Below are positions 1-64,000 of a stretch of DNA of 64,000 nt, in pieces. Numbering within the stretch: position 1 is the first letter of the stretch; every line of letters starts with the position of its first letter. The DNA lies in contig NZ_CP013074.1 of the NCBI RefSeq assembly GCF_001889305.1, positions 1,364,001 to 1,428,000 of the forward strand, read 5' to 3'. This DNA is from Dehalococcoides mccartyi. Its GTDB lineage: Bacteria > Chloroflexota > Dehalococcoidia > Dehalococcoidales > Dehalococcoidaceae. The position numbers and the translations under genes were made by a program. The notes under the pieces are model-generated. The model saw only the letters and a program-made list of their open reading frames with translations. It was not told where the DNA came from and did not search any database.

Positions 1-371
1 GTGTCCGGGCTGTTGAAGGCTGTTTTAATTTCACTAATCTGCTCACCCACCTTTAAAAGCGGGTTCAGAGCAGTAGACTGGTTTTGGGGAATAAGGGCAA
101 TCTGCCTGCCCCTTATATAGTTCAGCTCTGTTTCGGGCAGATTTACCAGCTCCCTGCCTTTAAAAAGTATGCTGCCGCTTATAACTTTACCGGGTTGCTG
201 CAGCCCCAGCAGGCTATAGACAAGCACAGTCTTGCCGCAGCCGCTCTCACCCATAATACCCAGACTACAGCCTGCTTCAAGATGTAAATTCAGCCCGTTG
301 TTAGCCCTTACCAGCCCGGCTGGAGTCTCAAAATATACGTGCAGGTTGGTAACTTCAAGCAGGTTTTTCAT
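1..371 (-). CDS. ABC transporter ATP-binding protein, oligopeptide/nickel type (partial)
   Basis: This is the N-terminal ~123 residues of an ATPase that would power the permease pair encoded just upstream. The gene runs off the left edge. The Walker A motif GESGCGKT lies near residues 41-48 and the Q-loop region reads LIPQNQSTALNP, typical of DppD/OppD-family ATPases of peptide and nickel importers. The start ATG at 371 overlaps the stop of the permease gene in an ATGA arrangement, so the two are translationally coupled. The signature and Walker B motifs lie outside the window. The family is clear; the substrate is not. Confidence 0.9.
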   Translation of the reverse strand, partial: MKNLLEVTNLHVYFETPAGLVRANNGLNLHLEAGCSLGIMGESGCGKTVLVYSLLGLQQPGKVISGSILFKGRELVNLPETELNYIRGRQIALIPQNQSTALNPLLKVGEQISEIKTAFNSPD

Positions 372-1228
372 CTGTCCAGTATCCTCTGCAACCGCGGGTC
401 AGTACGGTCTTCAAAACTCATATTGATAAAGGTCAGCCCCAATATACACAGGGTAATGCACAGCCCCGGCGGCAGATACCACCAGTACAGATTCTGGACA
501 AATCCTCCCCGCGAAAAAGCATAATGAAGCATCATACCCCAGCTCTTTTGAGAAGGATCACCCAGACCCAAAAAGCTCATAGAAGCCTCAAGAAGCAAAG
601 CCACCGCCACCGCCAGAATAAACTTGGCAGCTACTAAAGGCAATACATTCGGAAACACATGCCTCCACATCAAGCGGAATTCACTTGCCCCCATAATACG
701 GGCAGATTCCACATAACCGCTCTGGCGGATAGTAATCACCTGCGAACGGATTACTCTTGCCGTCCCCGGCCAGAGAGTCAGAGCGATAACCAGAATAATA
801 TTCCAGATGCTAGGGCCCAAATATACCGAAAGTAGTATTACCAAAGGCAAAGCCGGTATGACCAGAAATATATCCGCCGTACCCATCAGCACATTATCCA
901 GCCAGCCGCGGCGGAATCCCGCCCAGATACCTACCGCCACCCCCAGTAAAGTAGCCAGAGAGGCAGCTGCAAATCCCACCCACAAAGACACTCTGGCCGA
1001 ATAAACCAGCTCGGAAAATATATCCTGTCCCACATCATTAGTCCCCAGCAGATGCTGGGCAGAAGGGTGCAAAAAAGCCTGCCCGTAAGTCCATGGGTCA
1101 TACAGGGAAATTAGCGGTGCAAACACGGCCGAAAACACAAATATGCCAAGGATTATCACCCCGAAAAACAGCAGCTTGTCTAAGGTCAGTCTCTTAAGGA
1201 TATTCATCTTAGGCAACCCTCGGGTCAA
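368..1228 (-). CDS. ABC transporter permease, DppC/OppC family
   Basis: Inner-membrane permease of 286 residues, the usual length for DppC-like subunits. There is one N-terminal membrane segment (LLFFGVIILGIFVFSAVFAPL), then a block of membrane helices containing the EAA loop ESARIMGASEFRLMWRHVFPN, which contacts the ATPase. The conserved SMSFLGLGDP and SWGMML stretches are typical of the family. It overlaps the upstream permease gene by about 20 bases and the downstream ATPase gene by 4, so it sits inside one operon read leftwards. It would form the translocation pore with the 1209-2183 product. Substrate is probably peptides or nickel, but nothing visible decides this. Confidence 0.93.
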   Translation of the reverse strand: MTRGLPKMNILKRLTLDKLLFFGVIILGIFVFSAVFAPLISLYDPWTYGQAFLHPSAQHLLGTNDVGQDIFSELVYSARVSLWVGFAAASLATLLGVAVGIWAGFRRGWLDNVLMGTADIFLVIPALPLVILLSVYLGPSIWNIILVIALTLWPGTARVIRSQVITIRQSGYVESARIMGASEFRLMWRHVFPNVLPLVAAKFILAVAVALLLEASMSFLGLGDPSQKSWGMMLHYAFSRGGFVQNLYWWYLPPGLCITLCILGLTFINMSFEDRTDPRLQRILDR

Positions 1229-2183
1229 GGCGTCTGTAAAGCATGTCTGCCGTCATATTTGCAAGCAACACACAAACTGCAATAATCAAAAACGCACCCT
1301 GTATAAGCGGGTAATCACGCGCCCCGATAGCTTCATAAATAAGTGTCCCCATGCCCGGCCAAGAAAAAACAGTTTCCACCAGCAACACTCCCGAAAAAAG
1401 CATGCCGAACTGTATAGCGGTAACCGTTACCAGCGGGGCAAGTGAATTTCTGAGTATATGTTTAAAAAGAATCCGCCCGCGGCTGAGCCCCTTGGCTCTG
1501 GCCATCAGGATATAATCCTCCCCGCAAATGGAGATAACCGTATTTCTCATAATCAGGAAATCATAAGCGGCTTTAAACAGGGTAACAACCAGCAATGGCA
1601 GCGCCATATGCCAAAGCAGGTCTGCAAAATAGGCAAAGCCGCTTAGTTCGCCTGAAGTAACCTTGCCCATGGGAAACCAGCCCAGATTAAAACTAAAAAA
1701 CATAAGCATCAGCATGGCAATCCAGTAATGGGGCATGGCGTAAATCAGCATAAAGCCGCTGGTAAGGCCTATGTCCAGCGGAGTCTTGCGGAAATAACCC
1801 GCTACCAGTCCGGCAAAACCGGCCAGCAATGCTCCCAGTATAATAGCCGGCAGGATAAGCACCAGTGTCCACAGCAAATGCCCGCCCACTGCCTCCAGAA
1901 CCGGCTGCATATACAGGTATGAGTAACCCCAGTCTCCTCCAAACAGCCCGCCCAGATAATCACCAAACTGCTGATATATAGGTTTGTCCAGCCCCAGTTC
2001 AACTGAAAGAGCGGCCACATCCTCGGCGGTGTAGTAGGCCTGTTCACCAAGAATATTTTTAACCGGGTCACCCGGCATAACCCTGGGAATCAGAAAATTT
2101 AAGGCAATGATAACTAACAGTACGATGCCGTAACGCAGCGCCTTACCCAGAAAACCGGCCGCCGGATGATAATGTCTTTGCAT
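1209..2183 (-). CDS. ABC transporter permease, DppB/OppB family
   Basis: Inner-membrane permease of 324 residues and partner of the DppC-like subunit. The N-terminal helix (YGIVLLVIIALNFLIPRVMPGDP) with the PGDP motif is typical of DppB/OppB. The EAA loop reads MARAKGLSRGRILFKHILRNSLAPLVT. The C-terminus ends DMLYRRLDPRV, matching the usual family ending. The ATG at 2183 lies 60 bases after the binding-protein gene, with a stable hairpin in between. The gene overlaps the next permease by about 20 bases. Assignment to the family is secure; transported substrate unknown. Confidence 0.93.
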   Translation of the reverse strand: MQRHYHPAAGFLGKALRYGIVLLVIIALNFLIPRVMPGDPVKNILGEQAYYTAEDVAALSVELGLDKPIYQQFGDYLGGLFGGDWGYSYLYMQPVLEAVGGHLLWTLVLILPAIILGALLAGFAGLVAGYFRKTPLDIGLTSGFMLIYAMPHYWIAMLMLMFFSFNLGWFPMGKVTSGELSGFAYFADLLWHMALPLLVVTLFKAAYDFLIMRNTVISICGEDYILMARAKGLSRGRILFKHILRNSLAPLVTVTAIQFGMLFSGVLLVETVFSWPGMGTLIYEAIGARDYPLIQGAFLIIAVCVLLANMTADMLYRRLDPRVA

Positions 2184-2203
2184 ATCTTTATAGAATGAAG
2201 AAA

Positions 2204-2235
2204 GGCTGACCGGAGTCTAGAAACCCCGGTCAGCC
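2204..2235 (-). terminator. Hairpin between binding-protein and permease genes
   Basis: A perfect 10-bp stem (GGCTGACCGG with CCGGTCAGCC) and a 12-base loop lie between the solute-binding-protein gene and the permease genes. On the transcribed (minus) strand it is followed by a short T-rich run (TTTCTT). Such hairpins often act as leaky terminators or 3'-end stabilisers, giving more binding protein than permease. That role is inferred from position; the stem is directly visible. Confidence 0.6.
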
Positions 2236-2243
2236 ATAATACA

Positions 2244-3872
2244 TTAGGGAGACCGAACACTCAAGAAGGAGAAGCCATTAAAGACTCCTCCGTAGATACT
2301 GTCTATCACCCAGCCTGACCAACCCTGCTGGTAGGGGTAGACACTCTCTGTCCAGGCCAGGGCAATACCCGGCAAATATTCGGCGGTAAGTTCCTGTATC
2401 CGCAGGTCCAGTATAGCCTGCTGGGCAGGATCAGCCGTAGCCAGTCTGGCATCACAGGCGGCCAGATATTCAGCCACATCCAGATTGTGCAAAACACCCT
2501 GACCGGTACGTCTGGAATCAAAGTAGCCCGAACCATGCCCGGCATGCATCAGGGTCCCCCAGGGAGTAGCCCCGAAGAGAACCATATCATAATCAAGGGC
2601 ATCCTTCACCGAAGCCCAAGCCGAAAGGTCAAGTGCCCTTATTTCTACCCCAAGCCCAATCTCAGACAGGGCATCCCGCAGTATTTCAGCCAGACGCATA
2701 TTGGTAGACTGATCAGATCTGGCCAGCAGCCTCAGGGAAATGTTCTGGCCGGATGCATCTTCACGAATGCCATCCCCGTCTGTATCCATCAACCCGGCCG
2801 CATCCAGCAGGGCATTTGCCTCTGCAGGATTATATGCCAAAGAAGGCAGATTTGCATTGTAGTTGGGGTGGGTGGGGGGAACAAAACCAGTGGTAGGCAC
2901 ACTGCCGTAACCCGCATAAAAGTATTCTATTATCTGCTGGTAGTTTATAGCCGCGGCAATAGCCTTGCGGACATTTATGTCACTGGCAGGGCCGTCTTCA
3001 AGGTTAAAACCCAATGCAGACGGAACACCCAGATAGGTGCTGGTCTCAAAATCCACTTTGCCTGACTTTATCAGGGCGGGTATGCTGGTATAGGGAAAAG
3101 TACCCGAATAATCCCACCAGGTATCTATATCACCATTAGCCAGTGATAAAACTAAAGCATCCATATTCTGGTAGATATCCACTTCAAGGCGGTCAACAGT
3201 TGGCTTGCCCTGAAAATAGTCTTCGTTAGCCTTGAAAATAAACTTGCCGGAAGCAAGGTCAAAACTTTCAAATACAAATGGGCCTGAACCGACTGTCATA
3301 TCCGGCTGGTTATACTTAAGCGGGTCGTCCACATCCTGCCAGATATGTTTGGGTACAACCGAATAGGTCATAAACTCGGTCAAGAGGTTGCCGTAAGGAC
3401 GAGACAAACTCAAAGTAACCGTATCCCCCGAAAAGCTTACATCTTCTATAACATCTTTCATCCAGCTGGCTGACGCAATGTAATCACGGTAGTACTCTAC
3501 TGAAAAGGCCACATCCTCAGCCGTCAGTTTGGTACCGTCATGCCAGTAGGCATTGTCTACAATAGTAAAGACAAATGTCATGGCATCATCCGACACTGTC
3601 CATGACTTGGCCAGCCAAGGCTTGACGGACATGTCATCCCCCAGCCTTATCAGGCTGTCATGGGTAGTCAGATTGGTTAGTACCCCGTACCAGTAGTCAC
3701 TGAAGCGATTGACAGTCTTGAAAGGTTTGGTAGAACCAACCTTCAGGGTAACAATCTCGGTATTATCGGCATTCGGGGTTATCTGCTCACAGCCGGCAAA
3801 CAGGCTCAGCGATATCACTCCCGCCAGACCCAGCAGCCACACTTTCTTAAATTTTTTCCAATTCCCAATCAC
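2244..3872 (-). CDS. ABC transporter solute-binding lipoprotein, family 5
   Basis: Extracytoplasmic substrate-binding protein of 542 residues. A lipoprotein signal is visible: basic N-terminus (NWKKFKK), hydrophobic core and lipobox LFAGC, so the mature protein would be lipid-anchored at the outer face of the membrane. The middle carries the family-5 (DppA/OppA/NikA) pattern, with FTIVDNAYWHDGTKLTAEDVAFS and GSGPFVF. A DTDGDGIRED stretch could bind calcium. The start appears to be GTG at 3872; its SD (GGAGG near 3885) is inside the end of the methyltransferase gene, with a rather long 12-base spacing. Peptide, nickel or another metal-chelate import are all possible. Confidence 0.9.
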   Translation of the reverse strand: MIGNWKKFKKVWLLGLAGVISLSLFAGCEQITPNADNTEIVTLKVGSTKPFKTVNRFSDYWYGVLTNLTTHDSLIRLGDDMSVKPWLAKSWTVSDDAMTFVFTIVDNAYWHDGTKLTAEDVAFSVEYYRDYIASASWMKDVIEDVSFSGDTVTLSLSRPYGNLLTEFMTYSVVPKHIWQDVDDPLKYNQPDMTVGSGPFVFESFDLASGKFIFKANEDYFQGKPTVDRLEVDIYQNMDALVLSLANGDIDTWWDYSGTFPYTSIPALIKSGKVDFETSTYLGVPSALGFNLEDGPASDINVRKAIAAAINYQQIIEYFYAGYGSVPTTGFVPPTHPNYNANLPSLAYNPAEANALLDAAGLMDTDGDGIREDASGQNISLRLLARSDQSTNMRLAEILRDALSEIGLGVEIRALDLSAWASVKDALDYDMVLFGATPWGTLMHAGHGSGYFDSRRTGQGVLHNLDVAEYLAACDARLATADPAQQAILDLRIQELTAEYLPGIALAWTESVYPYQQGWSGWVIDSIYGGVFNGFSFLSVRSP

Positions 3873-3876
3873 CAGA

Positions 3877-4710
3877 TTACTGTACCTCCTTTTTTATCCA
3901 GATAAGGGCATCCCGGTTTTGGCGTTTCAGCCAAACCTGTCCACCCTCAGTAAAAGTTTTACCGCTATCTGAAAGATGCTCTTTCAGCTTCGCAAGCTCA
4001 TCCGGATTGAGCCCGGGATTGTAAGAAAACATTTCCAGCTGCACTTCCAGCGGTATCTTATAATCACGGCAAAACACCTCTACATCAGGGCTAAAACCCA
4101 TCTGGTAGAGTATGTTGTAGATATAAATATAATCAGGTGACGCCTGCAGTCCAAAAAGGGTTTTCAAGGCAGGTCGCAGATCGTTGCCTGCAGTGTGTAC
4201 AAGAAGCACATTTTTAGCAGCAACCGCTATCATTTTCTCCAGTGCCAGACGGATATTTTCCATCTCCAGCGAATATACCGCCATCACGTGATCATGCTTA
4301 GTTATTTCCTCTGGCAATAGGGCTTCCCACTCGTCATGCACTATTCTGATATTCGCCAGAGACTCTTTTTGAATTTCTTTTGCAAGCGCACCGGACTGTC
4401 TGGGTGAAGGCTCAACCGCAGTTACATTAACCCCGTGAAGAGCCAAAGGAATGGCAAACGAACCGGCACCCGCCCCTATATCCAGCAGATTTTCACCCTG
4501 GTGGGTAATATCTAAAATCCTATCAAGCAGTTTACCGGGGTAATCACGGTTGACATACAGGCTCATCCATGTCTGGTATTTCTGCCAGAAATCCTCGCGG
4601 CTGTGACCCTGCCGTTCAAGATTCGCCCTCAGCCCTCTTTGGGCGGTAGCATCATCCCAAGCTTTAGCCCAATCTATGTCAGAAGCGGGTCTGTTCATAT
4701 TACCATCCAT
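3877..4710 (-). CDS. Class I SAM-dependent methyltransferase
   Basis: A 277-residue methyltransferase with SAM-binding motif I LLDIGAGAGSFAIPLA near residues 75-90, followed by VTAVEPS, where the acidic residue after the second strand contacts the SAM ribose. It is the first gene of the transporter operon and ends 4 bases before the binding-protein gene, so the two are probably co-translated. It may modify the transported ligand or something in the same pathway, but the substrate cannot be read from the sequence. Two starts are possible: ATG 4710, or ATG 4698 with a GGATGG just upstream. Confidence 0.8.
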   Translation of the reverse strand: MDGNMNRPASDIDWAKAWDDATAQRGLRANLERQGHSREDFWQKYQTWMSLYVNRDYPGKLLDRILDITHQGENLLDIGAGAGSFAIPLALHGVNVTAVEPSPRQSGALAKEIQKESLANIRIVHDEWEALLPEEITKHDHVMAVYSLEMENIRLALEKMIAVAAKNVLLVHTAGNDLRPALKTLFGLQASPDYIYIYNILYQMGFSPDVEVFCRDYKIPLEVQLEMFSYNPGLNPDELAKLKEHLSDSGKTFTEGGQVWLKRQNRDALIWIKKEVQ

Positions 4711-4728
4711 TATGCGATATTAAGCAAT

Positions 4729-4742
4729 TGCAACTAGTTGCA
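4729..4742. promoter_or_regulatory. Palindrome TGCAACTAGTTGCA, probable MarR operator
   Basis: A perfect 14-bp palindrome lies 18 bases upstream of the methyltransferase-transporter operon, in the 268-base gap facing the divergent MarR gene. Short TTGCAA-type palindromes are common MarR-family operators. The position suggests that the neighbouring MarR protein represses the transporter operon. The palindrome is seen; the regulator pairing is inferred. Confidence 0.5.
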
Positions 4743-4978
4743 TTAGAATACAATAAACACCGCCTCCCGTCAAGACGCAGACACCCTCTTTAAAACTCAG
4801 GAAATAACCCCGCTAAACCCGTCCACCCAAGCAGAAGACTGCAAAGCCGGGAAACCAATGCATAGTGCTATACACGTGTTACTTCAGTTATATATGCGTG
4901 TTTTTTTAAAGTACTTGCCCTGATATGTTATAATGACCCGCACGTTTTATTTAATGGGAGAAAGAAACAAAAAGCATA

Positions 4979-5434
4979 ATGGTAGAAATGTTCGACAACC
5001 TGAATCACAGACTTTATCATCACTTTAGCTGCACTTATCTGGGTATTTTGCGTTATATGCAAAAGCGGATGGCTCACGATACCGAATATACCCTTGAGCA
5101 AATGTCTATCCTGAATATGCTCAGAAATCTGGGCAAGGCTGATGTGGATACCATGGCCCGTCTGATTATCAAAGAGCCAAACACCCTGCTGCAAATTATG
5201 AACCGCATGGTAGACAAAGGCTATTTGGAAAAACAGAAGATTGGCCGCAAGACTGTTTACCAGATAACCGAAGACCACCGCGCCAGGCATAACCCGGAGT
5301 TATTTAATGATTACGCAAAGGATATTTTTGACTGCTTCTCTCAGGAAGAAAAAGACAAATACCTTGAGCTCTCAGATAAGTTGTTCAATTCGGTAAATAC
5401 CAAACTGACCAACTATTTCGTAGAATACGAATAA
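4979..5434 (+). CDS. MarR-family transcriptional regulator
   Basis: A 151-residue winged-helix regulator. The helix-turn-helix region (TLEQMSILNMLRNLGKADVDTMARLIIKEPNTLLQIMNRMVDKGYLEKQ) and the wing (RKTVYQITE) follow the MarR pattern, with flanking helices for dimerisation. It is divergent from the methyltransferase-ABC operon. A TATAAT at 4929-4934 could be its -10 element; no good -35 is seen. The SD is a GGGAGAAAG about 15 bases before the ATG. It resembles the regulator beside rdhA1 in this window (30331-30801) only at family level. The ligand is unknown. Confidence 0.88.
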   Translation: MVEMFDNLNHRLYHHFSCTYLGILRYMQKRMAHDTEYTLEQMSILNMLRNLGKADVDTMARLIIKEPNTLLQIMNRMVDKGYLEKQKIGRKTVYQITEDHRARHNPELFNDYAKDIFDCFSQEEKDKYLELSDKLFNSVNTKLTNYFVEYE

Positions 5435-5683
5435 TCTAAAACCCTGTTTATCAGCCACCGTTATTCCTCCGCTTTTGACAGTTGTTGTCTCCAGCCGGAG
5501 GGATGGCGGGAGCGGCAGCCCCTCAAAACCGCTTGATTTCAATTTATTTTATTCTTCTGCTAGAATACTTTATCTGATGTATACCGTCAGTTAACCACTG
5601 CCTGTTTTAACCGCAGTTATTACTGGGCAGATAACGCCCGTTTCCCAGTATATTATTCATCAGCATTTAAAAGAGGTGTTTTC

Positions 5684-6076
5684 TTGAGCGAGATACTGCT
5701 GCTGGCGGCAGGCGGAGCTTTGGGTGCAGTCAGCCGTTACGGATTAAATAATCTTTTTATCAAGCTTCTGGGAGAAAGCTTTCCCTACGGAACTCTTATT
5801 GTAAACTGCCTGGGCTGTTTTGTATTAGGCTTCCTGATGCAGTGGGGCTTCAGCTCCGGCAACCACAATACCCACCTGAAACTCATGCTTACAGCCGGTT
5901 TTCTGGGAGCTTTCACCACTTTTTCCACTTTCAGTTATGAAACTTTAGACTGTTTCAGAAATGGCAACTACGTAAGCGGATTATCCAATATTCTGGCCAA
6001 CGTAGTGCTGGGTCTGCTGATGGTATTCATAGGAGCATATCTGGGCGGTCTCCTGAAACAAAACAGCGGCACCTAA
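5684..6076 (+). CDS. crcB: Fluoride channel FluC/CrcB
   Basis: A small four-helix membrane protein of 130 residues that exports fluoride as a dual-topology dimer. The family signatures are clear: GGALGAVSRYGL near the N-terminus, GTLIVNCLGCFVLGF, and GFLGAFTTFSTFSYE, which contains the Phe/Thr track and the sodium-site region. The start is TTG at 5684 with a strong SD (AAGAGGTG) 5-7 bases before it. No fluoride riboswitch could be recognised in the 249 bases upstream. A strong intrinsic terminator follows directly. Confidence 0.95.
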   Translation: MSEILLLAAGGALGAVSRYGLNNLFIKLLGESFPYGTLIVNCLGCFVLGFLMQWGFSSGNHNTHLKLMLTAGFLGAFTTFSTFSYETLDCFRNGNYVSGLSNILANVVLGLLMVFIGAYLGGLLKQNSGT

Positions 6077-6077
6077 T

Positions 6078-6106
6078 AAAACAGCCTCCTTTAGGAGGCT
6101 GTTTTT
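6078..6106 (+). terminator. Intrinsic terminator after crcB
   Basis: A 9-bp stem (ACAGCCTCC with GGAGGCTGT) with a TTTA loop, followed by TTTTT and preceded by AAAA, so it can work in both directions. It separates crcB from the convergent regulator gene at 6127. Confidence 0.9.
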
Positions 6107-6126
6107 GTTTATACCTAATTTACAAC

Positions 6127-6903
6127 CTAAAGACTGGTTAGAGAATACTCGATATTGCGGTCTTTCAGACTGGATACCAGAGCATACACATCCTCTTCAG
6201 TACACACCACTGCCGAAGACAGCCCATGCAAAGCAGCATCTATCACCACTCCGGAAACATCATAAAGGTAATTCGGCTCTATGCCGGCACGGTGAAGCGC
6301 CGCCACAGATTCAAGCCCTATCGCCCCCACATGACCAACCCCTTTGAGTTTGGTTTTTATAAGTGCCAAATCAATATGACGTGAGCCGCCTTTGGCAATA
6401 CCCGGCACAACCAGCACCGAAACAATCCCATAGCTGAATTCAATCAGACCCTGTATATTGCGTACACCCACATCCTCACCTGCCTTGGCGTCTGCTTCAG
6501 CAATTCCGGTGGATTTGGTCTGACAATCAGCGGTGGCAAAAAGCAGGCCGTTTATCATCTTTAACCCTACCTGCTCACCCTTTTTGATATCCTTTTCAGC
6601 AATAGCGGGGGATATCACTATCCCGTTTATGACGCTGTCTATCCCGTCAAAATAGGCTTTTACCTCACGGACGTTCTTGAGCACCCAGTTCACCCCTTCG
6701 CGGGTTATCTGATAACGGGAACGCCCCAGATAGGTAATCATGCTTTCGCCTTCCAGCTGGCTTATATAATCCGAGACTGCCTGCGGGGTAATAGACAACT
6801 CCTGAGCTATAGCCCTTTGCTGAATAGTAGGCCCATGGGTGGCTATCTCTATAAGTATCTGGAAGCGGGTGGCAAAACTCTTGTTCCGAAGTATCTCTAC
6901 CAT
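6127..6903 (-). CDS. COG1497-type winged-helix transcriptional regulator
   Basis: A 258-residue predicted DNA-binding protein. The N-terminal ~75 residues form a winged helix-turn-helix (TIQQRAIAQELSITPQAVSDYISQLEGESMI, then the wing YQITREGVNWVL). The C-terminal ~170 residues form a domain known mainly from archaeal-type regulators of the COG1497 group, with no visible catalytic motif; it probably senses a ligand. It is convergent with crcB and divergent from the GyrI-like gene at 7028. The target is unknown. The family assignment is from recalled patterns and is moderately sure. Confidence 0.7.
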   Translation of the reverse strand: MVEILRNKSFATRFQILIEIATHGPTIQQRAIAQELSITPQAVSDYISQLEGESMITYLGRSRYQITREGVNWVLKNVREVKAYFDGIDSVINGIVISPAIAEKDIKKGEQVGLKMINGLLFATADCQTKSTGIAEADAKAGEDVGVRNIQGLIEFSYGIVSVLVVPGIAKGGSRHIDLALIKTKLKGVGHVGAIGLESVAALHRAGIEPNYLYDVSGVVIDAALHGLSSAVVCTEEDVYALVSSLKDRNIEYSLTSL

Positions 6904-7027
6904 ATCAGGTTTATTATAACGGCTAAACCATCAGCTTACAATGTGCATATTTATGGCAAAGCAGTCTTAACCAAGGCAAAAAAGAGTGTTATACTTGCAT
7001 TCAAATATCCCGTTTAAGGAGGTTTTT

Positions 7028-7546
7028 ATGTCTCCGCGCAAACTGAAAACTGACCCGGTAATAATGGATATGCCCGCCCAAAAGATGGCGGCGGTTCGAG
7101 GAAAAGGTGCTCCGGACAAGGTTTTCTCCCAGATATTCCCTGCTCTTTTCGGCTCTGTATACACCATGAAATTTGACCTGCTTAAAAAGGGGCTGGAATC
7201 ATTCAAAGTGAGCTGTCCGCGTGCCCGCTACCCCAATGCCAACCTATCCCCGAAGGAAGAATGGGTTATTATTGCCGGTATACCGGTACCTGAAAACACA
7301 ACTTCATTACCCCAAAAAATGCCGGATACTGAAGTAAAGCTGGAAACATGGGAATACGGCACGGTAGCTCAAATACTTCATCTGGGCTCATATGACCAGG
7401 AAATGGAAACCGTAGAACGTCTGCACAAGTTTATTGCCGAAAACGGTTATGAAATAGCCGGTCCGCACGAAGAGGAATATCAATCCAAACCGGATGCCAA
7501 AGTACTAAAAACCCTTATCCGTTACCAGATTAAGAAAATCAAATAA
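7028..7546 (+). CDS. GyrI-like small-molecule-binding domain protein
   Basis: A 172-residue cytosolic protein with a GyrI/SOUL-like domain and no attached DNA-binding domain. The C-terminal half shows the typical pattern: LETWEYGTVAQILHLGSYDQEMETVERLHKFIAENGYEIAGPHEEEY, where the acidic residues usually line the ligand pocket. ATG 7028 is chosen over an upstream start at 6986 because a full SD (AAGGAGG, 7016-7022) precedes it. Stand-alone GyrI-like proteins bind or sometimes hydrolyse small toxic compounds; which applies here is unknown. It is followed by the convergent MFS exporter gene. Confidence 0.8.
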   Translation: MSPRKLKTDPVIMDMPAQKMAAVRGKGAPDKVFSQIFPALFGSVYTMKFDLLKKGLESFKVSCPRARYPNANLSPKEEWVIIAGIPVPENTTSLPQKMPDTEVKLETWEYGTVAQILHLGSYDQEMETVERLHKFIAENGYEIAGPHEEEYQSKPDAKVLKTLIRYQIKKIK

Positions 7547-7668
7547 CAGGCCACACCAAGAAGTCAGCATAAATTCCTTGGTCATATACGGCTTACTTTC
7601 TCTTTAGCAGTAAGTAGACTGCAAAGACTCAAAAGCCGTTTCCGGGAGGTGTGGCAGTCAAAGCCCGC

Positions 7669-9087
7669 TTAAGGTTTTCGGGTATTGCCTCTGGACAGAG
7701 ACGCAAATATCCCGATAAAGCACAGGGTAGTAAAGAGTATCATGGCAGTACGCATACTAGTCAGCAGACCTTCATAATTTTCAGGGCTGATATTTACCGG
7801 CCCCAATATCAGGGAAAACAAGAACATAACCACTGCCAGACTTATCATTTGGCCGGAAAGACGCATAGTAGAGAGCGTGCCGGAAGCCACCCCGTAATGT
7901 TTTCTTTCAACCGAACTCATAACCGCATTGGTATTAGGTGAGGAGAACAGGGCAAAGCCCATCCCCAGCAGTGCCAGCGATATGATTATAAATACCAGCG
8001 GAGTGTCCATACTCAGAGTTGATAAGAGGGCCAGTCCGATAGTCGTCAAACCCATACCGGTGGTAGCCACAAAACGCGGCTGGATACGGTCTGACAGCCG
8101 GCCGGCAAAAGGAGACAGACCAGCCTGAATAATAGGCATAGCCACCAGCACCAGCCCGGCAGACTGGGGGCTGAAACCCCTTATATACTGCAAATACAGA
8201 CTCATCAAGAAGCCCACCCCGAAAGTAGCACTGTAATTTATAAGGGCCGCCAGATTGGACAAAATAAACGGACGGTTTTTTGTGAACAAACGTACGTCAA
8301 AAATAGGACTGGTATAATTCAGCTCCCGCCAGATAAACATACTGAAAGCTATAAGCCCAGCCAGTATATACCAGATTGCAGACGGATCAGGTAAAATAGT
8401 GGTACCGGCCATAGCAGCTACCACCCCAAGCCCGTATACCAACGAACCCATATAGTCAAATTTTTCGCCTCTGGATTCAGCCATATCCCAACCGCGCATC
8501 TTCCAGAAAATAAACCCGATAATCAGCAACCCCAGAGGCACATTTGACCAGAAAATACTCCTCCAGCCGAAGTGTTGGGTAAGAAAGCCCCCCAGAAAAG
8601 GCCCGGCAGACAATCCTATATAAACTGCCGCCACATTTATACCCAGCACCCGCCCCCGCATACTGGGGGGAAAAGCCGAAATAAGAATGGGAGCGGAAGT
8701 ACCGAATATACCGGCACCGCCTATACCCTGAATAATACGGCTGAATATCAGCCAGGCCTCATTGGTGGAAAGCGCTGAAGAAATAGACGCCAGCGTGTAA
8801 ATAATAATGCCGATAGTCAGTATGCGTTTACGTCCGTATATATCCGCCAGCCGTCCGAAAGGCACCAGACAGACTACCGCCGCCAAAATAAAGGCGGTGG
8901 CTATCCAGCTGAGGTGTACAGCATCAATACCAAACTCTTCACCCATGGAAGGTAACGCGATATTGATAGAAGAAGAAATAAAAGGAGTCAGGAAGGCACT
9001 TAGGGTGGTTACCAACAGTACAGCTTCCTGGCTTATCTGTTTTTTAGGCAAGTTTATTTGAGCCATAATCTGTTTATTATAATCCAA
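7669..9087 (-). CDS. MFS drug exporter, DHA2 (EmrB/QacA) family
   Basis: A 472-residue inner-membrane exporter with about 14 predicted helices, the DHA2 count. Motif A appears as PFGRLADIYGRKR near residues 76-88 and motif C as GISAGPFLGGFLT-like (IGLSAGPFLGGFL). The internal repeat of motif A reads AGRLSDR. The TTG at 9087 has an AAGGGG SD about 5 bases before it, whereas the first ATG (9066) has none, so TTG is preferred. It would use the proton gradient to expel lipophilic compounds; the substrate cannot be inferred. Confidence 0.9.
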   Translation of the reverse strand: MDYNKQIMAQINLPKKQISQEAVLLVTTLSAFLTPFISSSINIALPSMGEEFGIDAVHLSWIATAFILAAVVCLVPFGRLADIYGRKRILTIGIIIYTLASISSALSTNEAWLIFSRIIQGIGGAGIFGTSAPILISAFPPSMRGRVLGINVAAVYIGLSAGPFLGGFLTQHFGWRSIFWSNVPLGLLIIGFIFWKMRGWDMAESRGEKFDYMGSLVYGLGVVAAMAGTTILPDPSAIWYILAGLIAFSMFIWRELNYTSPIFDVRLFTKNRPFILSNLAALINYSATFGVGFLMSLYLQYIRGFSPQSAGLVLVAMPIIQAGLSPFAGRLSDRIQPRFVATTGMGLTTIGLALLSTLSMDTPLVFIIISLALLGMGFALFSSPNTNAVMSSVERKHYGVASGTLSTMRLSGQMISLAVVMFLFSLILGPVNISPENYEGLLTSMRTAMILFTTLCFIGIFASLSRGNTRKP

Positions 9088-9115
9088 ATACCCCTTGCAG
9101 AAAAATCAAACCTAA

Positions 9116-10846
9116 TTACAGGATAAGATTCATAAGTCCCCCCACCCCGATAGCCGCAACCAGCATAACCAGTACTGATTTCAGGGCATCTTTCCGCCCC
9201 AGCTCACGGAAGAGTATCACCAGAGACGCTATACAGGGGAAGAGCATGGCCAGTACCAGACTGGCCACCACCAGCTGTTCAGGCCCCATATCCAAAGGCC
9301 CTAAAAGAGCCATAGCCGCATCTTTACGCAGAAAACCCACCACCAGAGGCACAGCCGCATCAGCCGGCAAACCCAGAATACCGGTCACAACCGGCTCGGC
9401 CGCTTTGGCGATAACGTCAAATACCTTGGTAAAACTAAGAATATTTATAACTGCCACTACCCCCAGTATTATGGGTAAAGCTTCCTTGAGAAAACTTTTA
9501 ATCCTGAAAGCCAGCTTTTTCAGCACCAGATTGACAGGGGGCAGGCGGTAGGGAGGCACTTCCAGCAATAGTTCCGGGCTGAAACCGGGAGTAATCTTGT
9601 TCAGAATCATACCCAGCCCCAGCCAGACTGCAAACAGAGTACCGAAAACCAGAAAAACATACCCTATCCCGAATCCCCCCAGCATACCTATTATCATAGC
9701 CTGCAGGGAAACACAGGGCACGGCTACCGAAACCAGTGTAGCCGCAATAAAGCGCTCACGTCTGCTTTCCAGACTGCGGGTAGCCATAATAGCCGGCACG
9801 TTACAGCCTAATCCCAGCAGGGTGGGTATAAAGGCAAACCCGTGCAGCCCCAGCCGGTGCATTACGTTATCCAGCAGCACCGCCAGACGGGGCAGATAGC
9901 CGGTATCTTCCAGTATGCCCAAGACCAGGTAAAAGGCTACTATGTAAGGCAGAACCATGGCAAACGGCACGTATAATCCGCTGGTAAGCAGCCCCAAAGA
10001 TTCTTTAAAGTTTATTTCCCCGCCGCTTACATCACCCACCAGCAGCCCGTGCAGGAAACCGCTGCCGCCCAAAGCATCTGACAAAGAATGGACTACCGGC
10101 GCCCACAGATTATTAAAAATGGGGTCAAATACATACGCTATCAGTCCCTCACCCACAAACCGCACCACCAGAAAAACTGTCGCCATAATGAACACAGCCA
10201 TTAGAACACCCAAAACCGGGCTGACACTGGCATCCGCCAGCCTCTCTCCAATGGTATGGTGACGATGGGTTATCTGCTGAACCTCACGGATAATACCGCC
10301 GATACGCTGCCAGCGTTCGTCCTGACCCTGCACGGCCAACACCGGCACTTTGGGTGAAAGCAACTGGACAACCAGCTGTTTAATACCCTCGCCGCTGGTG
10401 GCGGAAGTGGGGGCTATAGGCACTCCCAGTATTTCCGAAAGCTTATCCAAATCTATTTTTATGCCCTTGTGGTGGGTTTCGTCCCACATATTCATAGCTA
10501 TAACAGTGGGCAAACCCCTTTCCAGAAGCTGCTGGGTAAGATACAGGTTTCTTTCCAAATTAGTGGCATCTATCACATTCAGGATAATTACTTCTCCATC
10601 TTTGTCAGACGCCACTTCATCCAGCATTTTTCTGGCCACTGTCTCCGCTTCACAGGTGGGTTCAAGGGTATAAGAACCGGGTACGTCTATAACCTCGGCA
10701 ATTTCATCACCCAGCTTCATCTGGCCGCGGCTGAAAGTTACAGTCGTACCGGGATAATTGGCAGACATGGTTTGGACGCCAGTCAGGCGGGTAAAGACCA
10801 CACTTTTACCCACATTGGGATTACCGAAGAGCAAGACTTTTTTCAT
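9116..10846 (-). CDS. feoB: Ferrous iron transporter FeoB
   Basis: Membrane Fe(II) importer with an N-terminal G domain. The G1 motif GNPNVGKS is at residues 8-15, G3 DVPGSY near 59-64 and G4 NMWD near 118. The membrane part contains the two gate repeats, with the Cys motif GLGCNVPAIMATRSLESRRER. At 576 residues it is shorter than E. coli FeoB (773) and lacks a long C-terminal tail, as in many short FeoBs. Its ATG overlaps the feoA stop by 4 bases. It is the third gene of a fur-feoA-feoB operon and is probably Fur-controlled. Confidence 0.95.
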   Translation of the reverse strand: MKKVLLFGNPNVGKSVVFTRLTGVQTMSANYPGTTVTFSRGQMKLGDEIAEVIDVPGSYTLEPTCEAETVARKMLDEVASDKDGEVIILNVIDATNLERNLYLTQQLLERGLPTVIAMNMWDETHHKGIKIDLDKLSEILGVPIAPTSATSGEGIKQLVVQLLSPKVPVLAVQGQDERWQRIGGIIREVQQITHRHHTIGERLADASVSPVLGVLMAVFIMATVFLVVRFVGEGLIAYVFDPIFNNLWAPVVHSLSDALGGSGFLHGLLVGDVSGGEINFKESLGLLTSGLYVPFAMVLPYIVAFYLVLGILEDTGYLPRLAVLLDNVMHRLGLHGFAFIPTLLGLGCNVPAIMATRSLESRRERFIAATLVSVAVPCVSLQAMIIGMLGGFGIGYVFLVFGTLFAVWLGLGMILNKITPGFSPELLLEVPPYRLPPVNLVLKKLAFRIKSFLKEALPIILGVVAVINILSFTKVFDVIAKAAEPVVTGILGLPADAAVPLVVGFLRKDAAMALLGPLDMGPEQLVVASLVLAMLFPCIASLVILFRELGRKDALKSVLVMLVAAIGVGGLMNLIL

Positions 10847-11088
10847 ATACCGGCAACTTCCACCATTACTTTGGAAGCCATGCCATGCCCCATAGCCAGC
10901 TGGGTTCCGTCAACCTTTACTGTAACCGGCCCTTTAAATGACATGGCGCTGATTTTAGTTAATTCCTTGCCCGGCCTAAGCCCCAAAGCCGCCAGGCGGT
11001 TATTAACGGCGGCCCCGCCCTCTATGCTGCACACCCGGGCACGGCTACCGTTTTTCAAATTTGCTAGAGAAACTATTTGCTGAGCCAT
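10843..11088 (-). CDS. feoA: Ferrous iron transport accessory protein FeoA
   Basis: An 81-residue cytosolic SH3-like protein needed for FeoB activity. The FeoA pattern is present: RLAALGLRPGKELTKISAMSFKGPVTVKVDGTQLAMGHGMASKVMVE. It sits between fur and feoB and overlaps feoB in an ATGA, consistent with tight co-expression. The SD is AGGATAC-like just before the ATG at 11088. Confidence 0.92.
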   Translation of the reverse strand: MAQQIVSLANLKNGSRARVCSIEGGAAVNNRLAALGLRPGKELTKISAMSFKGPVTVKVDGTQLAMGHGMASKVMVEVAGI

Positions 11089-11128
11089 ATGTATCCTTGT
11101 CTATATAAAATAATTTACTTGCCAGGTT

Positions 11129-11554
11129 TTAACGGGAACCTTCATTTTTGGAGCAGGCGGCACAATATCCGCTGAAACGCAAATCTGTATTTAAAACCCG
11201 AAAACCGCTGGCCTCAGGCACATTACTGAGCATGTATTCCAGCGGATACTTAAACTCCACCACCTTGCCGCAACCCAAACACAGCAAATGGTAGTGCTCG
11301 CCGCCGGTCTTTATTTCATAGTAATGGGTATGCTCATCCAGATGAATTTCCTCAATAAGGCCGGCTTCTCTAAGGGTTTTCAGATTGCGGTAAATAGTCC
11401 CCAAACTCACCTTAGGGAACTTTTTCTGCACCTTCTGGTAAATATCTACGGCAGACATGTGCCCCTTAGCCTTAGACAAAACCTCCAGCACAGCCTGACG
11501 CTGACGGCTGGCACGGGTACCAATCTGAACATTGGCGGGTATGGTACTATTCAT
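11129..11554 (-). CDS. fur: Fur-family metal-dependent repressor
   Basis: A 141-residue Fur/PerR-type regulator. The winged helix (RQAVLEVLSKAKGHMSAVDIYQKVQKKFPKVSLGTIYRNLKTL) is followed by the metal-binding part with HYYE, EHYHLLCLGCGKV and YCAACSKN; the two CxxC pairs are the structural zinc site. The ATG at 11554 has a GGGAG SD directly upstream; a longer frame starting at 11704 would run through its own Fur box and promoter and is rejected. It is the first gene of the feoAB operon. Iron is the likely effector because of the neighbours, though the family also includes zinc and peroxide sensors. Confidence 0.9.
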   Translation of the reverse strand: MNSTIPANVQIGTRASRQRQAVLEVLSKAKGHMSAVDIYQKVQKKFPKVSLGTIYRNLKTLREAGLIEEIHLDEHTHYYEIKTGGEHYHLLCLGCGKVVEFKYPLEYMLSNVPEASGFRVLNTDLRFSGYCAACSKNEGSR

Positions 11555-11575
11555 CTCCCTGCCCCCCTTATTATC

Positions 11576-11594
11576 AATAACGATTATTATTATT
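11576..11594 (-). promoter_or_regulatory. Fur box upstream of fur-feoAB
   Basis: On the minus strand the 19 bases read AATAATAATAATCGTTATT, matching 15 of 19 positions of the classical Fur consensus GATAATGATAATCATTATC. It lies 22 bases before the fur ATG, where a bound repressor would block the promoter, so autoregulation and iron control of feoAB are likely. The match was counted by eye. Confidence 0.65.
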
Positions 11595-11679
11595 AGTATA
11601 TGACAAGCAGACTTGCCCGTCAAGCATCTCCCGAGGATAATTGTAAGGGGCAAGCAGTCTGGGGTATGATATAATACAT

Positions 11680-12144
11680 ATGGCAGAATACGTAACCCTG
11701 ACAACTAACCGCAAAGCATTTCATAACTATTTCCTGGAAGAAAAATACGAAGCAGGGATAGTACTGCTGGGCACGGAGATAAAATCCCTCCGGGGCGGCA
11801 GAGTAAATATGGGAGATGCCTACGTTAAACCTCAGGGGGGAGAGCTCTGGCTGGTAAACGCCCACATATCAGCTTACCAGTGCAGCGGACATACCAGCCA
11901 TGAACCTTTGCGGGAACGCAAACTGCTTATGCACCGCAAAGAAATAGCCCTGCTTATGTCAAAGGTCAAGGAAAAAGGGCTGACTCTCGTACCGGTGCGT
12001 ATCTACCTTAAAAACGATGTTGCCAAGGTAGAGCTGTCACTGGGGCGGGGTAAAAAGCTGTATGACAAACGGGATACCATTACTAAGCGGGATACCGAGC
12101 GTGAACTGGAGCGGGAAATAAAACACCGCAATTTCCGCCGTTAA
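11680..12144 (+). CDS. smpB: tmRNA-binding protein SmpB
   Basis: A 154-residue RNA-binding protein that delivers tmRNA to stalled ribosomes. Family motifs are clear: NRKAFHNYFLEEKYEAGIVLLGTEIKSLR at the N-terminus, ISAYQCSGHTSHEPLRERKLLMHRKEI in the middle, and the basic tail GRGKKLYDKRDTITKRD near the C-terminus that enters the ribosome. It lies 12 bases before ssrA, its partner RNA. A TATAAT at 11670-11675 ends only 4 bases before the ATG and no SD is seen, so a leaderless transcript is possible. Confidence 0.96.
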   Translation: MAEYVTLTTNRKAFHNYFLEEKYEAGIVLLGTEIKSLRGGRVNMGDAYVKPQGGELWLVNAHISAYQCSGHTSHEPLRERKLLMHRKEIALLMSKVKEKGLTLVPVRIYLKNDVAKVELSLGRGKKLYDKRDTITKRDTERELEREIKHRNFRR

Positions 12145-12156
12145 TACCAATATTAT

Positions 12157-12509
12157 GGGGACGCGTGGTTTCGACAGGGAAGGTAGGCTACTGGATTGCA
12201 GGCTGAGGTGCCATCCACCTCATTAAACAGGTGGCAAAAAACAACTGGCGAACGTGAACTCGTTCTTGCTGGCTAAATAAAACCAGCACATCCTGCCCGG
12301 CCCCACCTCAACGAGCCGGGTTTGGGTGCCGATTAGTTGAGGTGCCGTTTCCCCAACGCCGATGAGGGGAACGAAAGAAATATCGGCTGGTTTGGCTAAA
12401 TTAGGCCGGCAAAAGCTAGCCAGACAAGATTAAATAGACGGCTAATCCTGTAGTAGATCCTGGGTCACCTTTTCTGGACGGGGAGTTCGACCCTCCCCCG
12501 TCTCCACCA
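12157..12509 (+). ncRNA. ssrA: tmRNA (ssrA)
   Basis: The 5' end GGGGACG pairs with CGTCTCC near the 3' end to give the tRNA-like acceptor stem, followed by ACCA. The T arm (GGGAG TTCGACC CTCCC) is visible at 12481-12497. The internal reading frame at 12247-12276 encodes the degradation tag GERELVLAG followed by TAA, matching the tag known for Dehalococcoides. The sequence after 12509 belongs to an integrated element: the 3' end of ssrA is the attachment site, and it remains intact after insertion. Confidence 0.97.
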
Positions 12510-14097
12510 GAAACACGGACGAGCCGGCGGGTGAAGTACCCAAAGGCTCGTTTAAGATACGTATTTTGGATTCCTTCCTTGATACCGCCACCTGAAAAAT
12601 GGGTTTAAAGGGCGGCTTCACCTTAACTGCAATCACCGAACAGCTTTGTTTCACATCCACATACACCCCGTCCAGCATGGTCAGGAGTATCTTCCTCTGT
12701 TCAGCAAGGTTTGCCTTACCCCAGAGTACAGGCAGATTCTGGATAAGTTTCCCAGCCTGCTCGGATGCGTCATAGTCGGGTACTACCAGTGATTCCAGAC
12801 TGAGTTCCAGAAGTCTTTTCTGCCTTAAGTATTCTTCCTCAGGTATCAGACCGTCTATATAGGTCTTGGCCATACGGTGGAGTTTGCCGGTTACCTGCTC
12901 TTTTTCTTTTTTGACCCTTTCCACTTCATCCTTAAGGCTTATGATAGATAGTACTTCCTCAAGCCAGCCCGGACCAAGCTCTATAGCGGAAACAAGTTCC
13001 CTTATCTGATTATCTATTACATGGCAGCCTATAGTACCGCCATGTCCGGGGCATTCCTGTATGCTTCTTGAAGCTTTGTGCTCCCGGTAGTAGCTGTTTC
13101 CGCTTTTATAAGTCTGAGCCCACATAGGCATTCCACAATAGGCACATCTGACCAATCCTTTAAGCAGGTATTCTCTACCAGGTGAAGTAGTCAAGGTTTC
13201 AGATCTGCCCGAATTCTTCCTTAAGGCCAGTTGGACAGTATCAAATAATTCCCGGCTGATTAAGGCTTCATGGGCACCGGCTAGGATTTCATCCCGGTGG
13301 TTTATCTGCCCGGTATAGAAGGGGTTATGCAGGATATTTCTGACCGAGGAACTGGTAAATAGTCTTGGCCCTGAGACTAATTCTCCGTTGGCATCAGGTA
13401 GATTTTTGGTGTTGTGGGTACGAAATCCCTGTTCATTTAGCCAGATAGCCAGTTGGGAGAGAGTGGTTGTACCGGAGGAATAGCGCCGGAAAAGCTCGGC
13501 TGCTGCTGGCCCTTCCCTTGAGTGGATGTGAAGTCCTCCGGGGTGTTCCTTCTCGCAGCGCCTTTTCTTTTCTCCCTTGTCGCCTATCTCCCAACAGGAT
13601 TCATAGCCGAAGGGGATACAGCCATTGTGTTTGCCTTCCCTGGCTCTTTGGTCAAGTCCTTTTCTGACATGGGTACTTAAAGCTTCACTGAAATACTGGG
13701 CAAATGCCCCCAGCATCTGGGTGAAAAGGATACCGTCCGGTTTAGAATAATCCAGATTTTCAACAATAGAGACCAGCCCTATCCCGTACCTGCCCAGTAG
13801 TTTTAATGATTCCAAAGTAACGGTAAGATTCCTTGACCAGCGGTCAAGTGTATGTACAACTACAATCTCAAATTCATTTTTGGCTGCATCTTCAAGGAGT
13901 TTCCTGAAGACCGGTCGTTTATGAGTACTGTCTACATGGGCGGATTTGCCTTCTTCCCGATATATGCGTACAGCCTGCCAACCCCGGTTCTTGCAGAGCT
14001 CGGTAAAGAGTCTTTCCTGAGCATCCAGAGAGTAACCCTCAACCTGTGAAGCCGAAGAGACCCGGACATAGGCAACCGCCCGTTTAGTTTCGGCCAT
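12442..14097 (-). CDS. Large serine site-specific recombinase (copy 1)
   Basis: An integrase/excisionase of the resolvase-invertase superfamily, about 551 residues. The catalytic motif YVRVSSASQ lies near residues 10-18, with Ser14 the probable nucleophile. VVVHTLDRWSRNL is the second catalytic-domain motif. A recombinase domain follows, then a zinc ribbon (CAYCGMPM ... CPGH ... C) and a coiled-coil tail. ATG 14097 is preferred over the GTG at 14121 because an ACAGGAA SD precedes it. The last ~20 codons lie inside and beyond the ssrA 3' end, so the C-terminal tail is set by the insertion site. The copy at 39566-41263 is nearly identical up to that point. Confidence 0.93.
   Translation of the reverse strand: MAETKRAVAYVRVSSASQVEGYSLDAQERLFTELCKNRGWQAVRIYREEGKSAHVDSTHKRPVFRKLLEDAAKNEFEIVVVHTLDRWSRNLTVTLESLKLLGRYGIGLVSIVENLDYSKPDGILFTQMLGAFAQYFSEALSTHVRKGLDQRAREGKHNGCIPFGYESCWEIGDKGEKKRRCEKEHPGGLHIHSREGPAAAELFRRYSSGTTTLSQLAIWLNEQGFRTHNTKNLPDANGELVSGPRLFTSSSVRNILHNPFYTGQINHRDEILAGAHEALISRELFDTVQLALRKNSGRSETLTTSPGREYLLKGLVRCAYCGMPMWAQTYKSGNSYYREHKASRSIQECPGHGGTIGCHVIDNQIRELVSAIELGPGWLEEVLSIISLKDEVERVKKEKEQVTGKLHRMAKTYIDGLIPEEEYLRQKRLLELSLESLVVPDYDASEQAGKLIQNLPVLWGKANLAEQRKILLTMLDGVYVDVKQSCSVIAVKVKPPFKPIFQVAVSRKESKIRILNEPLGTSPAGSSVFLVETGEGRTPRPEKVTQDLLQD
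12491..12509. repeat. Attachment repeat 1 (ssrA 3' end)
   Basis: CCCTCCCCCGTCTCCACCA forms the last 19 bases of ssrA and is the junction between chromosome and segment 1. The core CTCCCCCGTCTCCACCA recurs near 30160, 35858 and 39657. The right flank here (GAAACACGGACGAGCC) is shared with repeat 4, because both adjoin a recombinase gene. Confidence 0.9.
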
Positions 14098-14320
14098 TTC
14101 CTGTTTCCCTGTTAGCTTCACGCTGAGAAACTGAAAATGCCACCTCTGCCAGAGTTGTCAGAAACTGTTCTACCATCATCTTTTGCATTACCTCAACCTC
14201 AGAAGTGGCGGTTAGTGTATACGCAGCACGTATACGTGTCAACTCATCCGATTTATCAGATTGAGTTATCTCTTCAGATACAAGCTTGCCGCCATCTTCC
14301 TGTATAGACATCTCTAACAA
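14084..14320 (-). CDS. Small module protein, unknown (copy 1)
   Basis: A 78-residue acidic, helix-rich protein that I do not recognise. It overlaps the recombinase start by 14 bases, implying translational coupling. It ends SVSQREANRETGNGRN. ATG 14311 (MSIQEDG) is an alternative start. It is conserved in the second module (41250-41486) with a handful of changes, so it is under selection as protein. A recombination directionality or accessory role is possible from position only. Confidence 0.6.
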   Translation of the reverse strand: MLEMSIQEDGGKLVSEEITQSDKSDELTRIRAAYTLTATSEVEVMQKMMVEQFLTTLAEVAFSVSQREANRETGNGRN

Positions 14321-14328
14321 TTCCTAGT

Positions 14329-14523
14329 TCATTTGCAGAAGAGTCTTTCAGATTTTTCTACTACCTGTCTCACATATTCCTGTTGAGTAATAAACCCCCT
14401 GAAATGCCTGCCATCTTTCGGGCAGACAAACATAATGAAAGGTTTACCGGATTTACGGCCGCTGGCCAGTTTCACTTCCAGCGTTTCACTGCAGACCGGG
14501 CATTTTATGGATTCAACTGCCAT
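14329..14523 (-). CDS. Small zinc-ribbon-like protein (copy 1)
   Basis: A 64-residue protein with a CPVC pair near residue 9 and a second Cys (FVCPKDGRHF) near residue 34, resembling a one-knuckle zinc ribbon; the fourth ligand could be His40 or the C-terminal Cys. The copy at 41495-41689 is identical at protein level. It is packed between the ParB-like gene (4-base gap) and the 78-residue gene (8-base gap) and is clearly part of the module operon. Function unknown. Confidence 0.65.
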   Translation of the reverse strand: MAVESIKCPVCSETLEVKLASGRKSGKPFIMFVCPKDGRHFRGFITQQEYVRQVVEKSERLFCK

Positions 14524-14527
14524 ATCT

Positions 14528-15151
14528 TTACTCCTTACCCAGATACGATTGACATAATAGATACAAAGCCTGTCCTCTTAAGGTGGGATTATCACTTTTA
14601 TTACCTCTGGCAAAGGGAATAAAACGGGTTATGGCTTTTTCTACAACTTTCTTCTGGTCACTTGTCAATTGAAAATTGAGATGACTCAATTTGGCAAGTC
14701 TGGATTGCTGCCAGTTTTGGAGCTGAACACTCAATTCTTCCTGGCCTATGGAAGCCAGAGAAGTCAGATTATCCGAGGATTCAGGCAATACCAAAAGTAC
14801 TTCTTCCTGTTTAATCTGGGACAAAATTTCCCGTAGAAGTTGAGCTCTGAGCCCCAGGTCATCCACCCCGTGGATATGATTTAGAGCCTGAGCCAACAGT
14901 TTAGCTTCAGAGTCATTTAATTCAAGTACAATACAAGGCACAGTTTGTATCTTAAGTTCAACCAGTACCTTTAATCTCTGGTTACCGGATAAGACTTCAA
15001 AATATCCATCTTTAGATCTGACCACCAGATTTTCAACCAATCCATATCTTTTAATACTCTGCTTCAATTTCCCAAGTGTCTTCTCATCCAGTTGGTTCGG
15101 GTTCCAGACTGCTTCCCTGAGAATCCCCAAGGGCAAATTAGTTATTTCCAT
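14528..15151 (-). CDS. ParB-like N-terminal domain protein (copy 1)
   Basis: A 207-residue protein whose first ~100 residues match the ParB/Spo0J N-terminal (CTPase-type) fold: LDEKTLGKLKQSIKRYGLVENLVVRSKDGYFEVLSGNQRLKVLVEL, with the GNQR motif near residues 56-59. The rest is helical and unlike plasmid ParB. It overlaps the Mom-like gene by 14 bases. Small ParB-like proteins also occur beside DNA-modification genes in phages, so a link to the Mom-like neighbour is plausible. There is no parA nearby, which argues against plasmid partition. Confidence 0.75.
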   Translation of the reverse strand: MEITNLPLGILREAVWNPNQLDEKTLGKLKQSIKRYGLVENLVVRSKDGYFEVLSGNQRLKVLVELKIQTVPCIVLELNDSEAKLLAQALNHIHGVDDLGLRAQLLREILSQIKQEEVLLVLPESSDNLTSLASIGQEELSVQLQNWQQSRLAKLSHLNFQLTSDQKKVVEKAITRFIPFARGNKSDNPTLRGQALYLLCQSYLGKE

Positions 15152-15851
15152 TATTCCCCTCCTTGATAGGGTAGGGTAATACCGCAGATTTCAGGTATCC
15201 CCGCCATTTCGGATCCAGAAAATATAAATATCTGTGCTTGGCAGATTGTTTAATCGCATTAATTTTTATCCCCTGTTTTTTCAGGTAACCCTGATCACGG
15301 CTGCCCAGAAAATTATTTAAAGAGCGTCCGTGCCTGAGTCGGCCATCTCCCAAATCATACAAAGGCATCGCCGATGATAGTCCGGTATAAAGCCAGCCGG
15401 TAGCCTGATAGATAATTCCCAGATGCCCTGCCGATGGATCGCTGTAGGATATCAGAAACTTTAAATCTGTATGACGTTTTAAGTACCTGAATATCACCCC
15501 TAAAACCCTTGATTCAGCGTTTTTAGGTAAATCATCTGATAACCAAAATCTGGTAAGGGTTAAACAATCCTGAGGCTCTGCCCCATCCACCAGTCGGTAA
15601 GCCAAGGCTGGACCGGCACCCAGGGTAATGGCACCGGTCAGCCGGTTATCCAACATAACCCCAAAACAAAGCATCGTGCCTGCCGGAAATGAATGCAGAT
15701 AGTGCTCCCGTTCCAGAATCCGGGCAGCCGCTTTACGGGGAATTGGGCAAACCAAGAGGTTATGGAGCGCCGCGCTGGGATTTAAACCCGCTCCTGTATC
15801 CCGGCAGGATACCATGCTACTCATCACACCCGCGGCGCAATTTACATCCAT
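15138..15851 (-). CDS. Mom-like GNAT-fold DNA modification protein (copy 1)
   Basis: A 237-residue protein resembling the phage Mu Mom family, GNAT-fold enzymes that modify adenine in DNA and so protect it from restriction. The pattern seen is LEREHYLHSFPAG, then LTLTRFWLSDDLPKNAESRVLGVIFRYL, then SYSDPSAGHLGIIYQATGWLYTG. This assignment is from memory of the family and not from a search. An SD AAGGAAGG precedes the ATG at 15851. It overlaps the ParB-like gene. The second copy (42304-43017) has five or so substitutions. If it is active, the element could mark its own DNA during transfer. Confidence 0.65.
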   Translation of the reverse strand: MDVNCAAGVMSSMVSCRDTGAGLNPSAALHNLLVCPIPRKAAARILEREHYLHSFPAGTMLCFGVMLDNRLTGAITLGAGPALAYRLVDGAEPQDCLTLTRFWLSDDLPKNAESRVLGVIFRYLKRHTDLKFLISYSDPSAGHLGIIYQATGWLYTGLSSAMPLYDLGDGRLRHGRSLNNFLGSRDQGYLKKQGIKINAIKQSAKHRYLYFLDPKWRGYLKSAVLPYPIKEGNNGNN

Positions 15852-15910
15852 AAAAACCTTCCTTACCTTAAGATCCCAAAACCATTTGATTTCCTAAATT
15901 ATCTATCTCT

Positions 15911-16078
15911 CTATTCATCATCATTTTCCAGGTCATAAGTTTCTTCCTCTTCTCTGCGCCGTGCAATTCCTCTGGCTTAGGATACAATAGCCTGGTAAAG
16001 AGAATCACCCAGCAAGATTTCATCAGCCCCAATATCCAACTGGTACAGCTCACCCAATAATTGAGCTAAAGTCTTCAT
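15911..16078 (-). pseudogene. Small module gene broken by an internal stop (copy 1)
   Basis: The frame starts at ATG 16078 (MKTLAQLLGELYQLDIG) and meets TAA at 15977-15979 after 33 codons. In the second module the same gene (43077-43244) stays open for 55 codons and ends ARRREEEETYDPENDDE; here the matching downstream codons are still in frame up to a TAG at 15911. So this copy has lost its acidic tail. The protein family is unknown. Confidence 0.6.
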
Positions 16079-16107
16079 TTTCGCATTCCTTTCCTGTGAT
16101 ATAATTT

Positions 16108-16148
16108 TGCCAATACCTTTTGGCATCAATAACAGTATGTCCTATAAT
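16108..16148 (+). promoter_or_regulatory. Promoter with overlapping TGCCAA/TTGGCA inverted repeat
   Basis: TTGGCA (16120-16125), a 17-base spacer and TATAAT (16143-16148) form a near-consensus sigma-70 promoter for the gene at 16183. TGCCAA at 16108-16113 is the inverted partner of the -35 TTGGCA, giving an operator-like dyad. Both elements are kept in module copy 2, where the arms extend to 7 bp. Confidence 0.75.
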
Positions 16149-16182
16149 TCATGAGATGTAATTGCGTCATAGGGAGGTATCT

Positions 16183-17319
16183 ATGACAACGGATAAAATA
16201 CAATGGGCGTTAAATACCTTATTCCCCAAGGGTGAGGAGAATGGAGGGCCAGCGTATTTAATATTAGACAAATATCAACCCGCAATAACAAGTTTACGCA
16301 AAAAAGATCCTGCTTTAGCAAGAAAAGTTGAACGTACGCTTAAACTAATATTTCCAGAGTACTTTCCTCGGAGAAAATATATCAAATGGGACGATACTTA
16401 TCGTGCGACAAAGGCTAGAATAAATCTTTTACCTCATAACCCATATCTTAGAAAAGATATCTCGGATATTAGAAATGCACTTGGTCTTCCTGATGAGCAA
16501 ATTAAGATACCATTTGAACAAAAAATATATTCTGATAAATTACAATTATTGATGAAACCGAAAAAAAACCAGGAAAAAGTATCTCAAGAAGAGGCCCAAA
16601 GGATAATCGGAGTTGAAGTACTATTGGAGTGGTTAAAAGTATTTCATGAAGTCGAGACCAAACATCAAATAGCTGATAGTGATTTACCCCTAGATATCAG
16701 AAAGATGGCGATCAAATCTGCAGAGAAAACCTTCAATACTACGAATTTCCCTGTCTGGTTGCAAGAGCACCTTACATCAACAGTAAATGATGAAACTTCT
16801 TTTATAGATAAAGTTATAGACCTACTAATCAAACGACACAGACTGCCGTTTGATTTATATTGGAAGTATGCGATTCAACAATTAAAATACTATCTATTAA
16901 CTAATAATCCAGAGTGGGTCACAAACTTGGGATATAAAAACATTATAATTTCACCAACATTTCATAAGGGTAGTTACGTAACTCATTTTAATGCCACTAT
17001 CACAAATATCGATGAGACCTTCACTTTTGAAGATTGGACCAAGTTATGGAATAAGTATATAAAGCCAGAAAATAATGCACTACTGGAAGCAAGTGGTAGT
17101 ATACCTCAAGGGCGCCTCCCTGTCGGAGTTGATTTTAATAAATTAGAGAAACGGATTAAATTTTTCGAACCCATGATTAATAACAATTTAAGTCCACAGG
17201 AGATCGCGAATGATTGTCCAAAATACTTAGATTTAAACGATGACGAGCAGAATTTAGAGCAAGAGTCGATTGTTGATTCAATGAAAAAGTTGAAGACACT
17301 TCTAGAACCAAATGATTAG
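16183..17319 (+). CDS. Conserved module protein of unknown function (copy 1)
   Basis: A 378-residue soluble protein, rich in Lys, Asn and Ile, from AT-rich DNA unlike the neighbouring recombinase genes. I recognise no domain; the sequence is helix-rich with no membrane segment or clear catalytic motif. ATG 16183 is chosen because GGGAGGT lies 8 bases before it; the frame is open from 16162. The copy at 43334-44470 differs by only three residues. It is divergent from the module operon under a strong promoter with an operator-like dyad. It may be a regulator or defence component; no function is claimed. Confidence 0.7.
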   Translation: MTTDKIQWALNTLFPKGEENGGPAYLILDKYQPAITSLRKKDPALARKVERTLKLIFPEYFPRRKYIKWDDTYRATKARINLLPHNPYLRKDISDIRNALGLPDEQIKIPFEQKIYSDKLQLLMKPKKNQEKVSQEEAQRIIGVEVLLEWLKVFHEVETKHQIADSDLPLDIRKMAIKSAEKTFNTTNFPVWLQEHLTSTVNDETSFIDKVIDLLIKRHRLPFDLYWKYAIQQLKYYLLTNNPEWVTNLGYKNIIISPTFHKGSYVTHFNATITNIDETFTFEDWTKLWNKYIKPENNALLEASGSIPQGRLPVGVDFNKLEKRIKFFEPMINNNLSPQEIANDCPKYLDLNDDEQNLEQESIVDSMKKLKTLLEPND

Positions 17320-17482
17320 AACGATATGAACTGGATCCTTAAGAGTTAACACTAGAATAAAATACGCTGATTATTTAAAACAAATCGGCTTTTAATGGTA
17401 TTAAAATTATCAGTAAAATACGAACATTTTGCAGGTAAATTTGTCATATTTATCATATTTTATAACACACCTTTGATGTAAA

Positions 17483-17692
17483 CTATGGCGATGATTTTTG
17501 GGATTTTACCCAGTTAATCAGATCCTCTTTTATGAACACCCGCTTATTCCCCAGCTTATATGAAGGCAGGCCTTTCTTAATCAGATTATAAATTGTCTGG
17601 TGACTAATACCCAGAAACTCCTGAGCCTCTGAAAAAGATAAAAAACCGCACTCAATCTTCGTTTCTGACTTCTCTATTTTCTTTCTAACCAT
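17483..17692 (-). CDS. Helix-turn-helix excisionase-like protein (copy 1)
   Basis: A 69-residue protein with a MerR/excisionase-type helix-turn-helix: GFLSFSEAQEFLGISHQTIYNLIKKGLPSYKLGNKRVFIKEDLINWVKSQK. The order of helix, turn, recognition helix and wing ending in a LINWV helix is typical of excisionase-family DNA-binding proteins. The copy at 44634-44843 is identical in protein. It is divergent from the lipoprotein gene and is a good candidate for the recombination directionality factor or a local regulator. Confidence 0.8.
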   Translation of the reverse strand: MVRKKIEKSETKIECGFLSFSEAQEFLGISHQTIYNLIKKGLPSYKLGNKRVFIKEDLINWVKSQKSSP

Positions 17693-17768
17693 TGTAATAC
17701 TCCATTTATTTATGGAATATTACACATCCGTATTGTTTTAGGCACATATTGATTATATTTGATTATTA

Positions 17769-17797
17769 TTGACACCTTTGCGTTTATGTTATATCAT
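17769..17797 (+). promoter_or_regulatory. Sigma-70 promoter of the lipoprotein gene
   Basis: TTGACA (17769-17774), a 17-base spacer and TATCAT (17792-17797) lie 28 bases before the lipoprotein start. The same elements occur in module copy 2 at 44920-44948. Confidence 0.75.
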
Positions 17798-17824
17798 CTC
17801 TTTATCCATTTACGGGAGGATCTA

Positions 17825-18310
17825 ATGCGAAAACTAATTATCCCATTAGCTGTTATTTTTACCTTGCTGCTTTCCATTTGCCTTACCGGCTGCAATACCA
17901 ATATCTTTGACCCCTCAGGTAACAACCCGGGATTATTTAATCGCCCTCTGGTAACCAAGATCTCATATTTTATAGACAATACATTTGATATTTCCGCAGG
18001 TGATTATTATAAATTCGAGTTTACGATTTCTTCTGATATGCTTAATACCCGGGTCGGAGGCTCATTCTACGCTTCCGGTGGATCAGGTAATGATATCCGG
18101 ATGCTTATTCTGGATAGTACCGATTACGTTAACTGGGCAAACGGTCACTTTGTAACACCTTGTTATGACTCAGGCAAACTGACCACTCATTCATTTATGT
18201 TGAATCTTACCGCTGGCACTTACTATCTGGTTTTAGACAATACCTTCTCCTTCATTTCTTCCAAGCAGGTTAAAATCGACGCTGGGATGGAATGGCAGGA
18301 ATACGAATAA
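17825..18310 (+). CDS. Putative lipoprotein of unknown function (copy 1)
   Basis: A 161-residue exported protein. The signal sequence reads MRKLIIPLAVIFTLLLSICL and the lipobox LTGC gives lipid attachment at Cys24 or so. The mature part is rich in Ser, Asp and aromatic residues and probably beta-structured (YYKFEFTISSDM, GTYYLVLDNTFSF), resembling small secreted beta-sandwich domains. ATG 17825 has a GGGAGG SD 5 bases upstream; the longer frame from 17759 would include the promoter. It is followed by a small membrane protein gene. The copy is at 44976-45461. Confidence 0.75.
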   Translation: MRKLIIPLAVIFTLLLSICLTGCNTNIFDPSGNNPGLFNRPLVTKISYFIDNTFDISAGDYYKFEFTISSDMLNTRVGGSFYASGGSGNDIRMLILDSTDYVNWANGHFVTPCYDSGKLTTHSFMLNLTAGTYYLVLDNTFSFISSKQVKIDAGMEWQEYE

Positions 18311-18327
18311 ACTTAAGGAGCATCTAC

Positions 18328-18540
18328 ATGGCACTTGGCTTCAGCCTTACAATAATCGGTTTAATCCTATTCGCAACCTGTTATGCAGCCTTTGGAATAG
18401 ACCTCAGCCAACTGGGCATCAGAATCGGTCCTATTGAGTACCAAATACTTCAATGGGTAATGATAATAGGAGGAGGGCTGTTCCTATTAGGATTGGTCAG
18501 GATTATTGCTAAATCTATTGAACATAATAAAAACAGTTAG
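18328..18540 (+). CDS. Small two-helix membrane protein (copy 1)
   Basis: A 70-residue protein with two hydrophobic segments (FSLTIIGLILFATCYAAFGI and WVMIIGGGLFLLGLVRII). An AAGGAG SD lies before ATG 18328. It starts 17 bases after the lipoprotein gene and is conserved in copy 2 (45479-45700), which has a different C-terminal end because homology between the modules stops within the last codons. Function unknown. Confidence 0.65.
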   Translation: MALGFSLTIIGLILFATCYAAFGIDLSQLGIRIGPIEYQILQWVMIIGGGLFLLGLVRIIAKSIEHNKNS

Positions 18541-18700
18541 AGCAAAATAAAAGTGATTCTGAGACCTTGCGTGTAAAAATTTTAGGTATATTACATCTAG
18601 GTCAGAATATATGTAAGTTCAAGTCCAACACAGTGGGTGGTATTGCACGGCAGACAGAACTAAGACGTTTGAATTGGCATTCATTATATCAAAATAATGT

Positions 18701-21301
18701 TTACCGGACATTGTATTTCCTTCCTCGTAGTTTATACGGTTCAACCCCTCCTTCCAGATGGTCAACCACCTGTCTAGCGACTAGTTCTAGGTCGATTGCT
18801 CCGGCACAGACAATTTCTCCAGAAGTAGCCGTCCCCTTCAATATGTGGAACATATCGGAGTCTGAGGAAACTGCAACATTCGAATTGTGGGTCGTGATTA
18901 CAAATTGCCGTTGGTCTTTCCTTTGCCGCAGACGCTGAACTATGTCGTGATAAACGGTAGCCACGTCGAGCGCATCTTCTGGCTGGTCAATGATGATAGG
19001 CATTGACCCTTCAGACAAAGCGATGAGCAGGAGAGCGGTACACTTTTGTCCCACCGATAACTGGGTAAGTGGATAATATTGCTCATCTTCTTTTCGGTAT
19101 TGGATGTTGGGAACGTCCTCGGGTAAACATTCATACGGGATGGACAACAGCTGACGCAATAGCGTTTCATTCCCTATTATCGAATCTACAATCTTTGAGG
19201 AAGCCGCGGCGGTCAGTAATCCTTTTGTTTCTAACTCCGTCTTGTCTTTTCTTAATACAGCAGCCACAAACTCCCTCGGCATCATATTCTTCACAAGTTG
19301 TTCCTTAAATTTCTGACCTATGGATAGTCCACGGGTGATTTCGGTTAACCCTTCTATAAACGCTTGACGGTTACCATTTTGTTCTAACGTCAATTGAAGT
19401 CGTTCATCGCTTTTCTTGGTTAGATCTTCATAAATATTCGACCTAGCTACGAAAAGGTCCTGTCTGGCTTTATCCAATGTATCCAACAAAGTTTCTCTTT
19501 TTACACGGTGAGTCTCAAAGAAAGATGCTTTCAGATTGAACTCATCTCGCTGGGAGACTATATTATCTAGGTTCTCAGCTAGCCCTTTGCGCTGTTTCGA
19601 CAGAGCTTCTTGCTGGCCACCGGCTGTCTTCAGGAAGGCTTCGAATTTTTTATCCCATTCGCCCTTTCTTTTGTCAAATTCAGAGCGATCCTTTTGGGCC
19701 AATAGCAAAGCATCATCGAAAGCTTTCAATGATACCTTGACATTTGATACCAAGCTATCAGCCGCCGCCGATACTTTGTCTCGATAACCTTTCAGATCAG
19801 TATCTTGTTCTCCGTCCGGTAGTCCAGGAACCGCCGGCACCGACTCCGGGTTAACGCTTTGTTCAATTTGTTGCCGAAGTTTTTGGGAAGCCGCATTGAC
19901 CAAATTTATCAAAGCGACTTTATTATTCCAATCCTTTCCTTCTTTGTACATCGGATCTGCAAGCATATTATCCAACTCTTTGATTTGAGCGTTGATAGTA
20001 GCAATGCTCGCATCAAGTTCTTGAACCTTGTCCTTCGCGAGCAGAGAACTTATATACTCCTCAACATTCGATGCAAGATTATCTTGCGCTTCCTGAATTG
20101 GCCGGCGTAATGTATCAAGGTCAACTAACCTATCGATCGAACGTAATTGGATGCCGGTATCACGAGAAATATCGATTACTTCATTTTGGCTATATGCGAG
20201 TATCGGGAATACTTTCGTTATATCTCCTTGGAAGGCACTCCCATCAGATGAATCAGTAACTTGAATTGGATTAGTATCACCGTCGAATTGCCTTTCGACT
20301 ATATAATTAATACCTGAGGCAGTTTTGACATGGATGGTGATTTTACCCCCGAGACCTAGTTGATTTTCGAGTTTACTCTTTAAATCGGTTTGAATATCGT
20401 GAACATATGAAGGTTGATTGAGTGCAAACCTAACAAACTCCACAACAAGGGACTTGCCGACTCCTTTTCCGCCTAGGATTGCGTTCATACCGGGATGAAA
20501 CTTGGCACGCAGACCATTGAAAAAGCCTTTGTCGACATGTAAATCCAGAACCATCGGGCATTGGACGTTGGGCGGGTCGATAATTCTGATCCGTGTCTGT
20601 GGGTCATAGAAGCACTGCCGAAGTGCACCAATCGACATTGTTCCAATCTTAAAGTACGAGCTCTTACTGCCTATTTCACGCAGTGAATGACTATCTGAGC
20701 ACTTAATGCAGGCGAGTTTTCTCTGGTAATTAGGATCTTCACCGTCGAAAAAAGCCATAGTCTCGTCTTTTGTAATCTCAGCACCTAGCAAATTTTGATT
20801 TCTAATTATGCTAATCCTCGCTTGCCCCTTCATTTCCTTGACAACCCCTGAGGATGAATCGCAATGAGCTAATAATGCAACTCCCTCAGCTTCGGTTATC
20901 TTGTTAATGACTTGGTTAACGTCACCTGTAGCAAGTGCGTCTTTCCGTCCCCTCTTTTCTTCGGTAATGTCAATCTGCGCTAGAAAATCATGAACATGTG
21001 CCATACCTTTTGAAGGATCGAAAATAGCCAGGACGTGGACGTTTCGTTCGCCGCCCATCACTGTTATCTCGACACCTGGAAAGACGACTATGCCACTTCC
21101 ACGAGCTGCGGTCTTCAATGAGTCGATCCAAATACCGGTATTGTGGTCCGTAACAGCCAGAGCATCTAATCCGTGTTTCTTTGCCCTAGAGATTATCATT
21201 TCAGGCGTTGCTCCGCGCTCTTGATAGTCATCACCTGATCCTGGACTGTGAAAGTGAAGATCTATTTTCTTCCACCTGAGACCTTGAAAATCGGTAGTCA
21301 T
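18701..21301 (-). CDS. PHP-domain phosphoesterase fused to ABC/SMC-type ATPase (TrlF-like)
   Basis: An 866-residue two-part protein. Residues 1-250 form a PHP metal-dependent phosphoesterase with HFH at 16-18, TDHN at 51-54, AHCDSS near 145 and DSH at 203-205 as metal ligands. Residues ~255-866 form an SMC/Rad50-like ATPase: Walker A GGKGVGKS at 277-284, a long coiled coil, the signature LSVGQK, Walker B IIIDQPEDALD near 770 and the ITTHN switch. It resembles proteins annotated as TrlF-family AAA-like ATPases. An SD GGAGGG precedes ATG 21301. It ends a three-gene leftward operon with a QueC-like and a QatB-like gene. A defence nuclease or phosphodiesterase driven by ATP is inferred. Confidence 0.8.
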   Translation of the reverse strand: MTTDFQGLRWKKIDLHFHSPGSGDDYQERGATPEMIISRAKKHGLDALAVTDHNTGIWIDSLKTAARGSGIVVFPGVEITVMGGERNVHVLAIFDPSKGMAHVHDFLAQIDITEEKRGRKDALATGDVNQVINKITEAEGVALLAHCDSSSGVVKEMKGQARISIIRNQNLLGAEITKDETMAFFDGEDPNYQRKLACIKCSDSHSLREIGSKSSYFKIGTMSIGALRQCFYDPQTRIRIIDPPNVQCPMVLDLHVDKGFFNGLRAKFHPGMNAILGGKGVGKSLVVEFVRFALNQPSYVHDIQTDLKSKLENQLGLGGKITIHVKTASGINYIVERQFDGDTNPIQVTDSSDGSAFQGDITKVFPILAYSQNEVIDISRDTGIQLRSIDRLVDLDTLRRPIQEAQDNLASNVEEYISSLLAKDKVQELDASIATINAQIKELDNMLADPMYKEGKDWNNKVALINLVNAASQKLRQQIEQSVNPESVPAVPGLPDGEQDTDLKGYRDKVSAAADSLVSNVKVSLKAFDDALLLAQKDRSEFDKRKGEWDKKFEAFLKTAGGQQEALSKQRKGLAENLDNIVSQRDEFNLKASFFETHRVKRETLLDTLDKARQDLFVARSNIYEDLTKKSDERLQLTLEQNGNRQAFIEGLTEITRGLSIGQKFKEQLVKNMMPREFVAAVLRKDKTELETKGLLTAAASSKIVDSIIGNETLLRQLLSIPYECLPEDVPNIQYRKEDEQYYPLTQLSVGQKCTALLLIALSEGSMPIIIDQPEDALDVATVYHDIVQRLRQRKDQRQFVITTHNSNVAVSSDSDMFHILKGTATSGEIVCAGAIDLELVARQVVDHLEGGVEPYKLRGRKYNVR

Positions 21302-21370
21302 TATCCAGCCCTCCTACAAAGCCGCCCGATGCTACTTGATTTAAAGGTAATCTTTCATCAATGAATTTGC

Positions 21371-23287
21371 CTATCTAAAAATCCTTACCGCACACTTTCC
21401 TGTTTTCTCGAAATCGCTGATGAATCTGCCGTCGTCCTTAATCGCTCTATCGTGGTCATACACAACAAAAAGCATCTTATAATCATTGCTTCCATACTTG
21501 GTGATATCCGCAGCAATGCCCTCGGAGGCTTTGCTTGGTGTTGTTTGTCTTCGGATATATTTCGTTTCGATCACGAGATCCAACTCACTAAATGAGTGGT
21601 CAGGTATCGTTGTAGCTAATGCGAACCTTATGCCAGGATGCTCTCGTTCGTAATCGTTCCGATTGGCGTTAATAACCGATTGAATCTTGTCATTAAGGTC
21701 AGCCTCGTTTAAAGGCAGATTCCGTTGAAAAAGGGTTGGAATTGCTTTGTCTAGTTGGTCACAAATTGTTTCGATTAATCTTATTACGGGTTCCTTCAAA
21801 TATGTTTGTTCACCCATGATGGCTAATAGCGAATCTTTGGGTCTTTCTTGATACGGTTCATCGTGCAACCTTTGAATTCTCTTCAGCGCCTTATTAATCT
21901 CTAACCCATGTCTGTTGCACAACTCCCAGATATTTGTAATCGCAGTCTCTTCGTCCAAAGAGGGGTACAATCGAGAAACGGGTTCACCAAGATATGTAAG
22001 TTCATTGAGATAATCATAAGAAAAACTCTCTAATGTCGATTCAGCGAACAGTCGTGCTTGCCGGATGTAGTCAATAAGGCAAGTCTTTTCTTCAGCGTTG
22101 TTTGGTTCTTTTATCAAATCATGGTTGTATATACCAGACTCATCGACTGTCTCAAGCTCAGATGCATAGCTCGCTAATCGCCTATCTACACATTGAAAGC
22201 ATCCTCCGCAATGACTTGCCTGCTTCCGATTTAGAAAAGTCTTGCTACAAGACACAGCGCTTGGTATTAAATTTTCGCGGTTGTGCGTACTCAGTTCTCT
22301 AAAAATATCTGATTTTGTTTTGAATAGGAATGGTGTTTCGATTTGAACCTTTGAACCGTGTACCAGCGAGAAAAAGTCTTGAAGCAAGGAGAGAGTTCTG
22401 GGATGCGTAGTCCTGCTAGTCCTGGCATTAATCCCATCTTGCCTTCTTGCGAAATTAAGGGAGGTAACACCATTTTCGTGCACATAAAACCGAGGATCAT
22501 GTTGAGAACTCGCAATGGCATAGGCAATTGACGTGTACAGAAAGGCTCGGGTACGCTGCGTCTCTTCGACCGCTTTGTTAAGAGTTGAAACCAAGCTACA
22601 CTTAAATTGGTAGTGCCTGACACGATCAGAATAAGTGTCTTTTAGTGCTTGAAATAGCCCGTTCTGTGTTTTTATAGTCCCTGGCTGGCTTTGGTGACTA
22701 ACAAGGCAGATAACGTCTTTGGACTCTTCGAGTAAATCTACAGCTCCTGCAAGAGAGTCCAACCCTCCAGAAAAGAGCATCACTCTCAAATTCCCATCTT
22801 CGGGCAAAACGATACCCGGGTCATCGAACATGCTTGTAGGAGGAGTGGAATGCCCGGCTTGAAACGTGAATTCGTATTCTTTGTCGCCAGTCATGAAAAC
22901 CAGTGCTTCAGCCAATTTGTGTTGAACTGAGGCATCGTTCCAAAAACTGTAGTCGCGAACTTTCACAATAAAATGAAGTCGTCTAGCCCAGTTGTGATAT
23001 TCAACGGCGTCTCGGGGGCCACGAGATATCAACCTGTCGGCCGCGTAAATATATCCTGCTATTTCCAGTAAATCTAAAATCCGGTCGGGCAAACGGAATG
23101 CTTGGCGAACGAACCGTGGCAACTGAATGGTGATATTCTTCTCTTGCATGCCAACACGATATTCGAGTGACAGTGCTGGGTTAGTTAGAGACTCAGTCGG
23201 AGAGGCACCATTGCATGTAACAACTCTTGGGGCTGACTCTGTCGAGCCGGAACCTTCAAAGATAGTTTCAAGGGAAGGGTCTGTCAT
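21371..23287 (-). CDS. QueC-like PP-loop enzyme fused to a PD-(D/E)XK nuclease domain
   Basis: A 638-residue protein. The PP-loop ATP pyrophosphatase motif SGGLDS lies at residues 173-178 and the QueC-type zinc ligands at Cys348, 360, 363 and 366 (HCGGCFQC), so the core resembles 7-cyano-7-deazaguanine synthase. Canonical QueC is about 230 residues; here ~160 residues precede it and ~270 follow. The C-terminus carries a nuclease-like ELDLVIETKYIRR (D...ExK). QueC-like proteins occur in defence systems such as Qat (QatC) and type IV CBASS. The ATG overlaps the upstream QatB-like gene by 4 bases. A role in queuosine synthesis is unlikely, since no other que gene is near. Confidence 0.8.
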   Translation of the reverse strand: MTDPSLETIFEGSGSTESAPRVVTCNGASPTESLTNPALSLEYRVGMQEKNITIQLPRFVRQAFRLPDRILDLLEIAGYIYAADRLISRGPRDAVEYHNWARRLHFIVKVRDYSFWNDASVQHKLAEALVFMTGDKEYEFTFQAGHSTPPTSMFDDPGIVLPEDGNLRVMLFSGGLDSLAGAVDLLEESKDVICLVSHQSQPGTIKTQNGLFQALKDTYSDRVRHYQFKCSLVSTLNKAVEETQRTRAFLYTSIAYAIASSQHDPRFYVHENGVTSLNFARRQDGINARTSRTTHPRTLSLLQDFFSLVHGSKVQIETPFLFKTKSDIFRELSTHNRENLIPSAVSCSKTFLNRKQASHCGGCFQCVDRRLASYASELETVDESGIYNHDLIKEPNNAEEKTCLIDYIRQARLFAESTLESFSYDYLNELTYLGEPVSRLYPSLDEETAITNIWELCNRHGLEINKALKRIQRLHDEPYQERPKDSLLAIMGEQTYLKEPVIRLIETICDQLDKAIPTLFQRNLPLNEADLNDKIQSVINANRNDYEREHPGIRFALATTIPDHSFSELDLVIETKYIRRQTTPSKASEGIAADITKYGSNDYKMLFVVYDHDRAIKDDGRFISDFEKTGKCAVRIFR

Positions 23288-24063
23288 TTTGCCTCTTCCC
23301 TCCGGAGTTCCTCTCTCAGTTTACCAAACGCTATTCTTAAGAAAGTGCGGATTTCGTAGTCTGAGGGAACTTCTCGATCAGCATGCTTGTTAAACCATCC
23401 GGCAGCGAATGATTGTGTGATCTTGGCCGTCTCGAACGCATGTTGGGATGCGATATTGATGTGCTCGTTCAGGCGTTTTCTTAGCGCCTCCCTTTCCTGC
23501 AGCGTCTTAACTGAGGATGACAAAGCTCTTTCGAGGAAGTAATTCAGATATCGTTCGGTTGTTTTAGCAAAGAACAGGCGCGATATTTCGCAGAAACCGA
23601 CACCACCTCCGGTACCTCGCCAAGCTTCCACAGAGTTATTATCGGTGTCAAACATTCTCAGTTGCTGGCTATTCTTGCCATGCCAGATTGAGACTGCATC
23701 GACCGCAGCAGCCCGAGCAATCTCGCCGTATTCCAATGAACCTATTGTAGCTTCAACATATTTGTGAAGGGCTTTTGCGATGAAATAAGGAGAAGCATTT
23801 GTACCGATGTCTACATTTGAATCCGCCAAGAAGCTAAGTGGATTCGCAAACTGTGAAGAGACAGCCAGAGTAACCAAGAATTTAAAAGAAGCAATGACTC
23901 CAGAATCCCCTTCGACCTCATTTAAGCGATCCCGGACATTTTCAATGGTTTGGCTTGCAACGATCTTGACCTTGTCTTCTGCAAGGTCTGAACTCATCAG
24001 TTCATCGACAATGCGAATCCAAGGTTTGGTCTTTGGTAGAATACCAAGCCGTTCGTGCCCCAT
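23284..24063 (-). CDS. QatB-like protein, first gene of the PHP-ATPase/QueC operon
   Basis: A 259-residue soluble, helix-rich protein. The part GTGGGVGFCEISRLFFAKTTERYLNYFLERALSS and the ending AKITQSFAAGWFNKH recall QatB, the accessory protein that works with QueC-like QatC in Qat defence; the similarity is from memory and weak. No catalytic motif is seen. It shares an ATGA overlap with the QueC-like gene. In Qat, QatB is the target of QatC; the same pairing is inferred here. The alternative is an unrelated helical partner. Confidence 0.5.
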   Translation of the reverse strand: MGHERLGILPKTKPWIRIVDELMSSDLAEDKVKIVASQTIENVRDRLNEVEGDSGVIASFKFLVTLAVSSQFANPLSFLADSNVDIGTNASPYFIAKALHKYVEATIGSLEYGEIARAAAVDAVSIWHGKNSQQLRMFDTDNNSVEAWRGTGGGVGFCEISRLFFAKTTERYLNYFLERALSSSVKTLQEREALRKRLNEHINIASQHAFETAKITQSFAAGWFNKHADREVPSDYEIRTFLRIAFGKLREELRREEAK

Positions 24064-24077
24064 TAGCCTTGGTTACC

Positions 24078-24236
24078 TCATAGCTTAAGCATTATTTGGT
24101 CTTTTTCCTGAGACCTGGTTACTTTCTTCTTAACGACCCTCGGCTTAGGGTTGTCCTTATTGCTTTTCAAGCTCCATACATCGTTTTCCAAGGATGAAAT
24201 ACGCCTATGATAATATTTATAACACCTAATCCTCAC
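24078..24236 (-). CDS. Possible small coiled-coil protein (uncertain)
   Basis: A 52-codon frame from GTG 24236 to TGA 24078, reading ISSLENDVWSLKSN then a Lys/Arg-rich stretch (KPRVVKKKVTRSQEK). The amino-acid pattern looks protein-like and it sits 14 bases before the QatB-like start, but no SD is visible. It could be a small first gene of the defence operon or chance. Confidence 0.3.
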   Translation of the reverse strand: MRIRCYKYYHRRISSLENDVWSLKSNKDNPKPRVVKKKVTRSQEKDQIMLKL

Positions 24237-24636
24237 ATATTTTCAATATTGGATGCAGCAATTTACTTGCTGTATCCAATATAATTCCATCAATCTAAAG
24301 TAACTATTTGGTCATTTTAGCCCTTATTTTTCTTATACACAATACCTTATGCTCAAATCTAAATATATTGCTTATCTTTGGTGCTCCATAAATATAATGA
24401 TATAAACACACTATACCCCTGGCTTTTTTATTTATTAGTTCATTTGAGACCAGCGACAATAGACTCAGAAGCCAATTCGTTGAGATGTATAAAAGTTATA
24501 TTAATAATTAGTTCCGTGTATATAATTACTTCTAGGATAAATTTCATTTAATATGTACAATAATTCTAAGCACAAAATTAAAACTTAGGATGTCGACTAT
24601 CCAAAATAGGCTGATAAATACTTAGGTAGTATAAAT
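24237..24636. other. AT-rich intergenic stretch
   Basis: About 400 bases of strongly AT-rich DNA between the defence operon and the small HTH gene. I see no open frame with a ribosome site, no long repeat and no RNA motif. It should hold the operon promoter, but no convincing -35/-10 pair stands out. Confidence 0.5.
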
Positions 24637-24894
24637 TCATAATCCCAATCTTTCTATTATTTCTTCCAATTTTCTTTTAGGAAGCAATATCCTGCGGACA
24701 AATCTGATACTATGGATTTGTCCAGTGTGAACTAGTTCATAGATCATGCTTTTACTAACTCCTAACAGCTTAGCCACTTCTTGAACAGATAAAGTACATT
24801 TTTCATCTTGACCTTCCAATGGTTTGCATATCAAACTTAGATTATTACTTGCTTGCGCTGTCTTAGTTTCCGAGATAAATTTTTTAACAATCAT
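24637..24894 (-). CDS. Excisionase-like HTH protein beside defence cargo 1
   Basis: An 85-residue protein whose C-terminal half is an excisionase/MerR-type helix-turn-helix: LSVQEVAKLLGVSKSMIYELVHTGQIHSIRFVRRILLPKRKLEEII. The N-terminal ~35 residues (MIVKKFISETKTAQASN...) are nearly the same as in the 88-residue protein at 52039-52305 next to the other defence operon, so the two are paralogues. In this copy the usual Gly-Arg of the wing is Val-Arg (FVRRIL against FGRRIL). Role as directionality factor or regulator is inferred. Confidence 0.75.
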   Translation of the reverse strand: MIVKKFISETKTAQASNNLSLICKPLEGQDEKCTLSVQEVAKLLGVSKSMIYELVHTGQIHSIRFVRRILLPKRKLEEIIERLGL

Positions 24895-25114
24895 ACTGGC
24901 TAAAATTCTAAGCCCCTCTGTTATTTACTGTGCTGCTTCCGTCATCTCCTTTTGATTGGATATGGTTGATTCCATGACATCCCCCTATACTTACTTTTTA
25001 TCATTTGCCTCAGTCTACTATTTCTAATGATGTCCTTGTATATCTCTATCTTGTATTGCGATGGTATAATTGTACCTATACAAAATCAAAAATAATAGAT
25101 AATCTGGAGAAAGA

Positions 25115-25933
25115 ATGATTGGGAATAATTCCTCTCAGATAGTTGATCAAGAAGAAAGCAAATTTACAGAACAACGCTTCTTTGAGGTTAATCGGGAGGA
25201 AAGGCATTATTGTGCCTTGTTAGCTCACGCACTGCTATCCTCAAAACCAACTAGAACTTCTTTCACTGAAATGATCAATTCCAGATGTAATATCAATCTT
25301 TCCTCAGATTCACTGGAAATCTATCTTGAGGCCGCAGTGTTGAGAGACTACTGGAATGCCCTCGGGAACTCAAAAAAATATCCGCTAGAAACAAATCAGA
25401 GACGTAGACAGGTACTGAAGGGCATTATTAAACACATGGGTTATAGTATAGACATTATAGATAACAACCCTTTTTTCTGGACAAAAGGTATTAATGGGGA
25501 TGGATCTAAATTGTGGAGTCCTGGCCATTGGGATGAAAAGGCTATAAAAGCTTCATCATTTCCAAAATTGAAGGAAATCAAATGGGCGTTTAATGCGAAG
25601 CCGGATATCATGATGATTTCAAACGGGCATGTTCTACTTATTGAAGCAAAGCTTGAATCACCGGAAGGCAAATACGATAAGTTTGGCACTGGGCAAAAAC
25701 AAATTCAGGAACTTATCGCTGATCTGATGAAACAATTCATACCAACATTTCAAAATACCACAATTCAAAATATATTGTTAGCCCTCAAATCTCCCAACGA
25801 GGATGAATGGCCTTACCATATCACATGGGAAGATGTAATTGATATCCTCAAGACCACTCATTTGGATGCTTTTACACAAGAATGCTTCAAACAGCTTAAA
25901 ACACAATATTATTCTAATGCCAACAACCATTAA
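25115..25933 (+). CDS. PD-(D/E)XK nuclease-like protein 1
   Basis: A 272-residue protein with a nuclease-type core: Asp164 in KPDIMMI followed by IEAK with Glu177 and Lys179, the D...ExK pattern of restriction-like endonucleases and Holliday-junction resolvases. A helical N-terminal ~130 residues precedes it. A GGAG SD lies before ATG 25115. It is the first of five nuclease-like genes in the next 5 kb, all on the plus strand in AT-rich DNA. No methylase is adjacent, so it is not a standard type II restriction pair. Target unknown. Confidence 0.6.
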   Translation: MIGNNSSQIVDQEESKFTEQRFFEVNREERHYCALLAHALLSSKPTRTSFTEMINSRCNINLSSDSLEIYLEAAVLRDYWNALGNSKKYPLETNQRRRQVLKGIIKHMGYSIDIIDNNPFFWTKGINGDGSKLWSPGHWDEKAIKASSFPKLKEIKWAFNAKPDIMMISNGHVLLIEAKLESPEGKYDKFGTGQKQIQELIADLMKQFIPTFQNTTIQNILLALKSPNEDEWPYHITWEDVIDILKTTHLDAFTQECFKQLKTQYYSNANNH

Positions 25934-26010
25934 GAGAACGACGCAATAAGAAAATACGCGATGCAGCAAATATTAATACTTCCGTAAGTAAAATGTTGAG
26001 AGGAAGAAAA

Positions 26011-26787
26011 ATGACAGAGACACTACATTCCCTGAGTCCATTTGAGAAAGCCGCATTAATAATACAACTAAGGCGACTAACAGGTAAAGATGCTATACAA
26101 GTTATGCAAGATGCGGAGTATGGTTGGTCTAATTCAACTTATTACAGACGACTAGATGACGCTCTGGCAAATTTAGAAAAAAAGGGGCTTGTAACAAGAA
26201 TAATTAAGGAGAATTATCAACTCCATTGGATAGTCAGCAAAAATGCTTCTAAATTCCTATCATCTAGCGAATTATTTGAGCACTGTTATTATTTAGGTAC
26301 CAGAGTTGATACATTAGAAACTAGTCTTTGTGAACTCCAAGATAATTCCCGATGTTCACAAAAGCAACTGCGTGAAGAAACAGAATCTAATTCAACCCTT
26401 AGAATTGAATTAGATGAGCTGAAGAATGAAAACCAAAAATCTATACAAAATATATTAATATCTAGGTTTCCACGGCTAGATCTCAATGCCGCGTGGATTG
26501 AAGCAATACTCATGTTAGCACTTGTAGAACTAATGGCACGCCACAGACTTTCAACTCTTGGTGCAGAGGATGCACAAAATATTCCTTTCTCCCAACTTTT
26601 TATCAAGCTCAGGGAAGTGCTTCCAAAGACCGAAGGACGCAGTTTTCAATTCGATAAAGATATAATGAAAATTTTATACGGTCTCAGGAGCAAAACAATA
26701 CATAATGGTTTAGCGAACAATTTCCGAGAAAGTGAAACTAATACAATTAATGAGTTGGTTTTAGATATATATAAACAGTTATTCTAA
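26011..26787 (+). CDS. Winged-helix, coiled-coil and HEPN-like protein
   Basis: A 258-residue protein. Residues ~8-75 look like a winged helix (GWSNSTYYRRLDDALANLEKKGLVTRI). Residues ~95-150 form a coiled coil. The C-terminal ~100 residues are helical and contain LRSKTIHNG, an R-x4-H motif (Arg226, His231) as in HEPN ribonucleases. ATG 26011 has a GAGGAAG SD; the frame is open from 25993. A sensor-effector that cuts RNA is possible, but the HEPN reading rests on one short motif. It lies between nuclease-like genes. Confidence 0.5.
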   Translation: MTETLHSLSPFEKAALIIQLRRLTGKDAIQVMQDAEYGWSNSTYYRRLDDALANLEKKGLVTRIIKENYQLHWIVSKNASKFLSSSELFEHCYYLGTRVDTLETSLCELQDNSRCSQKQLREETESNSTLRIELDELKNENQKSIQNILISRFPRLDLNAAWIEAILMLALVELMARHRLSTLGAEDAQNIPFSQLFIKLREVLPKTEGRSFQFDKDIMKILYGLRSKTIHNGLANNFRESETNTINELVLDIYKQLF

Positions 26788-26925
26788 AATATTGGAGAAT
26801 TAGTATCACTGACGAAGGATACTTTACAAATATAAGTATCCTAATTTTAAAATTATTTTCATTAGAAATGATCACATAGTATTTCACAAATAACATCGTT
26901 ATTTGATCGATTTTAGGGGAATATC

Positions 26926-27225
26926 ATGTCAGCATTAATTAAGCAATCGTCTCTGCAATTTCTATTCATCGCCACAGTAATAGCGATAGTTCAATTTATC
27001 GTATGCTTGTCCCCTTCCATTACTCGGTTCCCTGCAATTGTTGGGGCTAATCCATTCTTGAAGGCACTTTGGCAAGTCCATGCATCCATTCTAAGCATGA
27101 TAGTAGTAGTAATAACAATAATAATCCCGGTAATTGTTAACGAAGAGAACAGAACCCACACCTTGCTATTTGAACTAGATGATAAAAAGCGAACGTCACC
27201 TTTAAATGGGGATAGATACAAATGA
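26926..27225 (+). CDS. Small membrane protein of the nuclease cluster
   Basis: A 99-residue protein with two hydrophobic segments (FLFIATVIAIVQFIVCL and SILSMIVVVITIIIPVIV) and a short charged C-terminus. Its stop overlaps the start of the next nuclease-like gene by 4 bases (ATGA), so the pair is probably translated together and may act together, for example as membrane effector or anchor with a nuclease. Family unknown. Confidence 0.55.
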   Translation: MSALIKQSSLQFLFIATVIAIVQFIVCLSPSITRFPAIVGANPFLKALWQVHASILSMIVVVITIIIPVIVNEENRTHTLLFELDDKKRTSPLNGDRYK

Positions 27226-27689
27226 ATTATACAAGCCAGCTTATCGAAATAGCTCAAAACATCGCTAATAATACCCCAGATTTCTATAGGATACTTGGAC
27301 CAGGAAGAGGAGATAAGTCCACCGGCGCATTTATGAAAGAGTTGCGCACCAAATCAATAGAGTTATTCGGTGAGGATTTCTCAGAGCAGACTATATGCGG
27401 AGAAAATAAACTGGCGGTTGATTTTTATTTCCCAAGTGAAGCAACTATTGTTGAGATCGCCTTGACCATCCGAAATCCCAACTCTGAATTCCATAAAGAT
27501 ATTCTCAAAGCTTTGATAAGCAAAAGAAAGGGGAAAGCCGTAGAAAAACTAGTTTTCATAGCCAAACCCGGAGCCGTTAAGCAACATCAGAAACCTGCTT
27601 CTAAATCAATCGTAAAATTAGTAAACGAATTTGGTATTTCAATTGTCATAATAGAACTGGTTGATAATACTAATACTGGAACAATTTGA
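27222..27689 (+). CDS. PD-(D/E)XK nuclease-like protein 2
   Basis: A 155-residue protein with a probable restriction-endonuclease-like fold: Asp67 in AVDFYFP followed by ATIVEIALTI with Glu78; the usual Lys is not at the standard place, so activity is uncertain. The later strand VEKLVFIAKPGAVKQ fits the fold. It overlaps the membrane-protein gene upstream by 4 bases. Fold assignment is a pattern reading only. Confidence 0.45.
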   Translation: MNYTSQLIEIAQNIANNTPDFYRILGPGRGDKSTGAFMKELRTKSIELFGEDFSEQTICGENKLAVDFYFPSEATIVEIALTIRNPNSEFHKDILKALISKRKGKAVEKLVFIAKPGAVKQHQKPASKSIVKLVNEFGISIVIIELVDNTNTGTI

Positions 27690-27724
27690 ATTATCTAAAC
27701 AATCTTAAAGATACGGAGAATTAT

Positions 27725-28228
27725 ATGAAGGATGACGAAATATTAGCCGGATTTCTAACTGCTTATAACTGCTTCTTAGAAACAGAAAGAGATCTTTTAA
27801 GTGTAAATGCGAATGAGCGATCCTTAACACACAAGCTAGCCGAACATATCCAGCAAACTTTTCCTGAATATAATGTTGATTGTGAGTATAATCGCCGTGG
27901 ATATGGTAACAACTCACAAAAGAAAGTCGTACAAGATGACGGGATTAAGAAACGAGTATTCCCTGATATAGTAGTTCATAAAAGGAAGACCGATCATTCC
28001 AATTTGCTAGTCATAGAGGCAAAGAAACATTCAAATACGGATACCGAACAAGATGACTTTAAACTGAAGCGTTTTACTAAAACAGATGGTGATTATCATT
28101 ACCAACTAGGGCTATTACTTATACTGAACTTAAACAGTATTGAAGAAAGTACGGCAACAAAATACAAGGATGGTGAAGTAGTACAACCCAGCAGTATCCC
28201 CATTAGAAACTTGAACGGTAATAGCTAA
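27725..28228 (+). CDS. PD-(D/E)XK nuclease-like protein 3
   Basis: A 167-residue protein with a clear D...ExK core: FPDIVVHKR (Asp81) then LLVIEAKK (Glu98, Lys100), followed by YHYQLGLLLILNL, the usual helix-strand continuation. ATG 27725 with a CGGAG SD is preferred to a TTG at 27686 that overlaps the previous stop. It is very like small stand-alone nucleases found in defence islands. It is followed 18 bases later by another nuclease-like gene. Confidence 0.6.
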   Translation: MKDDEILAGFLTAYNCFLETERDLLSVNANERSLTHKLAEHIQQTFPEYNVDCEYNRRGYGNNSQKKVVQDDGIKKRVFPDIVVHKRKTDHSNLLVIEAKKHSNTDTEQDDFKLKRFTKTDGDYHYQLGLLLILNLNSIEESTATKYKDGEVVQPSSIPIRNLNGNS

Positions 28229-28246
28229 TAAATAGGAGGGAAGAAG

Positions 28247-29254
28247 ATGGATGTTCATTATTTTCAACGATATCATCAGAAAGAAAATGTAAGCACAGGG
28301 AATGTGATTCTCTTACTATCAAGACTGTATCATTATTCACCGCAAAAATTCCATTCACTGCTCGATGATATTTTTGAAGATAAATTTAGTATGCTAGATA
28401 CAGGGGTTAAGTTTTCCAGCCAAATTAAACGAGGGAACAGCGTACCTGATGGAATAATTAGCCAGAAGAGTTTTAACATAATTATAGAAACCAAGCTAAA
28501 TAATAGTTTTGATACAGAACAGTTAAAAAGCCACCTCAATAATTTCGAACATGAAAACTACCAGATTTTACTTACTTTAGACCCGAATGAACTTACTGAA
28601 CAAATCAAAACCAAAATATATAAAGAAATAGAATTATATAACAACATCGAAGGTCAAAAGATCTACCATTCTCACTTAACATTTGAAGGATTAATTAAAA
28701 AGGTGAGAGAGCAAATTAATATAAATCAAGATTGGGAATTAACAGATATAATCAATGATTTTGAAGAATACTGTAACCATGACAAATTACTTTCAAACAC
28801 CAAATATGTTATAAGAGCCGTTCCAGTTGGGGCGACATACGATGAGAATATAAAATACAAAATGTATCACGCGCCAACTAATTTTGGATTTGTTAATCAA
28901 ACTTATCTGGCACTTTATAAAAACAAGTCTATCAAGGCTGTTGGGAAGATAATCAAAGCTGTAGAAGCGGATGTTTTAAACGGCACGGTCGAATCCAAAA
29001 ATGGAGAGGTACTAGACCCCTCTCAAAAACAAATTATAAAAATAGTCTCTGAACTAGGAATGACGCACGGTTGGGAGATTAATAAAGAACATACCTTTTA
29101 TTTTGTCGATAATTTCTATGAGACTGAATATATCAAAAAATCTAAGTACCCAATACAGAGTTCCAAAAGACTTGATGCAAGAGTTATAACAGGCAATGCA
29201 AATATTAATTCAGCGGAGGATATTGCTAAAGCAATCAATGGCAAGGAATGGTAA
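28247..29254 (+). CDS. PD-(D/E)XK nuclease-like protein 4
   Basis: A 335-residue protein. The nuclease core is near the N-terminus: SVPDGIISQ (Asp68), then FNIIIETKL (Glu81, Lys83), then a Gln-rich helix (EQLKSHLNNF). The C-terminal ~170 residues form a separate domain of unknown type that may recognise the target. An AGGAGGG SD lies before ATG 28247. It is the largest member of the cluster. Confidence 0.6.
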   Translation: MDVHYFQRYHQKENVSTGNVILLLSRLYHYSPQKFHSLLDDIFEDKFSMLDTGVKFSSQIKRGNSVPDGIISQKSFNIIIETKLNNSFDTEQLKSHLNNFEHENYQILLTLDPNELTEQIKTKIYKEIELYNNIEGQKIYHSHLTFEGLIKKVREQININQDWELTDIINDFEEYCNHDKLLSNTKYVIRAVPVGATYDENIKYKMYHAPTNFGFVNQTYLALYKNKSIKAVGKIIKAVEADVLNGTVESKNGEVLDPSQKQIIKIVSELGMTHGWEINKEHTFYFVDNFYETEYIKKSKYPIQSSKRLDARVITGNANINSAEDIAKAINGKEW

Positions 29255-29492
29255 TAATCCATATCGAAACACATGCGAATCAGATCTCTTATTTAGTAAA
29301 TGGAAATATATTATAATAAACATTGATAGTTTCCATTCTCAAGTACGTCTTCTATAGTATCAAATTAATATACTCCGCTAAGTGTTTAGACTACATTGAC
29401 CTTTTTGCCATTAATAGATTAAGTTGAACCCTAAAACCTAAATTTATTTAATGATATATAGAAATATATTTTCTTTCATAGGAGTATTAAAT

Positions 29493-29930
29493 ATGGGCAA
29501 ACATGATGACTATGGCAAGATCCTTTTTCAAGAATTATTTGGCGATAAGCGGTGGTCCGCTAGCTCGCCTGAAAGGATAGTAGATGAGAGTGGTGTGCAA
29601 GCCTATTTAGATGGAATCATCTATTCAAAAGATGGTAGCGTTGAATACGCAGTTGAAATTGAAGCACGCGTATATAAACAGATAAGAGGAGCAATTGTTG
29701 ACCTCGCTCTGCATAAAGCACCGAAAAAATTATTGGTTATTATGCGAGCTCAATCACAGTTAGGAACTGAAGAGAAGATCATAGAACATTGCTCCTTTGT
29801 CTGGAGAGAACTTGCCGGTCAAGATCGGGGGGTGTTCCAGGTTATCTGTCTCAGCGGGACGGGTAACGCACCTGCTTTCGAGGAAGATAAAAGACTTCTG
29901 ATGGAGAAGTTACAAGTTATCGTATCTTAA
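29493..29930 (+). CDS. PD-(D/E)XK-like protein 5 (degenerate core)
   Basis: A 145-residue protein with YLDGIIYSK (Asp40) followed by YAVEIEARVYKQIRGAI (Glu55, Glu57); the Lys of ExK is replaced, which may mean an altered or lost active site. ATG 29493 has an AGGAG SD 8 bases upstream; the frame is open from 29451. It is the last gene of the nuclease run before the attachment repeat. Confidence 0.5.
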   Translation: MGKHDDYGKILFQELFGDKRWSASSPERIVDESGVQAYLDGIIYSKDGSVEYAVEIEARVYKQIRGAIVDLALHKAPKKLLVIMRAQSQLGTEEKIIEHCSFVWRELAGQDRGVFQVICLSGTGNAPAFEEDKRLLMEKLQVIVS

Positions 29931-29972
29931 GACAATACAAGGTAATTAAGGTTATTCCATTAGGAGGCTTGT

Positions 29973-30068
29973 ATGGGTGCAAATATTGAATTCAATATTT
30001 GGATACGTGATCTTGCTACACAATCTAACCATTCCTTCGTATGTGACTCCGAGGGAATGGCGAAATAA
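29973..30068 (+). CDS. 31-residue frame with strong ribosome site
   Basis: ATG 29973 to TAA 30066, preceded by a full SD (TAGGAGG, 29961-29967). The 31 residues include an aromatic and acidic stretch (IEFNIWIRDLATQSNH). It lies about 90 bases before attachment repeat 2, so it may be the start of a gene cut off by recombination or a genuine small protein. Confidence 0.35.
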   Translation: MGANIEFNIWIRDLATQSNHSFVCDSEGMAK

Positions 30069-30159
30069 TCTCCTTCGGCTAGATCTGAGATTACCTCCAA
30101 AGATTAACCAATGTATTAGTTCACTATGAATTCCAGCCCCTGTTCAAACCACAGCCAAC

Positions 30160-30178
30160 CCTCCCCCGTCTCCACCAA
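30160..30178. repeat. Attachment repeat 2
   Basis: CCCTCCCCCGTCTCCACCA again, identical to the ssrA end. The left flank CAGCCAA matches repeat 4, and the right flank AAGCTAA matches repeat 3. The left flank is therefore the far-end arm of a segment, and the right flank the shared border of segments 2 and 3. Confidence 0.9.
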
Positions 30179-30181
30179 AGC

Positions 30182-30225
30182 TAACTCCATGTTCTTATTT
30201 TTAAAAGTTAGAACATGGAGTTAGA
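30182..30225. other. 15-bp perfect hairpin beside attachment repeat 2
   Basis: CTAACTCCATGTTCT (30182-30196) and its exact complement AGAACATGGAGTTAG (30211-30225) flank a 14-base AT-rich loop. It starts 4 bases after attachment repeat 2. There is no T-run after it on the plus strand, so it is a poor intrinsic terminator; a structural or protein-binding role is open. Confidence 0.7.
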
Positions 30226-30330
30226 GGTATTAAAAACCTTAATCCTATATCTTTGAAGAGTTTATATTCTGTCATTCGTAAAGTAGAAGTATACTCTGCA
30301 AATTTGTACTAAGAAATAGCCTAGATTGGT

Positions 30331-30801
30331 TCAGTCTATTATAAAGGGCGACCTATACAGAGCATCTAATTCCTCGATTGAAGATTTAACCAATCTATTA
30401 AGTATTTCATTAAGTTGCACTTTTTCTTCCTTAGTCAAAGTATTCATAACTTTGTCCAAGACCTTAGCAGCTAATTCAGGATTCCAATTTCTTTTTGCAT
30501 TCTCGCCGAGCACTATTTTCAGGTTAGAACCCTCAATCTTCTCTTTTTCTAAATACCTTCTTGCTTCCAAACGGTTAACAAATTGAGTAACAGATGTCGG
30601 CTCTCTGACCAAAACTTGAGCTATCTCAGCCAAGGTTAAAGATCCCTTAGCCGCGATTGTTTGTAAAAGGGAATCCTGATCTGTAGTCAAATCTAAATCT
30701 GCAATTTCTTTCCCCACGGCTTTATATAAGGCCCTGTATATAATTACCAGTTTCATTACCATGTTTCTGTTGGCATCAGGAAAAACATTCAGTAAATCCA
30801 A
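30331..30801 (-). CDS. MarR-family regulator of the rdh operon
   Basis: A 156-residue winged-helix repressor, divergent from rdhA1. The HTH reads TLAEIAQVLVREPTSVTQFVNRLEARRYLEKEK, with the wing following. In Dehalococcoides, MarR-type regulators beside rdhA genes are known to repress them. The 92-base gap holds a 24-bp palindrome over the rdhA1 promoter, the likely operator, and the same site could control this gene too. The effector (perhaps a halogenated substrate) cannot be inferred. Confidence 0.9.
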   Translation of the reverse strand: MDLLNVFPDANRNMVMKLVIIYRALYKAVGKEIADLDLTTDQDSLLQTIAAKGSLTLAEIAQVLVREPTSVTQFVNRLEARRYLEKEKIEGSNLKIVLGENAKRNWNPELAAKVLDKVMNTLTKEEKVQLNEILNRLVKSSIEELDALYRSPFIID

Positions 30802-30832
30802 ACTAAACCTCTTACTATTTTTTTACATTGTA

Positions 30833-30879
30833 TTGACAACGAGCAAATATTGCAATAACATATTGTATACAATATGTTA
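30833..30879 (+). promoter_or_regulatory. rdhA1 promoter with 24-bp palindromic operator
   Basis: TTGACA at 30833-30838, a 17-base spacer and TAACAT at 30856-30861 form a promoter for rdhA1. A perfect 24-bp palindrome covers 30856-30879 (half-site TAACATATTGTA, centre between 30867 and 30868), overlapping the -10 and the expected transcription start. A protein bound there would block RNA polymerase, fitting the divergent MarR gene. Confidence 0.85.
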
Positions 30880-30893
30880 AGGAGAAGGACGAC

Positions 30894-32408
30894 ATGAACA
30901 ATTACCACAATACGCTTAGCAGGCGTGATTTCATGAAAGGTTTGGGCTTGACTACCGCTGGTTTAGGATCGCTGACCGTAGCTTCACCAGTATTCCACGA
31001 TCTAGATGAACTTTCTGCCTTTAAGAGTTTTGAAACTGAGAAAAGACCATGGTGGGTTAAAGAGAGAGATTATCTTGATATGACTACCGAGGTAGATTGG
31101 GACATGAAGAAAAGATGGCCCGATGCCAACTATGATAATTTCATGGCGCATCTCGGTCCGCAAGAGGCTCTGAAGCGCATCGCCGATATGACGACTCAGA
31201 GACAACAAAACATACTGTCCGATAAAGCCGGTCATGGTTTACGAGATTACGTTTTGGGTAGGACAGGTTGGAGTACCATGCTAGCCCTAATGCCTCTTTA
31301 TTGGAGCAGTCGTGAACTCGAGACGTTTGATCTTAGCCCCAGCATACCGGAATTACCCGTCAATGGCACTCTGTTCCTTCTTAATAATGAAAACCTGAAT
31401 GTGCCAAAGTGGGAAGGAACACTTGAAGAAAATGCAAATATGGTCCGCTCAATTGTGAGATGGGCAGGTGGATCTACTGTAGGTTTCGGGCAGATAGATG
31501 AAAAAACCATAAAACTGATCTTCGAGAATGAAGCCAGCATGACCCCCGGCGCTCCTCCGCAGCAAATCGTTTTCGAAGACGTTGAGCATCCCTATCAGAC
31601 AGATACAAAGAAAGTTATACCCACAAAATGCAAGTATGTCATAACCACAACTATAAGGGAAGATGTTGATCTTGTCAGATATGCTCCCAGCGAAATAAAT
31701 GGTGGCACTATCTCCAAAGCATATAGCCAAAATTCGTCTACAGCAGTAAGGGTAAATACCTTTTTAAGAGGGATTGGTTACAACAGCGTAGCCAGCGGAC
31801 CGGCATTTATGGTTCCGAATGTAGCTTGGGCAGTAGTCACTGGGTTAGGGGAATTAAACCGAATGAAGAGCAGTTTCACTCCTGAAAATGGCCCCGCCAT
31901 AAGAAACACATTGGTTTTTTTGACAGACTTACCTCTCCCAGTTACCAATCCCATAGATGCTGGTATGAATCGTTTTTGTTATGACTGCGGTAAATGTGCG
32001 GAAGCCTGCCCTGCAAGTGCGATTAACTCTGAAAGAGAACCTTCATGGGATATTGTATCTGCCAGTGACCAAAGAGGCAACCCTGTACATCTTAACCCGA
32101 GTCTCTTTAATAATCCCGGTCATAAGTCTTGGTTCACCAACCATTTTGCCTGCAGCAATTATTGGGTGGAATCGTGTTCAATGGGCTGTGGTATTTGTGT
32201 TTCCAGATGTGTATTCAGCAAACTTAACCCATCTTCAATCCACGAGGTTGTAAAGGGTGCAGTAGCTACTACTCCGGTGTTTAACAGTTTCTTCGTAAAA
32301 ATGGATAACCTGTTCGGCTATAACAAATTCTCTGCAGAAGATCAGACTGACTTCTGGGATAACCCGGATAAATGGCAACCCCTGAGTAACTGGAAAACCA
32401 ATTATTAG
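30894..32408 (+). CDS. rdhA: Reductive dehalogenase catalytic subunit RdhA1
   Basis: A 504-residue corrinoid and iron-sulfur enzyme exported by Tat and acting outside the membrane as terminal reductase in organohalide respiration. The twin-arginine signal SRRDFMKGLGLTTAGLG is at residues ~9-25. Two 4Fe-4S motifs lie near the C-terminus: CYDCGKCAEACPASA, and the second set in WVESCSMGCGICVSRCVFSK. Length is normal for D. mccartyi RdhAs. The SD AAGGAGAAGG precedes the ATG. rdhB follows after 30 bases. The substrate is unknown; I do not recognise it as TceA, VcrA, BvcA or PceA. Confidence 0.95.
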   Translation: MNNYHNTLSRRDFMKGLGLTTAGLGSLTVASPVFHDLDELSAFKSFETEKRPWWVKERDYLDMTTEVDWDMKKRWPDANYDNFMAHLGPQEALKRIADMTTQRQQNILSDKAGHGLRDYVLGRTGWSTMLALMPLYWSSRELETFDLSPSIPELPVNGTLFLLNNENLNVPKWEGTLEENANMVRSIVRWAGGSTVGFGQIDEKTIKLIFENEASMTPGAPPQQIVFEDVEHPYQTDTKKVIPTKCKYVITTTIREDVDLVRYAPSEINGGTISKAYSQNSSTAVRVNTFLRGIGYNSVASGPAFMVPNVAWAVVTGLGELNRMKSSFTPENGPAIRNTLVFLTDLPLPVTNPIDAGMNRFCYDCGKCAEACPASAINSEREPSWDIVSASDQRGNPVHLNPSLFNNPGHKSWFTNHFACSNYWVESCSMGCGICVSRCVFSKLNPSSIHEVVKGAVATTPVFNSFFVKMDNLFGYNKFSAEDQTDFWDNPDKWQPLSNWKTNY

Positions 32409-32438
32409 CAATAAATAAAAACAAGGCAGGAGGTTAAT

Positions 32439-32732
32439 ATGTGGTCTAGCACCGTATTATATTGGGGTTTGGGTATGGCTTTATCAGGCGCCTTTATGGT
32501 TTGGTTTGGTAATTACATGAAGAGTAGAAATCTGCTAACCAAATGGCATGACTGGTTTTTGGGGCTTACGGGTATGCTCCTACTGGCATTTACAATACAA
32601 AATGTCTACGGCTCTTTTGCTGAAAATGAAACTTTGGCCGCTTATTTAATGCTACTATTCTTCGGTCTGCCGGCTATTATTCTGTTGGGGCTTACATGGC
32701 AATTAATAAATCGAAGAAATAAAAAGAGCTGA
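32439..32732 (+). CDS. rdhB: Reductive dehalogenase membrane anchor RdhB1
   Basis: A 97-residue hydrophobic protein with three predicted helices (YWGLGMALSGAFMVWF, WFLGLTGMLLLAFTIQNVYGSF, LMLLFFGLPAIILLGLTWQL). The EN/ES-type motif after the second helix (SFAENET) is typical of RdhB. It anchors RdhA to the outer face of the membrane. An AGGAGG SD lies 5 bases before the ATG, 30 bases after rdhA1. Confidence 0.93.
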   Translation: MWSSTVLYWGLGMALSGAFMVWFGNYMKSRNLLTKWHDWFLGLTGMLLLAFTIQNVYGSFAENETLAAYLMLLFFGLPAIILLGLTWQLINRRNKKS

Positions 32733-32779
32733 CCTTTAATACGCAATTTACAATGAAGGGATTACCTACAAGTAAATAA

Positions 32780-32829
32780 CATTTCTCGGGGAAATGAAAA
32801 ATTCGATGCAAATCGTTCCCCGAGAAATG
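32780..32829 (+). promoter_or_regulatory. 14-bp inverted repeat between the two rdh pairs
   Basis: CATTTCTCGGGGAA (32780-32793) and its exact complement TTCCCCGAGAAATG (32816-32829) enclose a 22-base loop. No T-run follows, so it is not a classical terminator. It lies 60 bases before rdhA2. It may stabilise or attenuate the rdhAB1 message, or bind a regulator of rdhA2. A TTGACT at 32840 is close behind, but no matching -10 is clear. Confidence 0.65.
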
Positions 32830-32888
32830 CAGCAAAACCTTGACTCAAACAGACTAATCCCCAAATGGTTTAGAAAGGATAATACGTT

Positions 32889-34430
32889 ATGAGTAATTTC
32901 CATACCACCTTTAGCCGTCGGGATTTTATAAAAGCTTTAGGTTTAGCCGGAACGGGTATGGGGGCAGCTTCAACTACTCCAGTTTTCCACGATATTGACG
33001 AACTCATGGCAAAAAATTCAGCTTCGCAGAAGCATCCTTGGTGGGTCAAAGAACGTGATTACTTGAATCCCACAACTGAAATTAACTGGGATGCTATGGA
33101 ACGTTTCCAAGCACACACTCTATGGGCACATTTGGCTCCTAGTGAAGTACATACAAACATTGAAGATGCCATGGGTGTATACCAAGCCGGGATAGAAAAA
33201 GACAAACAAGGCTGGCTAAACGAATTGCCGGGACATGATTGCAGGGCTCAATCTTTATACAATATCGGTTGGATACACCCCTACTCTGTATATACAGGTG
33301 CAAGAGGAGTGTTTTTAGGTGAAAATATATTAATGCCTCAGGATAGGGGATTACCTATCTGGAAAGGCAATTTGGATGAAAATGCTTCGATGATGCGGGC
33401 TCTGGCTATGGAATGCGGAGCATCTCAGGTGGCATTTGGAGAGATAATTGAAGGCAAAACCAAGCAGCTCATCAACCAGACAACTTGCGAGTATGGGCCA
33501 GAGGTAACTATTGAATTTGAGGATGTAGATAAACCATATGTTGATGTACACGGTGATTTGCCGTCTAACTCAAACCCGTTATATACGGGAAAAGGTTCAC
33601 GCGGTTATTTCCCCGTCGGTCCACAAGGGAAATTGGTGATTCCCAATAATATGAGATGGGTTATTATTATGACCATCCGGCAAAGACTGGATTTTGTTAG
33701 AACAGCGCCTTCATTGATTGCTTCATCAGATAGTGCAAAAGCTTATGATCAAATCCAAATCACAAACTATAGAGTCAAAGCTTTCCTGCGAGGTATTGGA
33801 TACTATGGTGTAGGAGGAGCAACTTTTGGTTTAACCTGTGCGAGACCAGGTTGGGCAACCTTGTTCGGTTTAGGAGAACTAAGCCGGATGCATGAAGCAA
33901 TAACCCCCGAGTACGGCCCGTTAATCAGATCCACTATAATAATTCCCACTAATCTGCCATTACCGCCCTCAAATCCCATCGATTTTGGTGCAAACAGATT
34001 CTGTCATACTTGTAAAAAATGTGCCAATTCATGCCCTGTTAATGCTATTTACAGTGAAACTGATCCGGATTTTATCAGAACACCTGAGAACGCAGCGGGT
34101 GGTATAACCACCGCAAAACACCTGCAACCCACCTTTTTTAATAACAGCCCCGGCTACAAACGCTGGCCACTAAATCACTACGCTTGTGCCCAGCAGTGGC
34201 AATCCATTGGCACTGATTGTGCCATCTGCCAGGGCAATTGCGTATTTAGTAAAGAGCCAAATGCTTTGATACATGAATTCGTTAAACCGATGATCGCCAA
34301 TACCAAAATCTTTAACAGCTTCTTCTACAACATGGACGAGGCGTTTGGCTATGGAATTGTTTCAGAAGAACATTGGGATGATTTCTGGAAAGTAACACCA
34401 AATGTGTCATTTAACGATATGCATTACTAA
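32889..34430 (+). CDS. rdhA: Reductive dehalogenase catalytic subunit RdhA2
   Basis: A 513-residue RdhA with Tat signal SRRDFIKALGLAGTGMG near residues 9-25. The iron-sulfur motifs are CHTCKKCANSCPVNA and, further on, the set in SIGTDCAICQGNCVFSK. It is a clear paralogue of RdhA1, with the same start pattern and the shared KHPWWVKERDYL region, but they diverge strongly in the middle, so substrates probably differ. The ATG at 32889 has a weak AGAAAGGA SD. rdhB2 follows after 24 bases. Confidence 0.95.
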   Translation: MSNFHTTFSRRDFIKALGLAGTGMGAASTTPVFHDIDELMAKNSASQKHPWWVKERDYLNPTTEINWDAMERFQAHTLWAHLAPSEVHTNIEDAMGVYQAGIEKDKQGWLNELPGHDCRAQSLYNIGWIHPYSVYTGARGVFLGENILMPQDRGLPIWKGNLDENASMMRALAMECGASQVAFGEIIEGKTKQLINQTTCEYGPEVTIEFEDVDKPYVDVHGDLPSNSNPLYTGKGSRGYFPVGPQGKLVIPNNMRWVIIMTIRQRLDFVRTAPSLIASSDSAKAYDQIQITNYRVKAFLRGIGYYGVGGATFGLTCARPGWATLFGLGELSRMHEAITPEYGPLIRSTIIIPTNLPLPPSNPIDFGANRFCHTCKKCANSCPVNAIYSETDPDFIRTPENAAGGITTAKHLQPTFFNNSPGYKRWPLNHYACAQQWQSIGTDCAICQGNCVFSKEPNALIHEFVKPMIANTKIFNSFFYNMDEAFGYGIVSEEHWDDFWKVTPNVSFNDMHY

Positions 34431-34454
34431 TAACTTTATGAGAGGATTAGCTGT

Positions 34455-34775
34455 ATGTTTGATAATTCTACTATTTTTGTACTAACAAGTGGGACTCTTT
34501 TCTGGAGTATCATTATTGTCGCATTAGTCATACTCTTCTTACTATCTATTCGGTGGATACATAAGCATAATATCAAGCCCAATCGGTCGGAATGGTTTAT
34601 CGGTATAACTGGTTTATTGCTGTTTCTATTTACAATTCAAAATTTTTTAGGAAGTTTAGAGGAATCAACACCTCAGGCAGCTTATATGTTCCTGCTGGTT
34701 ACTGGTTTACCGGCTGTCATACTTTTAGCTATTAGCTGGCAGTTGGTTACCCGCCGTATCAAAGCTAAAAGTTAA
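34455..34775 (+). CDS. rdhB: Reductive dehalogenase membrane anchor RdhB2
   Basis: A 106-residue protein with three hydrophobic helices (FWSIIIVALVILFLLSI, WFIGITGLLLFLFTIQNFLGSL, AYMFLLVTGLPAVILLAISWQLV) and the SLEEST motif after the second, as in other RdhB anchors. It follows rdhA2 closely and is followed within 11 bases by the cobalamin riboswitch of cbiZ. Confidence 0.93.
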   Translation: MFDNSTIFVLTSGTLFWSIIIVALVILFLLSIRWIHKHNIKPNRSEWFIGITGLLLFLFTIQNFLGSLEESTPQAAYMFLLVTGLPAVILLAISWQLVTRRIKAKS

Positions 34776-34785
34776 TACAGATATT

Positions 34786-34925
34786 ACCTGAAACGCCCGG
34801 CCTAAAGCAGGGTAAAAGGGAAAGAAATCCGGTGGAAAGCCGGAGCAGTAGCGCCTACTGTGAGTGGTGAAACCACAAGCCAGCAAAGCGTCCGGTTTCA
34901 GGTACTGCCCTCCCGGTGACTACGG
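34786..34925 (+). promoter_or_regulatory. Cobalamin riboswitch
   Basis: A closing stem ACCTGAAAC (34786-34794) / GTTTCAGGT (34895-34903) encloses the conserved parts: GGGAAAGAAATCCGGTGGAA, the GCAGTAGCGCCTACTGTGAG region and the B12-box AAGCCAGCAAAGCG. A further hairpin (CTCCCG / CGGGAG) follows at 34910-34928. Downstream are an intrinsic terminator and cbiZ, so cobalamin binding probably turns off cbiZ. Confidence 0.92.
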
Positions 34926-34952
34926 GAGACAGGTGTGGAGTTAAAGATATTT

Positions 34953-34987
34953 AGCCCCCTCCTGTATTCCGGAGGGGGCTCATTTTT
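34953..34987 (+). terminator. Riboswitch-linked intrinsic terminator
   Basis: AGCCCCCTCC (34953-34962) pairs with GGAGGGGGCT (34971-34980), followed by CATTTTT. It lies between the cobalamin aptamer and cbiZ and is the likely expression platform. Confidence 0.85.
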
Positions 34988-35026
34988 AGGGGTGGGGTAA
35001 ATTAAGCTGAATTGGAGGAAAGAAGG

Positions 35027-35794
35027 ATGATATCTGAACTTAAAACAGATACCTGTTATAAAGAACTGGGCTGTTTCCACGGGGTAAAAGCGGGCATTGT
35101 TTACCACAAAGCTCTGGGAGCAGCTACCAATACCTTGGTAATAGAACTGCCGGAAGAAAGGAATATGCTCTCCACCCGCACCGGTCTTGGTAAAGCCAAG
35201 TATATACTGAATACTCACATACCCCCCGAACTCTGGAATTTTATGCACGACAACTCAGCAGACTGGCAGACGGCCTACTCGGTCGTACTTGAAGAAGTCC
35301 TTAAAAGATACGGTACAGACCTGGATAATGTCTCATTCCTGTCCACCGGGGTAGACCAGGATAATATAGCCTGGGCGGAAGAAACCTATGAGGAGTTTTG
35401 GGTACTTGCCTTTGCTACCGCCGGGGTAAAGACCAACGCTATGCGGATAGGCTGTGATGCGGCAAGCGGGATAGAACGTAACGGCAAGTTTGAGAAGATA
35501 GGCACGATAAATATCATACTGCTTACCGGCTCAACTCTGGAAACGCCCACTCTTGCTTCATCGTATATTACCCTGACCGAGGCTAAGAATGTGGCCTTGC
35601 AGGAGCTGGACATACGGAGTGCGGTACACTCTGAATGGCAGGCAACCGGTACAGGAACAGACCAGATAATCAGTGTATCGGGTACAGGGGATAAGTATAC
35701 CTATGTGGGCGGACATACCAAGCTGGGTGAAATGATGGCTAAATCTGCCACCAGGGCGGTCAGACAGGCTATCAGGAACTGTCGCGGATACTAG
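35027..35794 (+). CDS. cbiZ: Adenosylcobinamide amidohydrolase CbiZ
   Basis: A 255-residue cytosolic enzyme that cleaves the side chain of (pseudo)cobinamides/cobamides so that the corrinoid ring can be re-used with a preferred lower base. Family patterns are LSTRTGLGKAKYILNTHIP near the N-terminus, FATAGVKTNAMRIG in the middle, GTINIILLTGSTL, and EAKNVALQELDIRS with ATGTGTDQIISVSG towards the C-terminus. ATG 35027 has GGAGG 9 bases upstream. Dehalococcoides cannot make corrinoids and carries several cbiZ copies near rdh genes, which fits this location next to corrinoid-requiring RdhAs. Confidence 0.93.
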   Translation: MISELKTDTCYKELGCFHGVKAGIVYHKALGAATNTLVIELPEERNMLSTRTGLGKAKYILNTHIPPELWNFMHDNSADWQTAYSVVLEEVLKRYGTDLDNVSFLSTGVDQDNIAWAEETYEEFWVLAFATAGVKTNAMRIGCDAASGIERNGKFEKIGTINIILLTGSTLETPTLASSYITLTEAKNVALQELDIRSAVHSEWQATGTGTDQIISVSGTGDKYTYVGGHTKLGEMMAKSATRAVRQAIRNCRGY

Positions 35795-35857
35795 TGATTA
35801 TGACATTATCACTTTGATCCCTATTGATCTCAGTCGAAGTTAGAACCCAAGCCATCT

Positions 35858-35874
35858 CTCCCCCGTCTCCACCA
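35858..35874. repeat. Attachment repeat 3
   Basis: CTCCCCCGTCTCCACCA, the 17-base core, followed by AAGCTAA as in repeat 2. The left flank (GCCAT) differs from the other sites. It marks the border between the rdh segment and the LuxR/glutamine-synthetase segment. Confidence 0.85.
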
Positions 35875-35877
35875 AAG

Positions 35878-36174
35878 CTAAAAACGTGACTTGGCCTTAA
35901 TAGGCGAGGGCATTCGAACGTAAATATCAGGACGGGGAGTATAGATGTCCGAGAGACCTCTATCTCTATATCTGAGTAAAAACGGGGTAATAATAGCGGG
36001 TATACTCGGTATCATAAGCCCAACCCATACAGCAAAGGAGAAAAGCCCGTAAGGTCTCCGAAGAAATACTGTATGACCAGAAGCAGAGGTACCAGTCAAG
36101 TTAAACACCCCAAGTGTAGCTACAAAACTATATATCCTGCTAAGGATTTGGTTTCGAGTAATCCTTATCTTCAA
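35878..36174 (-). CDS. Hypothetical protein ending at attachment repeat 3 (uncertain)
   Basis: A 98-residue frame from a TTG start with no clear SD. It has a hydrophobic middle (LFSFAVWVGLMIPSIPAIITPFLL) and a basic C-terminus (PSPIKAKSRF). Its stop lies just inside the right flank of attachment repeat 3, recalling how the recombinase genes end in repeats 1 and 4. It may be a remnant of a larger gene cut by recombination. No family recognised. Confidence 0.35.
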   Translation of the reverse strand: MKIRITRNQILSRIYSFVATLGVFNLTGTSASGHTVFLRRPYGLFSFAVWVGLMIPSIPAIITPFLLRYRDRGLSDIYTPRPDIYVRMPSPIKAKSRF

Positions 36175-36247
36175 AACTGATTAGACAATACTATAGACCC
36201 GTAACCGTTAAGAACAACCTAAACCAGAAGAATAGCTATAATATCAG

Positions 36248-37222
36248 TTATTCCAAAATATTCAGATTAGACTGCAAAAAAGTCGACAGATTGACACTTT
36301 GATTGATAATTTTAAACTTGCGCCTGATATTCTCACGATGACGGTTTATGGTAGCGGCCGAAACACCCCTCAAACTGGCAATTTCTTTGGTAGTTAGCCC
36401 GTTTTTGATCATATTGGAAACAGCAATCTCTACGGGTGACAGGCAGTTACAAACTCCAGTTAGGCTTGTCACAAAGGAGGAACTTATTCCCTCCAAATTC
36501 GAAAGAATCAGCTGGGTATAGATCTTCTGTGAAGGAGGAAGTTGAGCCTCCAATGACAGGAGAATAGGTTTTAATATCTTGTCAACGTTCTGGTTGATAT
36601 CATTATATATGTCTTGCCGAGCAGCTTCACCCCGAGACAAAATAACCTTCAAAGCCGTATTTGCTTCCTGTAACGCCTGTCGCTCCAGTTTAAGCTGGCG
36701 GTTAATCTCCTCCAATTCCTCATCTATGGCAATACGTCCAGCTAAATTGCCAATCTGCACGGCAACGTTATTGAGCAAAATCCGTTCCTCTTTAAGGAAT
36801 GGGCCTTCGTAAATAACAGGGCGCTCCTCGGTGTAGTAAATAGTACACTCACCCATCAGTTCGCCATTTAACAAAACCGGAGAGGATTGGTTCCATTTGC
36901 TAATCTGAAAACCGGTGGATAAAAAGGAGTGTCCTCTAAAAACTATTTTAGCTTTGGTGATATCAGGATACTGCCAGGCATTAGGTAGAAAATTGGAAAG
37001 CTCAAACAGGAATCGGTTTAAAGAGGAATGGTGGCGCTCTGCCAGCTGAAAAATGCCATACAGGCAGTTCAGTTCTTTAACCCGCTCCCGCAAAGCTATT
37101 TCAACTTCATCAGTTTGACCTTCAACAGTTAGCGGAATCGGCTTCAGACAAGAACCAGTATCCTGAGGCTTGCCCGATACAGGGTAAACTGCCGGAGAAT
37201 TATTATTCTCTTGAAGATTCAT
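36248..37222 (-). CDS. LuxR-type regulator with a sensor-like N-terminus
   Basis: A 324-residue cytosolic protein. Residues ~45-170 resemble a GAF-like sensory region (LYGIFQLAERHHSSLNRFLFELSNFLP), followed by a coiled coil near 170-210. The C-terminus is a LuxR/FixJ helix-turn-helix (LSPVEIAVSNMIKNGLTTKEIASLRGVSAATINRHRENIRRKF). There is no response-regulator receiver domain. It is divergent from the small gene and glutamine-synthetase-like gene that share its segment, and could control them. Signal unknown. Confidence 0.8.
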   Translation of the reverse strand: MNLQENNNSPAVYPVSGKPQDTGSCLKPIPLTVEGQTDEVEIALRERVKELNCLYGIFQLAERHHSSLNRFLFELSNFLPNAWQYPDITKAKIVFRGHSFLSTGFQISKWNQSSPVLLNGELMGECTIYYTEERPVIYEGPFLKEERILLNNVAVQIGNLAGRIAIDEELEEINRQLKLERQALQEANTALKVILSRGEAARQDIYNDINQNVDKILKPILLSLEAQLPPSQKIYTQLILSNLEGISSSFVTSLTGVCNCLSPVEIAVSNMIKNGLTTKEIASLRGVSAATINRHRENIRRKFKIINQSVNLSTFLQSNLNILE

Positions 37223-37789
37223 TCAATATTACTCATATATTATAGGCATTATATAGGTATTATTCCAGTATTTTCAATAAGGAGAATACCAGATACTCTT
37301 AACAGAGTCAATTTAAAGATGGAGAGTGACTGGCGCCCGAAACCAATAAAATACGTCTTGGAACAAATTTCGGCTTATCCCCACCTTGCTTGGCCACAAA
37401 GGCAGCCTGACTGTTTTCCTCTTCCAAAGGTTCTGAACTCTCCTGCCGGTGCAGGCATGATGGGTAAATGTACATGTATAAAAGAGAGGAACAGGGAATT
37501 CTTCCTATTCCTTATCCTTCTTCTAATTTCATATACCGTATGCCATAAGTTTACATAAATCAGGCTCAAGACCAATAGAGCGAATTATTGACACTTCAGA
37601 ATCAGCTCTTGAGATTAAGATTTCTATTATGCACCTGAGTGACAATGCTTATCTAAGGGGGTATTAAAAGAGCAAAAACACATGCACCCAGCGCGAAGTT
37701 TGTAAAAAATAGGCAAACCCTTTATTGTCAATTTTACTGGCTGTACTAAACATTTTATCCTGCCGAGACAAATTCCAAAGGAGAAACGT
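37223..37789. other. Intergenic region before the glutamine-synthetase-like gene
   Basis: About 570 bases with no convincing gene; the short frames are not preceded by ribosome sites. A TTGTCA at 37725-37730 with a TAAACA 16 bases on is a weak promoter candidate. No riboswitch or long repeat is seen. Confidence 0.5.
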
Positions 37790-37990
37790 ATGACTAAACT
37801 TGGGTTAGATCGGTTTGAAGTTCAAGCACTGTTCAAAAGGTCATTATCAAGCCGGCAAATTGCTGAAAGTGATATATACAACTCCTTATCGGATTTAATA
37901 GGAGATGTGATAGAAGAGAACAATAATAAAATTTCACAGCAATTATCATTAAAATTATCTGAAAAGGAACAATGGAAATATGGTAAATGA
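37790..37990 (+). CDS. Small protein upstream of the glutamine-synthetase-like gene
   Basis: A 66-residue helical, charged protein (EVQALFKRSLSSRQIAESDIYNSLSDLIGDVIEENN). A good SD (AAAGGAG) lies 6 bases before the ATG. Its stop overlaps the next gene by 11 bases, so the two are coupled. I do not recognise it. It may be a small partner or regulator of the enzyme. Confidence 0.6.
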   Translation: MTKLGLDRFEVQALFKRSLSSRQIAESDIYNSLSDLIGDVIEENNNKISQQLSLKLSEKEQWKYGK

Positions 37991-39485
37991 TAGCATAGCC
38001 CTAAACCCAAACCCGGTAATTCAGCATTTAGGAAAACCTCCCGAAGAATTCACTAAAAAAGACCTGATAAAATTTATAGAAGACAATAACATTAAAGCTG
38101 TTAATTTTCGGCACCTGGGTGGTGACGGTCGCTTAAAAACCTTAAATTTTGTAATAAGTAGCAAGCCGCAACTGGACAGGGTATTGTCCGCCGGCGAAAG
38201 AGTTGACGGTTCAAGCCTCTTTTCGTACATTGATTCAGCTTCAAGTGACCTGTATATTGTTCCTCGCTACAAAACTGCTTTTGTTAACCCGTTCTCGACT
38301 ACACCGACACTCGAACTGTTATGTTCGTACTATACGAAAGACGGCACTCCTCTGCCGAGTTCCCCTGAGAATATTCTTAAAAAAGCCAACCAGTCGTTGC
38401 TGAAAAGCACCGGCCTGACTTTTCAAGCTATGGGTGAACTGGAATACTACGTGATAGCAAATAAACAAAACCAGTATCCCGCTACAACCCAAAAGGGCTA
38501 CCAGGAATCAGCCCCTTTCTGCAAGTGGGAAACCTTAAGATACGAGGCAATGCAGGCAATAGCCAAGGCGGGAGGCCGTATAAAATACGGCCATTCTGAG
38601 GTTGGTCACATATTTAACGAAGAGCACGAGATGGAACAGAATGAGATAGAATTTCTGCCTGTGCCAGTTGAAGACGCCGCCGACCAGCTGGTTATTGCCA
38701 AGTGGATACTGTGGATGATGGGGCACAAACACGGGGTTGTGGTAACATTTGCACCAAAAATTCTGGTTGGCCACGCTGGAAGCGGCCTGCATGTACATAC
38801 CAAATTGATGAATAATGGCACAAATGCACTGATTAACGGTGGTGGTCTCAGCGAAACAGCACGCAAGGCCATTGCCGGTTACCTAAGACTGGCTCCGTCA
38901 CTAACTGCCCTTGGAAACACTGTCCCGCTCTCATTCCTCAGACTGGTACCCCACCAGGAATCTCCTACCAATATATGCTGGGGTGACCGCAACCGCTCTG
39001 TTCTGGTGCGTGTGCCTCTAGGCTGGTTAAACGTGGGAAATATGGCAAAGGATGCCAATCCGCAGGAAACAGACGAGCCCACCGCCTTCAGCGACAGCCA
39101 AACAGTAGAATTCCGTTGCCCGGATGGATCGGCGAATATTCACCTGCTTATGGCAGGGCTAGCCGTTGCCGCCCGGCATGGGCTTGAGATGGAAAATGCC
39201 TTAGAGTTAGCCAAAAAACTTTATGTTGATGTTAATATTTTCGCTGACGAAAATAACCAAATCCAGCAGGCGCTCCCCCAATTGCCTTCTTCTTGCTGGG
39301 ATTCGGCGGAATGCCTTATAAAAGACCGCCAGATATACGAGAAGGACAACGTATTCCCGCCGACTGTAATTGATGGCTTGGCAAAAATTCTGAAGTCATA
39401 CAATGACAATGACCTTAGTCAGAGGTTCTACGGTAAAAATGATGAAATCCAGAAGCTGGTAGACCGATATTTGCATTTTGCATAA
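37980..39485 (+). CDS. Glutamine synthetase family protein
   Basis: A 501-residue ligase of the GlnA family. The catalytic-domain marks are EMEQNEIEF near residue 217, GSGLHVHTKL near 262, NRSVLVRVP near 341 and VEFRCPDGSANIHLLMAGLA near 382; metal and substrate residues therefore look intact. The N-terminal beta-grasp part (KAVNFRHLGGDGRLK) is slightly unusual. Canonical GlnA makes glutamine from glutamate and ammonia; family members with other amines exist (PuuA-like). Because it sits on an island with a LuxR regulator and a small coupled protein, a specialised role is possible. A strong terminator follows. Confidence 0.8.
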   Translation: MVNDSIALNPNPVIQHLGKPPEEFTKKDLIKFIEDNNIKAVNFRHLGGDGRLKTLNFVISSKPQLDRVLSAGERVDGSSLFSYIDSASSDLYIVPRYKTAFVNPFSTTPTLELLCSYYTKDGTPLPSSPENILKKANQSLLKSTGLTFQAMGELEYYVIANKQNQYPATTQKGYQESAPFCKWETLRYEAMQAIAKAGGRIKYGHSEVGHIFNEEHEMEQNEIEFLPVPVEDAADQLVIAKWILWMMGHKHGVVVTFAPKILVGHAGSGLHVHTKLMNNGTNALINGGGLSETARKAIAGYLRLAPSLTALGNTVPLSFLRLVPHQESPTNICWGDRNRSVLVRVPLGWLNVGNMAKDANPQETDEPTAFSDSQTVEFRCPDGSANIHLLMAGLAVAARHGLEMENALELAKKLYVDVNIFADENNQIQQALPQLPSSCWDSAECLIKDRQIYEKDNVFPPTVIDGLAKILKSYNDNDLSQRFYGKNDEIQKLVDRYLHFA

Positions 39486-39528
39486 ACCAGACTGTTAATC
39501 CTTGCCTGATGTTTGTTTAAAAACGTAT

Positions 39529-39562
39529 AAAAAGGGTGCGGCTTAAGCCGCACCCTTTAGTT
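39529..39562 (+). terminator. Terminator after the glutamine-synthetase-like gene
   Basis: AAAGGGTGCGGC (39531-39542) and GCCGCACCCTTT (39547-39558) form a 12-bp stem with a TTAA loop, followed by AGTTT. The structure is symmetrical and may also stop the convergent recombinase transcript, whose stop codon lies at 39566. Confidence 0.85.
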
Positions 39563-39565
39563 TAA

Positions 39566-41263
39566 TTAAATACCCCGCAACTTAAACTGTTTAAATTTTA
39601 TTGAGGGAATACGACTAGCCAAACTCCAGTCCCCGTGTGTTTCTGACCGCAGCCAACCCTCCCCCGTCTCCACCAGAAACACGGACGAGCCGGCGGGTGA
39701 AGTACCCAAAGGCTCGTTTAAGATACGTATTTTGGATTCCTTCTTTGATACCGCCACCTGAAAAATGGGTTTAAAGGGCGGTTTTACCTTAACTGCAATC
39801 ACCGAGCGGCTCTGTTTCACATCCACATACACCCCGTCCAGCATGGTTAAAAGTATCTTCCTCTGTTCAGCAAGGTTTGCCTTGCTCCAGAGTACAGGCA
39901 GATTCTGGATAAGTTTCCCAGCCTGCTCGGATGCATCATAATCAGGTACAACCAGTGATTCCAGACTGAGTTCCAGAAGTCTTTTCTGCCTTAAGTATTC
40001 TTCCTCAGGTATCAGACCATCTATATAGGTCTTGGCCATGCGGTGGAGCTTACCTGTTACCTGCTCTTTTTCTTTTTTAACTCTTTCCACTTCATCCTTA
40101 AGGCTTATGATGGAGAGTACCTCTTCAAGCCAGCCCGGACCAAGCTCTATAGCGGAAACAAGTTCCCTTATCTGTTTATCTATTACATGGCAGGCTATAG
40201 TACCGCCATGTCCGGGGCATTCCTGTATGCTTCTTGAAGCCTGATGCTCCCGATAGTAGCTGTTTCCGCTTTTATAAGTTTGTGCCCACATAGGCATTCC
40301 GCAATAGGCACACCTGACCAGTCCTTTAAGCATGTATTCTCTACCAGGTGAAGTAGTCAAGGTTTCAGATCTGCCCGAATTCTTTTTTAAGGCTAGTTGG
40401 ACAGTATCAAATAATTCCCGGCTGATTAAGGCTTCATGGGCACCGGTTAGGATTTCATCCCGGTGGTTTATCTGCCCGGTATAGAAGGGGTTATGCAGGA
40501 TATTTCTGACTGAGGAACTGGTAAATAATCTTGGCCCTGAAACCAATTCTCCGTTGGCATCAGGTAGATTTTTGGTATTGCGGGTACGAAATCCCTGTTC
40601 ATTTAGCCAGATAGCCAGTTGGGAGAGAGTGGTTGTACCAGAGGAATAGCGCCGGAAAAGCTCGGCTACGGCTGGTCCTTCCCTTGAGTGAATGTGAAGT
40701 CCCCCGGGGTGTTCCTTCTCGCAGCGCCTTTTCTTTTCTCCTTTGTCGCCTATCTCCCAACAGGATTCATAGCCGAATGGGATACAGCCATTGTGTTTGC
40801 CTTCCCTAGCTCTTTGGTCAAGTCCTTTTCTGACATGGGTACTTAAGGCTTCACTGAAATACTGGGCAAATGCCCCCAGCATCTGGGTGAAAAGGATACC
40901 ATCCGGTTTAGAATAATCCAGATTTTCAACAATAGAGACCAGCCCTATCCCGTACCTGCCCAGTAGTTTTAGTGATTCCAGAGTAACGGTAAGATTCCTC
41001 GACCAGCGGTCAAGTGTATGTACAACTACAATCTCAAATTCATTTTTGGCTGCATCTTCCAGGAGTTTCCTGAAGACCGGTCGTTTATGAATACTGTCTA
41101 CATGGGCGGATTTGCCTTCTTCCCGATATATACGTACAGCCTGCCAACCCCGGTTCTTGCAGAGCTCGGTAAATAGCCTTTCCTGGGCATCCAGAGAGTA
41201 ACCCTCAACCTGTGAAGCCGAAGAGACCCGGACATAGGCAACCGCCCGTTTAGTTTCGACCAT
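39566..41263 (-). CDS. Large serine site-specific recombinase (copy 2)
   Basis: Near-identical to the recombinase at 12442-14097: the same YVRVSSASQ catalytic motif, LDRWSRNL, zinc ribbon CAYCGMPM and coiled coil, with scattered substitutions. ATG 41263 is chosen for the same SD. The two proteins agree up to SSVFLVETGEG and then differ: this copy ends in a longer tail (WLRSETHGDWSLAS...) because the final codons lie beyond attachment repeat 4, in the DNA of segment 3. It is probably active, since the catalytic region is intact. Confidence 0.92.
   Translation of the reverse strand: MVETKRAVAYVRVSSASQVEGYSLDAQERLFTELCKNRGWQAVRIYREEGKSAHVDSIHKRPVFRKLLEDAAKNEFEIVVVHTLDRWSRNLTVTLESLKLLGRYGIGLVSIVENLDYSKPDGILFTQMLGAFAQYFSEALSTHVRKGLDQRAREGKHNGCIPFGYESCWEIGDKGEKKRRCEKEHPGGLHIHSREGPAVAELFRRYSSGTTTLSQLAIWLNEQGFRTRNTKNLPDANGELVSGPRLFTSSSVRNILHNPFYTGQINHRDEILTGAHEALISRELFDTVQLALKKNSGRSETLTTSPGREYMLKGLVRCAYCGMPMWAQTYKSGNSYYREHQASRSIQECPGHGGTIACHVIDKQIRELVSAIELGPGWLEEVLSIISLKDEVERVKKEKEQVTGKLHRMAKTYIDGLIPEEEYLRQKRLLELSLESLVVPDYDASEQAGKLIQNLPVLWSKANLAEQRKILLTMLDGVYVDVKQSRSVIAVKVKPPFKPIFQVAVSKKESKIRILNEPLGTSPAGSSVFLVETGEGWLRSETHGDWSLASRIPSIKFKQFKLRGI
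39657..39675. repeat. Attachment repeat 4
   Basis: CCCTCCCCCGTCTCCACCA within the 3' part of the second recombinase gene. The left flank (CAGCCAA) matches repeat 2 and the right flank (GAAACACGGACGAGCC) matches repeat 1. It is the junction between the far end of segment 3 and the recombinase end of segment 4. Confidence 0.9.
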
Positions 41264-41486
41264 TTCCTGTTTCCCTGTTAGCTTCACGCTGAGAAACTGA
41301 AAATGCCACCTCTGCCAGAGTTGTCAGAAACTGTTCTACCATCATCTTTTGCATTACCTCAACCTCAGAAGTGGCGGTTAGTGTATACGCAGCACGTATA
41401 CGTGTCAACTCATCCGATTTATCGGATCGAGTTATCCCTTCAGATGCAAGCTTGCCGCCATCTTCCTGTATAGACATCTCTAACAA
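41250..41486 (-). CDS. Small module protein, unknown (copy 2)
   Basis: A 78-residue protein almost identical to 14084-14320 (Leu/Val, Glu/Gly and Gln/Arg-type changes near the N-terminus only). It overlaps the recombinase start by 14 bases. The protein-level conservation between modules supports a real gene; the function is unknown. Confidence 0.6.
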   Translation of the reverse strand: MLEMSIQEDGGKLASEGITRSDKSDELTRIRAAYTLTATSEVEVMQKMMVEQFLTTLAEVAFSVSQREANRETGNGRN

Positions 41487-41494
41487 TTCCTAAT

Positions 41495-41689
41495 TCATTT
41501 GCAGAAGAGTCTTTCAGATTTTTCTACTACCTGTCTCACATATTCTTGTTGAGTAATAAATCCCCTGAAATGCCTGCCATCTTTCGGGCAGACAAACATA
41601 ATGAAAGGTTTACCGGATTTACGGCCGCTGGCCAGTTTCACCTCCAGCGTTTCACTGCAGACCGGGCATTTTATGGATTCGACTGCCAT
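41495..41689 (-). CDS. Small zinc-ribbon-like protein (copy 2)
   Basis: A 64-residue protein identical in sequence to 14329-14523, although the DNA differs at several silent sites, which shows selection on the protein. CPVC and FVCPKDGRHF are the probable metal-binding parts. It is part of the module operon. Confidence 0.65.
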   Translation of the reverse strand: MAVESIKCPVCSETLEVKLASGRKSGKPFIMFVCPKDGRHFRGFITQQEYVRQVVEKSERLFCK

Positions 41690-41693
41690 ATCT

Positions 41694-42317
41694 TTACTCC
41701 TTATCCAAATACGATTGACATAATAGATACAAAGCCTGTCCTCTTAGAGTGGGATTATCACTTTTATTACCTCTGGCAAAGGGAATAAACCGGGTTATGG
41801 CTTCTTCTACAACTTTCTTCTGGTCATTTGTCAATTGAAAATTGAGATGACTCAATTTGGTAAGTCTGGATTGCTGCCAGTTTTGGAGCTGAACACTCAA
41901 TTCTTCCTGGCCTATGGAAGCCAGAGAAGTCAGATTATCCGAGGATTCAGGTAATACCAAAAGTACTTCTTCCTGTTTAATCTGGGACAAAATTTCCCGT
42001 AGAAGTTGAGCTCTGAGCCCCAGGTCATCCACCCCGTGGATATGATTTAGAGCCTGAGTCAACAGTTTAGCTTCAGAGTCATTTAATTCAAGTACAATAC
42101 AAGGCACAGTTTGTATCTTAAGTTCAACCAGTACCTTTAATCTCTGGTTGCCGGATAAGACTTCAAAATACCCATCTTTAGATCTGACCACCAGATTTTC
42201 AACCAGTCCATATCTTTTAATGCTCTGTTTCAATTTCTCAAGTGTCTTCTCATCCAGTTGGTTCGGGTTCCAGACCGCTTCCCTGAGAATCTCCAAGGGC
42301 AAATTAGTTGTTTCCAC
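41694..42317 (-). CDS. ParB-like N-terminal domain protein (copy 2)
   Basis: A 207-residue counterpart of 14528-15151 with about ten substitutions (for example MEITNLPLGIL against METTNLPLEIL). The GNQR motif is kept. It overlaps the Mom-like gene by 14 bases, as in copy 1, which again suggests a functional pair. Confidence 0.75.
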   Translation of the reverse strand: METTNLPLEILREAVWNPNQLDEKTLEKLKQSIKRYGLVENLVVRSKDGYFEVLSGNQRLKVLVELKIQTVPCIVLELNDSEAKLLTQALNHIHGVDDLGLRAQLLREILSQIKQEEVLLVLPESSDNLTSLASIGQEELSVQLQNWQQSRLTKLSHLNFQLTNDQKKVVEEAITRFIPFARGNKSDNPTLRGQALYLLCQSYLDKE

Positions 42318-43017
42318 TACTTCCCTCCTTTATAGGGTAGGGTAATACCGCAGATTTCAGGTATTCCCTCCATTTCGAATCCAGAAAATATAAATATCTG
42401 TGCTTGGCAGATTGTTTAATCGCATTAATTTTTATCCCCTGTTTTTTTAGGTAGCCCTGTTCACGACTGCCCAGAAAATTATTTAAAGAGCGTCCGTGCC
42501 TGAGTCGGCCATCTCCCAAATCATACAGGGGCATCGCCGAGGATAGTCCGGTATAAAGCCAGCCGGTAGCCTGATAGATAATTCCCAAGTGACCTACCGA
42601 TGGATCGCTGTAGGATATCAGAAACTTTAAATCTGTATGACGTTTTAAGTACCTGAATATCACCCCTAAAACCCTTGATTCAGCATTTTTAGGTAAATCA
42701 TCTGATAACCAAAATCTGGTAAGAGTTAAACAATCTTGAGGCTCTGCCCCATCCACCAGTCGGTAAGCCAAGGCTGGACCGGCACCTAAAGTAATGGCAC
42801 CGGTCAGCCGGTTATCCAACATAACCCCAAAACAAAGCATCGTGCCTGCCGGAAATGAATGCAGATAGTGCTCCCGTTCCAGAATCCGGGCAGCCGCTTT
42901 CCGGGGAATTGGGCAAACCAAGAGGTTATGGAGCGCCGCGCTGGGATTTAAACCCGCTCCTGTATCCCGGCAGGATACCATGCTACTCATCACACCCGCG
43001 GCGCAATTTACATCCAT
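42304..43017 (-). CDS. Mom-like GNAT-fold DNA modification protein (copy 2)
   Basis: A 237-residue counterpart of 15138-15851. The SYSDPS-x-GHLGIIYQATGWLYTG stretch is kept with Ala replaced by Val, and a few C-terminal residues differ. SD and overlap with the ParB-like gene are the same. The assignment to the Mom family is from recalled motif similarity. Confidence 0.65.
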   Translation of the reverse strand: MDVNCAAGVMSSMVSCRDTGAGLNPSAALHNLLVCPIPRKAAARILEREHYLHSFPAGTMLCFGVMLDNRLTGAITLGAGPALAYRLVDGAEPQDCLTLTRFWLSDDLPKNAESRVLGVIFRYLKRHTDLKFLISYSDPSVGHLGIIYQATGWLYTGLSSAMPLYDLGDGRLRHGRSLNNFLGSREQGYLKKQGIKINAIKQSAKHRYLYFLDSKWREYLKSAVLPYPIKEGSSGNN

Positions 43018-43076
43018 AAAAACCTTCCTTGCCTTAAGATCCCAAAACCATTTGGTTCCCCAAATTATCTATCTCT

Positions 43077-43244
43077 CTATTCATCATCATTTTCCGGGTC
43101 ATAAGTTTCTTCCTCCTCTCTGCGGCGTGCAATTTCTCTGGCTCGGTACGCAAGAGTATGGAAAATAGAATCCTCCAGCAAGATTTCATCCGCCCTGATA
43201 CCCAGCCGGTATAGTACACCCAAGAGTTGCGCTAAAGTTTTCAT
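43077..43244 (-). CDS. Small acidic-tailed module protein (intact copy)
   Basis: A 55-residue protein: MKTLAQLLGVLYRLGIRADE, a middle helix, then the highly charged tail ARRREEEETYDPENDDE. A GAGGAGG SD precedes ATG 43244; the frame is open from 43280 but that start is less likely. The counterpart in module A is broken by a stop. Function unknown. Confidence 0.6.
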   Translation of the reverse strand: MKTLAQLLGVLYRLGIRADEILLEDSIFHTLAYRAREIARRREEEETYDPENDDE

Positions 43245-43257
43245 TGTTGCCTCCTCT

Positions 43258-43299
43258 TGCCAACTTTCTGTTGGCATCAATAAAAGTATGTCCTATAAT
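43258..43299 (+). promoter_or_regulatory. Promoter with inverted repeat TGCCAAC/GTTGGCA (copy 2)
   Basis: TTGGCA (43271-43276), 17 bases, TATAAT (43294-43299). The dyad TGCCAAC (43258-43264) / GTTGGCA (43270-43276) has 7-bp arms and a 5-base spacer and covers the -35. The bases between the arms differ from module A while the arms are kept, which supports an operator. Confidence 0.78.
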
Positions 43300-43333
43300 T
43301 CATGAAGTGTAATTGCGTCATAGGGGGGTATCT

Positions 43334-44470
43334 ATGACAACGGATAAAATACAATGGGCGTTAAATACCTTATTCCCCAAAGGTGAGGAGAATGGAGGGC
43401 CAGCGTATTTAATATTAGACAAATATCAACCCGCAATAACAAGTTTACGCAAAAAAGATCCTGCTTTAGCAAGAAGAGTTGAACGTACGCTTAAACTAAT
43501 ATTTCCAGAGTACTTTCCTCGGAGAAAATATATCAAATGGGACGATACTTATCGTGCGACAAAGGCTAGAATAAACCTTTTACCTCATAACCCATATCTT
43601 AGAAAAGATATCTCGGATATTAGAAATGCACTTGGTCTTCCTGATGAGCAAATTAAGATACCATTTGAACAAAAAATATATTCTGATAAATTACAATTAT
43701 TGATGAAACCGAGAAAAAACCAGGAAAAAGTATCTCAAGAAGAGGCCCAAAGGATAATCGGAGTTGAAGTACTATTGGAGTGGTTAAAAGTATTTCATGA
43801 AGTCGAGACCAAACATCAAATAGCTGATAGTGATTTACCCCTAGATATCAGAAAGATGGCGATCAAATCTGCAGAGAAAACCTTCAATACTACGAATTTC
43901 CCTGTCTGGTTGCAAGAGCACCTTACATCAACAGTAAATGATGAAACTTCTTTTATAGATAAAGTTATAGACCTACTAATCAAACGACACAGACTGCCGT
44001 TTGATTTATATTGGAAGTATGCGATTCAACAATTAAAATACTATCTATTAACTAATAATCCAGAGTGGGTCACAAACTTGGGATATAAAAACATTATAAT
44101 TTCACCAACATTTTATAAGGGTAGTTACGTAACTCATTTTAATGCCACTATCACAAATATCGATGAGACCTTCACTTTTGAAGATTGGACCAAGTTATGG
44201 AATAAGTATATAAAGCCAGAAAATAATGCACTACTGGAAGCAAGTGGTAGTATACCTCAAGGGCGCCTCCCTGTCGGAGTTGATTTTAATAAATTAGAGA
44301 AACGGATTAAATTTTTCGAACCCATGATTAATAACAATTTAAGTCCACAGGAGATCGCGAATGATTGTCCAAAATACTTAGATTTAAACGATGACGAGCA
44401 GAATTTAGAGCAAGAGTCGATTGTTGATTCAATGAAAAAGTTGAAGACACTTCTAGAACCAAATGATTAG
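43334..44470 (+). CDS. Conserved module protein of unknown function (copy 2)
   Basis: A 378-residue protein that differs from 16183-17319 at three residues (two Lys/Arg, one His/Tyr). The DNA of this gene is also closer between the modules than that of the recombinase or Mom-like genes. ATG 43334 has a GGGGGGT SD. No domain recognised. Confidence 0.7.
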   Translation: MTTDKIQWALNTLFPKGEENGGPAYLILDKYQPAITSLRKKDPALARRVERTLKLIFPEYFPRRKYIKWDDTYRATKARINLLPHNPYLRKDISDIRNALGLPDEQIKIPFEQKIYSDKLQLLMKPRKNQEKVSQEEAQRIIGVEVLLEWLKVFHEVETKHQIADSDLPLDIRKMAIKSAEKTFNTTNFPVWLQEHLTSTVNDETSFIDKVIDLLIKRHRLPFDLYWKYAIQQLKYYLLTNNPEWVTNLGYKNIIISPTFYKGSYVTHFNATITNIDETFTFEDWTKLWNKYIKPENNALLEASGSIPQGRLPVGVDFNKLEKRIKFFEPMINNNLSPQEIANDCPKYLDLNDDEQNLEQESIVDSMKKLKTLLEPND

Positions 44471-44633
44471 AACGATATGAACTGGATCCCTAAGAGTTAA
44501 CACTAGAATAAAATGCGCTGATTATTTAAAACAAATCGGCTTTTAATGGTATTAAAATTATCAGTAAAATACGAACATTTTGCAGGTAAATTTGTCATAT
44601 TTATCATATTTTATAACACACCTTTGATGTAAA

Positions 44634-44843
44634 CTATGGCGATGATTTTTGGGATTTTACCCAGTTAATCAGATCCTCTTTTATGAACACCCGTTTATTT
44701 CCCAGCTTATATGAAGGTAAACCTTTCTTAATCAGATTGTAGATTGTCTGGTGACTGATACCCAGAAATTCCTGAGCCTCTGAAAAAGATAAAAAACCGC
44801 ACTCAATCTTCGTTTCTGACTTCTCTATTTTCTTTCTAACCAT
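44634..44843 (-). CDS. Helix-turn-helix excisionase-like protein (copy 2)
   Basis: A 69-residue protein identical to 17483-17692 despite silent base changes. The HTH GISHQTIYNLIKKGLPSYKLGNKR marks it as an excisionase-type DNA-binding protein. It is divergent from the lipoprotein gene. Confidence 0.8.
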   Translation of the reverse strand: MVRKKIEKSETKIECGFLSFSEAQEFLGISHQTIYNLIKKGLPSYKLGNKRVFIKEDLINWVKSQKSSP

Positions 44844-44919
44844 TGTAATACTCCATTTATTTATGGAATATTACACATCCGTATTGTTTTAGGCACATAT
44901 TGATTATATTTGATTATTA

Positions 44920-44948
44920 TTGACACCTATGCGTTTATGTTATATCAT
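44920..44948 (+). promoter_or_regulatory. Sigma-70 promoter of the lipoprotein gene (copy 2)
   Basis: TTGACA (44920-44925), 17 bases, TATCAT (44943-44948), as in module A. Confidence 0.75.
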
Positions 44949-44975
44949 CTCTTTATCCATGTACGGGAGGATCTA

Positions 44976-45461
44976 ATGCGAAAACTAATTATCTCATTAG
45001 CTGTTATTTTTACCTTGCTGCTTTCCATTTGCCTTACTGGCTGCAATACCAATATCTTTGACCCCTCAGGTAACAACCCGGGATTATTTAATCACCCTCT
45101 GGTAACCAAGATCTCATATTTTATGGATAATACATTTGATATTTCCGCAGGTGATTATTATAAATTCGAGTTTACTATTTCTTCGGATATGCTTAATACC
45201 CGGGTTGGGGGTTCGTTTTATGCTTCCGGTGGATCAGGTAATGATATCCGGATGCTTATTCTGGATAGTACCGATTACGTTAACTGGGCAAACGATCACT
45301 TTGTAACACCTTGTTATGACTCAGGCAAACTGACCACTCATTCATTTATGTTGAATCTTACCGCTGGCACCTACTATCTGGTTTTAGACAATACTTTCTC
45401 CTTCATTTCTTCCAAGCAGGTTAAAATCGATGCTGGGATGGAATGGCAGGAATACGAATAA
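44976..45461 (+). CDS. Putative lipoprotein of unknown function (copy 2)
   Basis: A 161-residue counterpart of 17825-18310, with signal MRKLIISLAVIFTLLLSICL and lipobox LTGC. A few substitutions (Arg/His, Ile/Met, Gly/Asp). SD GGGAGG before ATG 44976. Confidence 0.75.
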   Translation: MRKLIISLAVIFTLLLSICLTGCNTNIFDPSGNNPGLFNHPLVTKISYFMDNTFDISAGDYYKFEFTISSDMLNTRVGGSFYASGGSGNDIRMLILDSTDYVNWANDHFVTPCYDSGKLTTHSFMLNLTAGTYYLVLDNTFSFISSKQVKIDAGMEWQEYE

Positions 45462-45478
45462 ACTTAAGGAGAATTTAC

Positions 45479-45700
45479 ATGGCACTCGGATTCAGCCTTA
45501 CAATAATCGGTTTAATCCTGTTCGCAACCTGTTATGCAGCCTTTGGAATAGACCTCAGCCAACTGGGCATCAGAATCGGGCCTATTGAGTACCAAATGCT
45601 TCAATGGGTGATGATAATTGGAGGAGGGCTGTTCCTATTAGGATTAGTTAGGATCATTGCGAAATCTATTGAACGCAATAATCACGATAATAAAGAGTAG
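45479..45700 (+). CDS. Small two-helix membrane protein (copy 2)
   Basis: A 73-residue counterpart of 18328-18540 with the same two hydrophobic helices. The final residues (ERNNHDNKE) differ because homology between the modules ends here. A hairpin terminator follows. Confidence 0.65.
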   Translation: MALGFSLTIIGLILFATCYAAFGIDLSQLGIRIGPIEYQMLQWVMIIGGGLFLLGLVRIIAKSIERNNHDNKE

Positions 45701-45721
45701 TAGATTTGCATTTAATATAAG

Positions 45722-45758
45722 AAGGTGACTATCGCCAATCCCTGGAGGCAGTCACCTT
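45722..45758 (+). terminator. Hairpin at the end of module B and dnaE2
   Basis: AAGGTGACT (45722-45730) pairs with AGTCACCTT (45750-45758), followed by TTCTTTC. It can stop the membrane-protein transcript. It overlaps the last codons of the convergent dnaE2 gene. Confidence 0.6.
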
Positions 45759-48700
45759 TTCTTTCACATCCAGAGACTCCACTTTCTGAATAACCAAATT
45801 ACAGGCTCCGTCTTTCCGCGAAAGATAACCACTCACTATCAGAAAAGGTTTTTTGAAAGTAAGTTCACTCTGCCGGTAAACGCTAGGGAATACCATGCAA
45901 GGTATATGCCCAAATTCATCTTCAAGGGTAAGAAATACTACCTTGCCGCGGGGGCGTTGGCGGCGGATAACCAGTCCTGCAGTACTCAGATAATCCCCAT
46001 CTTTCATTTTGTCTATGCCTTTACTCGTGCAAATGCCTTTGCCTAATTTGTGCCTTAAACTGTCCATTATATGCCCGGTCGGGTAAAGTCCAAGATTGGA
46101 ATATTCATCTATCATTTTATCCCAGTTACATGGTGGAGCAAGTGTAGCCAAATCCTGTTCAACCGGCAACGGCAATGGAAGTTGGCTATTGGCTGGCTGG
46201 TAACGCAAACCTATCTCCCACTTTACTTTGCGCCTGTTAAGTTCAAAACTGTCAAAAGCGCCTGCGCTTGCCAGGTTTAAAGCAACATCTTCAAGTACCC
46301 CGCTTCTTTCCAGAAAATCACCAATGCGTTTATAATTACCTCTCTCAGTACGTGTTTCAGTAATGGCACTTGCTGCCGCCTCACCCAGGCCACTCACCAT
46401 AAGTAAACCTAGTCTTACTGCCCCATTTTCTATCCGGCAGAGCCTATCGCTTTTATTTATATCTGGATTCAGAATCTTTATACCATGACGCTTGGCGTCT
46501 TCTTTTAGGGTTTCCAAGTTGTAAAAGCCCATCGGCTGCTGGTTAAAAATAGCTGTAAAAAATTCCAGAGGGTAATATAGTTTCAGCCATGAGGCCTGAT
46601 AGGCAGTCACCCCGAAGGCAAAGGCATGGGATTCGGGAAACATATACTGACCGTTAAACTTGCTGAAAATAACCCCGGCGGTTTCTTCGTCTACCCCCCG
46701 CGCCAACGCACCGGCAAGAAACCTGCTCCGGTAATCTTCCAAGAGTGCCTGATTATGCCGGCGGCTAAAAGCCCGCCTTAGCTGATCTGCCTCGGCTGGT
46801 TTAAAACCGGCCACATCTATGGCCAATTGATTTACCTGATCCTGAAAAAGGACTATCCCCAGGGTGCGCTCAAGGGCATGCTTTTCAAGTGGGTGATCAA
46901 AAACTACAGGTTTTTTACCGCATCGTCTGGCCAGATATTCCTGCACCCCCCCATTTACACCCACCCCAGGACGTACTGCACCTACCTCATGGGCCATATC
47001 AAACAGGTTGCGGGGCTTTAAACGCACAATAGTCTGCATCTGGGCGGCAGATTCCACCTGGAAAATGCCTATGGTATCTCCTCTGCAGAGCATGTCATAG
47101 ACCTTCTGGTCATTAAAATCTATTCTTGACATATCCGGCATAGTGCCGGTTCTCTCATAAATAAGCCCGGTGCATTCCTGTATCTGAGAAAGTGCACCCA
47201 GAGCCAGAAAATCTATTTTCACAAAGCCGGCATCATCTATGCTGTCTTTATCCCACTGGCAGATATAGCGTCCGGGAGTGGTTGCTGGCTGAACAGGCAC
47301 TACATCTGAAATCGGAGTGGAAGAAATTATCATACCGCCGGGGTGCTGTCCAAGATACTTGGGGAAGCCGTCCAGTTCCCAGGAAAGACGTAAAAGGTCA
47401 CACCAGCCGGGTGAATCCAGTTTTTCTTTAAATTGAGGGAGCTTTTGCATAACTTTTTCAAGCTTGCGGGCGCTCCCCCATTCAAGCTGAGCCGAAAGCT
47501 GGGCAAGTTCTTCCGCTGGCAGATCCAGTACTTTGCCCAGATCCCTTACCGCTCCGCGTATCTGATAAGTGCCTATAGTGCCGGTAAGAGCGGCATGCCG
47601 CCAACCCCATTTCTCATGGGTTCTCAGGATAAGCTCTTCCCGGATACTGCGGGGAAAATCCAGATCTATATCCGGTGCACAGCTAAGGCTGTCTTCAGGC
47701 ATAAAGCGCTCAAGAGAAAGACCAAATTCAAGCGGATCAATATGGGAAATGCCGATAAGATAGCCGATAAGTAAAGATACTGATGACCCGCGCCCCCGAC
47801 CGGGAGGGTTTTCCTCAAGCGGCAAATCTGCACTGCTTAGTCCCAAATCCACCATAACCTCCCGTCCCAGTTTGGCCACATCATGGTATAGGAGCAGGAA
47901 ACCAGCCAGCCTGTGTTTCTTAACCAGACGCAATTCTTCCCTAAGCCGGAATTCAACTTGCGGGCTGACAGTACCGTAGCGTCTTAGGGCTGCCTGATTG
48001 CAAATTTCTTCCAGATACTCATCCGGACTTTTACCATTTTCAGTTTGGTACTCAGGGAAACTGTAACCAGATGCGGTTGCAAGATCAAAGTCGCATTTGG
48101 CGGCAATATTAAGTGTATTCTCCAATGCCTGTGGGTAGTCCTTAAAGGCCTCTTTAAGTTCATCTAGAGTGCGCAGGTAAAATTCTGAATTGGGCCGCCT
48201 TACCCGGTGGCTTTCCTCAAGTGTCTGACAGTGGCGTATTGCCACCAGACAGTCCTGAAGCTGGTGACGTTCGCGCTGGTGGTAATGGACATTACCGGTG
48301 GCAACCAGTTTTGCCCCAGTTTGGGCAGAAAGCTGGTAAAGTGTGCGGTTTCGCCCAACATCTCCATAAACCAGGTTTGACTGGATTTCTATGAAATAAT
48401 TCTCCACCCCGAACCATTCCTGATATTCCTTGATAAGCCTGGCTGCTTCGTCTGATTTATGGGAATTCACCAGTTCAACAAGCTCGCCCTTTGTACAACC
48501 TGAGAGGACTATAAGACCTTCTGTATGTTCAGCCAGATACTCACGGGGAAGCTCCGGCTGACGGCGATCTCCCTGCCGGTAAGCTTCAGTTATCAAGCGG
48601 CAAAGGTTGGAATAACCCCGGCTGTCCTTTGCAAGCAGGGTCAGGTGATAACCGCCTTCAAGGGTAATTTCTGCGCCTATGATCCCCTTTATGCCCAAGC

Positions 48701-48863
48701 TTTTACACAACCGGGCAAAACTCATAGCACCACAAAGATTGTTATGGTCAGTAATGGCAAGAGCGGTATACCCAAGCTCTTTTGCCTTGAGTATAAGCTC
48801 TTCGAGTGAAGATGCCCCGTCAAGGAAAGAATAATAGCTGTGACAGTGAAGCTCGGCATACAT
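45729..48863 (-). CDS. dnaE2: Error-prone DNA polymerase III alpha subunit DnaE2/ImuC
   Basis: A 1044-residue C-family DNA polymerase of the DnaE2 (ImuC) type, used in translesion synthesis and induced mutagenesis. The N-terminal PHP domain begins MYAELHCHSYYSFLDGASSLEEL; the palm motif CAPDIDLDFPRSIREE carries the catalytic aspartates, and GRGSSVSLLIGYLIGISHIDP precedes it. A helix-hairpin-helix part and a C-terminal OB fold (GLVIRRQRPRGKVVFLTLEDEFG) follow. ATG 48863 with an AGGGAAAG SD is preferred over 48902. It is last in an operon with imuB and the DUF6504 gene, under an SOS box. Confidence 0.92.
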   Translation of the reverse strand: MYAELHCHSYYSFLDGASSLEELILKAKELGYTALAITDHNNLCGAMSFARLCKSLGIKGIIGAEITLEGGYHLTLLAKDSRGYSNLCRLITEAYRQGDRRQPELPREYLAEHTEGLIVLSGCTKGELVELVNSHKSDEAARLIKEYQEWFGVENYFIEIQSNLVYGDVGRNRTLYQLSAQTGAKLVATGNVHYHQRERHQLQDCLVAIRHCQTLEESHRVRRPNSEFYLRTLDELKEAFKDYPQALENTLNIAAKCDFDLATASGYSFPEYQTENGKSPDEYLEEICNQAALRRYGTVSPQVEFRLREELRLVKKHRLAGFLLLYHDVAKLGREVMVDLGLSSADLPLEENPPGRGRGSSVSLLIGYLIGISHIDPLEFGLSLERFMPEDSLSCAPDIDLDFPRSIREELILRTHEKWGWRHAALTGTIGTYQIRGAVRDLGKVLDLPAEELAQLSAQLEWGSARKLEKVMQKLPQFKEKLDSPGWCDLLRLSWELDGFPKYLGQHPGGMIISSTPISDVVPVQPATTPGRYICQWDKDSIDDAGFVKIDFLALGALSQIQECTGLIYERTGTMPDMSRIDFNDQKVYDMLCRGDTIGIFQVESAAQMQTIVRLKPRNLFDMAHEVGAVRPGVGVNGGVQEYLARRCGKKPVVFDHPLEKHALERTLGIVLFQDQVNQLAIDVAGFKPAEADQLRRAFSRRHNQALLEDYRSRFLAGALARGVDEETAGVIFSKFNGQYMFPESHAFAFGVTAYQASWLKLYYPLEFFTAIFNQQPMGFYNLETLKEDAKRHGIKILNPDINKSDRLCRIENGAVRLGLLMVSGLGEAAASAITETRTERGNYKRIGDFLERSGVLEDVALNLASAGAFDSFELNRRKVKWEIGLRYQPANSQLPLPLPVEQDLATLAPPCNWDKMIDEYSNLGLYPTGHIMDSLRHKLGKGICTSKGIDKMKDGDYLSTAGLVIRRQRPRGKVVFLTLEDEFGHIPCMVFPSVYRQSELTFKKPFLIVSGYLSRKDGACNLVIQKVESLDVKEKVTASRDWR

Positions 48864-48873
48864 AGTGCTTTCC

Positions 48874-49158
48874 CTAATAGTTCTGGCGAAACCAGCACCC
48901 ATCCGCTAGGTTTTTAAAGAGACAGATCTTACAGCCGCTTGCCAGTCTTAATTCAAAATAGAGCCGGGAGACCACCTGAGGGCGCCACCATTCATCATCT
49001 ATCCGCCAGCAACCCTCTACACCGGCTACAGTCTGCCAGATGCAATCCCTTACAGAAAGCGGGGTGCCACTTTTACTTTCCCTCACCAGGATTGCTTCCG
49101 GCAGATCTACTGGTTTAAAGGCACCAGGGCATAGCGTCTTTCGGGTATCCTTGACCAT
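48874..49158 (-). CDS. DUF6504-like small protein of the mutasome operon
   Basis: A 94-residue protein that overlaps the end of imuB by about 50 bases and ends 10 bases before dnaE2. The part VAGVEGCWRIDDEWWRPQVVSRLYFELRLASGCKICLFKNLADGCWF recalls the DUF6504 proteins often found with ImuB and DnaE2. The real start may be inside, for example the GTG after the imuB stop, because the first residues overlap imuB. Role unknown but clearly tied to the mutasome by position. Confidence 0.7.
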   Translation of the reverse strand: MVKDTRKTLCPGAFKPVDLPEAILVRESKSGTPLSVRDCIWQTVAGVEGCWRIDDEWWRPQVVSRLYFELRLASGCKICLFKNLADGCWFRQNY

Positions 49159-50285
49159 GGCTCCATTTCCTTCACTTTAAATACCTTGGGTGTACCGAAA
49201 CGCATTTCCATCTGGCGGATATTATCTACCAACTTTTCACTGGACCTTACCTCAGTAAAAATACTGCCCTGCCAGCCTACCGGATAGCTAAGACGTGAAA
49301 GCCTGAGGCTCACTTGTTCCACCGGCCCAGGCTGGCTACAGTTTTCAAGCACCTGTCTTACACGCCTGATTATCGCCGTCTGGTTTAAAGCCGGCTCTTT
49401 AAAATTAATTTCCTGCTCCCAGCTTTCCCCGCGCCAGCCAAGCGTACGCATTGTGAGGCAGCGGATACCCAACCTGCGCTCACCCAGCCTGGCAAAGGCT
49501 TTAGCGAGCAGGGCTTCTGCCGTCATAAATAGCACTTCAAGTGAAACTGTGGGGGAAGGAAGACTGGTGCTTTCTTCTATGCATTCCTGTTTTATCCGCG
49601 GGCAAAACGGTGAACTATCCTGACCCCGGCAGAGTTTCCAGATACGTTGCCCGTCCGTACCGAACTGAGCCTGAAGCTGAGAAAGTGACAGTTCGGCTAT
49701 TTTAGCCAAAGTATCCAACCCAAAAGCTTTCAGCATTTGGCGGCATTTTAGGCTCACCGGCAATATATGGCAGGGCAGTTTCTTAAAAAAATCACCGCTC
49801 AACCTGCCGGAAAGGTAATAAGTAGGATCTTCGGCATATAGTGCAGCAATACGGGCCTCAAATTTACTCTTACCAAGTCCAAGGCGAATTCCAAAGGCTT
49901 CGGGCACAGCCATACGCGCCCGCTCAAGCAAAGCTACCCTGCCGCCATAAAGCTTTTCAAGCCCACTGGAATCTGCATATACTTCGCCAATTCCGTTTCC
50001 TTCTATAAAAGGGCTGAAATATTCAAGGCCATCCAGAACACCTTCAAACATCCGGTTATATTCCGGTATGTCTGCTTTCATCACCTGCATGTCAGGGTGG
50101 TGCGAAAGCGCCTGACCCAGCGGCATATCTTTCTTCAGCCCTTCAAGCCCAGGGGTATAATCCAACAGGTATTTCTGAGAATCAATACTGTAAACAAGCC
50201 CTGCCTTCTGCTCCCGGCAAAGTTTTCCGGCAAGTACAGCACATTCAAAGGCAAAATGCGGTATTAAGATGCATAAAATATCCAT
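49107..50285 (-). CDS. imuB: ImuB-like inactive Y-family polymerase
   Basis: A 392-residue Y-family DNA polymerase homologue. The usual catalytic D-x-x-F-F-A-S-V-E start reads ILIPHFAFECAVL, and the second motif S-I-D-E reads GIGEVYADSSG, so metal-binding Asp residues are missing. This loss is typical of ImuB, which acts as the clamp-binding hub for DnaE2 and does not itself polymerise. ATG 50285 (GGAG SD) is preferred over 50306. An SOS box lies about 35 bases upstream. No imuA/recA-like gene was seen before it. Confidence 0.85.
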   Translation of the reverse strand: MDILCILIPHFAFECAVLAGKLCREQKAGLVYSIDSQKYLLDYTPGLEGLKKDMPLGQALSHHPDMQVMKADIPEYNRMFEGVLDGLEYFSPFIEGNGIGEVYADSSGLEKLYGGRVALLERARMAVPEAFGIRLGLGKSKFEARIAALYAEDPTYYLSGRLSGDFFKKLPCHILPVSLKCRQMLKAFGLDTLAKIAELSLSQLQAQFGTDGQRIWKLCRGQDSSPFCPRIKQECIEESTSLPSPTVSLEVLFMTAEALLAKAFARLGERRLGIRCLTMRTLGWRGESWEQEINFKEPALNQTAIIRRVRQVLENCSQPGPVEQVSLRLSRLSYPVGWQGSIFTEVRSSEKLVDNIRQMEMRFGTPKVFKVKEMEPWSRIPERRYALVPLNQ

Positions 50286-50318
50286 TGCTACTCCATTAAG
50301 AATCAATTAAAATATAAC

Positions 50319-50332
50319 AGAACATCTGTTCT
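50319..50332. promoter_or_regulatory. SOS box (LexA site, GAAC-N4-GTTC)
   Basis: AGAACATCTGTTCT at 50319-50332 contains GAAC ATCT GTTC, the Gram-positive-type LexA operator core. It lies between the divergent imuB (34 bases) and DUF72 (52 bases) starts, so one site could control both. The fit to mutasome genes, which are normally DNA-damage induced, is strong. Confidence 0.85.
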
Positions 50333-50383
50333 ATTTTCAACAGGTAAATGTCTGTCTGATGTATAATTTCAGGGAGAAAAATT

Positions 50384-51217
50384 ATGAGTAAAATTTATAT
50401 AGGCACCTCAGGCTGGAGCTACCCAAAGGGCGAAGGTACATGGAACGGTTACTTTTACCCTAAGGGAACTAAAAACGAACTGGGATTCTACAGCCAGTGT
50501 TTCAACTGTGTGGAAATAAACAGTTCTTTCTACACCCCACTCAACCCGGCTTATGTCTGGAACTGGGTGAAGAAAACCCCGCCAGATTTCAGTTTCATGG
50601 TTAAGCTTTGGCAGAAATTTACCCACCCCGAGATGTTTGAAAAAGCAACCGGCAAGGTTGCCTCACTCTCAGGTGCAGATGTAGACATTTTCAAACGGGG
50701 AATAGCTCCGTTAGAAGCTACAGGAAAGCTGGGGGCAGTATTGGCACAGTTTCCACCCGGTTTTATAAATACCGACGAAAACAAACTCTACCTTGAGGCA
50801 CTGCTTAATACCTTCAGCCAGTACCCGCTGGCAGTGGAACTGCGTCATAGGAGCTGGAGCGATGATATTAAAACTAGAAAACTACTTTCATCTCTTGATA
50901 TAGCCTGGGTGCAGATAGACGAACCAGTATTTAAATCTTCAATAAGCCAGGAACTTCCACTCACCTCTTCAAAACTGGCATACCTTCGTTTTCATGGGCG
51001 GAATGCCCAGGATTGGTGGACAGGAAATGCTGAAACACGCTACCGCTACCTATACTCAGCAGAGGAAATAAATGAACTGGCAGAACGGGTTAAAAAAGCA
51101 GTAGGCTCTACCCAAACCACCTTTGCTTTTTTTAATAATCACTGGCAGGGATACGCACCAAAAAACGCAACAGACTTAAAGCAAGCTATTCAGGCGCGAT
51201 TTGCTCTAGAAGAATAA
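50384..51217 (+). CDS. DUF72 (YecE-like) protein
   Basis: A 277-residue TIM-barrel protein of the DUF72 family: YIGTSGWSYPKGEGTWNGYFYP at the start, FNCVEINSSFYTPLNP, LAVELRHRSW, and TTFAFFNNHWQGYAPKNA near the C-terminus. The function of the family is not established. It is divergent from imuB across the SOS box and may therefore belong to the damage response. SD CAGGGAG before ATG 50384. Confidence 0.9.
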   Translation: MSKIYIGTSGWSYPKGEGTWNGYFYPKGTKNELGFYSQCFNCVEINSSFYTPLNPAYVWNWVKKTPPDFSFMVKLWQKFTHPEMFEKATGKVASLSGADVDIFKRGIAPLEATGKLGAVLAQFPPGFINTDENKLYLEALLNTFSQYPLAVELRHRSWSDDIKTRKLLSSLDIAWVQIDEPVFKSSISQELPLTSSKLAYLRFHGRNAQDWWTGNAETRYRYLYSAEEINELAERVKKAVGSTQTTFAFFNNHWQGYAPKNATDLKQAIQARFALEE

Positions 51218-51477
51218 TTAGCTACTAATTGGGTTCATATTTTAGCAAGACAAGCACTGACTGTTTATATTAGCTACCAATATCTCATGACTTCGCTAAT
51301 CGGTTTCATCCATTTTCACGTATATCAGAGACTTACAGATATTAGATATTAAGGCTATAATGCAGCTAGTACCTTTATAAAGAAAAACCGGATCAGAATA
51401 CTAATATTATTAATCCTTCTATTAAGTGCGTTGCCCTCTCAAGTAACTCTAACTAGAAGAATTTTAAGAGGTTAGAT

Positions 51478-51990
51478 ATGGCAGATAATGAACAATTTAA
51501 AATTTATGATGATACTATAAAACGTAGCTGGGTTGACCAATACTACACTGAGGTTGAACATGTCCAGCAGAGATTTCACTTTTTCTTGGTGTTAATGTCC
51601 TTTTTGATTGTGGCATTTGTAACACTGGTCATTAATATAGATGCTAACCCATTTTGTCTGCCCCTAATCTGTATACTAATAGGTTTCGGCTTTATACTCT
51701 CAATTTACTTTAGTCTAATCTCATATTTTCAAACCAGAGTCATAATGCAAGTGTCAGAAGGCAAACTTTGTTCACCGGTGGCAGGTGATAAAAGAAAATC
51801 AACGGAATGGTTGAGCGAATGGTTACCTGACCATTTTGAATATTTATTTAGCCCGTTTGACTTCAACAAGAAAAGTCCGGTAAGCCATACATGGTTTGTG
51901 CCGTCTCTTTTCGCATTGCTTTGGTTATTTTTTGCCTTTCTTACTTACTGGATCATAAACTTTGAAATACTTGTATTCTGCTTTCACTAA
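51478..51990 (+). CDS. Membrane protein of unknown function
   Basis: A 170-residue protein with two hydrophobic segments in the first half (FHFFLVLMSFLIVAFVTLVI and FCLPLICILIGFGFILSIYF) and a third near the C-terminus (WFVPSLFALLWLFFAFLTYW). The N-terminal ~40 residues are cytosolic-looking and charged. AAGAGG SD before ATG 51478. It sits alone between DUF72 and the excisionase-like gene, in AT-rich DNA. No family recognised. Confidence 0.6.
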   Translation: MADNEQFKIYDDTIKRSWVDQYYTEVEHVQQRFHFFLVLMSFLIVAFVTLVINIDANPFCLPLICILIGFGFILSIYFSLISYFQTRVIMQVSEGKLCSPVAGDKRKSTEWLSEWLPDHFEYLFSPFDFNKKSPVSHTWFVPSLFALLWLFFAFLTYWIINFEILVFCFH

Positions 51991-52038
51991 ATCGTCACTG
52001 TTCACCCGGGGAAATCACCTCTTAGGCTATAGGTATAT

Positions 52039-52305
52039 TTACGCTGATAGAAGTATCTGCATTGAAATCATTTTATCCAACTGCATCCGGGGAATAAGAA
52101 TCCTGCGGCCAAATCTGAGACTAGGAATTTTTCCAGTGTGAACTAGTTCGTAAACCCCACTTTTACTAACTCCTAACAGCTTAGTCACTTCTTGAACAGA
52201 TAAAGTCAATTTTTCATCCTGAACTTCTAATGGTTTGCATATCAAACTTAGCTTATTACTTGCTTGCGCTGTCTTAGTTTCCGAGACAAATTTTTTAACA
52301 ATCAT
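52039..52305 (-). CDS. Excisionase-like HTH protein beside defence cargo 2
   Basis: An 88-residue paralogue of the protein at 24637-24894: nearly the same N-terminal 35 residues and HTH (LSVQEVTKLLGVSKSGVYELVHTGKIPSLRFGRRILIPRMQLDKMI). It ends the DISARM-related operon, 24 bases after DUF499 in the same direction, so it may be co-transcribed with it. It may regulate cargo expression or excision. Confidence 0.75.
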   Translation of the reverse strand: MIVKKFVSETKTAQASNKLSLICKPLEVQDEKLTLSVQEVTKLLGVSKSGVYELVHTGKIPSLRFGRRILIPRMQLDKMISMQILLSA

Positions 52306-52329
52306 ACTGACTAATCATCCTATTGCCTT

Positions 52330-55300
52330 CTATTCTTTTTCAAAACCTTGACTGGTAAATTTCAGAGTGCGGCTATTCTCGGTAACTGTACGAACAACAT
52401 TGTCTGGGGCTCCGGAAGGTATATTTGCTTCTATTTCAAGAGTTACTTTTACATCAGCTCCTTCTAAAGAAATGAGATGTGCGACTACTTCCTCGGCGAT
52501 TTTACCAGCATCTCTTCCTACGCGAACTGGATCCAAACTAACTGTCCCGTAAAAACGCTTTGGAGCCTTTGGTTTTCCTAGTATAGTAGTTCCCGTATCC
52601 GGAGAGTAACCAGCGGTCACAGGAGCGGTGCCAGTTCCCTCCGGAGTAAAACCCCCGTTTGTGCCCAATTTCGGAGTTGTTTCAGCTGCAATTTGCTTTC
52701 CCGCTATCTCGGAGTTAACAACTACTCCAGAGACATTGCTACCAAGAGCATTCATCTGTTGCCCACAGCATAGACCACGATAACGTTTAGCATTTTCATC
52801 ATAACTATCAGCATAAGCAAAAGTATCCTGTCTCCATAATAAAGACCTGACTCCTTGTTGAATTGCCAATATAAGTACTGAAGTATCTTTAAGACGTGGA
52901 AGATAGCAATACTGAGCAAAATCATCTGCAAGTTGCTTGACTTCAACATGATCCCCACGCCAAAGTGGAATTTTATCCAATTCGAGGCGTAGGTTTGTGC
53001 CAGCTAACCTGGTTAGCAATAACTCCTCATTTTTCATTCTCTTACTGGCGCGTATTGCCAAACTATCTTGACCTGTTAAGCGATAAGCCTTCCATTCCAT
53101 GGATTTCTTATAGTCTGGTTGTACCGGCACTAGAAGCCACTGGTAAGCTTCAGGTATTCTTGCTACCACTACACCATCAGCACTGGTACGCTGAGTTTCC
53201 GCTCCTCTCACCTGATTCGCTGTGAGGTCGAGACGTTCACGGTCACCGATGATTGATTCCCATGCCAGGAAAATTCTCACTGCCTCATCCAAATCTTGTA
53301 ATCTAGTTTTATCTACAGCTAAAAACACTAGAGTATTTCGATAATACCGTTGAGAACTGCCTCGAGTTTCCAGCATAGTTTTTGCTGCCGCTTCTGCCAT
53401 ATTTTCAGCATCTTTTACATATGGATATTCAATTCCTAAAACAACTAGCCTAGCATCCGTATCATCTGGTATATCTTGGCCAGAATGCGGGAAAGGATGA
53501 ACTCGACTAAATTCTCCAGTGCTCCTTACGTCTACACGCACACGTTTTTCAATCTCAGCGGCGACTGCTTCGGGATTACGTTTCAAATCCTCAGCTCGTT
53601 CTGCTGCCATTTGTGTGAGAGTCGGCTGAGTGGAATACCAATACCTCGGGCCATCCTGATATAGATATGTGGCAGAGCTAGCTAGGCGTCGCATTGCATC
53701 TCCAAAAATTGCAGCGGATTCGCCAGGCATAACGCAACCTAATTTTATACGGCGATCTTCGATACCACGATGGGCAGCAGTGGCGGTTGGAGCGGACCCT
53801 AGATAAATTGTTCTTGTTACTCTGCGGCAGGCTGATAACTTCCCCAGGTTGGGAATCTCATTATCCATCCTCAACGGAAGAGAACTCGGCCCATCTACAT
53901 CCTTTTCAATAACCGGAGTCCAGTTATCAGAGAGGTAACGAGTAAGTTCAAATTGAACGTATGAATCAGAGATGGGTATACTGCAAGGCATAATTAAAGG
54001 ATTTTGGTCACCTTTTTCCCAAAGATTATGTATCACAGCAGCCATAAGCCTTAAAACACCACGTGTGCGTTGAAACTTTACTAGAGTTGACCAGTCAGAG
54101 TAGAGGCGATCAAAAACCTCAGGATGTATTGGGTAAGCTGCTTTTAAACGTGATTCGTATTCAGCATTGCGGCTTTCATTGGGGAATTCTTGCTGCTGAG
54201 TATTATATAAATCGTGAAAAGCACGTGCCACTGTATCTCTAGCGACGAATTGACTTTGTTCCGTTAGCGGTTCAAACAATCTACGACGGACAATTTCAAA
54301 ACCTTCTTCTGCGCTGGCTGGTTTCCACGAAGATTCTATTCTACCGATAACATTGTGCAAACGTTCCAGCGCTTCTCTACCACGCTGTCCTCCTACCTCA
54401 GTATCGTCCGCTTGGGTATGGGGAGAGCCAGTAGTATCTGAGGCTGGTAAACTTATGACCAATAAACAGTTTTTCGCGAGTTTAGCAGACTCAGTTAGTG
54501 TTTGGGCAAAAGTAAACTGGGTTTCGAAGTTGCCGGCCGGGAGTTGAATACCATCTTTATCATGCAGTTGGCGGGCATAAGCTACCCATTCGTCTATCAG
54601 TATTATGCAAGGACCATATTGGATTAATAACTCCCGTAACCTATCACCTGGATTGGTAGCTTTTTCATCATCGGCACGGATTGTATCGTATGCCTTTTTA
54701 CCACCTAACTGCCATGCGATCTCTCCCCAAAGAGTGTGTATAATCGTACCATCAGTTTTCTTGACGGGATTGCCTGGCGAAATGCGGTTCCCTACTAAAA
54801 CTACTCTCTTAACAATTGGCAGTTTTTCAACTTTCGCCTCTTTCATTATGGCTTCCACACCAGGAAGATCAGTGGGTGGGGTACCGGAAAATAAATGATA
54901 AAGCGCTAACATCGAGTGGGTTTTACCGCCACCGAAATTGGTTTGAAGTTGTACTACTGGATCGCCGCCTTTACGGCTAACTCGTTGGATAGCTGAAATT
55001 AATAATTTTTTCAAACTATCTGTTAAAAAGGTCCGGCGGAAAAACTCTACTGGTTTCCGGTATTCATCGGAGCCTTCTCCAAGATGCACCTGCCATAAAT
55101 CGGCAGCGAACTCTGCTTGTTGGTAAGTACCACTTGCTACGTCCTGATGGGGACTTACCACACTACGCCAAGGTTTGAGATTCCCCGCTACTTGACTTTC
55201 GAATAAACCATCTGATGCTTTACGTTTCTCATTTCGTACCTGTTCGTCAAAATTAAGACGCAGGAGCTCCTTTTTCATTTTATCGATGTCTTCTGCTTGG

Positions 55301-55674
55301 GGAGATGAAATTGCAGACAATAAACGATTGGCTGTATCCATTGTTCGATATGTATCATCTGATGAGAAAGCTTCCTGATGTGCCCATTTGTTGCGATAAC
55401 CACGCAGCTCTCCCACAAAACCACGTTCCGCAGGTCCAAGAGTATTCTTAAATACTTCGTTCCAACTATCCCACATCAGGTGTAGCAAGCCAGCTACATC
55501 CCATTCTTTTATGGGTTTATTAGCATAAAGCCGGTCTTCCTGCATAATTCTATTGATTGCCATAGTCAGCCCGGTACCAAAGGCAGTTTTTGCTTCCCTC
55601 TCCACAAATGGACTCAAACCCTCTTTGAGCAAGTCCATTGCTTTAGTGACTCGTTCGTAATTCGTAATTGCCAT
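52330..55674 (-). CDS. DUF499 ATPase with Swt1-type HEPN N-terminus
   Basis: A 1114-residue protein. The first ~130 residues look like a Swt1-family HEPN domain, with ELRGYRNKWAHQ holding an R-x4-H motif near residue 96-101. An AAA+/P-loop ATPase follows: NFGGGKTH at 246-253 and Walker B IILIDEW with Asp361/Glu362. The remainder belongs to the DUF499 family, known from defence islands with DUF1156 methylases and helicases. ATG 55674 is 13 bases after the methylase stop. It is the fourth gene of the operon. The HEPN part might act as ribonuclease effector; this is inferred from one motif. Confidence 0.8.
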   Translation of the reverse strand: MAITNYERVTKAMDLLKEGLSPFVEREAKTAFGTGLTMAINRIMQEDRLYANKPIKEWDVAGLLHLMWDSWNEVFKNTLGPAERGFVGELRGYRNKWAHQEAFSSDDTYRTMDTANRLLSAISSPQAEDIDKMKKELLRLNFDEQVRNEKRKASDGLFESQVAGNLKPWRSVVSPHQDVASGTYQQAEFAADLWQVHLGEGSDEYRKPVEFFRRTFLTDSLKKLLISAIQRVSRKGGDPVVQLQTNFGGGKTHSMLALYHLFSGTPPTDLPGVEAIMKEAKVEKLPIVKRVVLVGNRISPGNPVKKTDGTIIHTLWGEIAWQLGGKKAYDTIRADDEKATNPGDRLRELLIQYGPCIILIDEWVAYARQLHDKDGIQLPAGNFETQFTFAQTLTESAKLAKNCLLVISLPASDTTGSPHTQADDTEVGGQRGREALERLHNVIGRIESSWKPASAEEGFEIVRRRLFEPLTEQSQFVARDTVARAFHDLYNTQQQEFPNESRNAEYESRLKAAYPIHPEVFDRLYSDWSTLVKFQRTRGVLRLMAAVIHNLWEKGDQNPLIMPCSIPISDSYVQFELTRYLSDNWTPVIEKDVDGPSSLPLRMDNEIPNLGKLSACRRVTRTIYLGSAPTATAAHRGIEDRRIKLGCVMPGESAAIFGDAMRRLASSATYLYQDGPRYWYSTQPTLTQMAAERAEDLKRNPEAVAAEIEKRVRVDVRSTGEFSRVHPFPHSGQDIPDDTDARLVVLGIEYPYVKDAENMAEAAAKTMLETRGSSQRYYRNTLVFLAVDKTRLQDLDEAVRIFLAWESIIGDRERLDLTANQVRGAETQRTSADGVVVARIPEAYQWLLVPVQPDYKKSMEWKAYRLTGQDSLAIRASKRMKNEELLLTRLAGTNLRLELDKIPLWRGDHVEVKQLADDFAQYCYLPRLKDTSVLILAIQQGVRSLLWRQDTFAYADSYDENAKRYRGLCCGQQMNALGSNVSGVVVNSEIAGKQIAAETTPKLGTNGGFTPEGTGTAPVTAGYSPDTGTTILGKPKAPKRFYGTVSLDPVRVGRDAGKIAEEVVAHLISLEGADVKVTLEIEANIPSGAPDNVVRTVTENSRTLKFTSQGFEKE

Positions 55675-55687
55675 ACGCTTTCTCCTA

Positions 55688-58564
55688 TTAAATCATCTGC
55701 CCTTGTCGTGGCTTTAGTTTGTCTTGTTCTTGAGCAAGACGAAGTATTTCAGGCCAGCTCTTTACGAGACTATTATAAAGCCCAGCTTCCGCTGAACGTT
55801 TTTTACGGACGCTGACAGTATATAGGCGGTACGCCAACTCGCGGGCAATTTCGGCTTTACTGCCCAGTTTGGTGACCAATTCTGCCGCCGGACCTTCACC
55901 GCCAGCTTCCAAGGCACGGATCAACTGATGTGTCATTTCCCAAACAGTCAATCTCTTGTCTTGTTCTGGTTCCCAGTCGGCCGGTAGCTCCGATGGTTTG
56001 AAAAGTCGGACTCTGCCACTACCGGAAGTGAGAATGCCAGCGCTTACCAATCCGCCTACACTAGTGTTTTTAGATTTGGATAACTGCTCCGCGATGCCGT
56101 AATCACCTTCGATGAAACCGAATTGGTCAAACCATACCAAAGCCCAACGAGTATCCGAATCAAAATCGCCTTCCTGTTCGGTAAGAACCTCGTAGAGAGT
56201 TTGGTTAATAAGGCGCAATGCATCTCGTACAGAGAGGGCATTCCCTTCAGCATCAATCACCTTTTCATAACTCGTATAAATTGCCATGCCAGGACCGATT
56301 GCAGCCTGTTCCAAATCCACCGGGGCAATATTCCCGCGTTGCAGATTGATCAAAGCAGGTGGTAATTCTGACTTTAGCCTCGCGACAAATTCCCGGCGGG
56401 TAGTTATTTTCGCTTCTGACGACCGAGGCCGGCAGACCATTACTATGCTCGATGCAAGTGCGTTTGTATCAATACTAATTGTTCTCCCTTGTTTTTCTGT
56501 TCGCATAGGCCAGGTTCCGGTAAGAACAAAACCTGCGTCAATTACTGCATTCAAAAATGTTTCCCATCCAGTACTTGATATCCCCTCTAAGTTCTCATCT
56601 TCGAATTGTTTGAAAGCATAATATATGGTAACAGGAAAGGACTGATGTGCCTGTTCTGCTAAACGCCGCATTGCTCTGGTCATGCCTCCAAGGAAGAATT
56701 CTTCAGCTTCTTGCTTGCTTCCATGACGAAAAGGCGAAGCTATTAACTCTTCAGCTTTAGGGGTGGTTAATGTTGAAAATAAGGTGGGAAAAACCGATTT
56801 AATCGATCGCCTAAGCCAAATGTAGAAGAAATCTGATAGATCAGCATAGCCTATGTTGTCATAGTACGGGGGATCAGTAGAAACTATCTTCGCCCTCGTT
56901 ATCGTTTGACTATTCGCATCTGCTTGTGTTGCAAAACCTATCACCTTACTGCCAAGACTTTCAAAACTCTTCACTTGCCTTTCAAAAAGGTTGTTGAAGC
57001 TACCTGACGAATCACAAAAGGGGTTGCTTTCTGCAAAATCCCAGACCATAGGAATTGCTTGCCGCGCAAATACACTTCGCATCTGCTCGTTCGGAGAGTT
57101 CCATCCACAGAAAGAAGATGAATGGTTTGCCACTTGATTTACCAAGAACGCCAAGTACACTGCTACTGCATCCGCGTAAGCGTCAGCGCCGTTACCCCCA
57201 GTATCAATTCTCTTGCCGCCAATGGTTAACCCAGATGCAATAGCGTCTTTTACTATGTTGTTTCGCGCCTCTTCCACTAAACTAGAAAAAGTGGTCAAGG
57301 CGGTGAGTTGACGAAGTGTAAAAAGATCTCGCCAATGAGTCATTCCATATGCTTGGATACGGAACCCTAGTGCCTTCCTGGGTAATTCCGCTTCAGGCAC
57401 TTCATTAGGATCTGCCTCCTTTGCAATAGACTCCATCTCGTCTGTAGGTGGCAAATAGATCCGTCCATGTTCTCCTTCCGCTACGATAGCCATGAGACGT
57501 GAACCCATTCTTCCTGCTTTTGCCTCATCTCGTAAGTATTCAAATGACATTGGAGCTTGAGACATCAGGCAAAAAAAACTGCTCCCGCTACTTCCGGTTT
57601 TAGTTCCTCGCAGTGTGCTAGTGTCCCTCGGCTTGCCAACTTTCACCGTGAAGCGATAATTGTTTCCTTCAATCATTGGCTGTACATAGGCTTCCTTGCC
57701 CGGTTTAGTCGAAACCATGAAGTTAGTCGCGAGCGGCACGTCTACATTCCTAAAAGCCGGATTTGGACTTTTCGCAGTGCGTGCCCACAGCCAGGCAATC
57801 ACGGTCAGCTTTTGTCCAACTAATGGCCTCAAATCAGGCCTCTCTTTAGCCATTGCAGCAGTGACTTCGACTTTAGGGTATAAGCGGCCAATGCGCTTTT
57901 CGGCTTCATCACGCATCCACTTACCATAATAGCGCACATCTTCGGCTAATCCAGAGGCTCCATTCCAGGACCCGGAGTGCCCCATATTTCTTCTAGCTTC
58001 TGGATTCACCGGTGGTTTACCGGCAAATCTGGAAGGTATCTCAATCATCGCTTTATTTATAAGTACTGCCACAGGATTGAGGTCGCTAGCGTAGGCTTCT
58101 AATCCTAATCGTTGCGCTTCCAATGGTAAGGCACCACCTCCAGCAAAAGGATCATGAAACGCGGGTAATATGTGCCGGTTAAATAGCTCTTTTGCTTCCG
58201 GATGGTCAGCATTCTCAGCGCAGGTAGAACGCCAACTTTGCCATATTTCACTTCGCGCTGCTTCAAGAACAGTCTCGTTATTTGTATTCTCCCACTGGAC
58301 CAAGTTCTCAATAATCTTAAAAAGGCGCTGTCGTTCTTTTTCCTGCTTTTCTGGGGTGGGGAAGATATCGGGGTGTGCTGAAGGATCATCCACCATCTGT
58401 GCAAAGATAACAGCACGGGCAGCCGCTAGAGGGCGTCGCGCCCACCAAAGATGTAATGTGGAAGGATGCCCGTGGCGAATAGACTTTTCTCTGGCTGAAG
58501 CTTCGTTTATTGCCTCCAACGGCAGGGCAACTTCAATCAATTTCTTGTTAGTTTTTACGCTCAT
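55688..58564 (-). CDS. DUF1156 DNA methyltransferase
   Basis: A 958-residue DNA methylase, probably adenine-specific. The DUF1156 start KKLIEVALPLEAINEASAREKSIRHGHPSTLHLWWARRPLAAAR is followed by SAM-binding DPFAGGGALPLEAQRLG at 138-154 and the catalytic DPPYYDNIGYADLSDFFYIWL at 564 onwards. It is much larger than ordinary adenine methylases and has long insertions between the motifs. In related systems the methylase marks host DNA. It overlaps the sacsin-like gene by 4 bases and precedes DUF499. No separate specificity subunit was seen. Confidence 0.88.
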   Translation of the reverse strand: MSVKTNKKLIEVALPLEAINEASAREKSIRHGHPSTLHLWWARRPLAAARAVIFAQMVDDPSAHPDIFPTPEKQEKERQRLFKIIENLVQWENTNNETVLEAARSEIWQSWRSTCAENADHPEAKELFNRHILPAFHDPFAGGGALPLEAQRLGLEAYASDLNPVAVLINKAMIEIPSRFAGKPPVNPEARRNMGHSGSWNGASGLAEDVRYYGKWMRDEAEKRIGRLYPKVEVTAAMAKERPDLRPLVGQKLTVIAWLWARTAKSPNPAFRNVDVPLATNFMVSTKPGKEAYVQPMIEGNNYRFTVKVGKPRDTSTLRGTKTGSSGSSFFCLMSQAPMSFEYLRDEAKAGRMGSRLMAIVAEGEHGRIYLPPTDEMESIAKEADPNEVPEAELPRKALGFRIQAYGMTHWRDLFTLRQLTALTTFSSLVEEARNNIVKDAIASGLTIGGKRIDTGGNGADAYADAVAVYLAFLVNQVANHSSSFCGWNSPNEQMRSVFARQAIPMVWDFAESNPFCDSSGSFNNLFERQVKSFESLGSKVIGFATQADANSQTITRAKIVSTDPPYYDNIGYADLSDFFYIWLRRSIKSVFPTLFSTLTTPKAEELIASPFRHGSKQEAEEFFLGGMTRAMRRLAEQAHQSFPVTIYYAFKQFEDENLEGISSTGWETFLNAVIDAGFVLTGTWPMRTEKQGRTISIDTNALASSIVMVCRPRSSEAKITTRREFVARLKSELPPALINLQRGNIAPVDLEQAAIGPGMAIYTSYEKVIDAEGNALSVRDALRLINQTLYEVLTEQEGDFDSDTRWALVWFDQFGFIEGDYGIAEQLSKSKNTSVGGLVSAGILTSGSGRVRLFKPSELPADWEPEQDKRLTVWEMTHQLIRALEAGGEGPAAELVTKLGSKAEIARELAYRLYTVSVRKKRSAEAGLYNSLVKSWPEILRLAQEQDKLKPRQGQMI

Positions 58565-61500
58565 CTTTTATACACCAACCTGTAAGAAGCTGAAGTTAAT
58601 TCCAGTTCTTTGTTTTCACGCATGCTCATTAATCGGTACCCCGAGATTTCCTCAGGTTCATCTTGCGTATCTACTATGACTATAGAATAGAGCCTCGGAA
58701 ACTTTTCACACAAACCCCAAATATCTGTGTCAATTTGCATGGGTTCGAGTTCTAAACAATGTTCTTTAACCCAGTAATACTGTGTAATTTCACCGGATTT
58801 ATCGTGCATTTCCCAATGGAAGCCATTGCCATGCGATCGCTCAAGCCAACTTCCGTCAGAATGGTAATATCTATCATTTCCGTCTGTGGAAAAACCATTA
58901 ATGAATGCAAATCGGTCTATCAAAGATGGTCGAATGGGCTTAATAGGCTTTGGCGGTTTAGGTTTCTCTTCGCCAGTATCCTTCAGTTCTTCGTTGGCAG
59001 GCTCAGGCTCGTGGATTTGTTCAGGAGGCTCTAAAGTAGGACCTACAACGATATCGACATTCTCATTTTTTTCGTTTTCGTCTTCTGCTGTGGATGTCTG
59101 GCCCTGTTGCACTACTTTAGGCTGAATCGATTCTATTGGCTCAGTTTCAATTTCACTCAGGGGAGCTAACTTAAAATTCTCCTCAATATATTCAATTACG
59201 AACTCAGGGGGGCGATCATAACATAGCATAATTGCGTCGTTGATTTCTTTATTCTGGAACAGTCCTCCGATTTCTTGTGGGACAGCCTTTGCAATCTTTG
59301 CCGGTGATTGTCTAGCTACATAAAGATTTGAATCTTTCCATAGAGCTGGAATGCTGCGAGCTGTGCCGGCAGGGGTTCCCGCGATATATGGAATGGTTTC
59401 GAGTGCATCGGTAATCTGCCATAACGTCTTTGAAAGCCGTCTGCCAAGCTGACGAATCCGGTTAGTTTCCTCCTCATTCGCAATAATGATACGGCTTAAC
59501 CCTTTACCAAGTGCTTCTATCCATAATTTTGACTTTGGTGCATCAGAACGAAATATTGTCTCTTGAAAATGTTCTTCAATATTGTTTATCAATCTTGCGA
59601 TATTAGAAAAGGGAGGTTGCTGACATTGACTTTCACTTAGAGACTGTAAATTCGCGGTCTTGTGTTTAATTACAGAGAACAAATGAGAATAAGGAACCAA
59701 CGATTGCATCGTTATTACATATTCGAAATCTTCTATCGGTGTCCACTTCCCCTCAAGGTCTATCCAATGTCTGCATTCATTCCAAATACGATCAGGATAA
59801 CGTGGAAGTAACGCTCTAACTCTCCTGAGATCTTCTGGAGTAAGCGATTGATTTGAAGTCAGACTTAAAAGCCAAGTGATGGCCAGGTCCGCTGTAGGCT
59901 TGGTAGCGATACCCAGTTTCTGCCATATCGCTAAATGACGAACCAAAGAATGGACGAGAGGTGCTCCTGGTACTGTTTCTTCATCTGGAGCTAAATAAAC
60001 GTCTTCCAGACTTGCCCAACCAATCACACCATTCGTTTCGGTCAATACAATTTTCTCTTGTTCAAAAGTATCTTTAATATCCTGCAATTCTTCGGTGTCA
60101 CATTTATTAGTTATCTGATCCAGACTTTGATACCATTTCAAGACTTCATGAAGTGGAGGCGAAGAAGCTTTCGACAATGCTCGTAAACGCTCCAACAATT
60201 TGTCGGGTCCAGTCGGTGTATCCCTTACTCCCAGCATTTGAAGTAATGGACGGTTTGTCTCCGTATCAATTTCAGCGGCAACGAATGACTCTACACCTAA
60301 TAAAGCTTCTGTTTCTGGTGTTCGTCGCAGTAATTCGGCGGGTTGACGAGGTTCTCCGTGAGTATCCTCTAAGCATGCTAATTCACGAAACTTCATGATC
60401 CATTTAGGTACTATTACATCCGACGTAACTGCTGATGTGCTCCCGGTTGTAGCTACATGAAGTGCCCTGGCCGATAATGCTTTGGACCAATATGTGGAAG
60501 GTTGTTCGATTATATGATTCAGCAACTGCGACCAAAACTTCTTATCTTCTTTAGCCAATCCCTTCCAGTGTTCCCAAAAGGATTGTTCAAAATCCCAATC
60601 TAGAAAAGAAAAATGCTCTGTCTTATACCTGTAATCCAGTCTCCCATTGAATGTACGTTCACTAAGACGATTGTTCAGACTATATTTACTATAAATATTG
60701 CTTTTGGTGTTATCCAAGGGTACAAATGTTAATAAACGGCTACGGTCAGATTTTATCCACGCTGCCCAATCTTCGGTAGAGCAGCTTCCAGAAGACTTAG
60801 AATAATCCTCGTGAAGGACGTGCTCTTGGTACCATTTTTCTACAACAAACATATCTAAATCAGATGTGATATTAGCTAAAATGCCTTTCGCCGGACGCCG
60901 ATAATTATCCTGAGTCACAAATTGGAATGTCTCGGAAATCTGAGCCCCTAGCTTGGCAGCAATATGAGCTAGCCTAACGCAATCAGAACGATTACAACTC
61001 TGTTGAGTAAAAAACTTTGTGCTGACCTGTTCCATCACGCTCCCCACATCAGAAGCTTGAACCAGATTCAATGCATTTAATACTTTGTACGCTGATTCTA
61101 CTTGTTCAGCAAGCACTTTATCCTGCCTGTTTACAGAATTAAGGCGCTGCTCGGCCAAAAACCTGGGCCAGTTTTGATTTAATACAAGTAAATAAGCTGA
61201 CAGGAATTCCCAATCTTCCTGGGATTCAAGTAACTGCTTTTCTCCCAGTCTAACTAGCTCCTGAGTAGAATAGAGGATGTCTTTACTTTGTACCGGGACT
61301 ATTCGAACGCCGCGGTGGTCATTATAGTAGTACGACACAACCTGATCCGAGATGTAAGCCCATAAAATCATTAACTGACGCCAAGTACCCGGGTTAGGCA
61401 CGTGTTTTGATTCCAGTACTTGCACTACTTGAGACTTGTCTATCACATCAACATATTGCCAATTGATTAGTTTTTGACAACATTTACTGCCTATACTCCT

Positions 61501-62745
61501 TGACAATATTGAGCGTTGCTGTTGATCAAATAGTACTGAGATTTGTTCAGGTTCCCAAATATCCAGAAGTACTTGTGGAACCGCAACGCATTCACCTTTT
61601 AAAACGATGGTCTCTTTTTCAGATATTAGGCACTTGTTTCCTTCAATATAACTCTCAAACGCGAGTTCAACCGCCGTAGCACAGGTACCTTCAAGGGTGT
61701 TTTCGTCTCTATCTACATCCGGCCACAATTCATAAGCTGCACATCGTTCGGTGACAGCCATGTCTTCCCTATTAAGCCAACCTAACATAGCTTCCGCCGC
61801 AAGTTTACCTATACGTGCCAGTAACCATCTGTTTGTAGGAGAACTGACCGGATCCTTAATCTTAAGTCTCGCTGGATCAGGCACAAAAGGAGCATTACAA
61901 GCAAACGGGAGTGTTGTCTTTACACCTGTAAAGAGTACGACAAATAGACGCCCTTCTCGGCCAAGAACGATATCTACTCGGCATGGGGGGAAAGTAGTCT
62001 CTTTATCAAGAACCATCCGTTCCTCTTTGATTTCTTGCAAAGAGTCCAGGGGAAACTCTTCCTCACCAGAAAAGATATAAAGATATTTGTTATCAGGAGC
62101 GCTAGACAGCGACATCCATTGGGAGTTTGTTACCGGTCCGTCTCCGTGAGATTGCCAGTGAATTTCCTTATTGTTTATTTTTAATCTTCTAATCGTTCTA
62201 AAAAACAACAGCGATGTGGGATTTCCTATCCACTCCTTAAAATTCTTTTCCAGATCTTCTCTGATGCGTTCATCTTTAATGGAAATGCGAATTTCAGTTT
62301 TGTTCTGATTTGAGGTTAAATCAGTGATCCAGATAGGCTCAGTAAAACGTCTTTTTCGAAAAGCGATGGCTAGACTGGGTGTGTATAGTCTTACCTCATC
62401 CCCAATACTAAAGGTGCTTTTAAATCCAATTCCTCTAAAACCGATTGTGTGGAGTGCTCGCTTGTTTGAGAATCCAAATCGGCATAGTGAGTAAAACTGC
62501 TCTTCCGTGAAATCCTCTCCATTATGCGAAAAGACGAACTCGCTATTAGCGATTTCCACTGAAGCTTCTGTCGCTCCAGCATCATCAGCATTTTGAAGTA
62601 GTTCAGAAACAACATGGCGGGGGCTCTGGGCTATTTGCTTGAATAGTTGATGCCAGGGCCCCGCGATATCAGGTTGTTTTTCAAGCAGATCCCAATTCTC
62701 AGAGGCTCTGGTTTTAATTGAGTGAAAATATCCCGGGGGATTCAT
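58561..62745 (-). CDS. Sacsin-like HSP90-type ATPase
   Basis: A 1394-residue protein. The N-terminus has a Bergerat-fold ATP-binding domain like HSP90/sacsin: ELLQNADDAGA at 48-58 (Asn52 and Asp55 are the likely Mg/ATP residues), GEDFTEEQF near 76-84 and TIGFRGIGFKS at 100-110. The middle ~1000 residues are unassigned. Acidic low-complexity (EDENEKNENVD, EPEPANEELKD) and proline-rich (KPKPPKPIKPIRPS) linkers precede a ~110-residue C-terminal domain. Similar ATPases occur in defence islands. The ATG directly follows the helicase stop (TAGATG), and the gene overlaps the methylase by 4 bases. Confidence 0.82.
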   Translation of the reverse strand: MNPPGYFHSIKTRASENWDLLEKQPDIAGPWHQLFKQIAQSPRHVVSELLQNADDAGATEASVEIANSEFVFSHNGEDFTEEQFYSLCRFGFSNKRALHTIGFRGIGFKSTFSIGDEVRLYTPSLAIAFRKRRFTEPIWITDLTSNQNKTEIRISIKDERIREDLEKNFKEWIGNPTSLLFFRTIRRLKINNKEIHWQSHGDGPVTNSQWMSLSSAPDNKYLYIFSGEEEFPLDSLQEIKEERMVLDKETTFPPCRVDIVLGREGRLFVVLFTGVKTTLPFACNAPFVPDPARLKIKDPVSSPTNRWLLARIGKLAAEAMLGWLNREDMAVTERCAAYELWPDVDRDENTLEGTCATAVELAFESYIEGNKCLISEKETIVLKGECVAVPQVLLDIWEPEQISVLFDQQQRSILSRSIGSKCCQKLINWQYVDVIDKSQVVQVLESKHVPNPGTWRQLMILWAYISDQVVSYYYNDHRGVRIVPVQSKDILYSTQELVRLGEKQLLESQEDWEFLSAYLLVLNQNWPRFLAEQRLNSVNRQDKVLAEQVESAYKVLNALNLVQASDVGSVMEQVSTKFFTQQSCNRSDCVRLAHIAAKLGAQISETFQFVTQDNYRRPAKGILANITSDLDMFVVEKWYQEHVLHEDYSKSSGSCSTEDWAAWIKSDRSRLLTFVPLDNTKSNIYSKYSLNNRLSERTFNGRLDYRYKTEHFSFLDWDFEQSFWEHWKGLAKEDKKFWSQLLNHIIEQPSTYWSKALSARALHVATTGSTSAVTSDVIVPKWIMKFRELACLEDTHGEPRQPAELLRRTPETEALLGVESFVAAEIDTETNRPLLQMLGVRDTPTGPDKLLERLRALSKASSPPLHEVLKWYQSLDQITNKCDTEELQDIKDTFEQEKIVLTETNGVIGWASLEDVYLAPDEETVPGAPLVHSLVRHLAIWQKLGIATKPTADLAITWLLSLTSNQSLTPEDLRRVRALLPRYPDRIWNECRHWIDLEGKWTPIEDFEYVITMQSLVPYSHLFSVIKHKTANLQSLSESQCQQPPFSNIARLINNIEEHFQETIFRSDAPKSKLWIEALGKGLSRIIIANEEETNRIRQLGRRLSKTLWQITDALETIPYIAGTPAGTARSIPALWKDSNLYVARQSPAKIAKAVPQEIGGLFQNKEINDAIMLCYDRPPEFVIEYIEENFKLAPLSEIETEPIESIQPKVVQQGQTSTAEDENEKNENVDIVVGPTLEPPEQIHEPEPANEELKDTGEEKPKPPKPIKPIRPSLIDRFAFINGFSTDGNDRYYHSDGSWLERSHGNGFHWEMHDKSGEITQYYWVKEHCLELEPMQIDTDIWGLCEKFPRLYSIVIVDTQDEPEEISGYRLMSMRENKELELTSASYRLVYKR

Positions 62746-64000
62746 CTAACTCGGTTCCTCTGCTCTATTCAATAGTTCTGCAAAATCATAGTTGACGCTG
62801 GTAACACCAAAATCGGGTTCTCTACGGAACGGTTGCCTCAGGTAGTGAATTCGATGACTAGTTTCGTTTATAAATTCAACAATAGCTAAAATGAAATCGT
62901 CCGGCTTATTCAACGAATACAATATCTCATTACGAGTGACGGTCAGTGTAATTGCGTCAGTAGTCCTGCCTTTAACTTCGAGGAAACGTAGTTTCCCAGT
63001 TCCTGGAACTCGACTTTCAATATCATAACCAACCTTTTCGGCTTCACGATCGATCGGATCAAATCCTAGTTGGCGCTCAATATTCATTACTAATTCGCGT
63101 GCTTTTACCGCAACCGCTAGCTTATCAACATCGGTTTCTAGGGTTTTCAAAGGCTGCCCTATTATCTTCGCTATCAATCCAATTGGAACTATAAGAAGAC
63201 CACCAAGAATAACAGGCGGTAAAGCGGAAATTTGCTTTTCAAGAGTTAATTCAGCAAGTCGATTTTGTAACCGCTCTTGTAAGGCGTCTGCCCGCTTTCG
63301 GGCTTCTCCGGAATTTAGTTTGGCATTAACTTTACCGGCTTGTTCTTGAAATTTAAGAACTTCTGCACGATGGTCCCAATGATTGATTTCTTTTGAAAGG
63401 CGATCCTTTACTGCTCTTTCAGTTTTCGCTATTAAGTCTAACTTTCGGTCACGCACTTCTTTGAGATGATCTGGAACAACATGAGAAATCGCATACCCTT
63501 GTACCGTTTTCTCAAGTTCATGAGTGATCCAACCGCACTCAGGTAAACCTAATATGGTTTCACATTTTGGCTCGTTGTCTTTTAAGGGTCGATAGTCTAG
63601 ATACGGAGCATATTGTGGGTGATACGCATTCCCATTTGAGCCTAATTCCACATAAAGCATCTGCTTGGAAATTACGCATCTATCTCCTGTTCGTGTTGTC
63701 GTACCGTCTTGAATCGCATGTTCTAGATAAAAAAGCACCCTTGGATCGGTCCCCAAATCATTATCATCTACCAAAACTGTGCCTCGGCGTAGCAAATCAC
63801 GATTCCGTTCCAAAATAATGTCTGCAACGACATCAAGCAAGGGATGTCCAGGACATACAAACGTAGCTAATGGCTCGCCAGGTGGTGATATTAGTGTTTT
63901 TTCGAAAACAACCCTTTCATAACGTTGTACTATTGGATTACCTAATCCTATGATGCGATCTCGACTACGGATAATTGATGGCACGTTAGTAATTTCATAA
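62746..64000 (-). CDS. SNF2-type helicase C-terminus with DUF3883 (partial)
   Basis: The last ~418 residues of a larger protein; the frame stays open to the window edge, so the GTG at 63984 is not accepted as the start. The pieces TFVCPGHPLLDVVADIILERN and GTVLVDDNDLG and a coiled coil are typical of C-terminal regions of DrmD-like SNF2 helicases, and the end, KVGYDIESRVPGTGKLRFLEVKGR...EILYSLNKPDDFILAIVEF, is a DUF3883 domain with a nuclease-like E-x-K. The helicase motor motifs would lie to the right of 64000. First known gene of the four-gene operon. Confidence 0.75.
   Translation of the reverse strand, partial: YEITNVPSIIRSRDRIIGLGNPIVQRYERVVFEKTLISPPGEPLATFVCPGHPLLDVVADIILERNRDLLRRGTVLVDDNDLGTDPRVLFYLEHAIQDGTTTRTGDRCVISKQMLYVELGSNGNAYHPQYAPYLDYRPLKDNEPKCETILGLPECGWITHELEKTVQGYAISHVVPDHLKEVRDRKLDLIAKTERAVKDRLSKEINHWDHRAEVLKFQEQAGKVNAKLNSGEARKRADALQERLQNRLAELTLEKQISALPPVILGGLLIVPIGLIAKIIGQPLKTLETDVDKLAVAVKARELVMNIERQLGFDPIDREAEKVGYDIESRVPGTGKLRFLEVKGRTTDAITLTVTRNEILYSLNKPDDFILAIVEFINETSHRIHYLRQPFRREPDFGVTSVNYDFAELLNRAEEPS

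What the first reader, a model, noticed from the sequence alone, without database searches (positions are those of the whole stretch)
18701..24063. Candidate three-gene defence system: PHP-ABC ATPase, QueC-like/nuclease fusion and QatB-like protein
Seen: three tightly packed leftward genes on a mobile island. One has PHP ligands (HFH, TDHN, DSH) plus Walker A/B and ABC signature. One has SGGLDS and HCGGCFQC of QueC plus a terminal D...ExK. One is a helical protein recalling QatB. Known: the Qat system combines an ATPase (QatA), QatB, a QueC-like QatC and a TatD metallo-hydrolase (QatD). Inference: here one protein, the PHP-ATPase, supplies both ATPase and metal-hydrolase roles, and the QueC-like enzyme has gained a nuclease. 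This would be a different build of the same logic, perhaps modifying the QatB-like protein with a deazapurine.
Basis: partly seen in the sequence, partly recalled or inferred. Interest (0 to 1): 0.85.

Follow-up and report, generated by a model that had tools for sequence, protein, structure and literature searches.

The report
Two-gene QatC-like defence with swappable effectors
Two overlapping genes on a mobile island encode a small helical protein with a near-invariant 'MGH' start and a QatC-like enzyme fused to a DNA-cutting domain; the pair recurs in about 17 bacterial phyla, with the cutting domain sometimes replaced by a TIR domain, and looks like an undescribed relative of the Qat anti-phage system that could show what QatC-type enzymes do.

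Summary
The unit is two genes, 23284-24063 and 21371-23287. The third gene (18701-21301) is an ordinary TrlF/Ppl-family PHP-ATPase: no relative lies near the pair in 63 related loci, and none of 12 Chloroflexota relatives lies beside the pair. The 638-aa protein has the QatC fold (Foldseek to QatC 9y01_B, E 1.1e-15) and QatC-type catalytic motifs, plus a DpnII/MboI-type nuclease. Its 259-aa partner is helical with a disordered start, MGHxRxGxLPxxxxW. M-G-H-R-W are identical in all 53 aligned homologues, 38 of which were recruited without using that stretch. This parallels the MGTS start of QatB, whose Gly2 is essential. The partner's fold is not shown to be QatB's. QatC-like genes directly follow the partner gene in 61 of 63 loci. 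The two proteins' distances correlate (r=0.90) and the enzymes form one clade outside canonical QatC (100/98). The C-terminal module varies: nuclease (22 of 53), TIR (2, on separate branches), others unassigned. The host and several others lack recognisable QueC and QueE, so the co-substrate may not be CDG. Inferred, untested: the enzyme modifies the partner's N-terminal glycine and this controls the fused effector against phage.

The parts
23284..24063 (-). MGH protein (259 aa): small helical partner, QatB-like in position; presumed substrate/regulator
   Evidence: No significant match in PADLOC, Pfam or NCBIfam; AF2 all-helical, pLDDT 85; 53 homologues aligned; QatC-like gene downstream in 61 of 63 loci
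24019..24063 (-). Codons 1-15, M-G-H-E-R-L-G-I-L-P-K-T-K-P-W: invariant N-terminal glycine motif, disordered in the model
   Evidence: M1 G2 H3 R5 W15 invariant in 53 sequences; in 38 homologues recruited without this stretch M1, G2, H3, R5, L9, W15 are 38/38; residues 1-10 pLDDT <50
21371..23287 (-). QatC-like enzyme with fused C-terminal nuclease (638 aa)
   Evidence: NF041925 3.8e-59, PDLC02214 4.8e-52, PF18742 1.2e-10; Foldseek to QatC 9y01_B E 1.1e-15
22754..22771 (-). SGGLDS (residues 173-178), ATP pyrophosphate loop
   Evidence: SGG.DS in all 53 homologues
22400..22417 (-). SRTTHP (residues 291-296), equivalent of the QatC T278/T280 nucleobase pocket
   Evidence: Alignment to P. aeruginosa QatC; S/T-x-S/T-x-HP in 52 of 53
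22190..22249 (-). Zinc site C347 + C360-x2-C363-x2-C366
   Evidence: Invariant in alignment A6; matches the QatC zinc cysteines
21374..21709 (-). DpnII/MboI-type PD-(D/E)xK nuclease domain, residues 527-638
   Evidence: PF18742; E549, D563, E574, K576 22/22 among 22 nuclease-bearing homologues
23284..23287 (-). 4-bp overlap between the two genes
   Evidence: 4-bp overlap is the commonest arrangement in relatives

Best explanation
A two-gene anti-phage system related to the QatBC core of Qat. The 259-aa protein loses its initiator Met and exposes Gly2 on a short flexible tail, which docks in the QatC-type ATP-pyrophosphatase site of the 638-aa protein. The enzyme activates a carboxylate co-substrate with ATP and joins it to the glycine, as Cap9 does to CD-NTases. 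Infection changes the state of this complex (modification, demodification or release) and switches on the effector fused to the enzyme: here a DpnII/MboI-type nuclease that would cut DNA, in relatives a TIR domain that would deplete NAD+ or signal. Shown here: two-gene unit, conservation of the enzyme site, the N-terminal motif and the nuclease site, co-divergence, effector exchange, defence and mobile context. Inferred: complex formation, the modification, the trigger, and defence itself. The co-substrate is left open and may not be CDG.
For: Pair conserved: QatC-like gene follows the MGH gene in 61 of 63 loci; the exceptions are one contig end (L054) and one orphan (L056). Distances of the two proteins correlate, r=0.90, 0/2000 permutations; 0.81 and 0.89 inside the two subclades. 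N-terminal motif invariant in 53 sequences, including 38 recruited without it; N-terminal Gly2 is essential in QatB (PMC13279940). QatC fold and motifs. Single clade 100/98. Nuclease catalytic residues 22/22; TIR in L020 and L046, each sister to nuclease-bearing members. No third gene: recurring neighbours are mainly integrases, recombinases and HTH proteins; same-strand genes within 60 bp in 5/47 upstream and 8/47 downstream. Seven of ten chosen large neighbours match defence families (type IIG RM, ThsA/LmuA-like, DISARM DrmD, HmaC, Mokosh-like).
Against: No experiment on this pair exists that I could find. No complex model could be run. The partner's fold is not shown to be QatB's, and its flexible tail is only about 14 residues, against 30-90 in QatB. 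About half the homologues carry C-terminal modules without an assigned effector function, some winged-helix-like, so 'fused effector' is not proven for all. Neighbours scanned for defence genes were chosen for size, not at random, so no enrichment is calculated. QatC itself has not been shown to modify QatB in vitro (PMC13279940).
Confidence: 0.65

Rival explanations
1. One reading: a three-gene defence system in which the TrlF/PHP-ATPase supplies the ATPase and metal-hydrolase roles of QatA and QatD.
For: The three genes are adjacent and co-directed (69-bp gap) in the window; TrlF/Ppl proteins are themselves defence-linked.
Against: No TrlF relative within the fetched flanks of 63 related loci; none of 12 Chloroflexota TrlF relatives flanks the pair; no recurrent third gene. 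TrlF passes the cut-off of its own stand-alone family.
Confidence: 0.08
2. A restriction-modification-like system: the QueC-like enzyme makes a deazapurine that marks host DNA and the fused nuclease cuts unmarked DNA.
For: QueC homology plus a DpnII/MboI-type nuclease in one protein.
Against: No transglycosylase (DpdA-like) gene in the locus; the nuclease is replaced by TIR or other modules; host lacks recognisable QueE and canonical QueC; QatC-type motifs, and E. coli QatC does not make preQ0 in a queC mutant (PMC13329287).
Confidence: 0.05
3. The enzyme acts exactly like Cap9: it conjugates 7-carboxy-7-deazaguanine (CDG) to Gly2 of the partner.
For: Cap9/CD-NTase precedent (PMC11996544); N-terminal glycine motif.
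Against: The CDG-binding Tyr/Asp are replaced by Ser/Thr-x-Ser/Thr, as in QatC. No QueE and no canonical QueC in the window's own near-complete genome, nor in several isolate hosts. CDG could still be scavenged, or QueE missed.
Confidence: 0.25
4. A toxin-antitoxin-like module in which the MGH protein simply inhibits the fused nuclease or TIR effector and the QueC domain is only a scaffold.
For: Small helical partner, overlapping genes, toxic-type effector domains.
Against: Catalytic SGG.DS is invariant and the other QatC motifs are near-universal; the strictest constraint in the partner is at its extreme N-terminus including Gly2.
Confidence: 0.1

Closest known systems
Qat system, QatB-QatC core (qatABCD)
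   Same: QatC fold, SGGxDS, S/T-x-S/T-x-HP pocket, zinc site; QueC-family gene preceded by a helical partner with a conserved N-terminal MG motif and conserved Pro/Trp shortly after it; genes overlap or abut.
   Different: No QatA KAP ATPase and no QatD TatD nuclease; partner has no significant fold match to QatB and a short tail; enzyme carries its own C-terminal module; separate QatC clade (100/98).
Type IV CBASS (Cap9 with CD-NTase)
   Same: QueC-family enzyme proposed to act on the N-terminal glycine of a partner protein.
   Different: Partner is not a CD-NTase by any library match; enzyme has the QatC, not the Cap9/QueC, pocket; no Cap10-like TGT in the locus.
TrlF / Ppl PHP-ATPase family (gene 18701-21301)
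   Same: The 866-aa neighbour is a full-length member above the TrlF cut-off.
   Different: Not part of the two-gene unit.
DpnII/MboI-type restriction nucleases (PF18742)
   Same: C-terminal domain of the 638-aa protein with conserved PD...ExK.
   Different: Fused to a QatC-type enzyme; no methyltransferase recognised in the adjacent genes examined.

Membership tests
Qat (qatABCD) | QatC: QueC core with N- and C-terminal extensions and QatC motifs | tested here: met
   Foldseek 9y01_B E 1.1e-15, TMt 0.73; motifs present; PADLOC QatC in all 53 homologues. Score is below the NCBIfam QatC equivalog cut-off (200.6 vs 280).
Qat (qatABCD) | QatA KAP-family ATPase | tested here: not met
   Neighbour is TrlF/SMC-like; no recurrent ATPase gene near 52 pairs.
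Qat (qatABCD) | QatD TatD-family nuclease | tested here: not met
   None among the three genes or their immediate neighbours in the window and no recurrent family of this kind.
Qat (qatABCD) | QatB: helical fold with N-terminal MGTS motif | tested here: inconclusive
   N-terminus is MGH, not MGTS; helical; no Foldseek match; weak profile match Prob 31%, E 5e-4, score 33.8 vs 17.7 reversed and 18.4 best of 40 shuffled.
Qat (qatABCD) | Anti-phage activity requiring QatB Gly2 and the QatC active site | not testable with these tools
   Needs plaque assays.
Type IV CBASS | CD-NTase partner; Cap9-type Tyr/Asp pocket; Cap10 | tested here: not met
   Partner has no library match; pocket is S/T-x-S/T.
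Queuosine pathway QueC | Canonical QueC motifs and queD/queE context | tested here: not met
   QatC-type motifs; no queE in the genome by two models, PTPS lies in a folate operon.
TrlF/Ppl (neighbour gene) | PHP plus SMC-like ATPase above family cut-off | tested here: met
   NF045780 415.9 bits vs cut-off 350.

The most novel reading that the evidence does not exclude
A widespread, undescribed two-gene immune family in which a QatC-type enzyme marks the N-terminal glycine of an unrelated-fold partner with a co-substrate other than CDG, and the same enzyme carries interchangeable killing modules (nuclease, TIR, others). It would show that QueC-type N-terminal conjugation is a general, modular immune switch independent of queuosine metabolism.
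Probability: 0.35. Interest if true: 0.88.

Novelty: new variant of a known kind. Interest (0 to 1): 0.75.

Why it matters
What QatC does, what it attaches, and how QatBC stops phage are stated open questions (PMC13279940). Here partner, enzyme and killing domain are reduced to two genes with the output fused to the enzyme, so an activity can be read directly (DNA cutting or NAD+ loss). Natural hosts without recognisable QueE/QueC argue that the co-substrate may not be CDG, a directly testable point. The pair occurs in about 17 phyla and the partner is absent from the PADLOC 2.0.0, Pfam and NCBIfam libraries used here.

Tried and rejected
Three-gene system with TrlF: rejected by neighbourhoods from both sides. 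QatB fold: not shown, weak profile signal only. Queuosine-pathway QueC: rejected (motifs, no QueE). Viral-contig scan with the 638-aa protein alone found nothing; the partner alignment found two. Profile search of the partner against PDB sequences gave only designed helical and other chance-level matches. First classification of C-terminal modules drifted into the helical linker and put 48 proteins in one class; redone on the domain proper, 22 nuclease-bearing, agreeing with Pfam's 22. Oh & Bae QatBC paper not held.

Full report
WHAT IS THERE. The three leftward genes exist as described. The 866-aa protein is a PHP plus SMC-like ATPase that passes the cut-off of NCBIfam's TrlF family (415.9 bits vs 350) and resembles Ppl. 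The 638-aa protein matches QatC over residues 52-401 and a DpnII/MboI nuclease over 527-634. The 259-aa protein matches nothing significantly. The 638- and 259-aa genes overlap by 4 bp. The genome is a 1.52-Mb chromosome, 99.93% complete; a reductive dehalogenase in the window and the ssrA islands point to Dehalococcoides (inference).

THE UNIT IS TWO GENES. Homologues of the 638-aa enzyme with a homologous partner appeared first in three Chloroflexota genomes (L002, L003, L004) and on a Leptospira noguchii plasmid (L017). A scan of one genome per species with the partner alignment gave 61 loci, and viral contigs gave 2. In 61 of these 63 a QatC-like gene follows directly, in three cases in broken frame or as a fragment (L033, L043, L078); L054 ends at the contig edge and L056 has none in 2.2 kb. 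No TrlF relative was found in these flanks. Conversely, none of 12 other Chloroflexota TrlF relatives has the pair beside it, flanks about 1.5 kb or less. Among 52 clean pairs no third gene recurs; the main recurring neighbours are tyrosine integrases (9 loci), HTH proteins (8) and serine recombinases (7), and same-strand genes within 60 bp are rare (5/47 upstream, 8/47 downstream). Some other recurrences are in close Rhodobacterales relatives and partly wrong-strand ORFs.

THE PARTNER. In 53 sequences (24-50% identity to the window protein) M1, G2, H3, R5 and W15 are invariant. One search pattern covered this stretch, so I checked the 38 homologues that match only the other, C-terminal pattern: M1, G2, H3, R5, L9, W15 are 38/38, and mean top-residue frequency is 0.73 for residues 1-15 against 0.48 for the rest. 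A caveat: starts were placed at the MGH string; five truncated, chimeric or fragmentary loci lack it. Several relatives use GTG or TTG codons for residue 1, fitting a true start. AF2 gives an all-helical protein, pLDDT 85, residues 1-10 disordered. This parallels QatB, whose MGTS start, the stretch with Pro16 and Trp18, and Gly2 are required for defence (PMC13279940). Canonical QatB proteins collected here start MGTS. But Foldseek found no match at E<0.001 and no QatB chain in its top 50, although the QatBC entries 9y01/9y02 are in the library. Profile comparison gives Prob 31%, E 5e-4, score 33.8 against 17.7 reversed and 18.4 at most in 40 shuffles: a hint of distant kinship, no more.

THE ENZYME. 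Foldseek ranks QatC first (9y01_B, E 1.1e-15, TM 0.73 by target), then B. subtilis QueC. Motifs reported for QatC (PMC13329287) are present, with small spacing differences: D84-x4-R89...W100-x-R102, SGGLDS, R245-x-R247, ENG, HP, P319-x4-TK, CGxCxxC..R. QatC's T278/T280, which replace the CDG-binding Tyr/Asp of QueC and Cap9 (PMC13279940), correspond to S/T-x-S/T-x-HP in 52 of 53. The MGH-linked enzymes form one side of a branch with 100/98 support, apart from 14 canonical QatC and from a third group. Partner and enzyme-core distances correlate at r=0.90, and at 0.81 and 0.89 within the two subclades, 0/2000 permutations each; shared descent alone contributes to this, so it shows joint inheritance rather than contact.

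THE OUTPUT. After the core and a helical linker the C-terminus varies: DpnII/MboI nuclease in 22 of 53 with E549, D563, E574 and K576 in 22/22 (Pfam also 22); TIR in L020 and L046 (PF13676 1.9e-14 and 9e-16; PADLOC ThsB 4.8e-64 and 9.2e-52), each sister to nuclease-bearing members on the tree, so at least two exchanges; a PDC-M36A-like domain in L038; a winged-helix-like module in nine Alphaproteobacteria (my reading of the sequence); and unassigned others. Seven of ten large neighbours scanned match defence families; these were picked for size, not at random.

CO-SUBSTRATE. The window's genome has TGT, FolE and a PTPS protein that lies in a folP-folK operon, but no canonical QueC (the other hit is MnmA) and no QueE by two models. 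Among isolate hosts, Aestuariivita (G426), Sneathiella (G431), Maritimibacter (G432), Fluviibacterium (G436) and Flavimaricola (G440) also lack both, whereas two Ruegeria hosts have both at high scores, so the models work in that group. Four Chloroflexota hosts of canonical QatC with an MGTS-type QatB (L007, L008, L009, L011) lack canonical QueC as well and show no or only weak generic radical-SAM hits for QueE. Many other hosts do have the pathway. Hence CDG made by the host is unlikely to be the general co-substrate, unless it is scavenged or QueE is unrecognised. This fits the report that QatC activity could not be reconstituted in vitro (PMC13279940).

ISLAND. The pair sits in an ssrA island of the known Dehalococcoides type (PMC3146451): serine recombinase 12442-14121, ssrA 3' repeats at 12486, 30154 and 39652, and a second copy of the 6-kb recombinase module 96.2% identical.

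VERDICT. A two-gene relative of the QatBC core with a fused, exchangeable effector. Not a member of qatABCD (QatA and QatD absent; QatB fold not shown), but probably works like QatBC. Defence, complex formation and modification are inferred, not shown. I found no description of this pair in the papers searched, a library that misses preprints and most subscription journals.

Noticed in passing
window 12486-12509, 30154-30177, 39652-39675; modules 12490-18530 and 39656-45681: Tandem ssrA islands: three copies of the tmRNA 3' end and two recombinase modules 96.2% identical over 6043 bp, with different cargo behind each.
   Followed up: partly
window 15138-15851 (copy at 42304-43017): A Mom-family DNA modification protein (PF25680, 8e-56) next to a ParB-like protein inside each ssrA island module.
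   Followed up: no
window 27686-28228: 180-aa protein similar to PD-Lambda-3_A (PADLOC 7e-24) in the same island: further defence cargo.
   Followed up: no
L005, L006, L010, L013, L097: A third QatC context: QatC (about 450 aa) preceded by a 185-230 aa partner without an N-terminal MG where a partner was seen; in L005 and L097 an XRE-type HTH gene follows. Four of the five form a separate clade (100/99).
   Followed up: partly
L007-L009, L011 host genomes (G350, G036, G309, G093): Chloroflexota hosts of QatC with MGTS-type QatB also lack canonical QueC and a clear QueE, which bears on the unresolved QatC reaction.
   Followed up: partly
L047, L055, L057, L059, L061, L062, L067, L071: In Rhodobacterales and Sneathiella the pair is directly followed by a tyrosine integrase and, in most, a MerR/excisionase-like HTH gene on the other strand: a compact mobile cassette.
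   Followed up: partly
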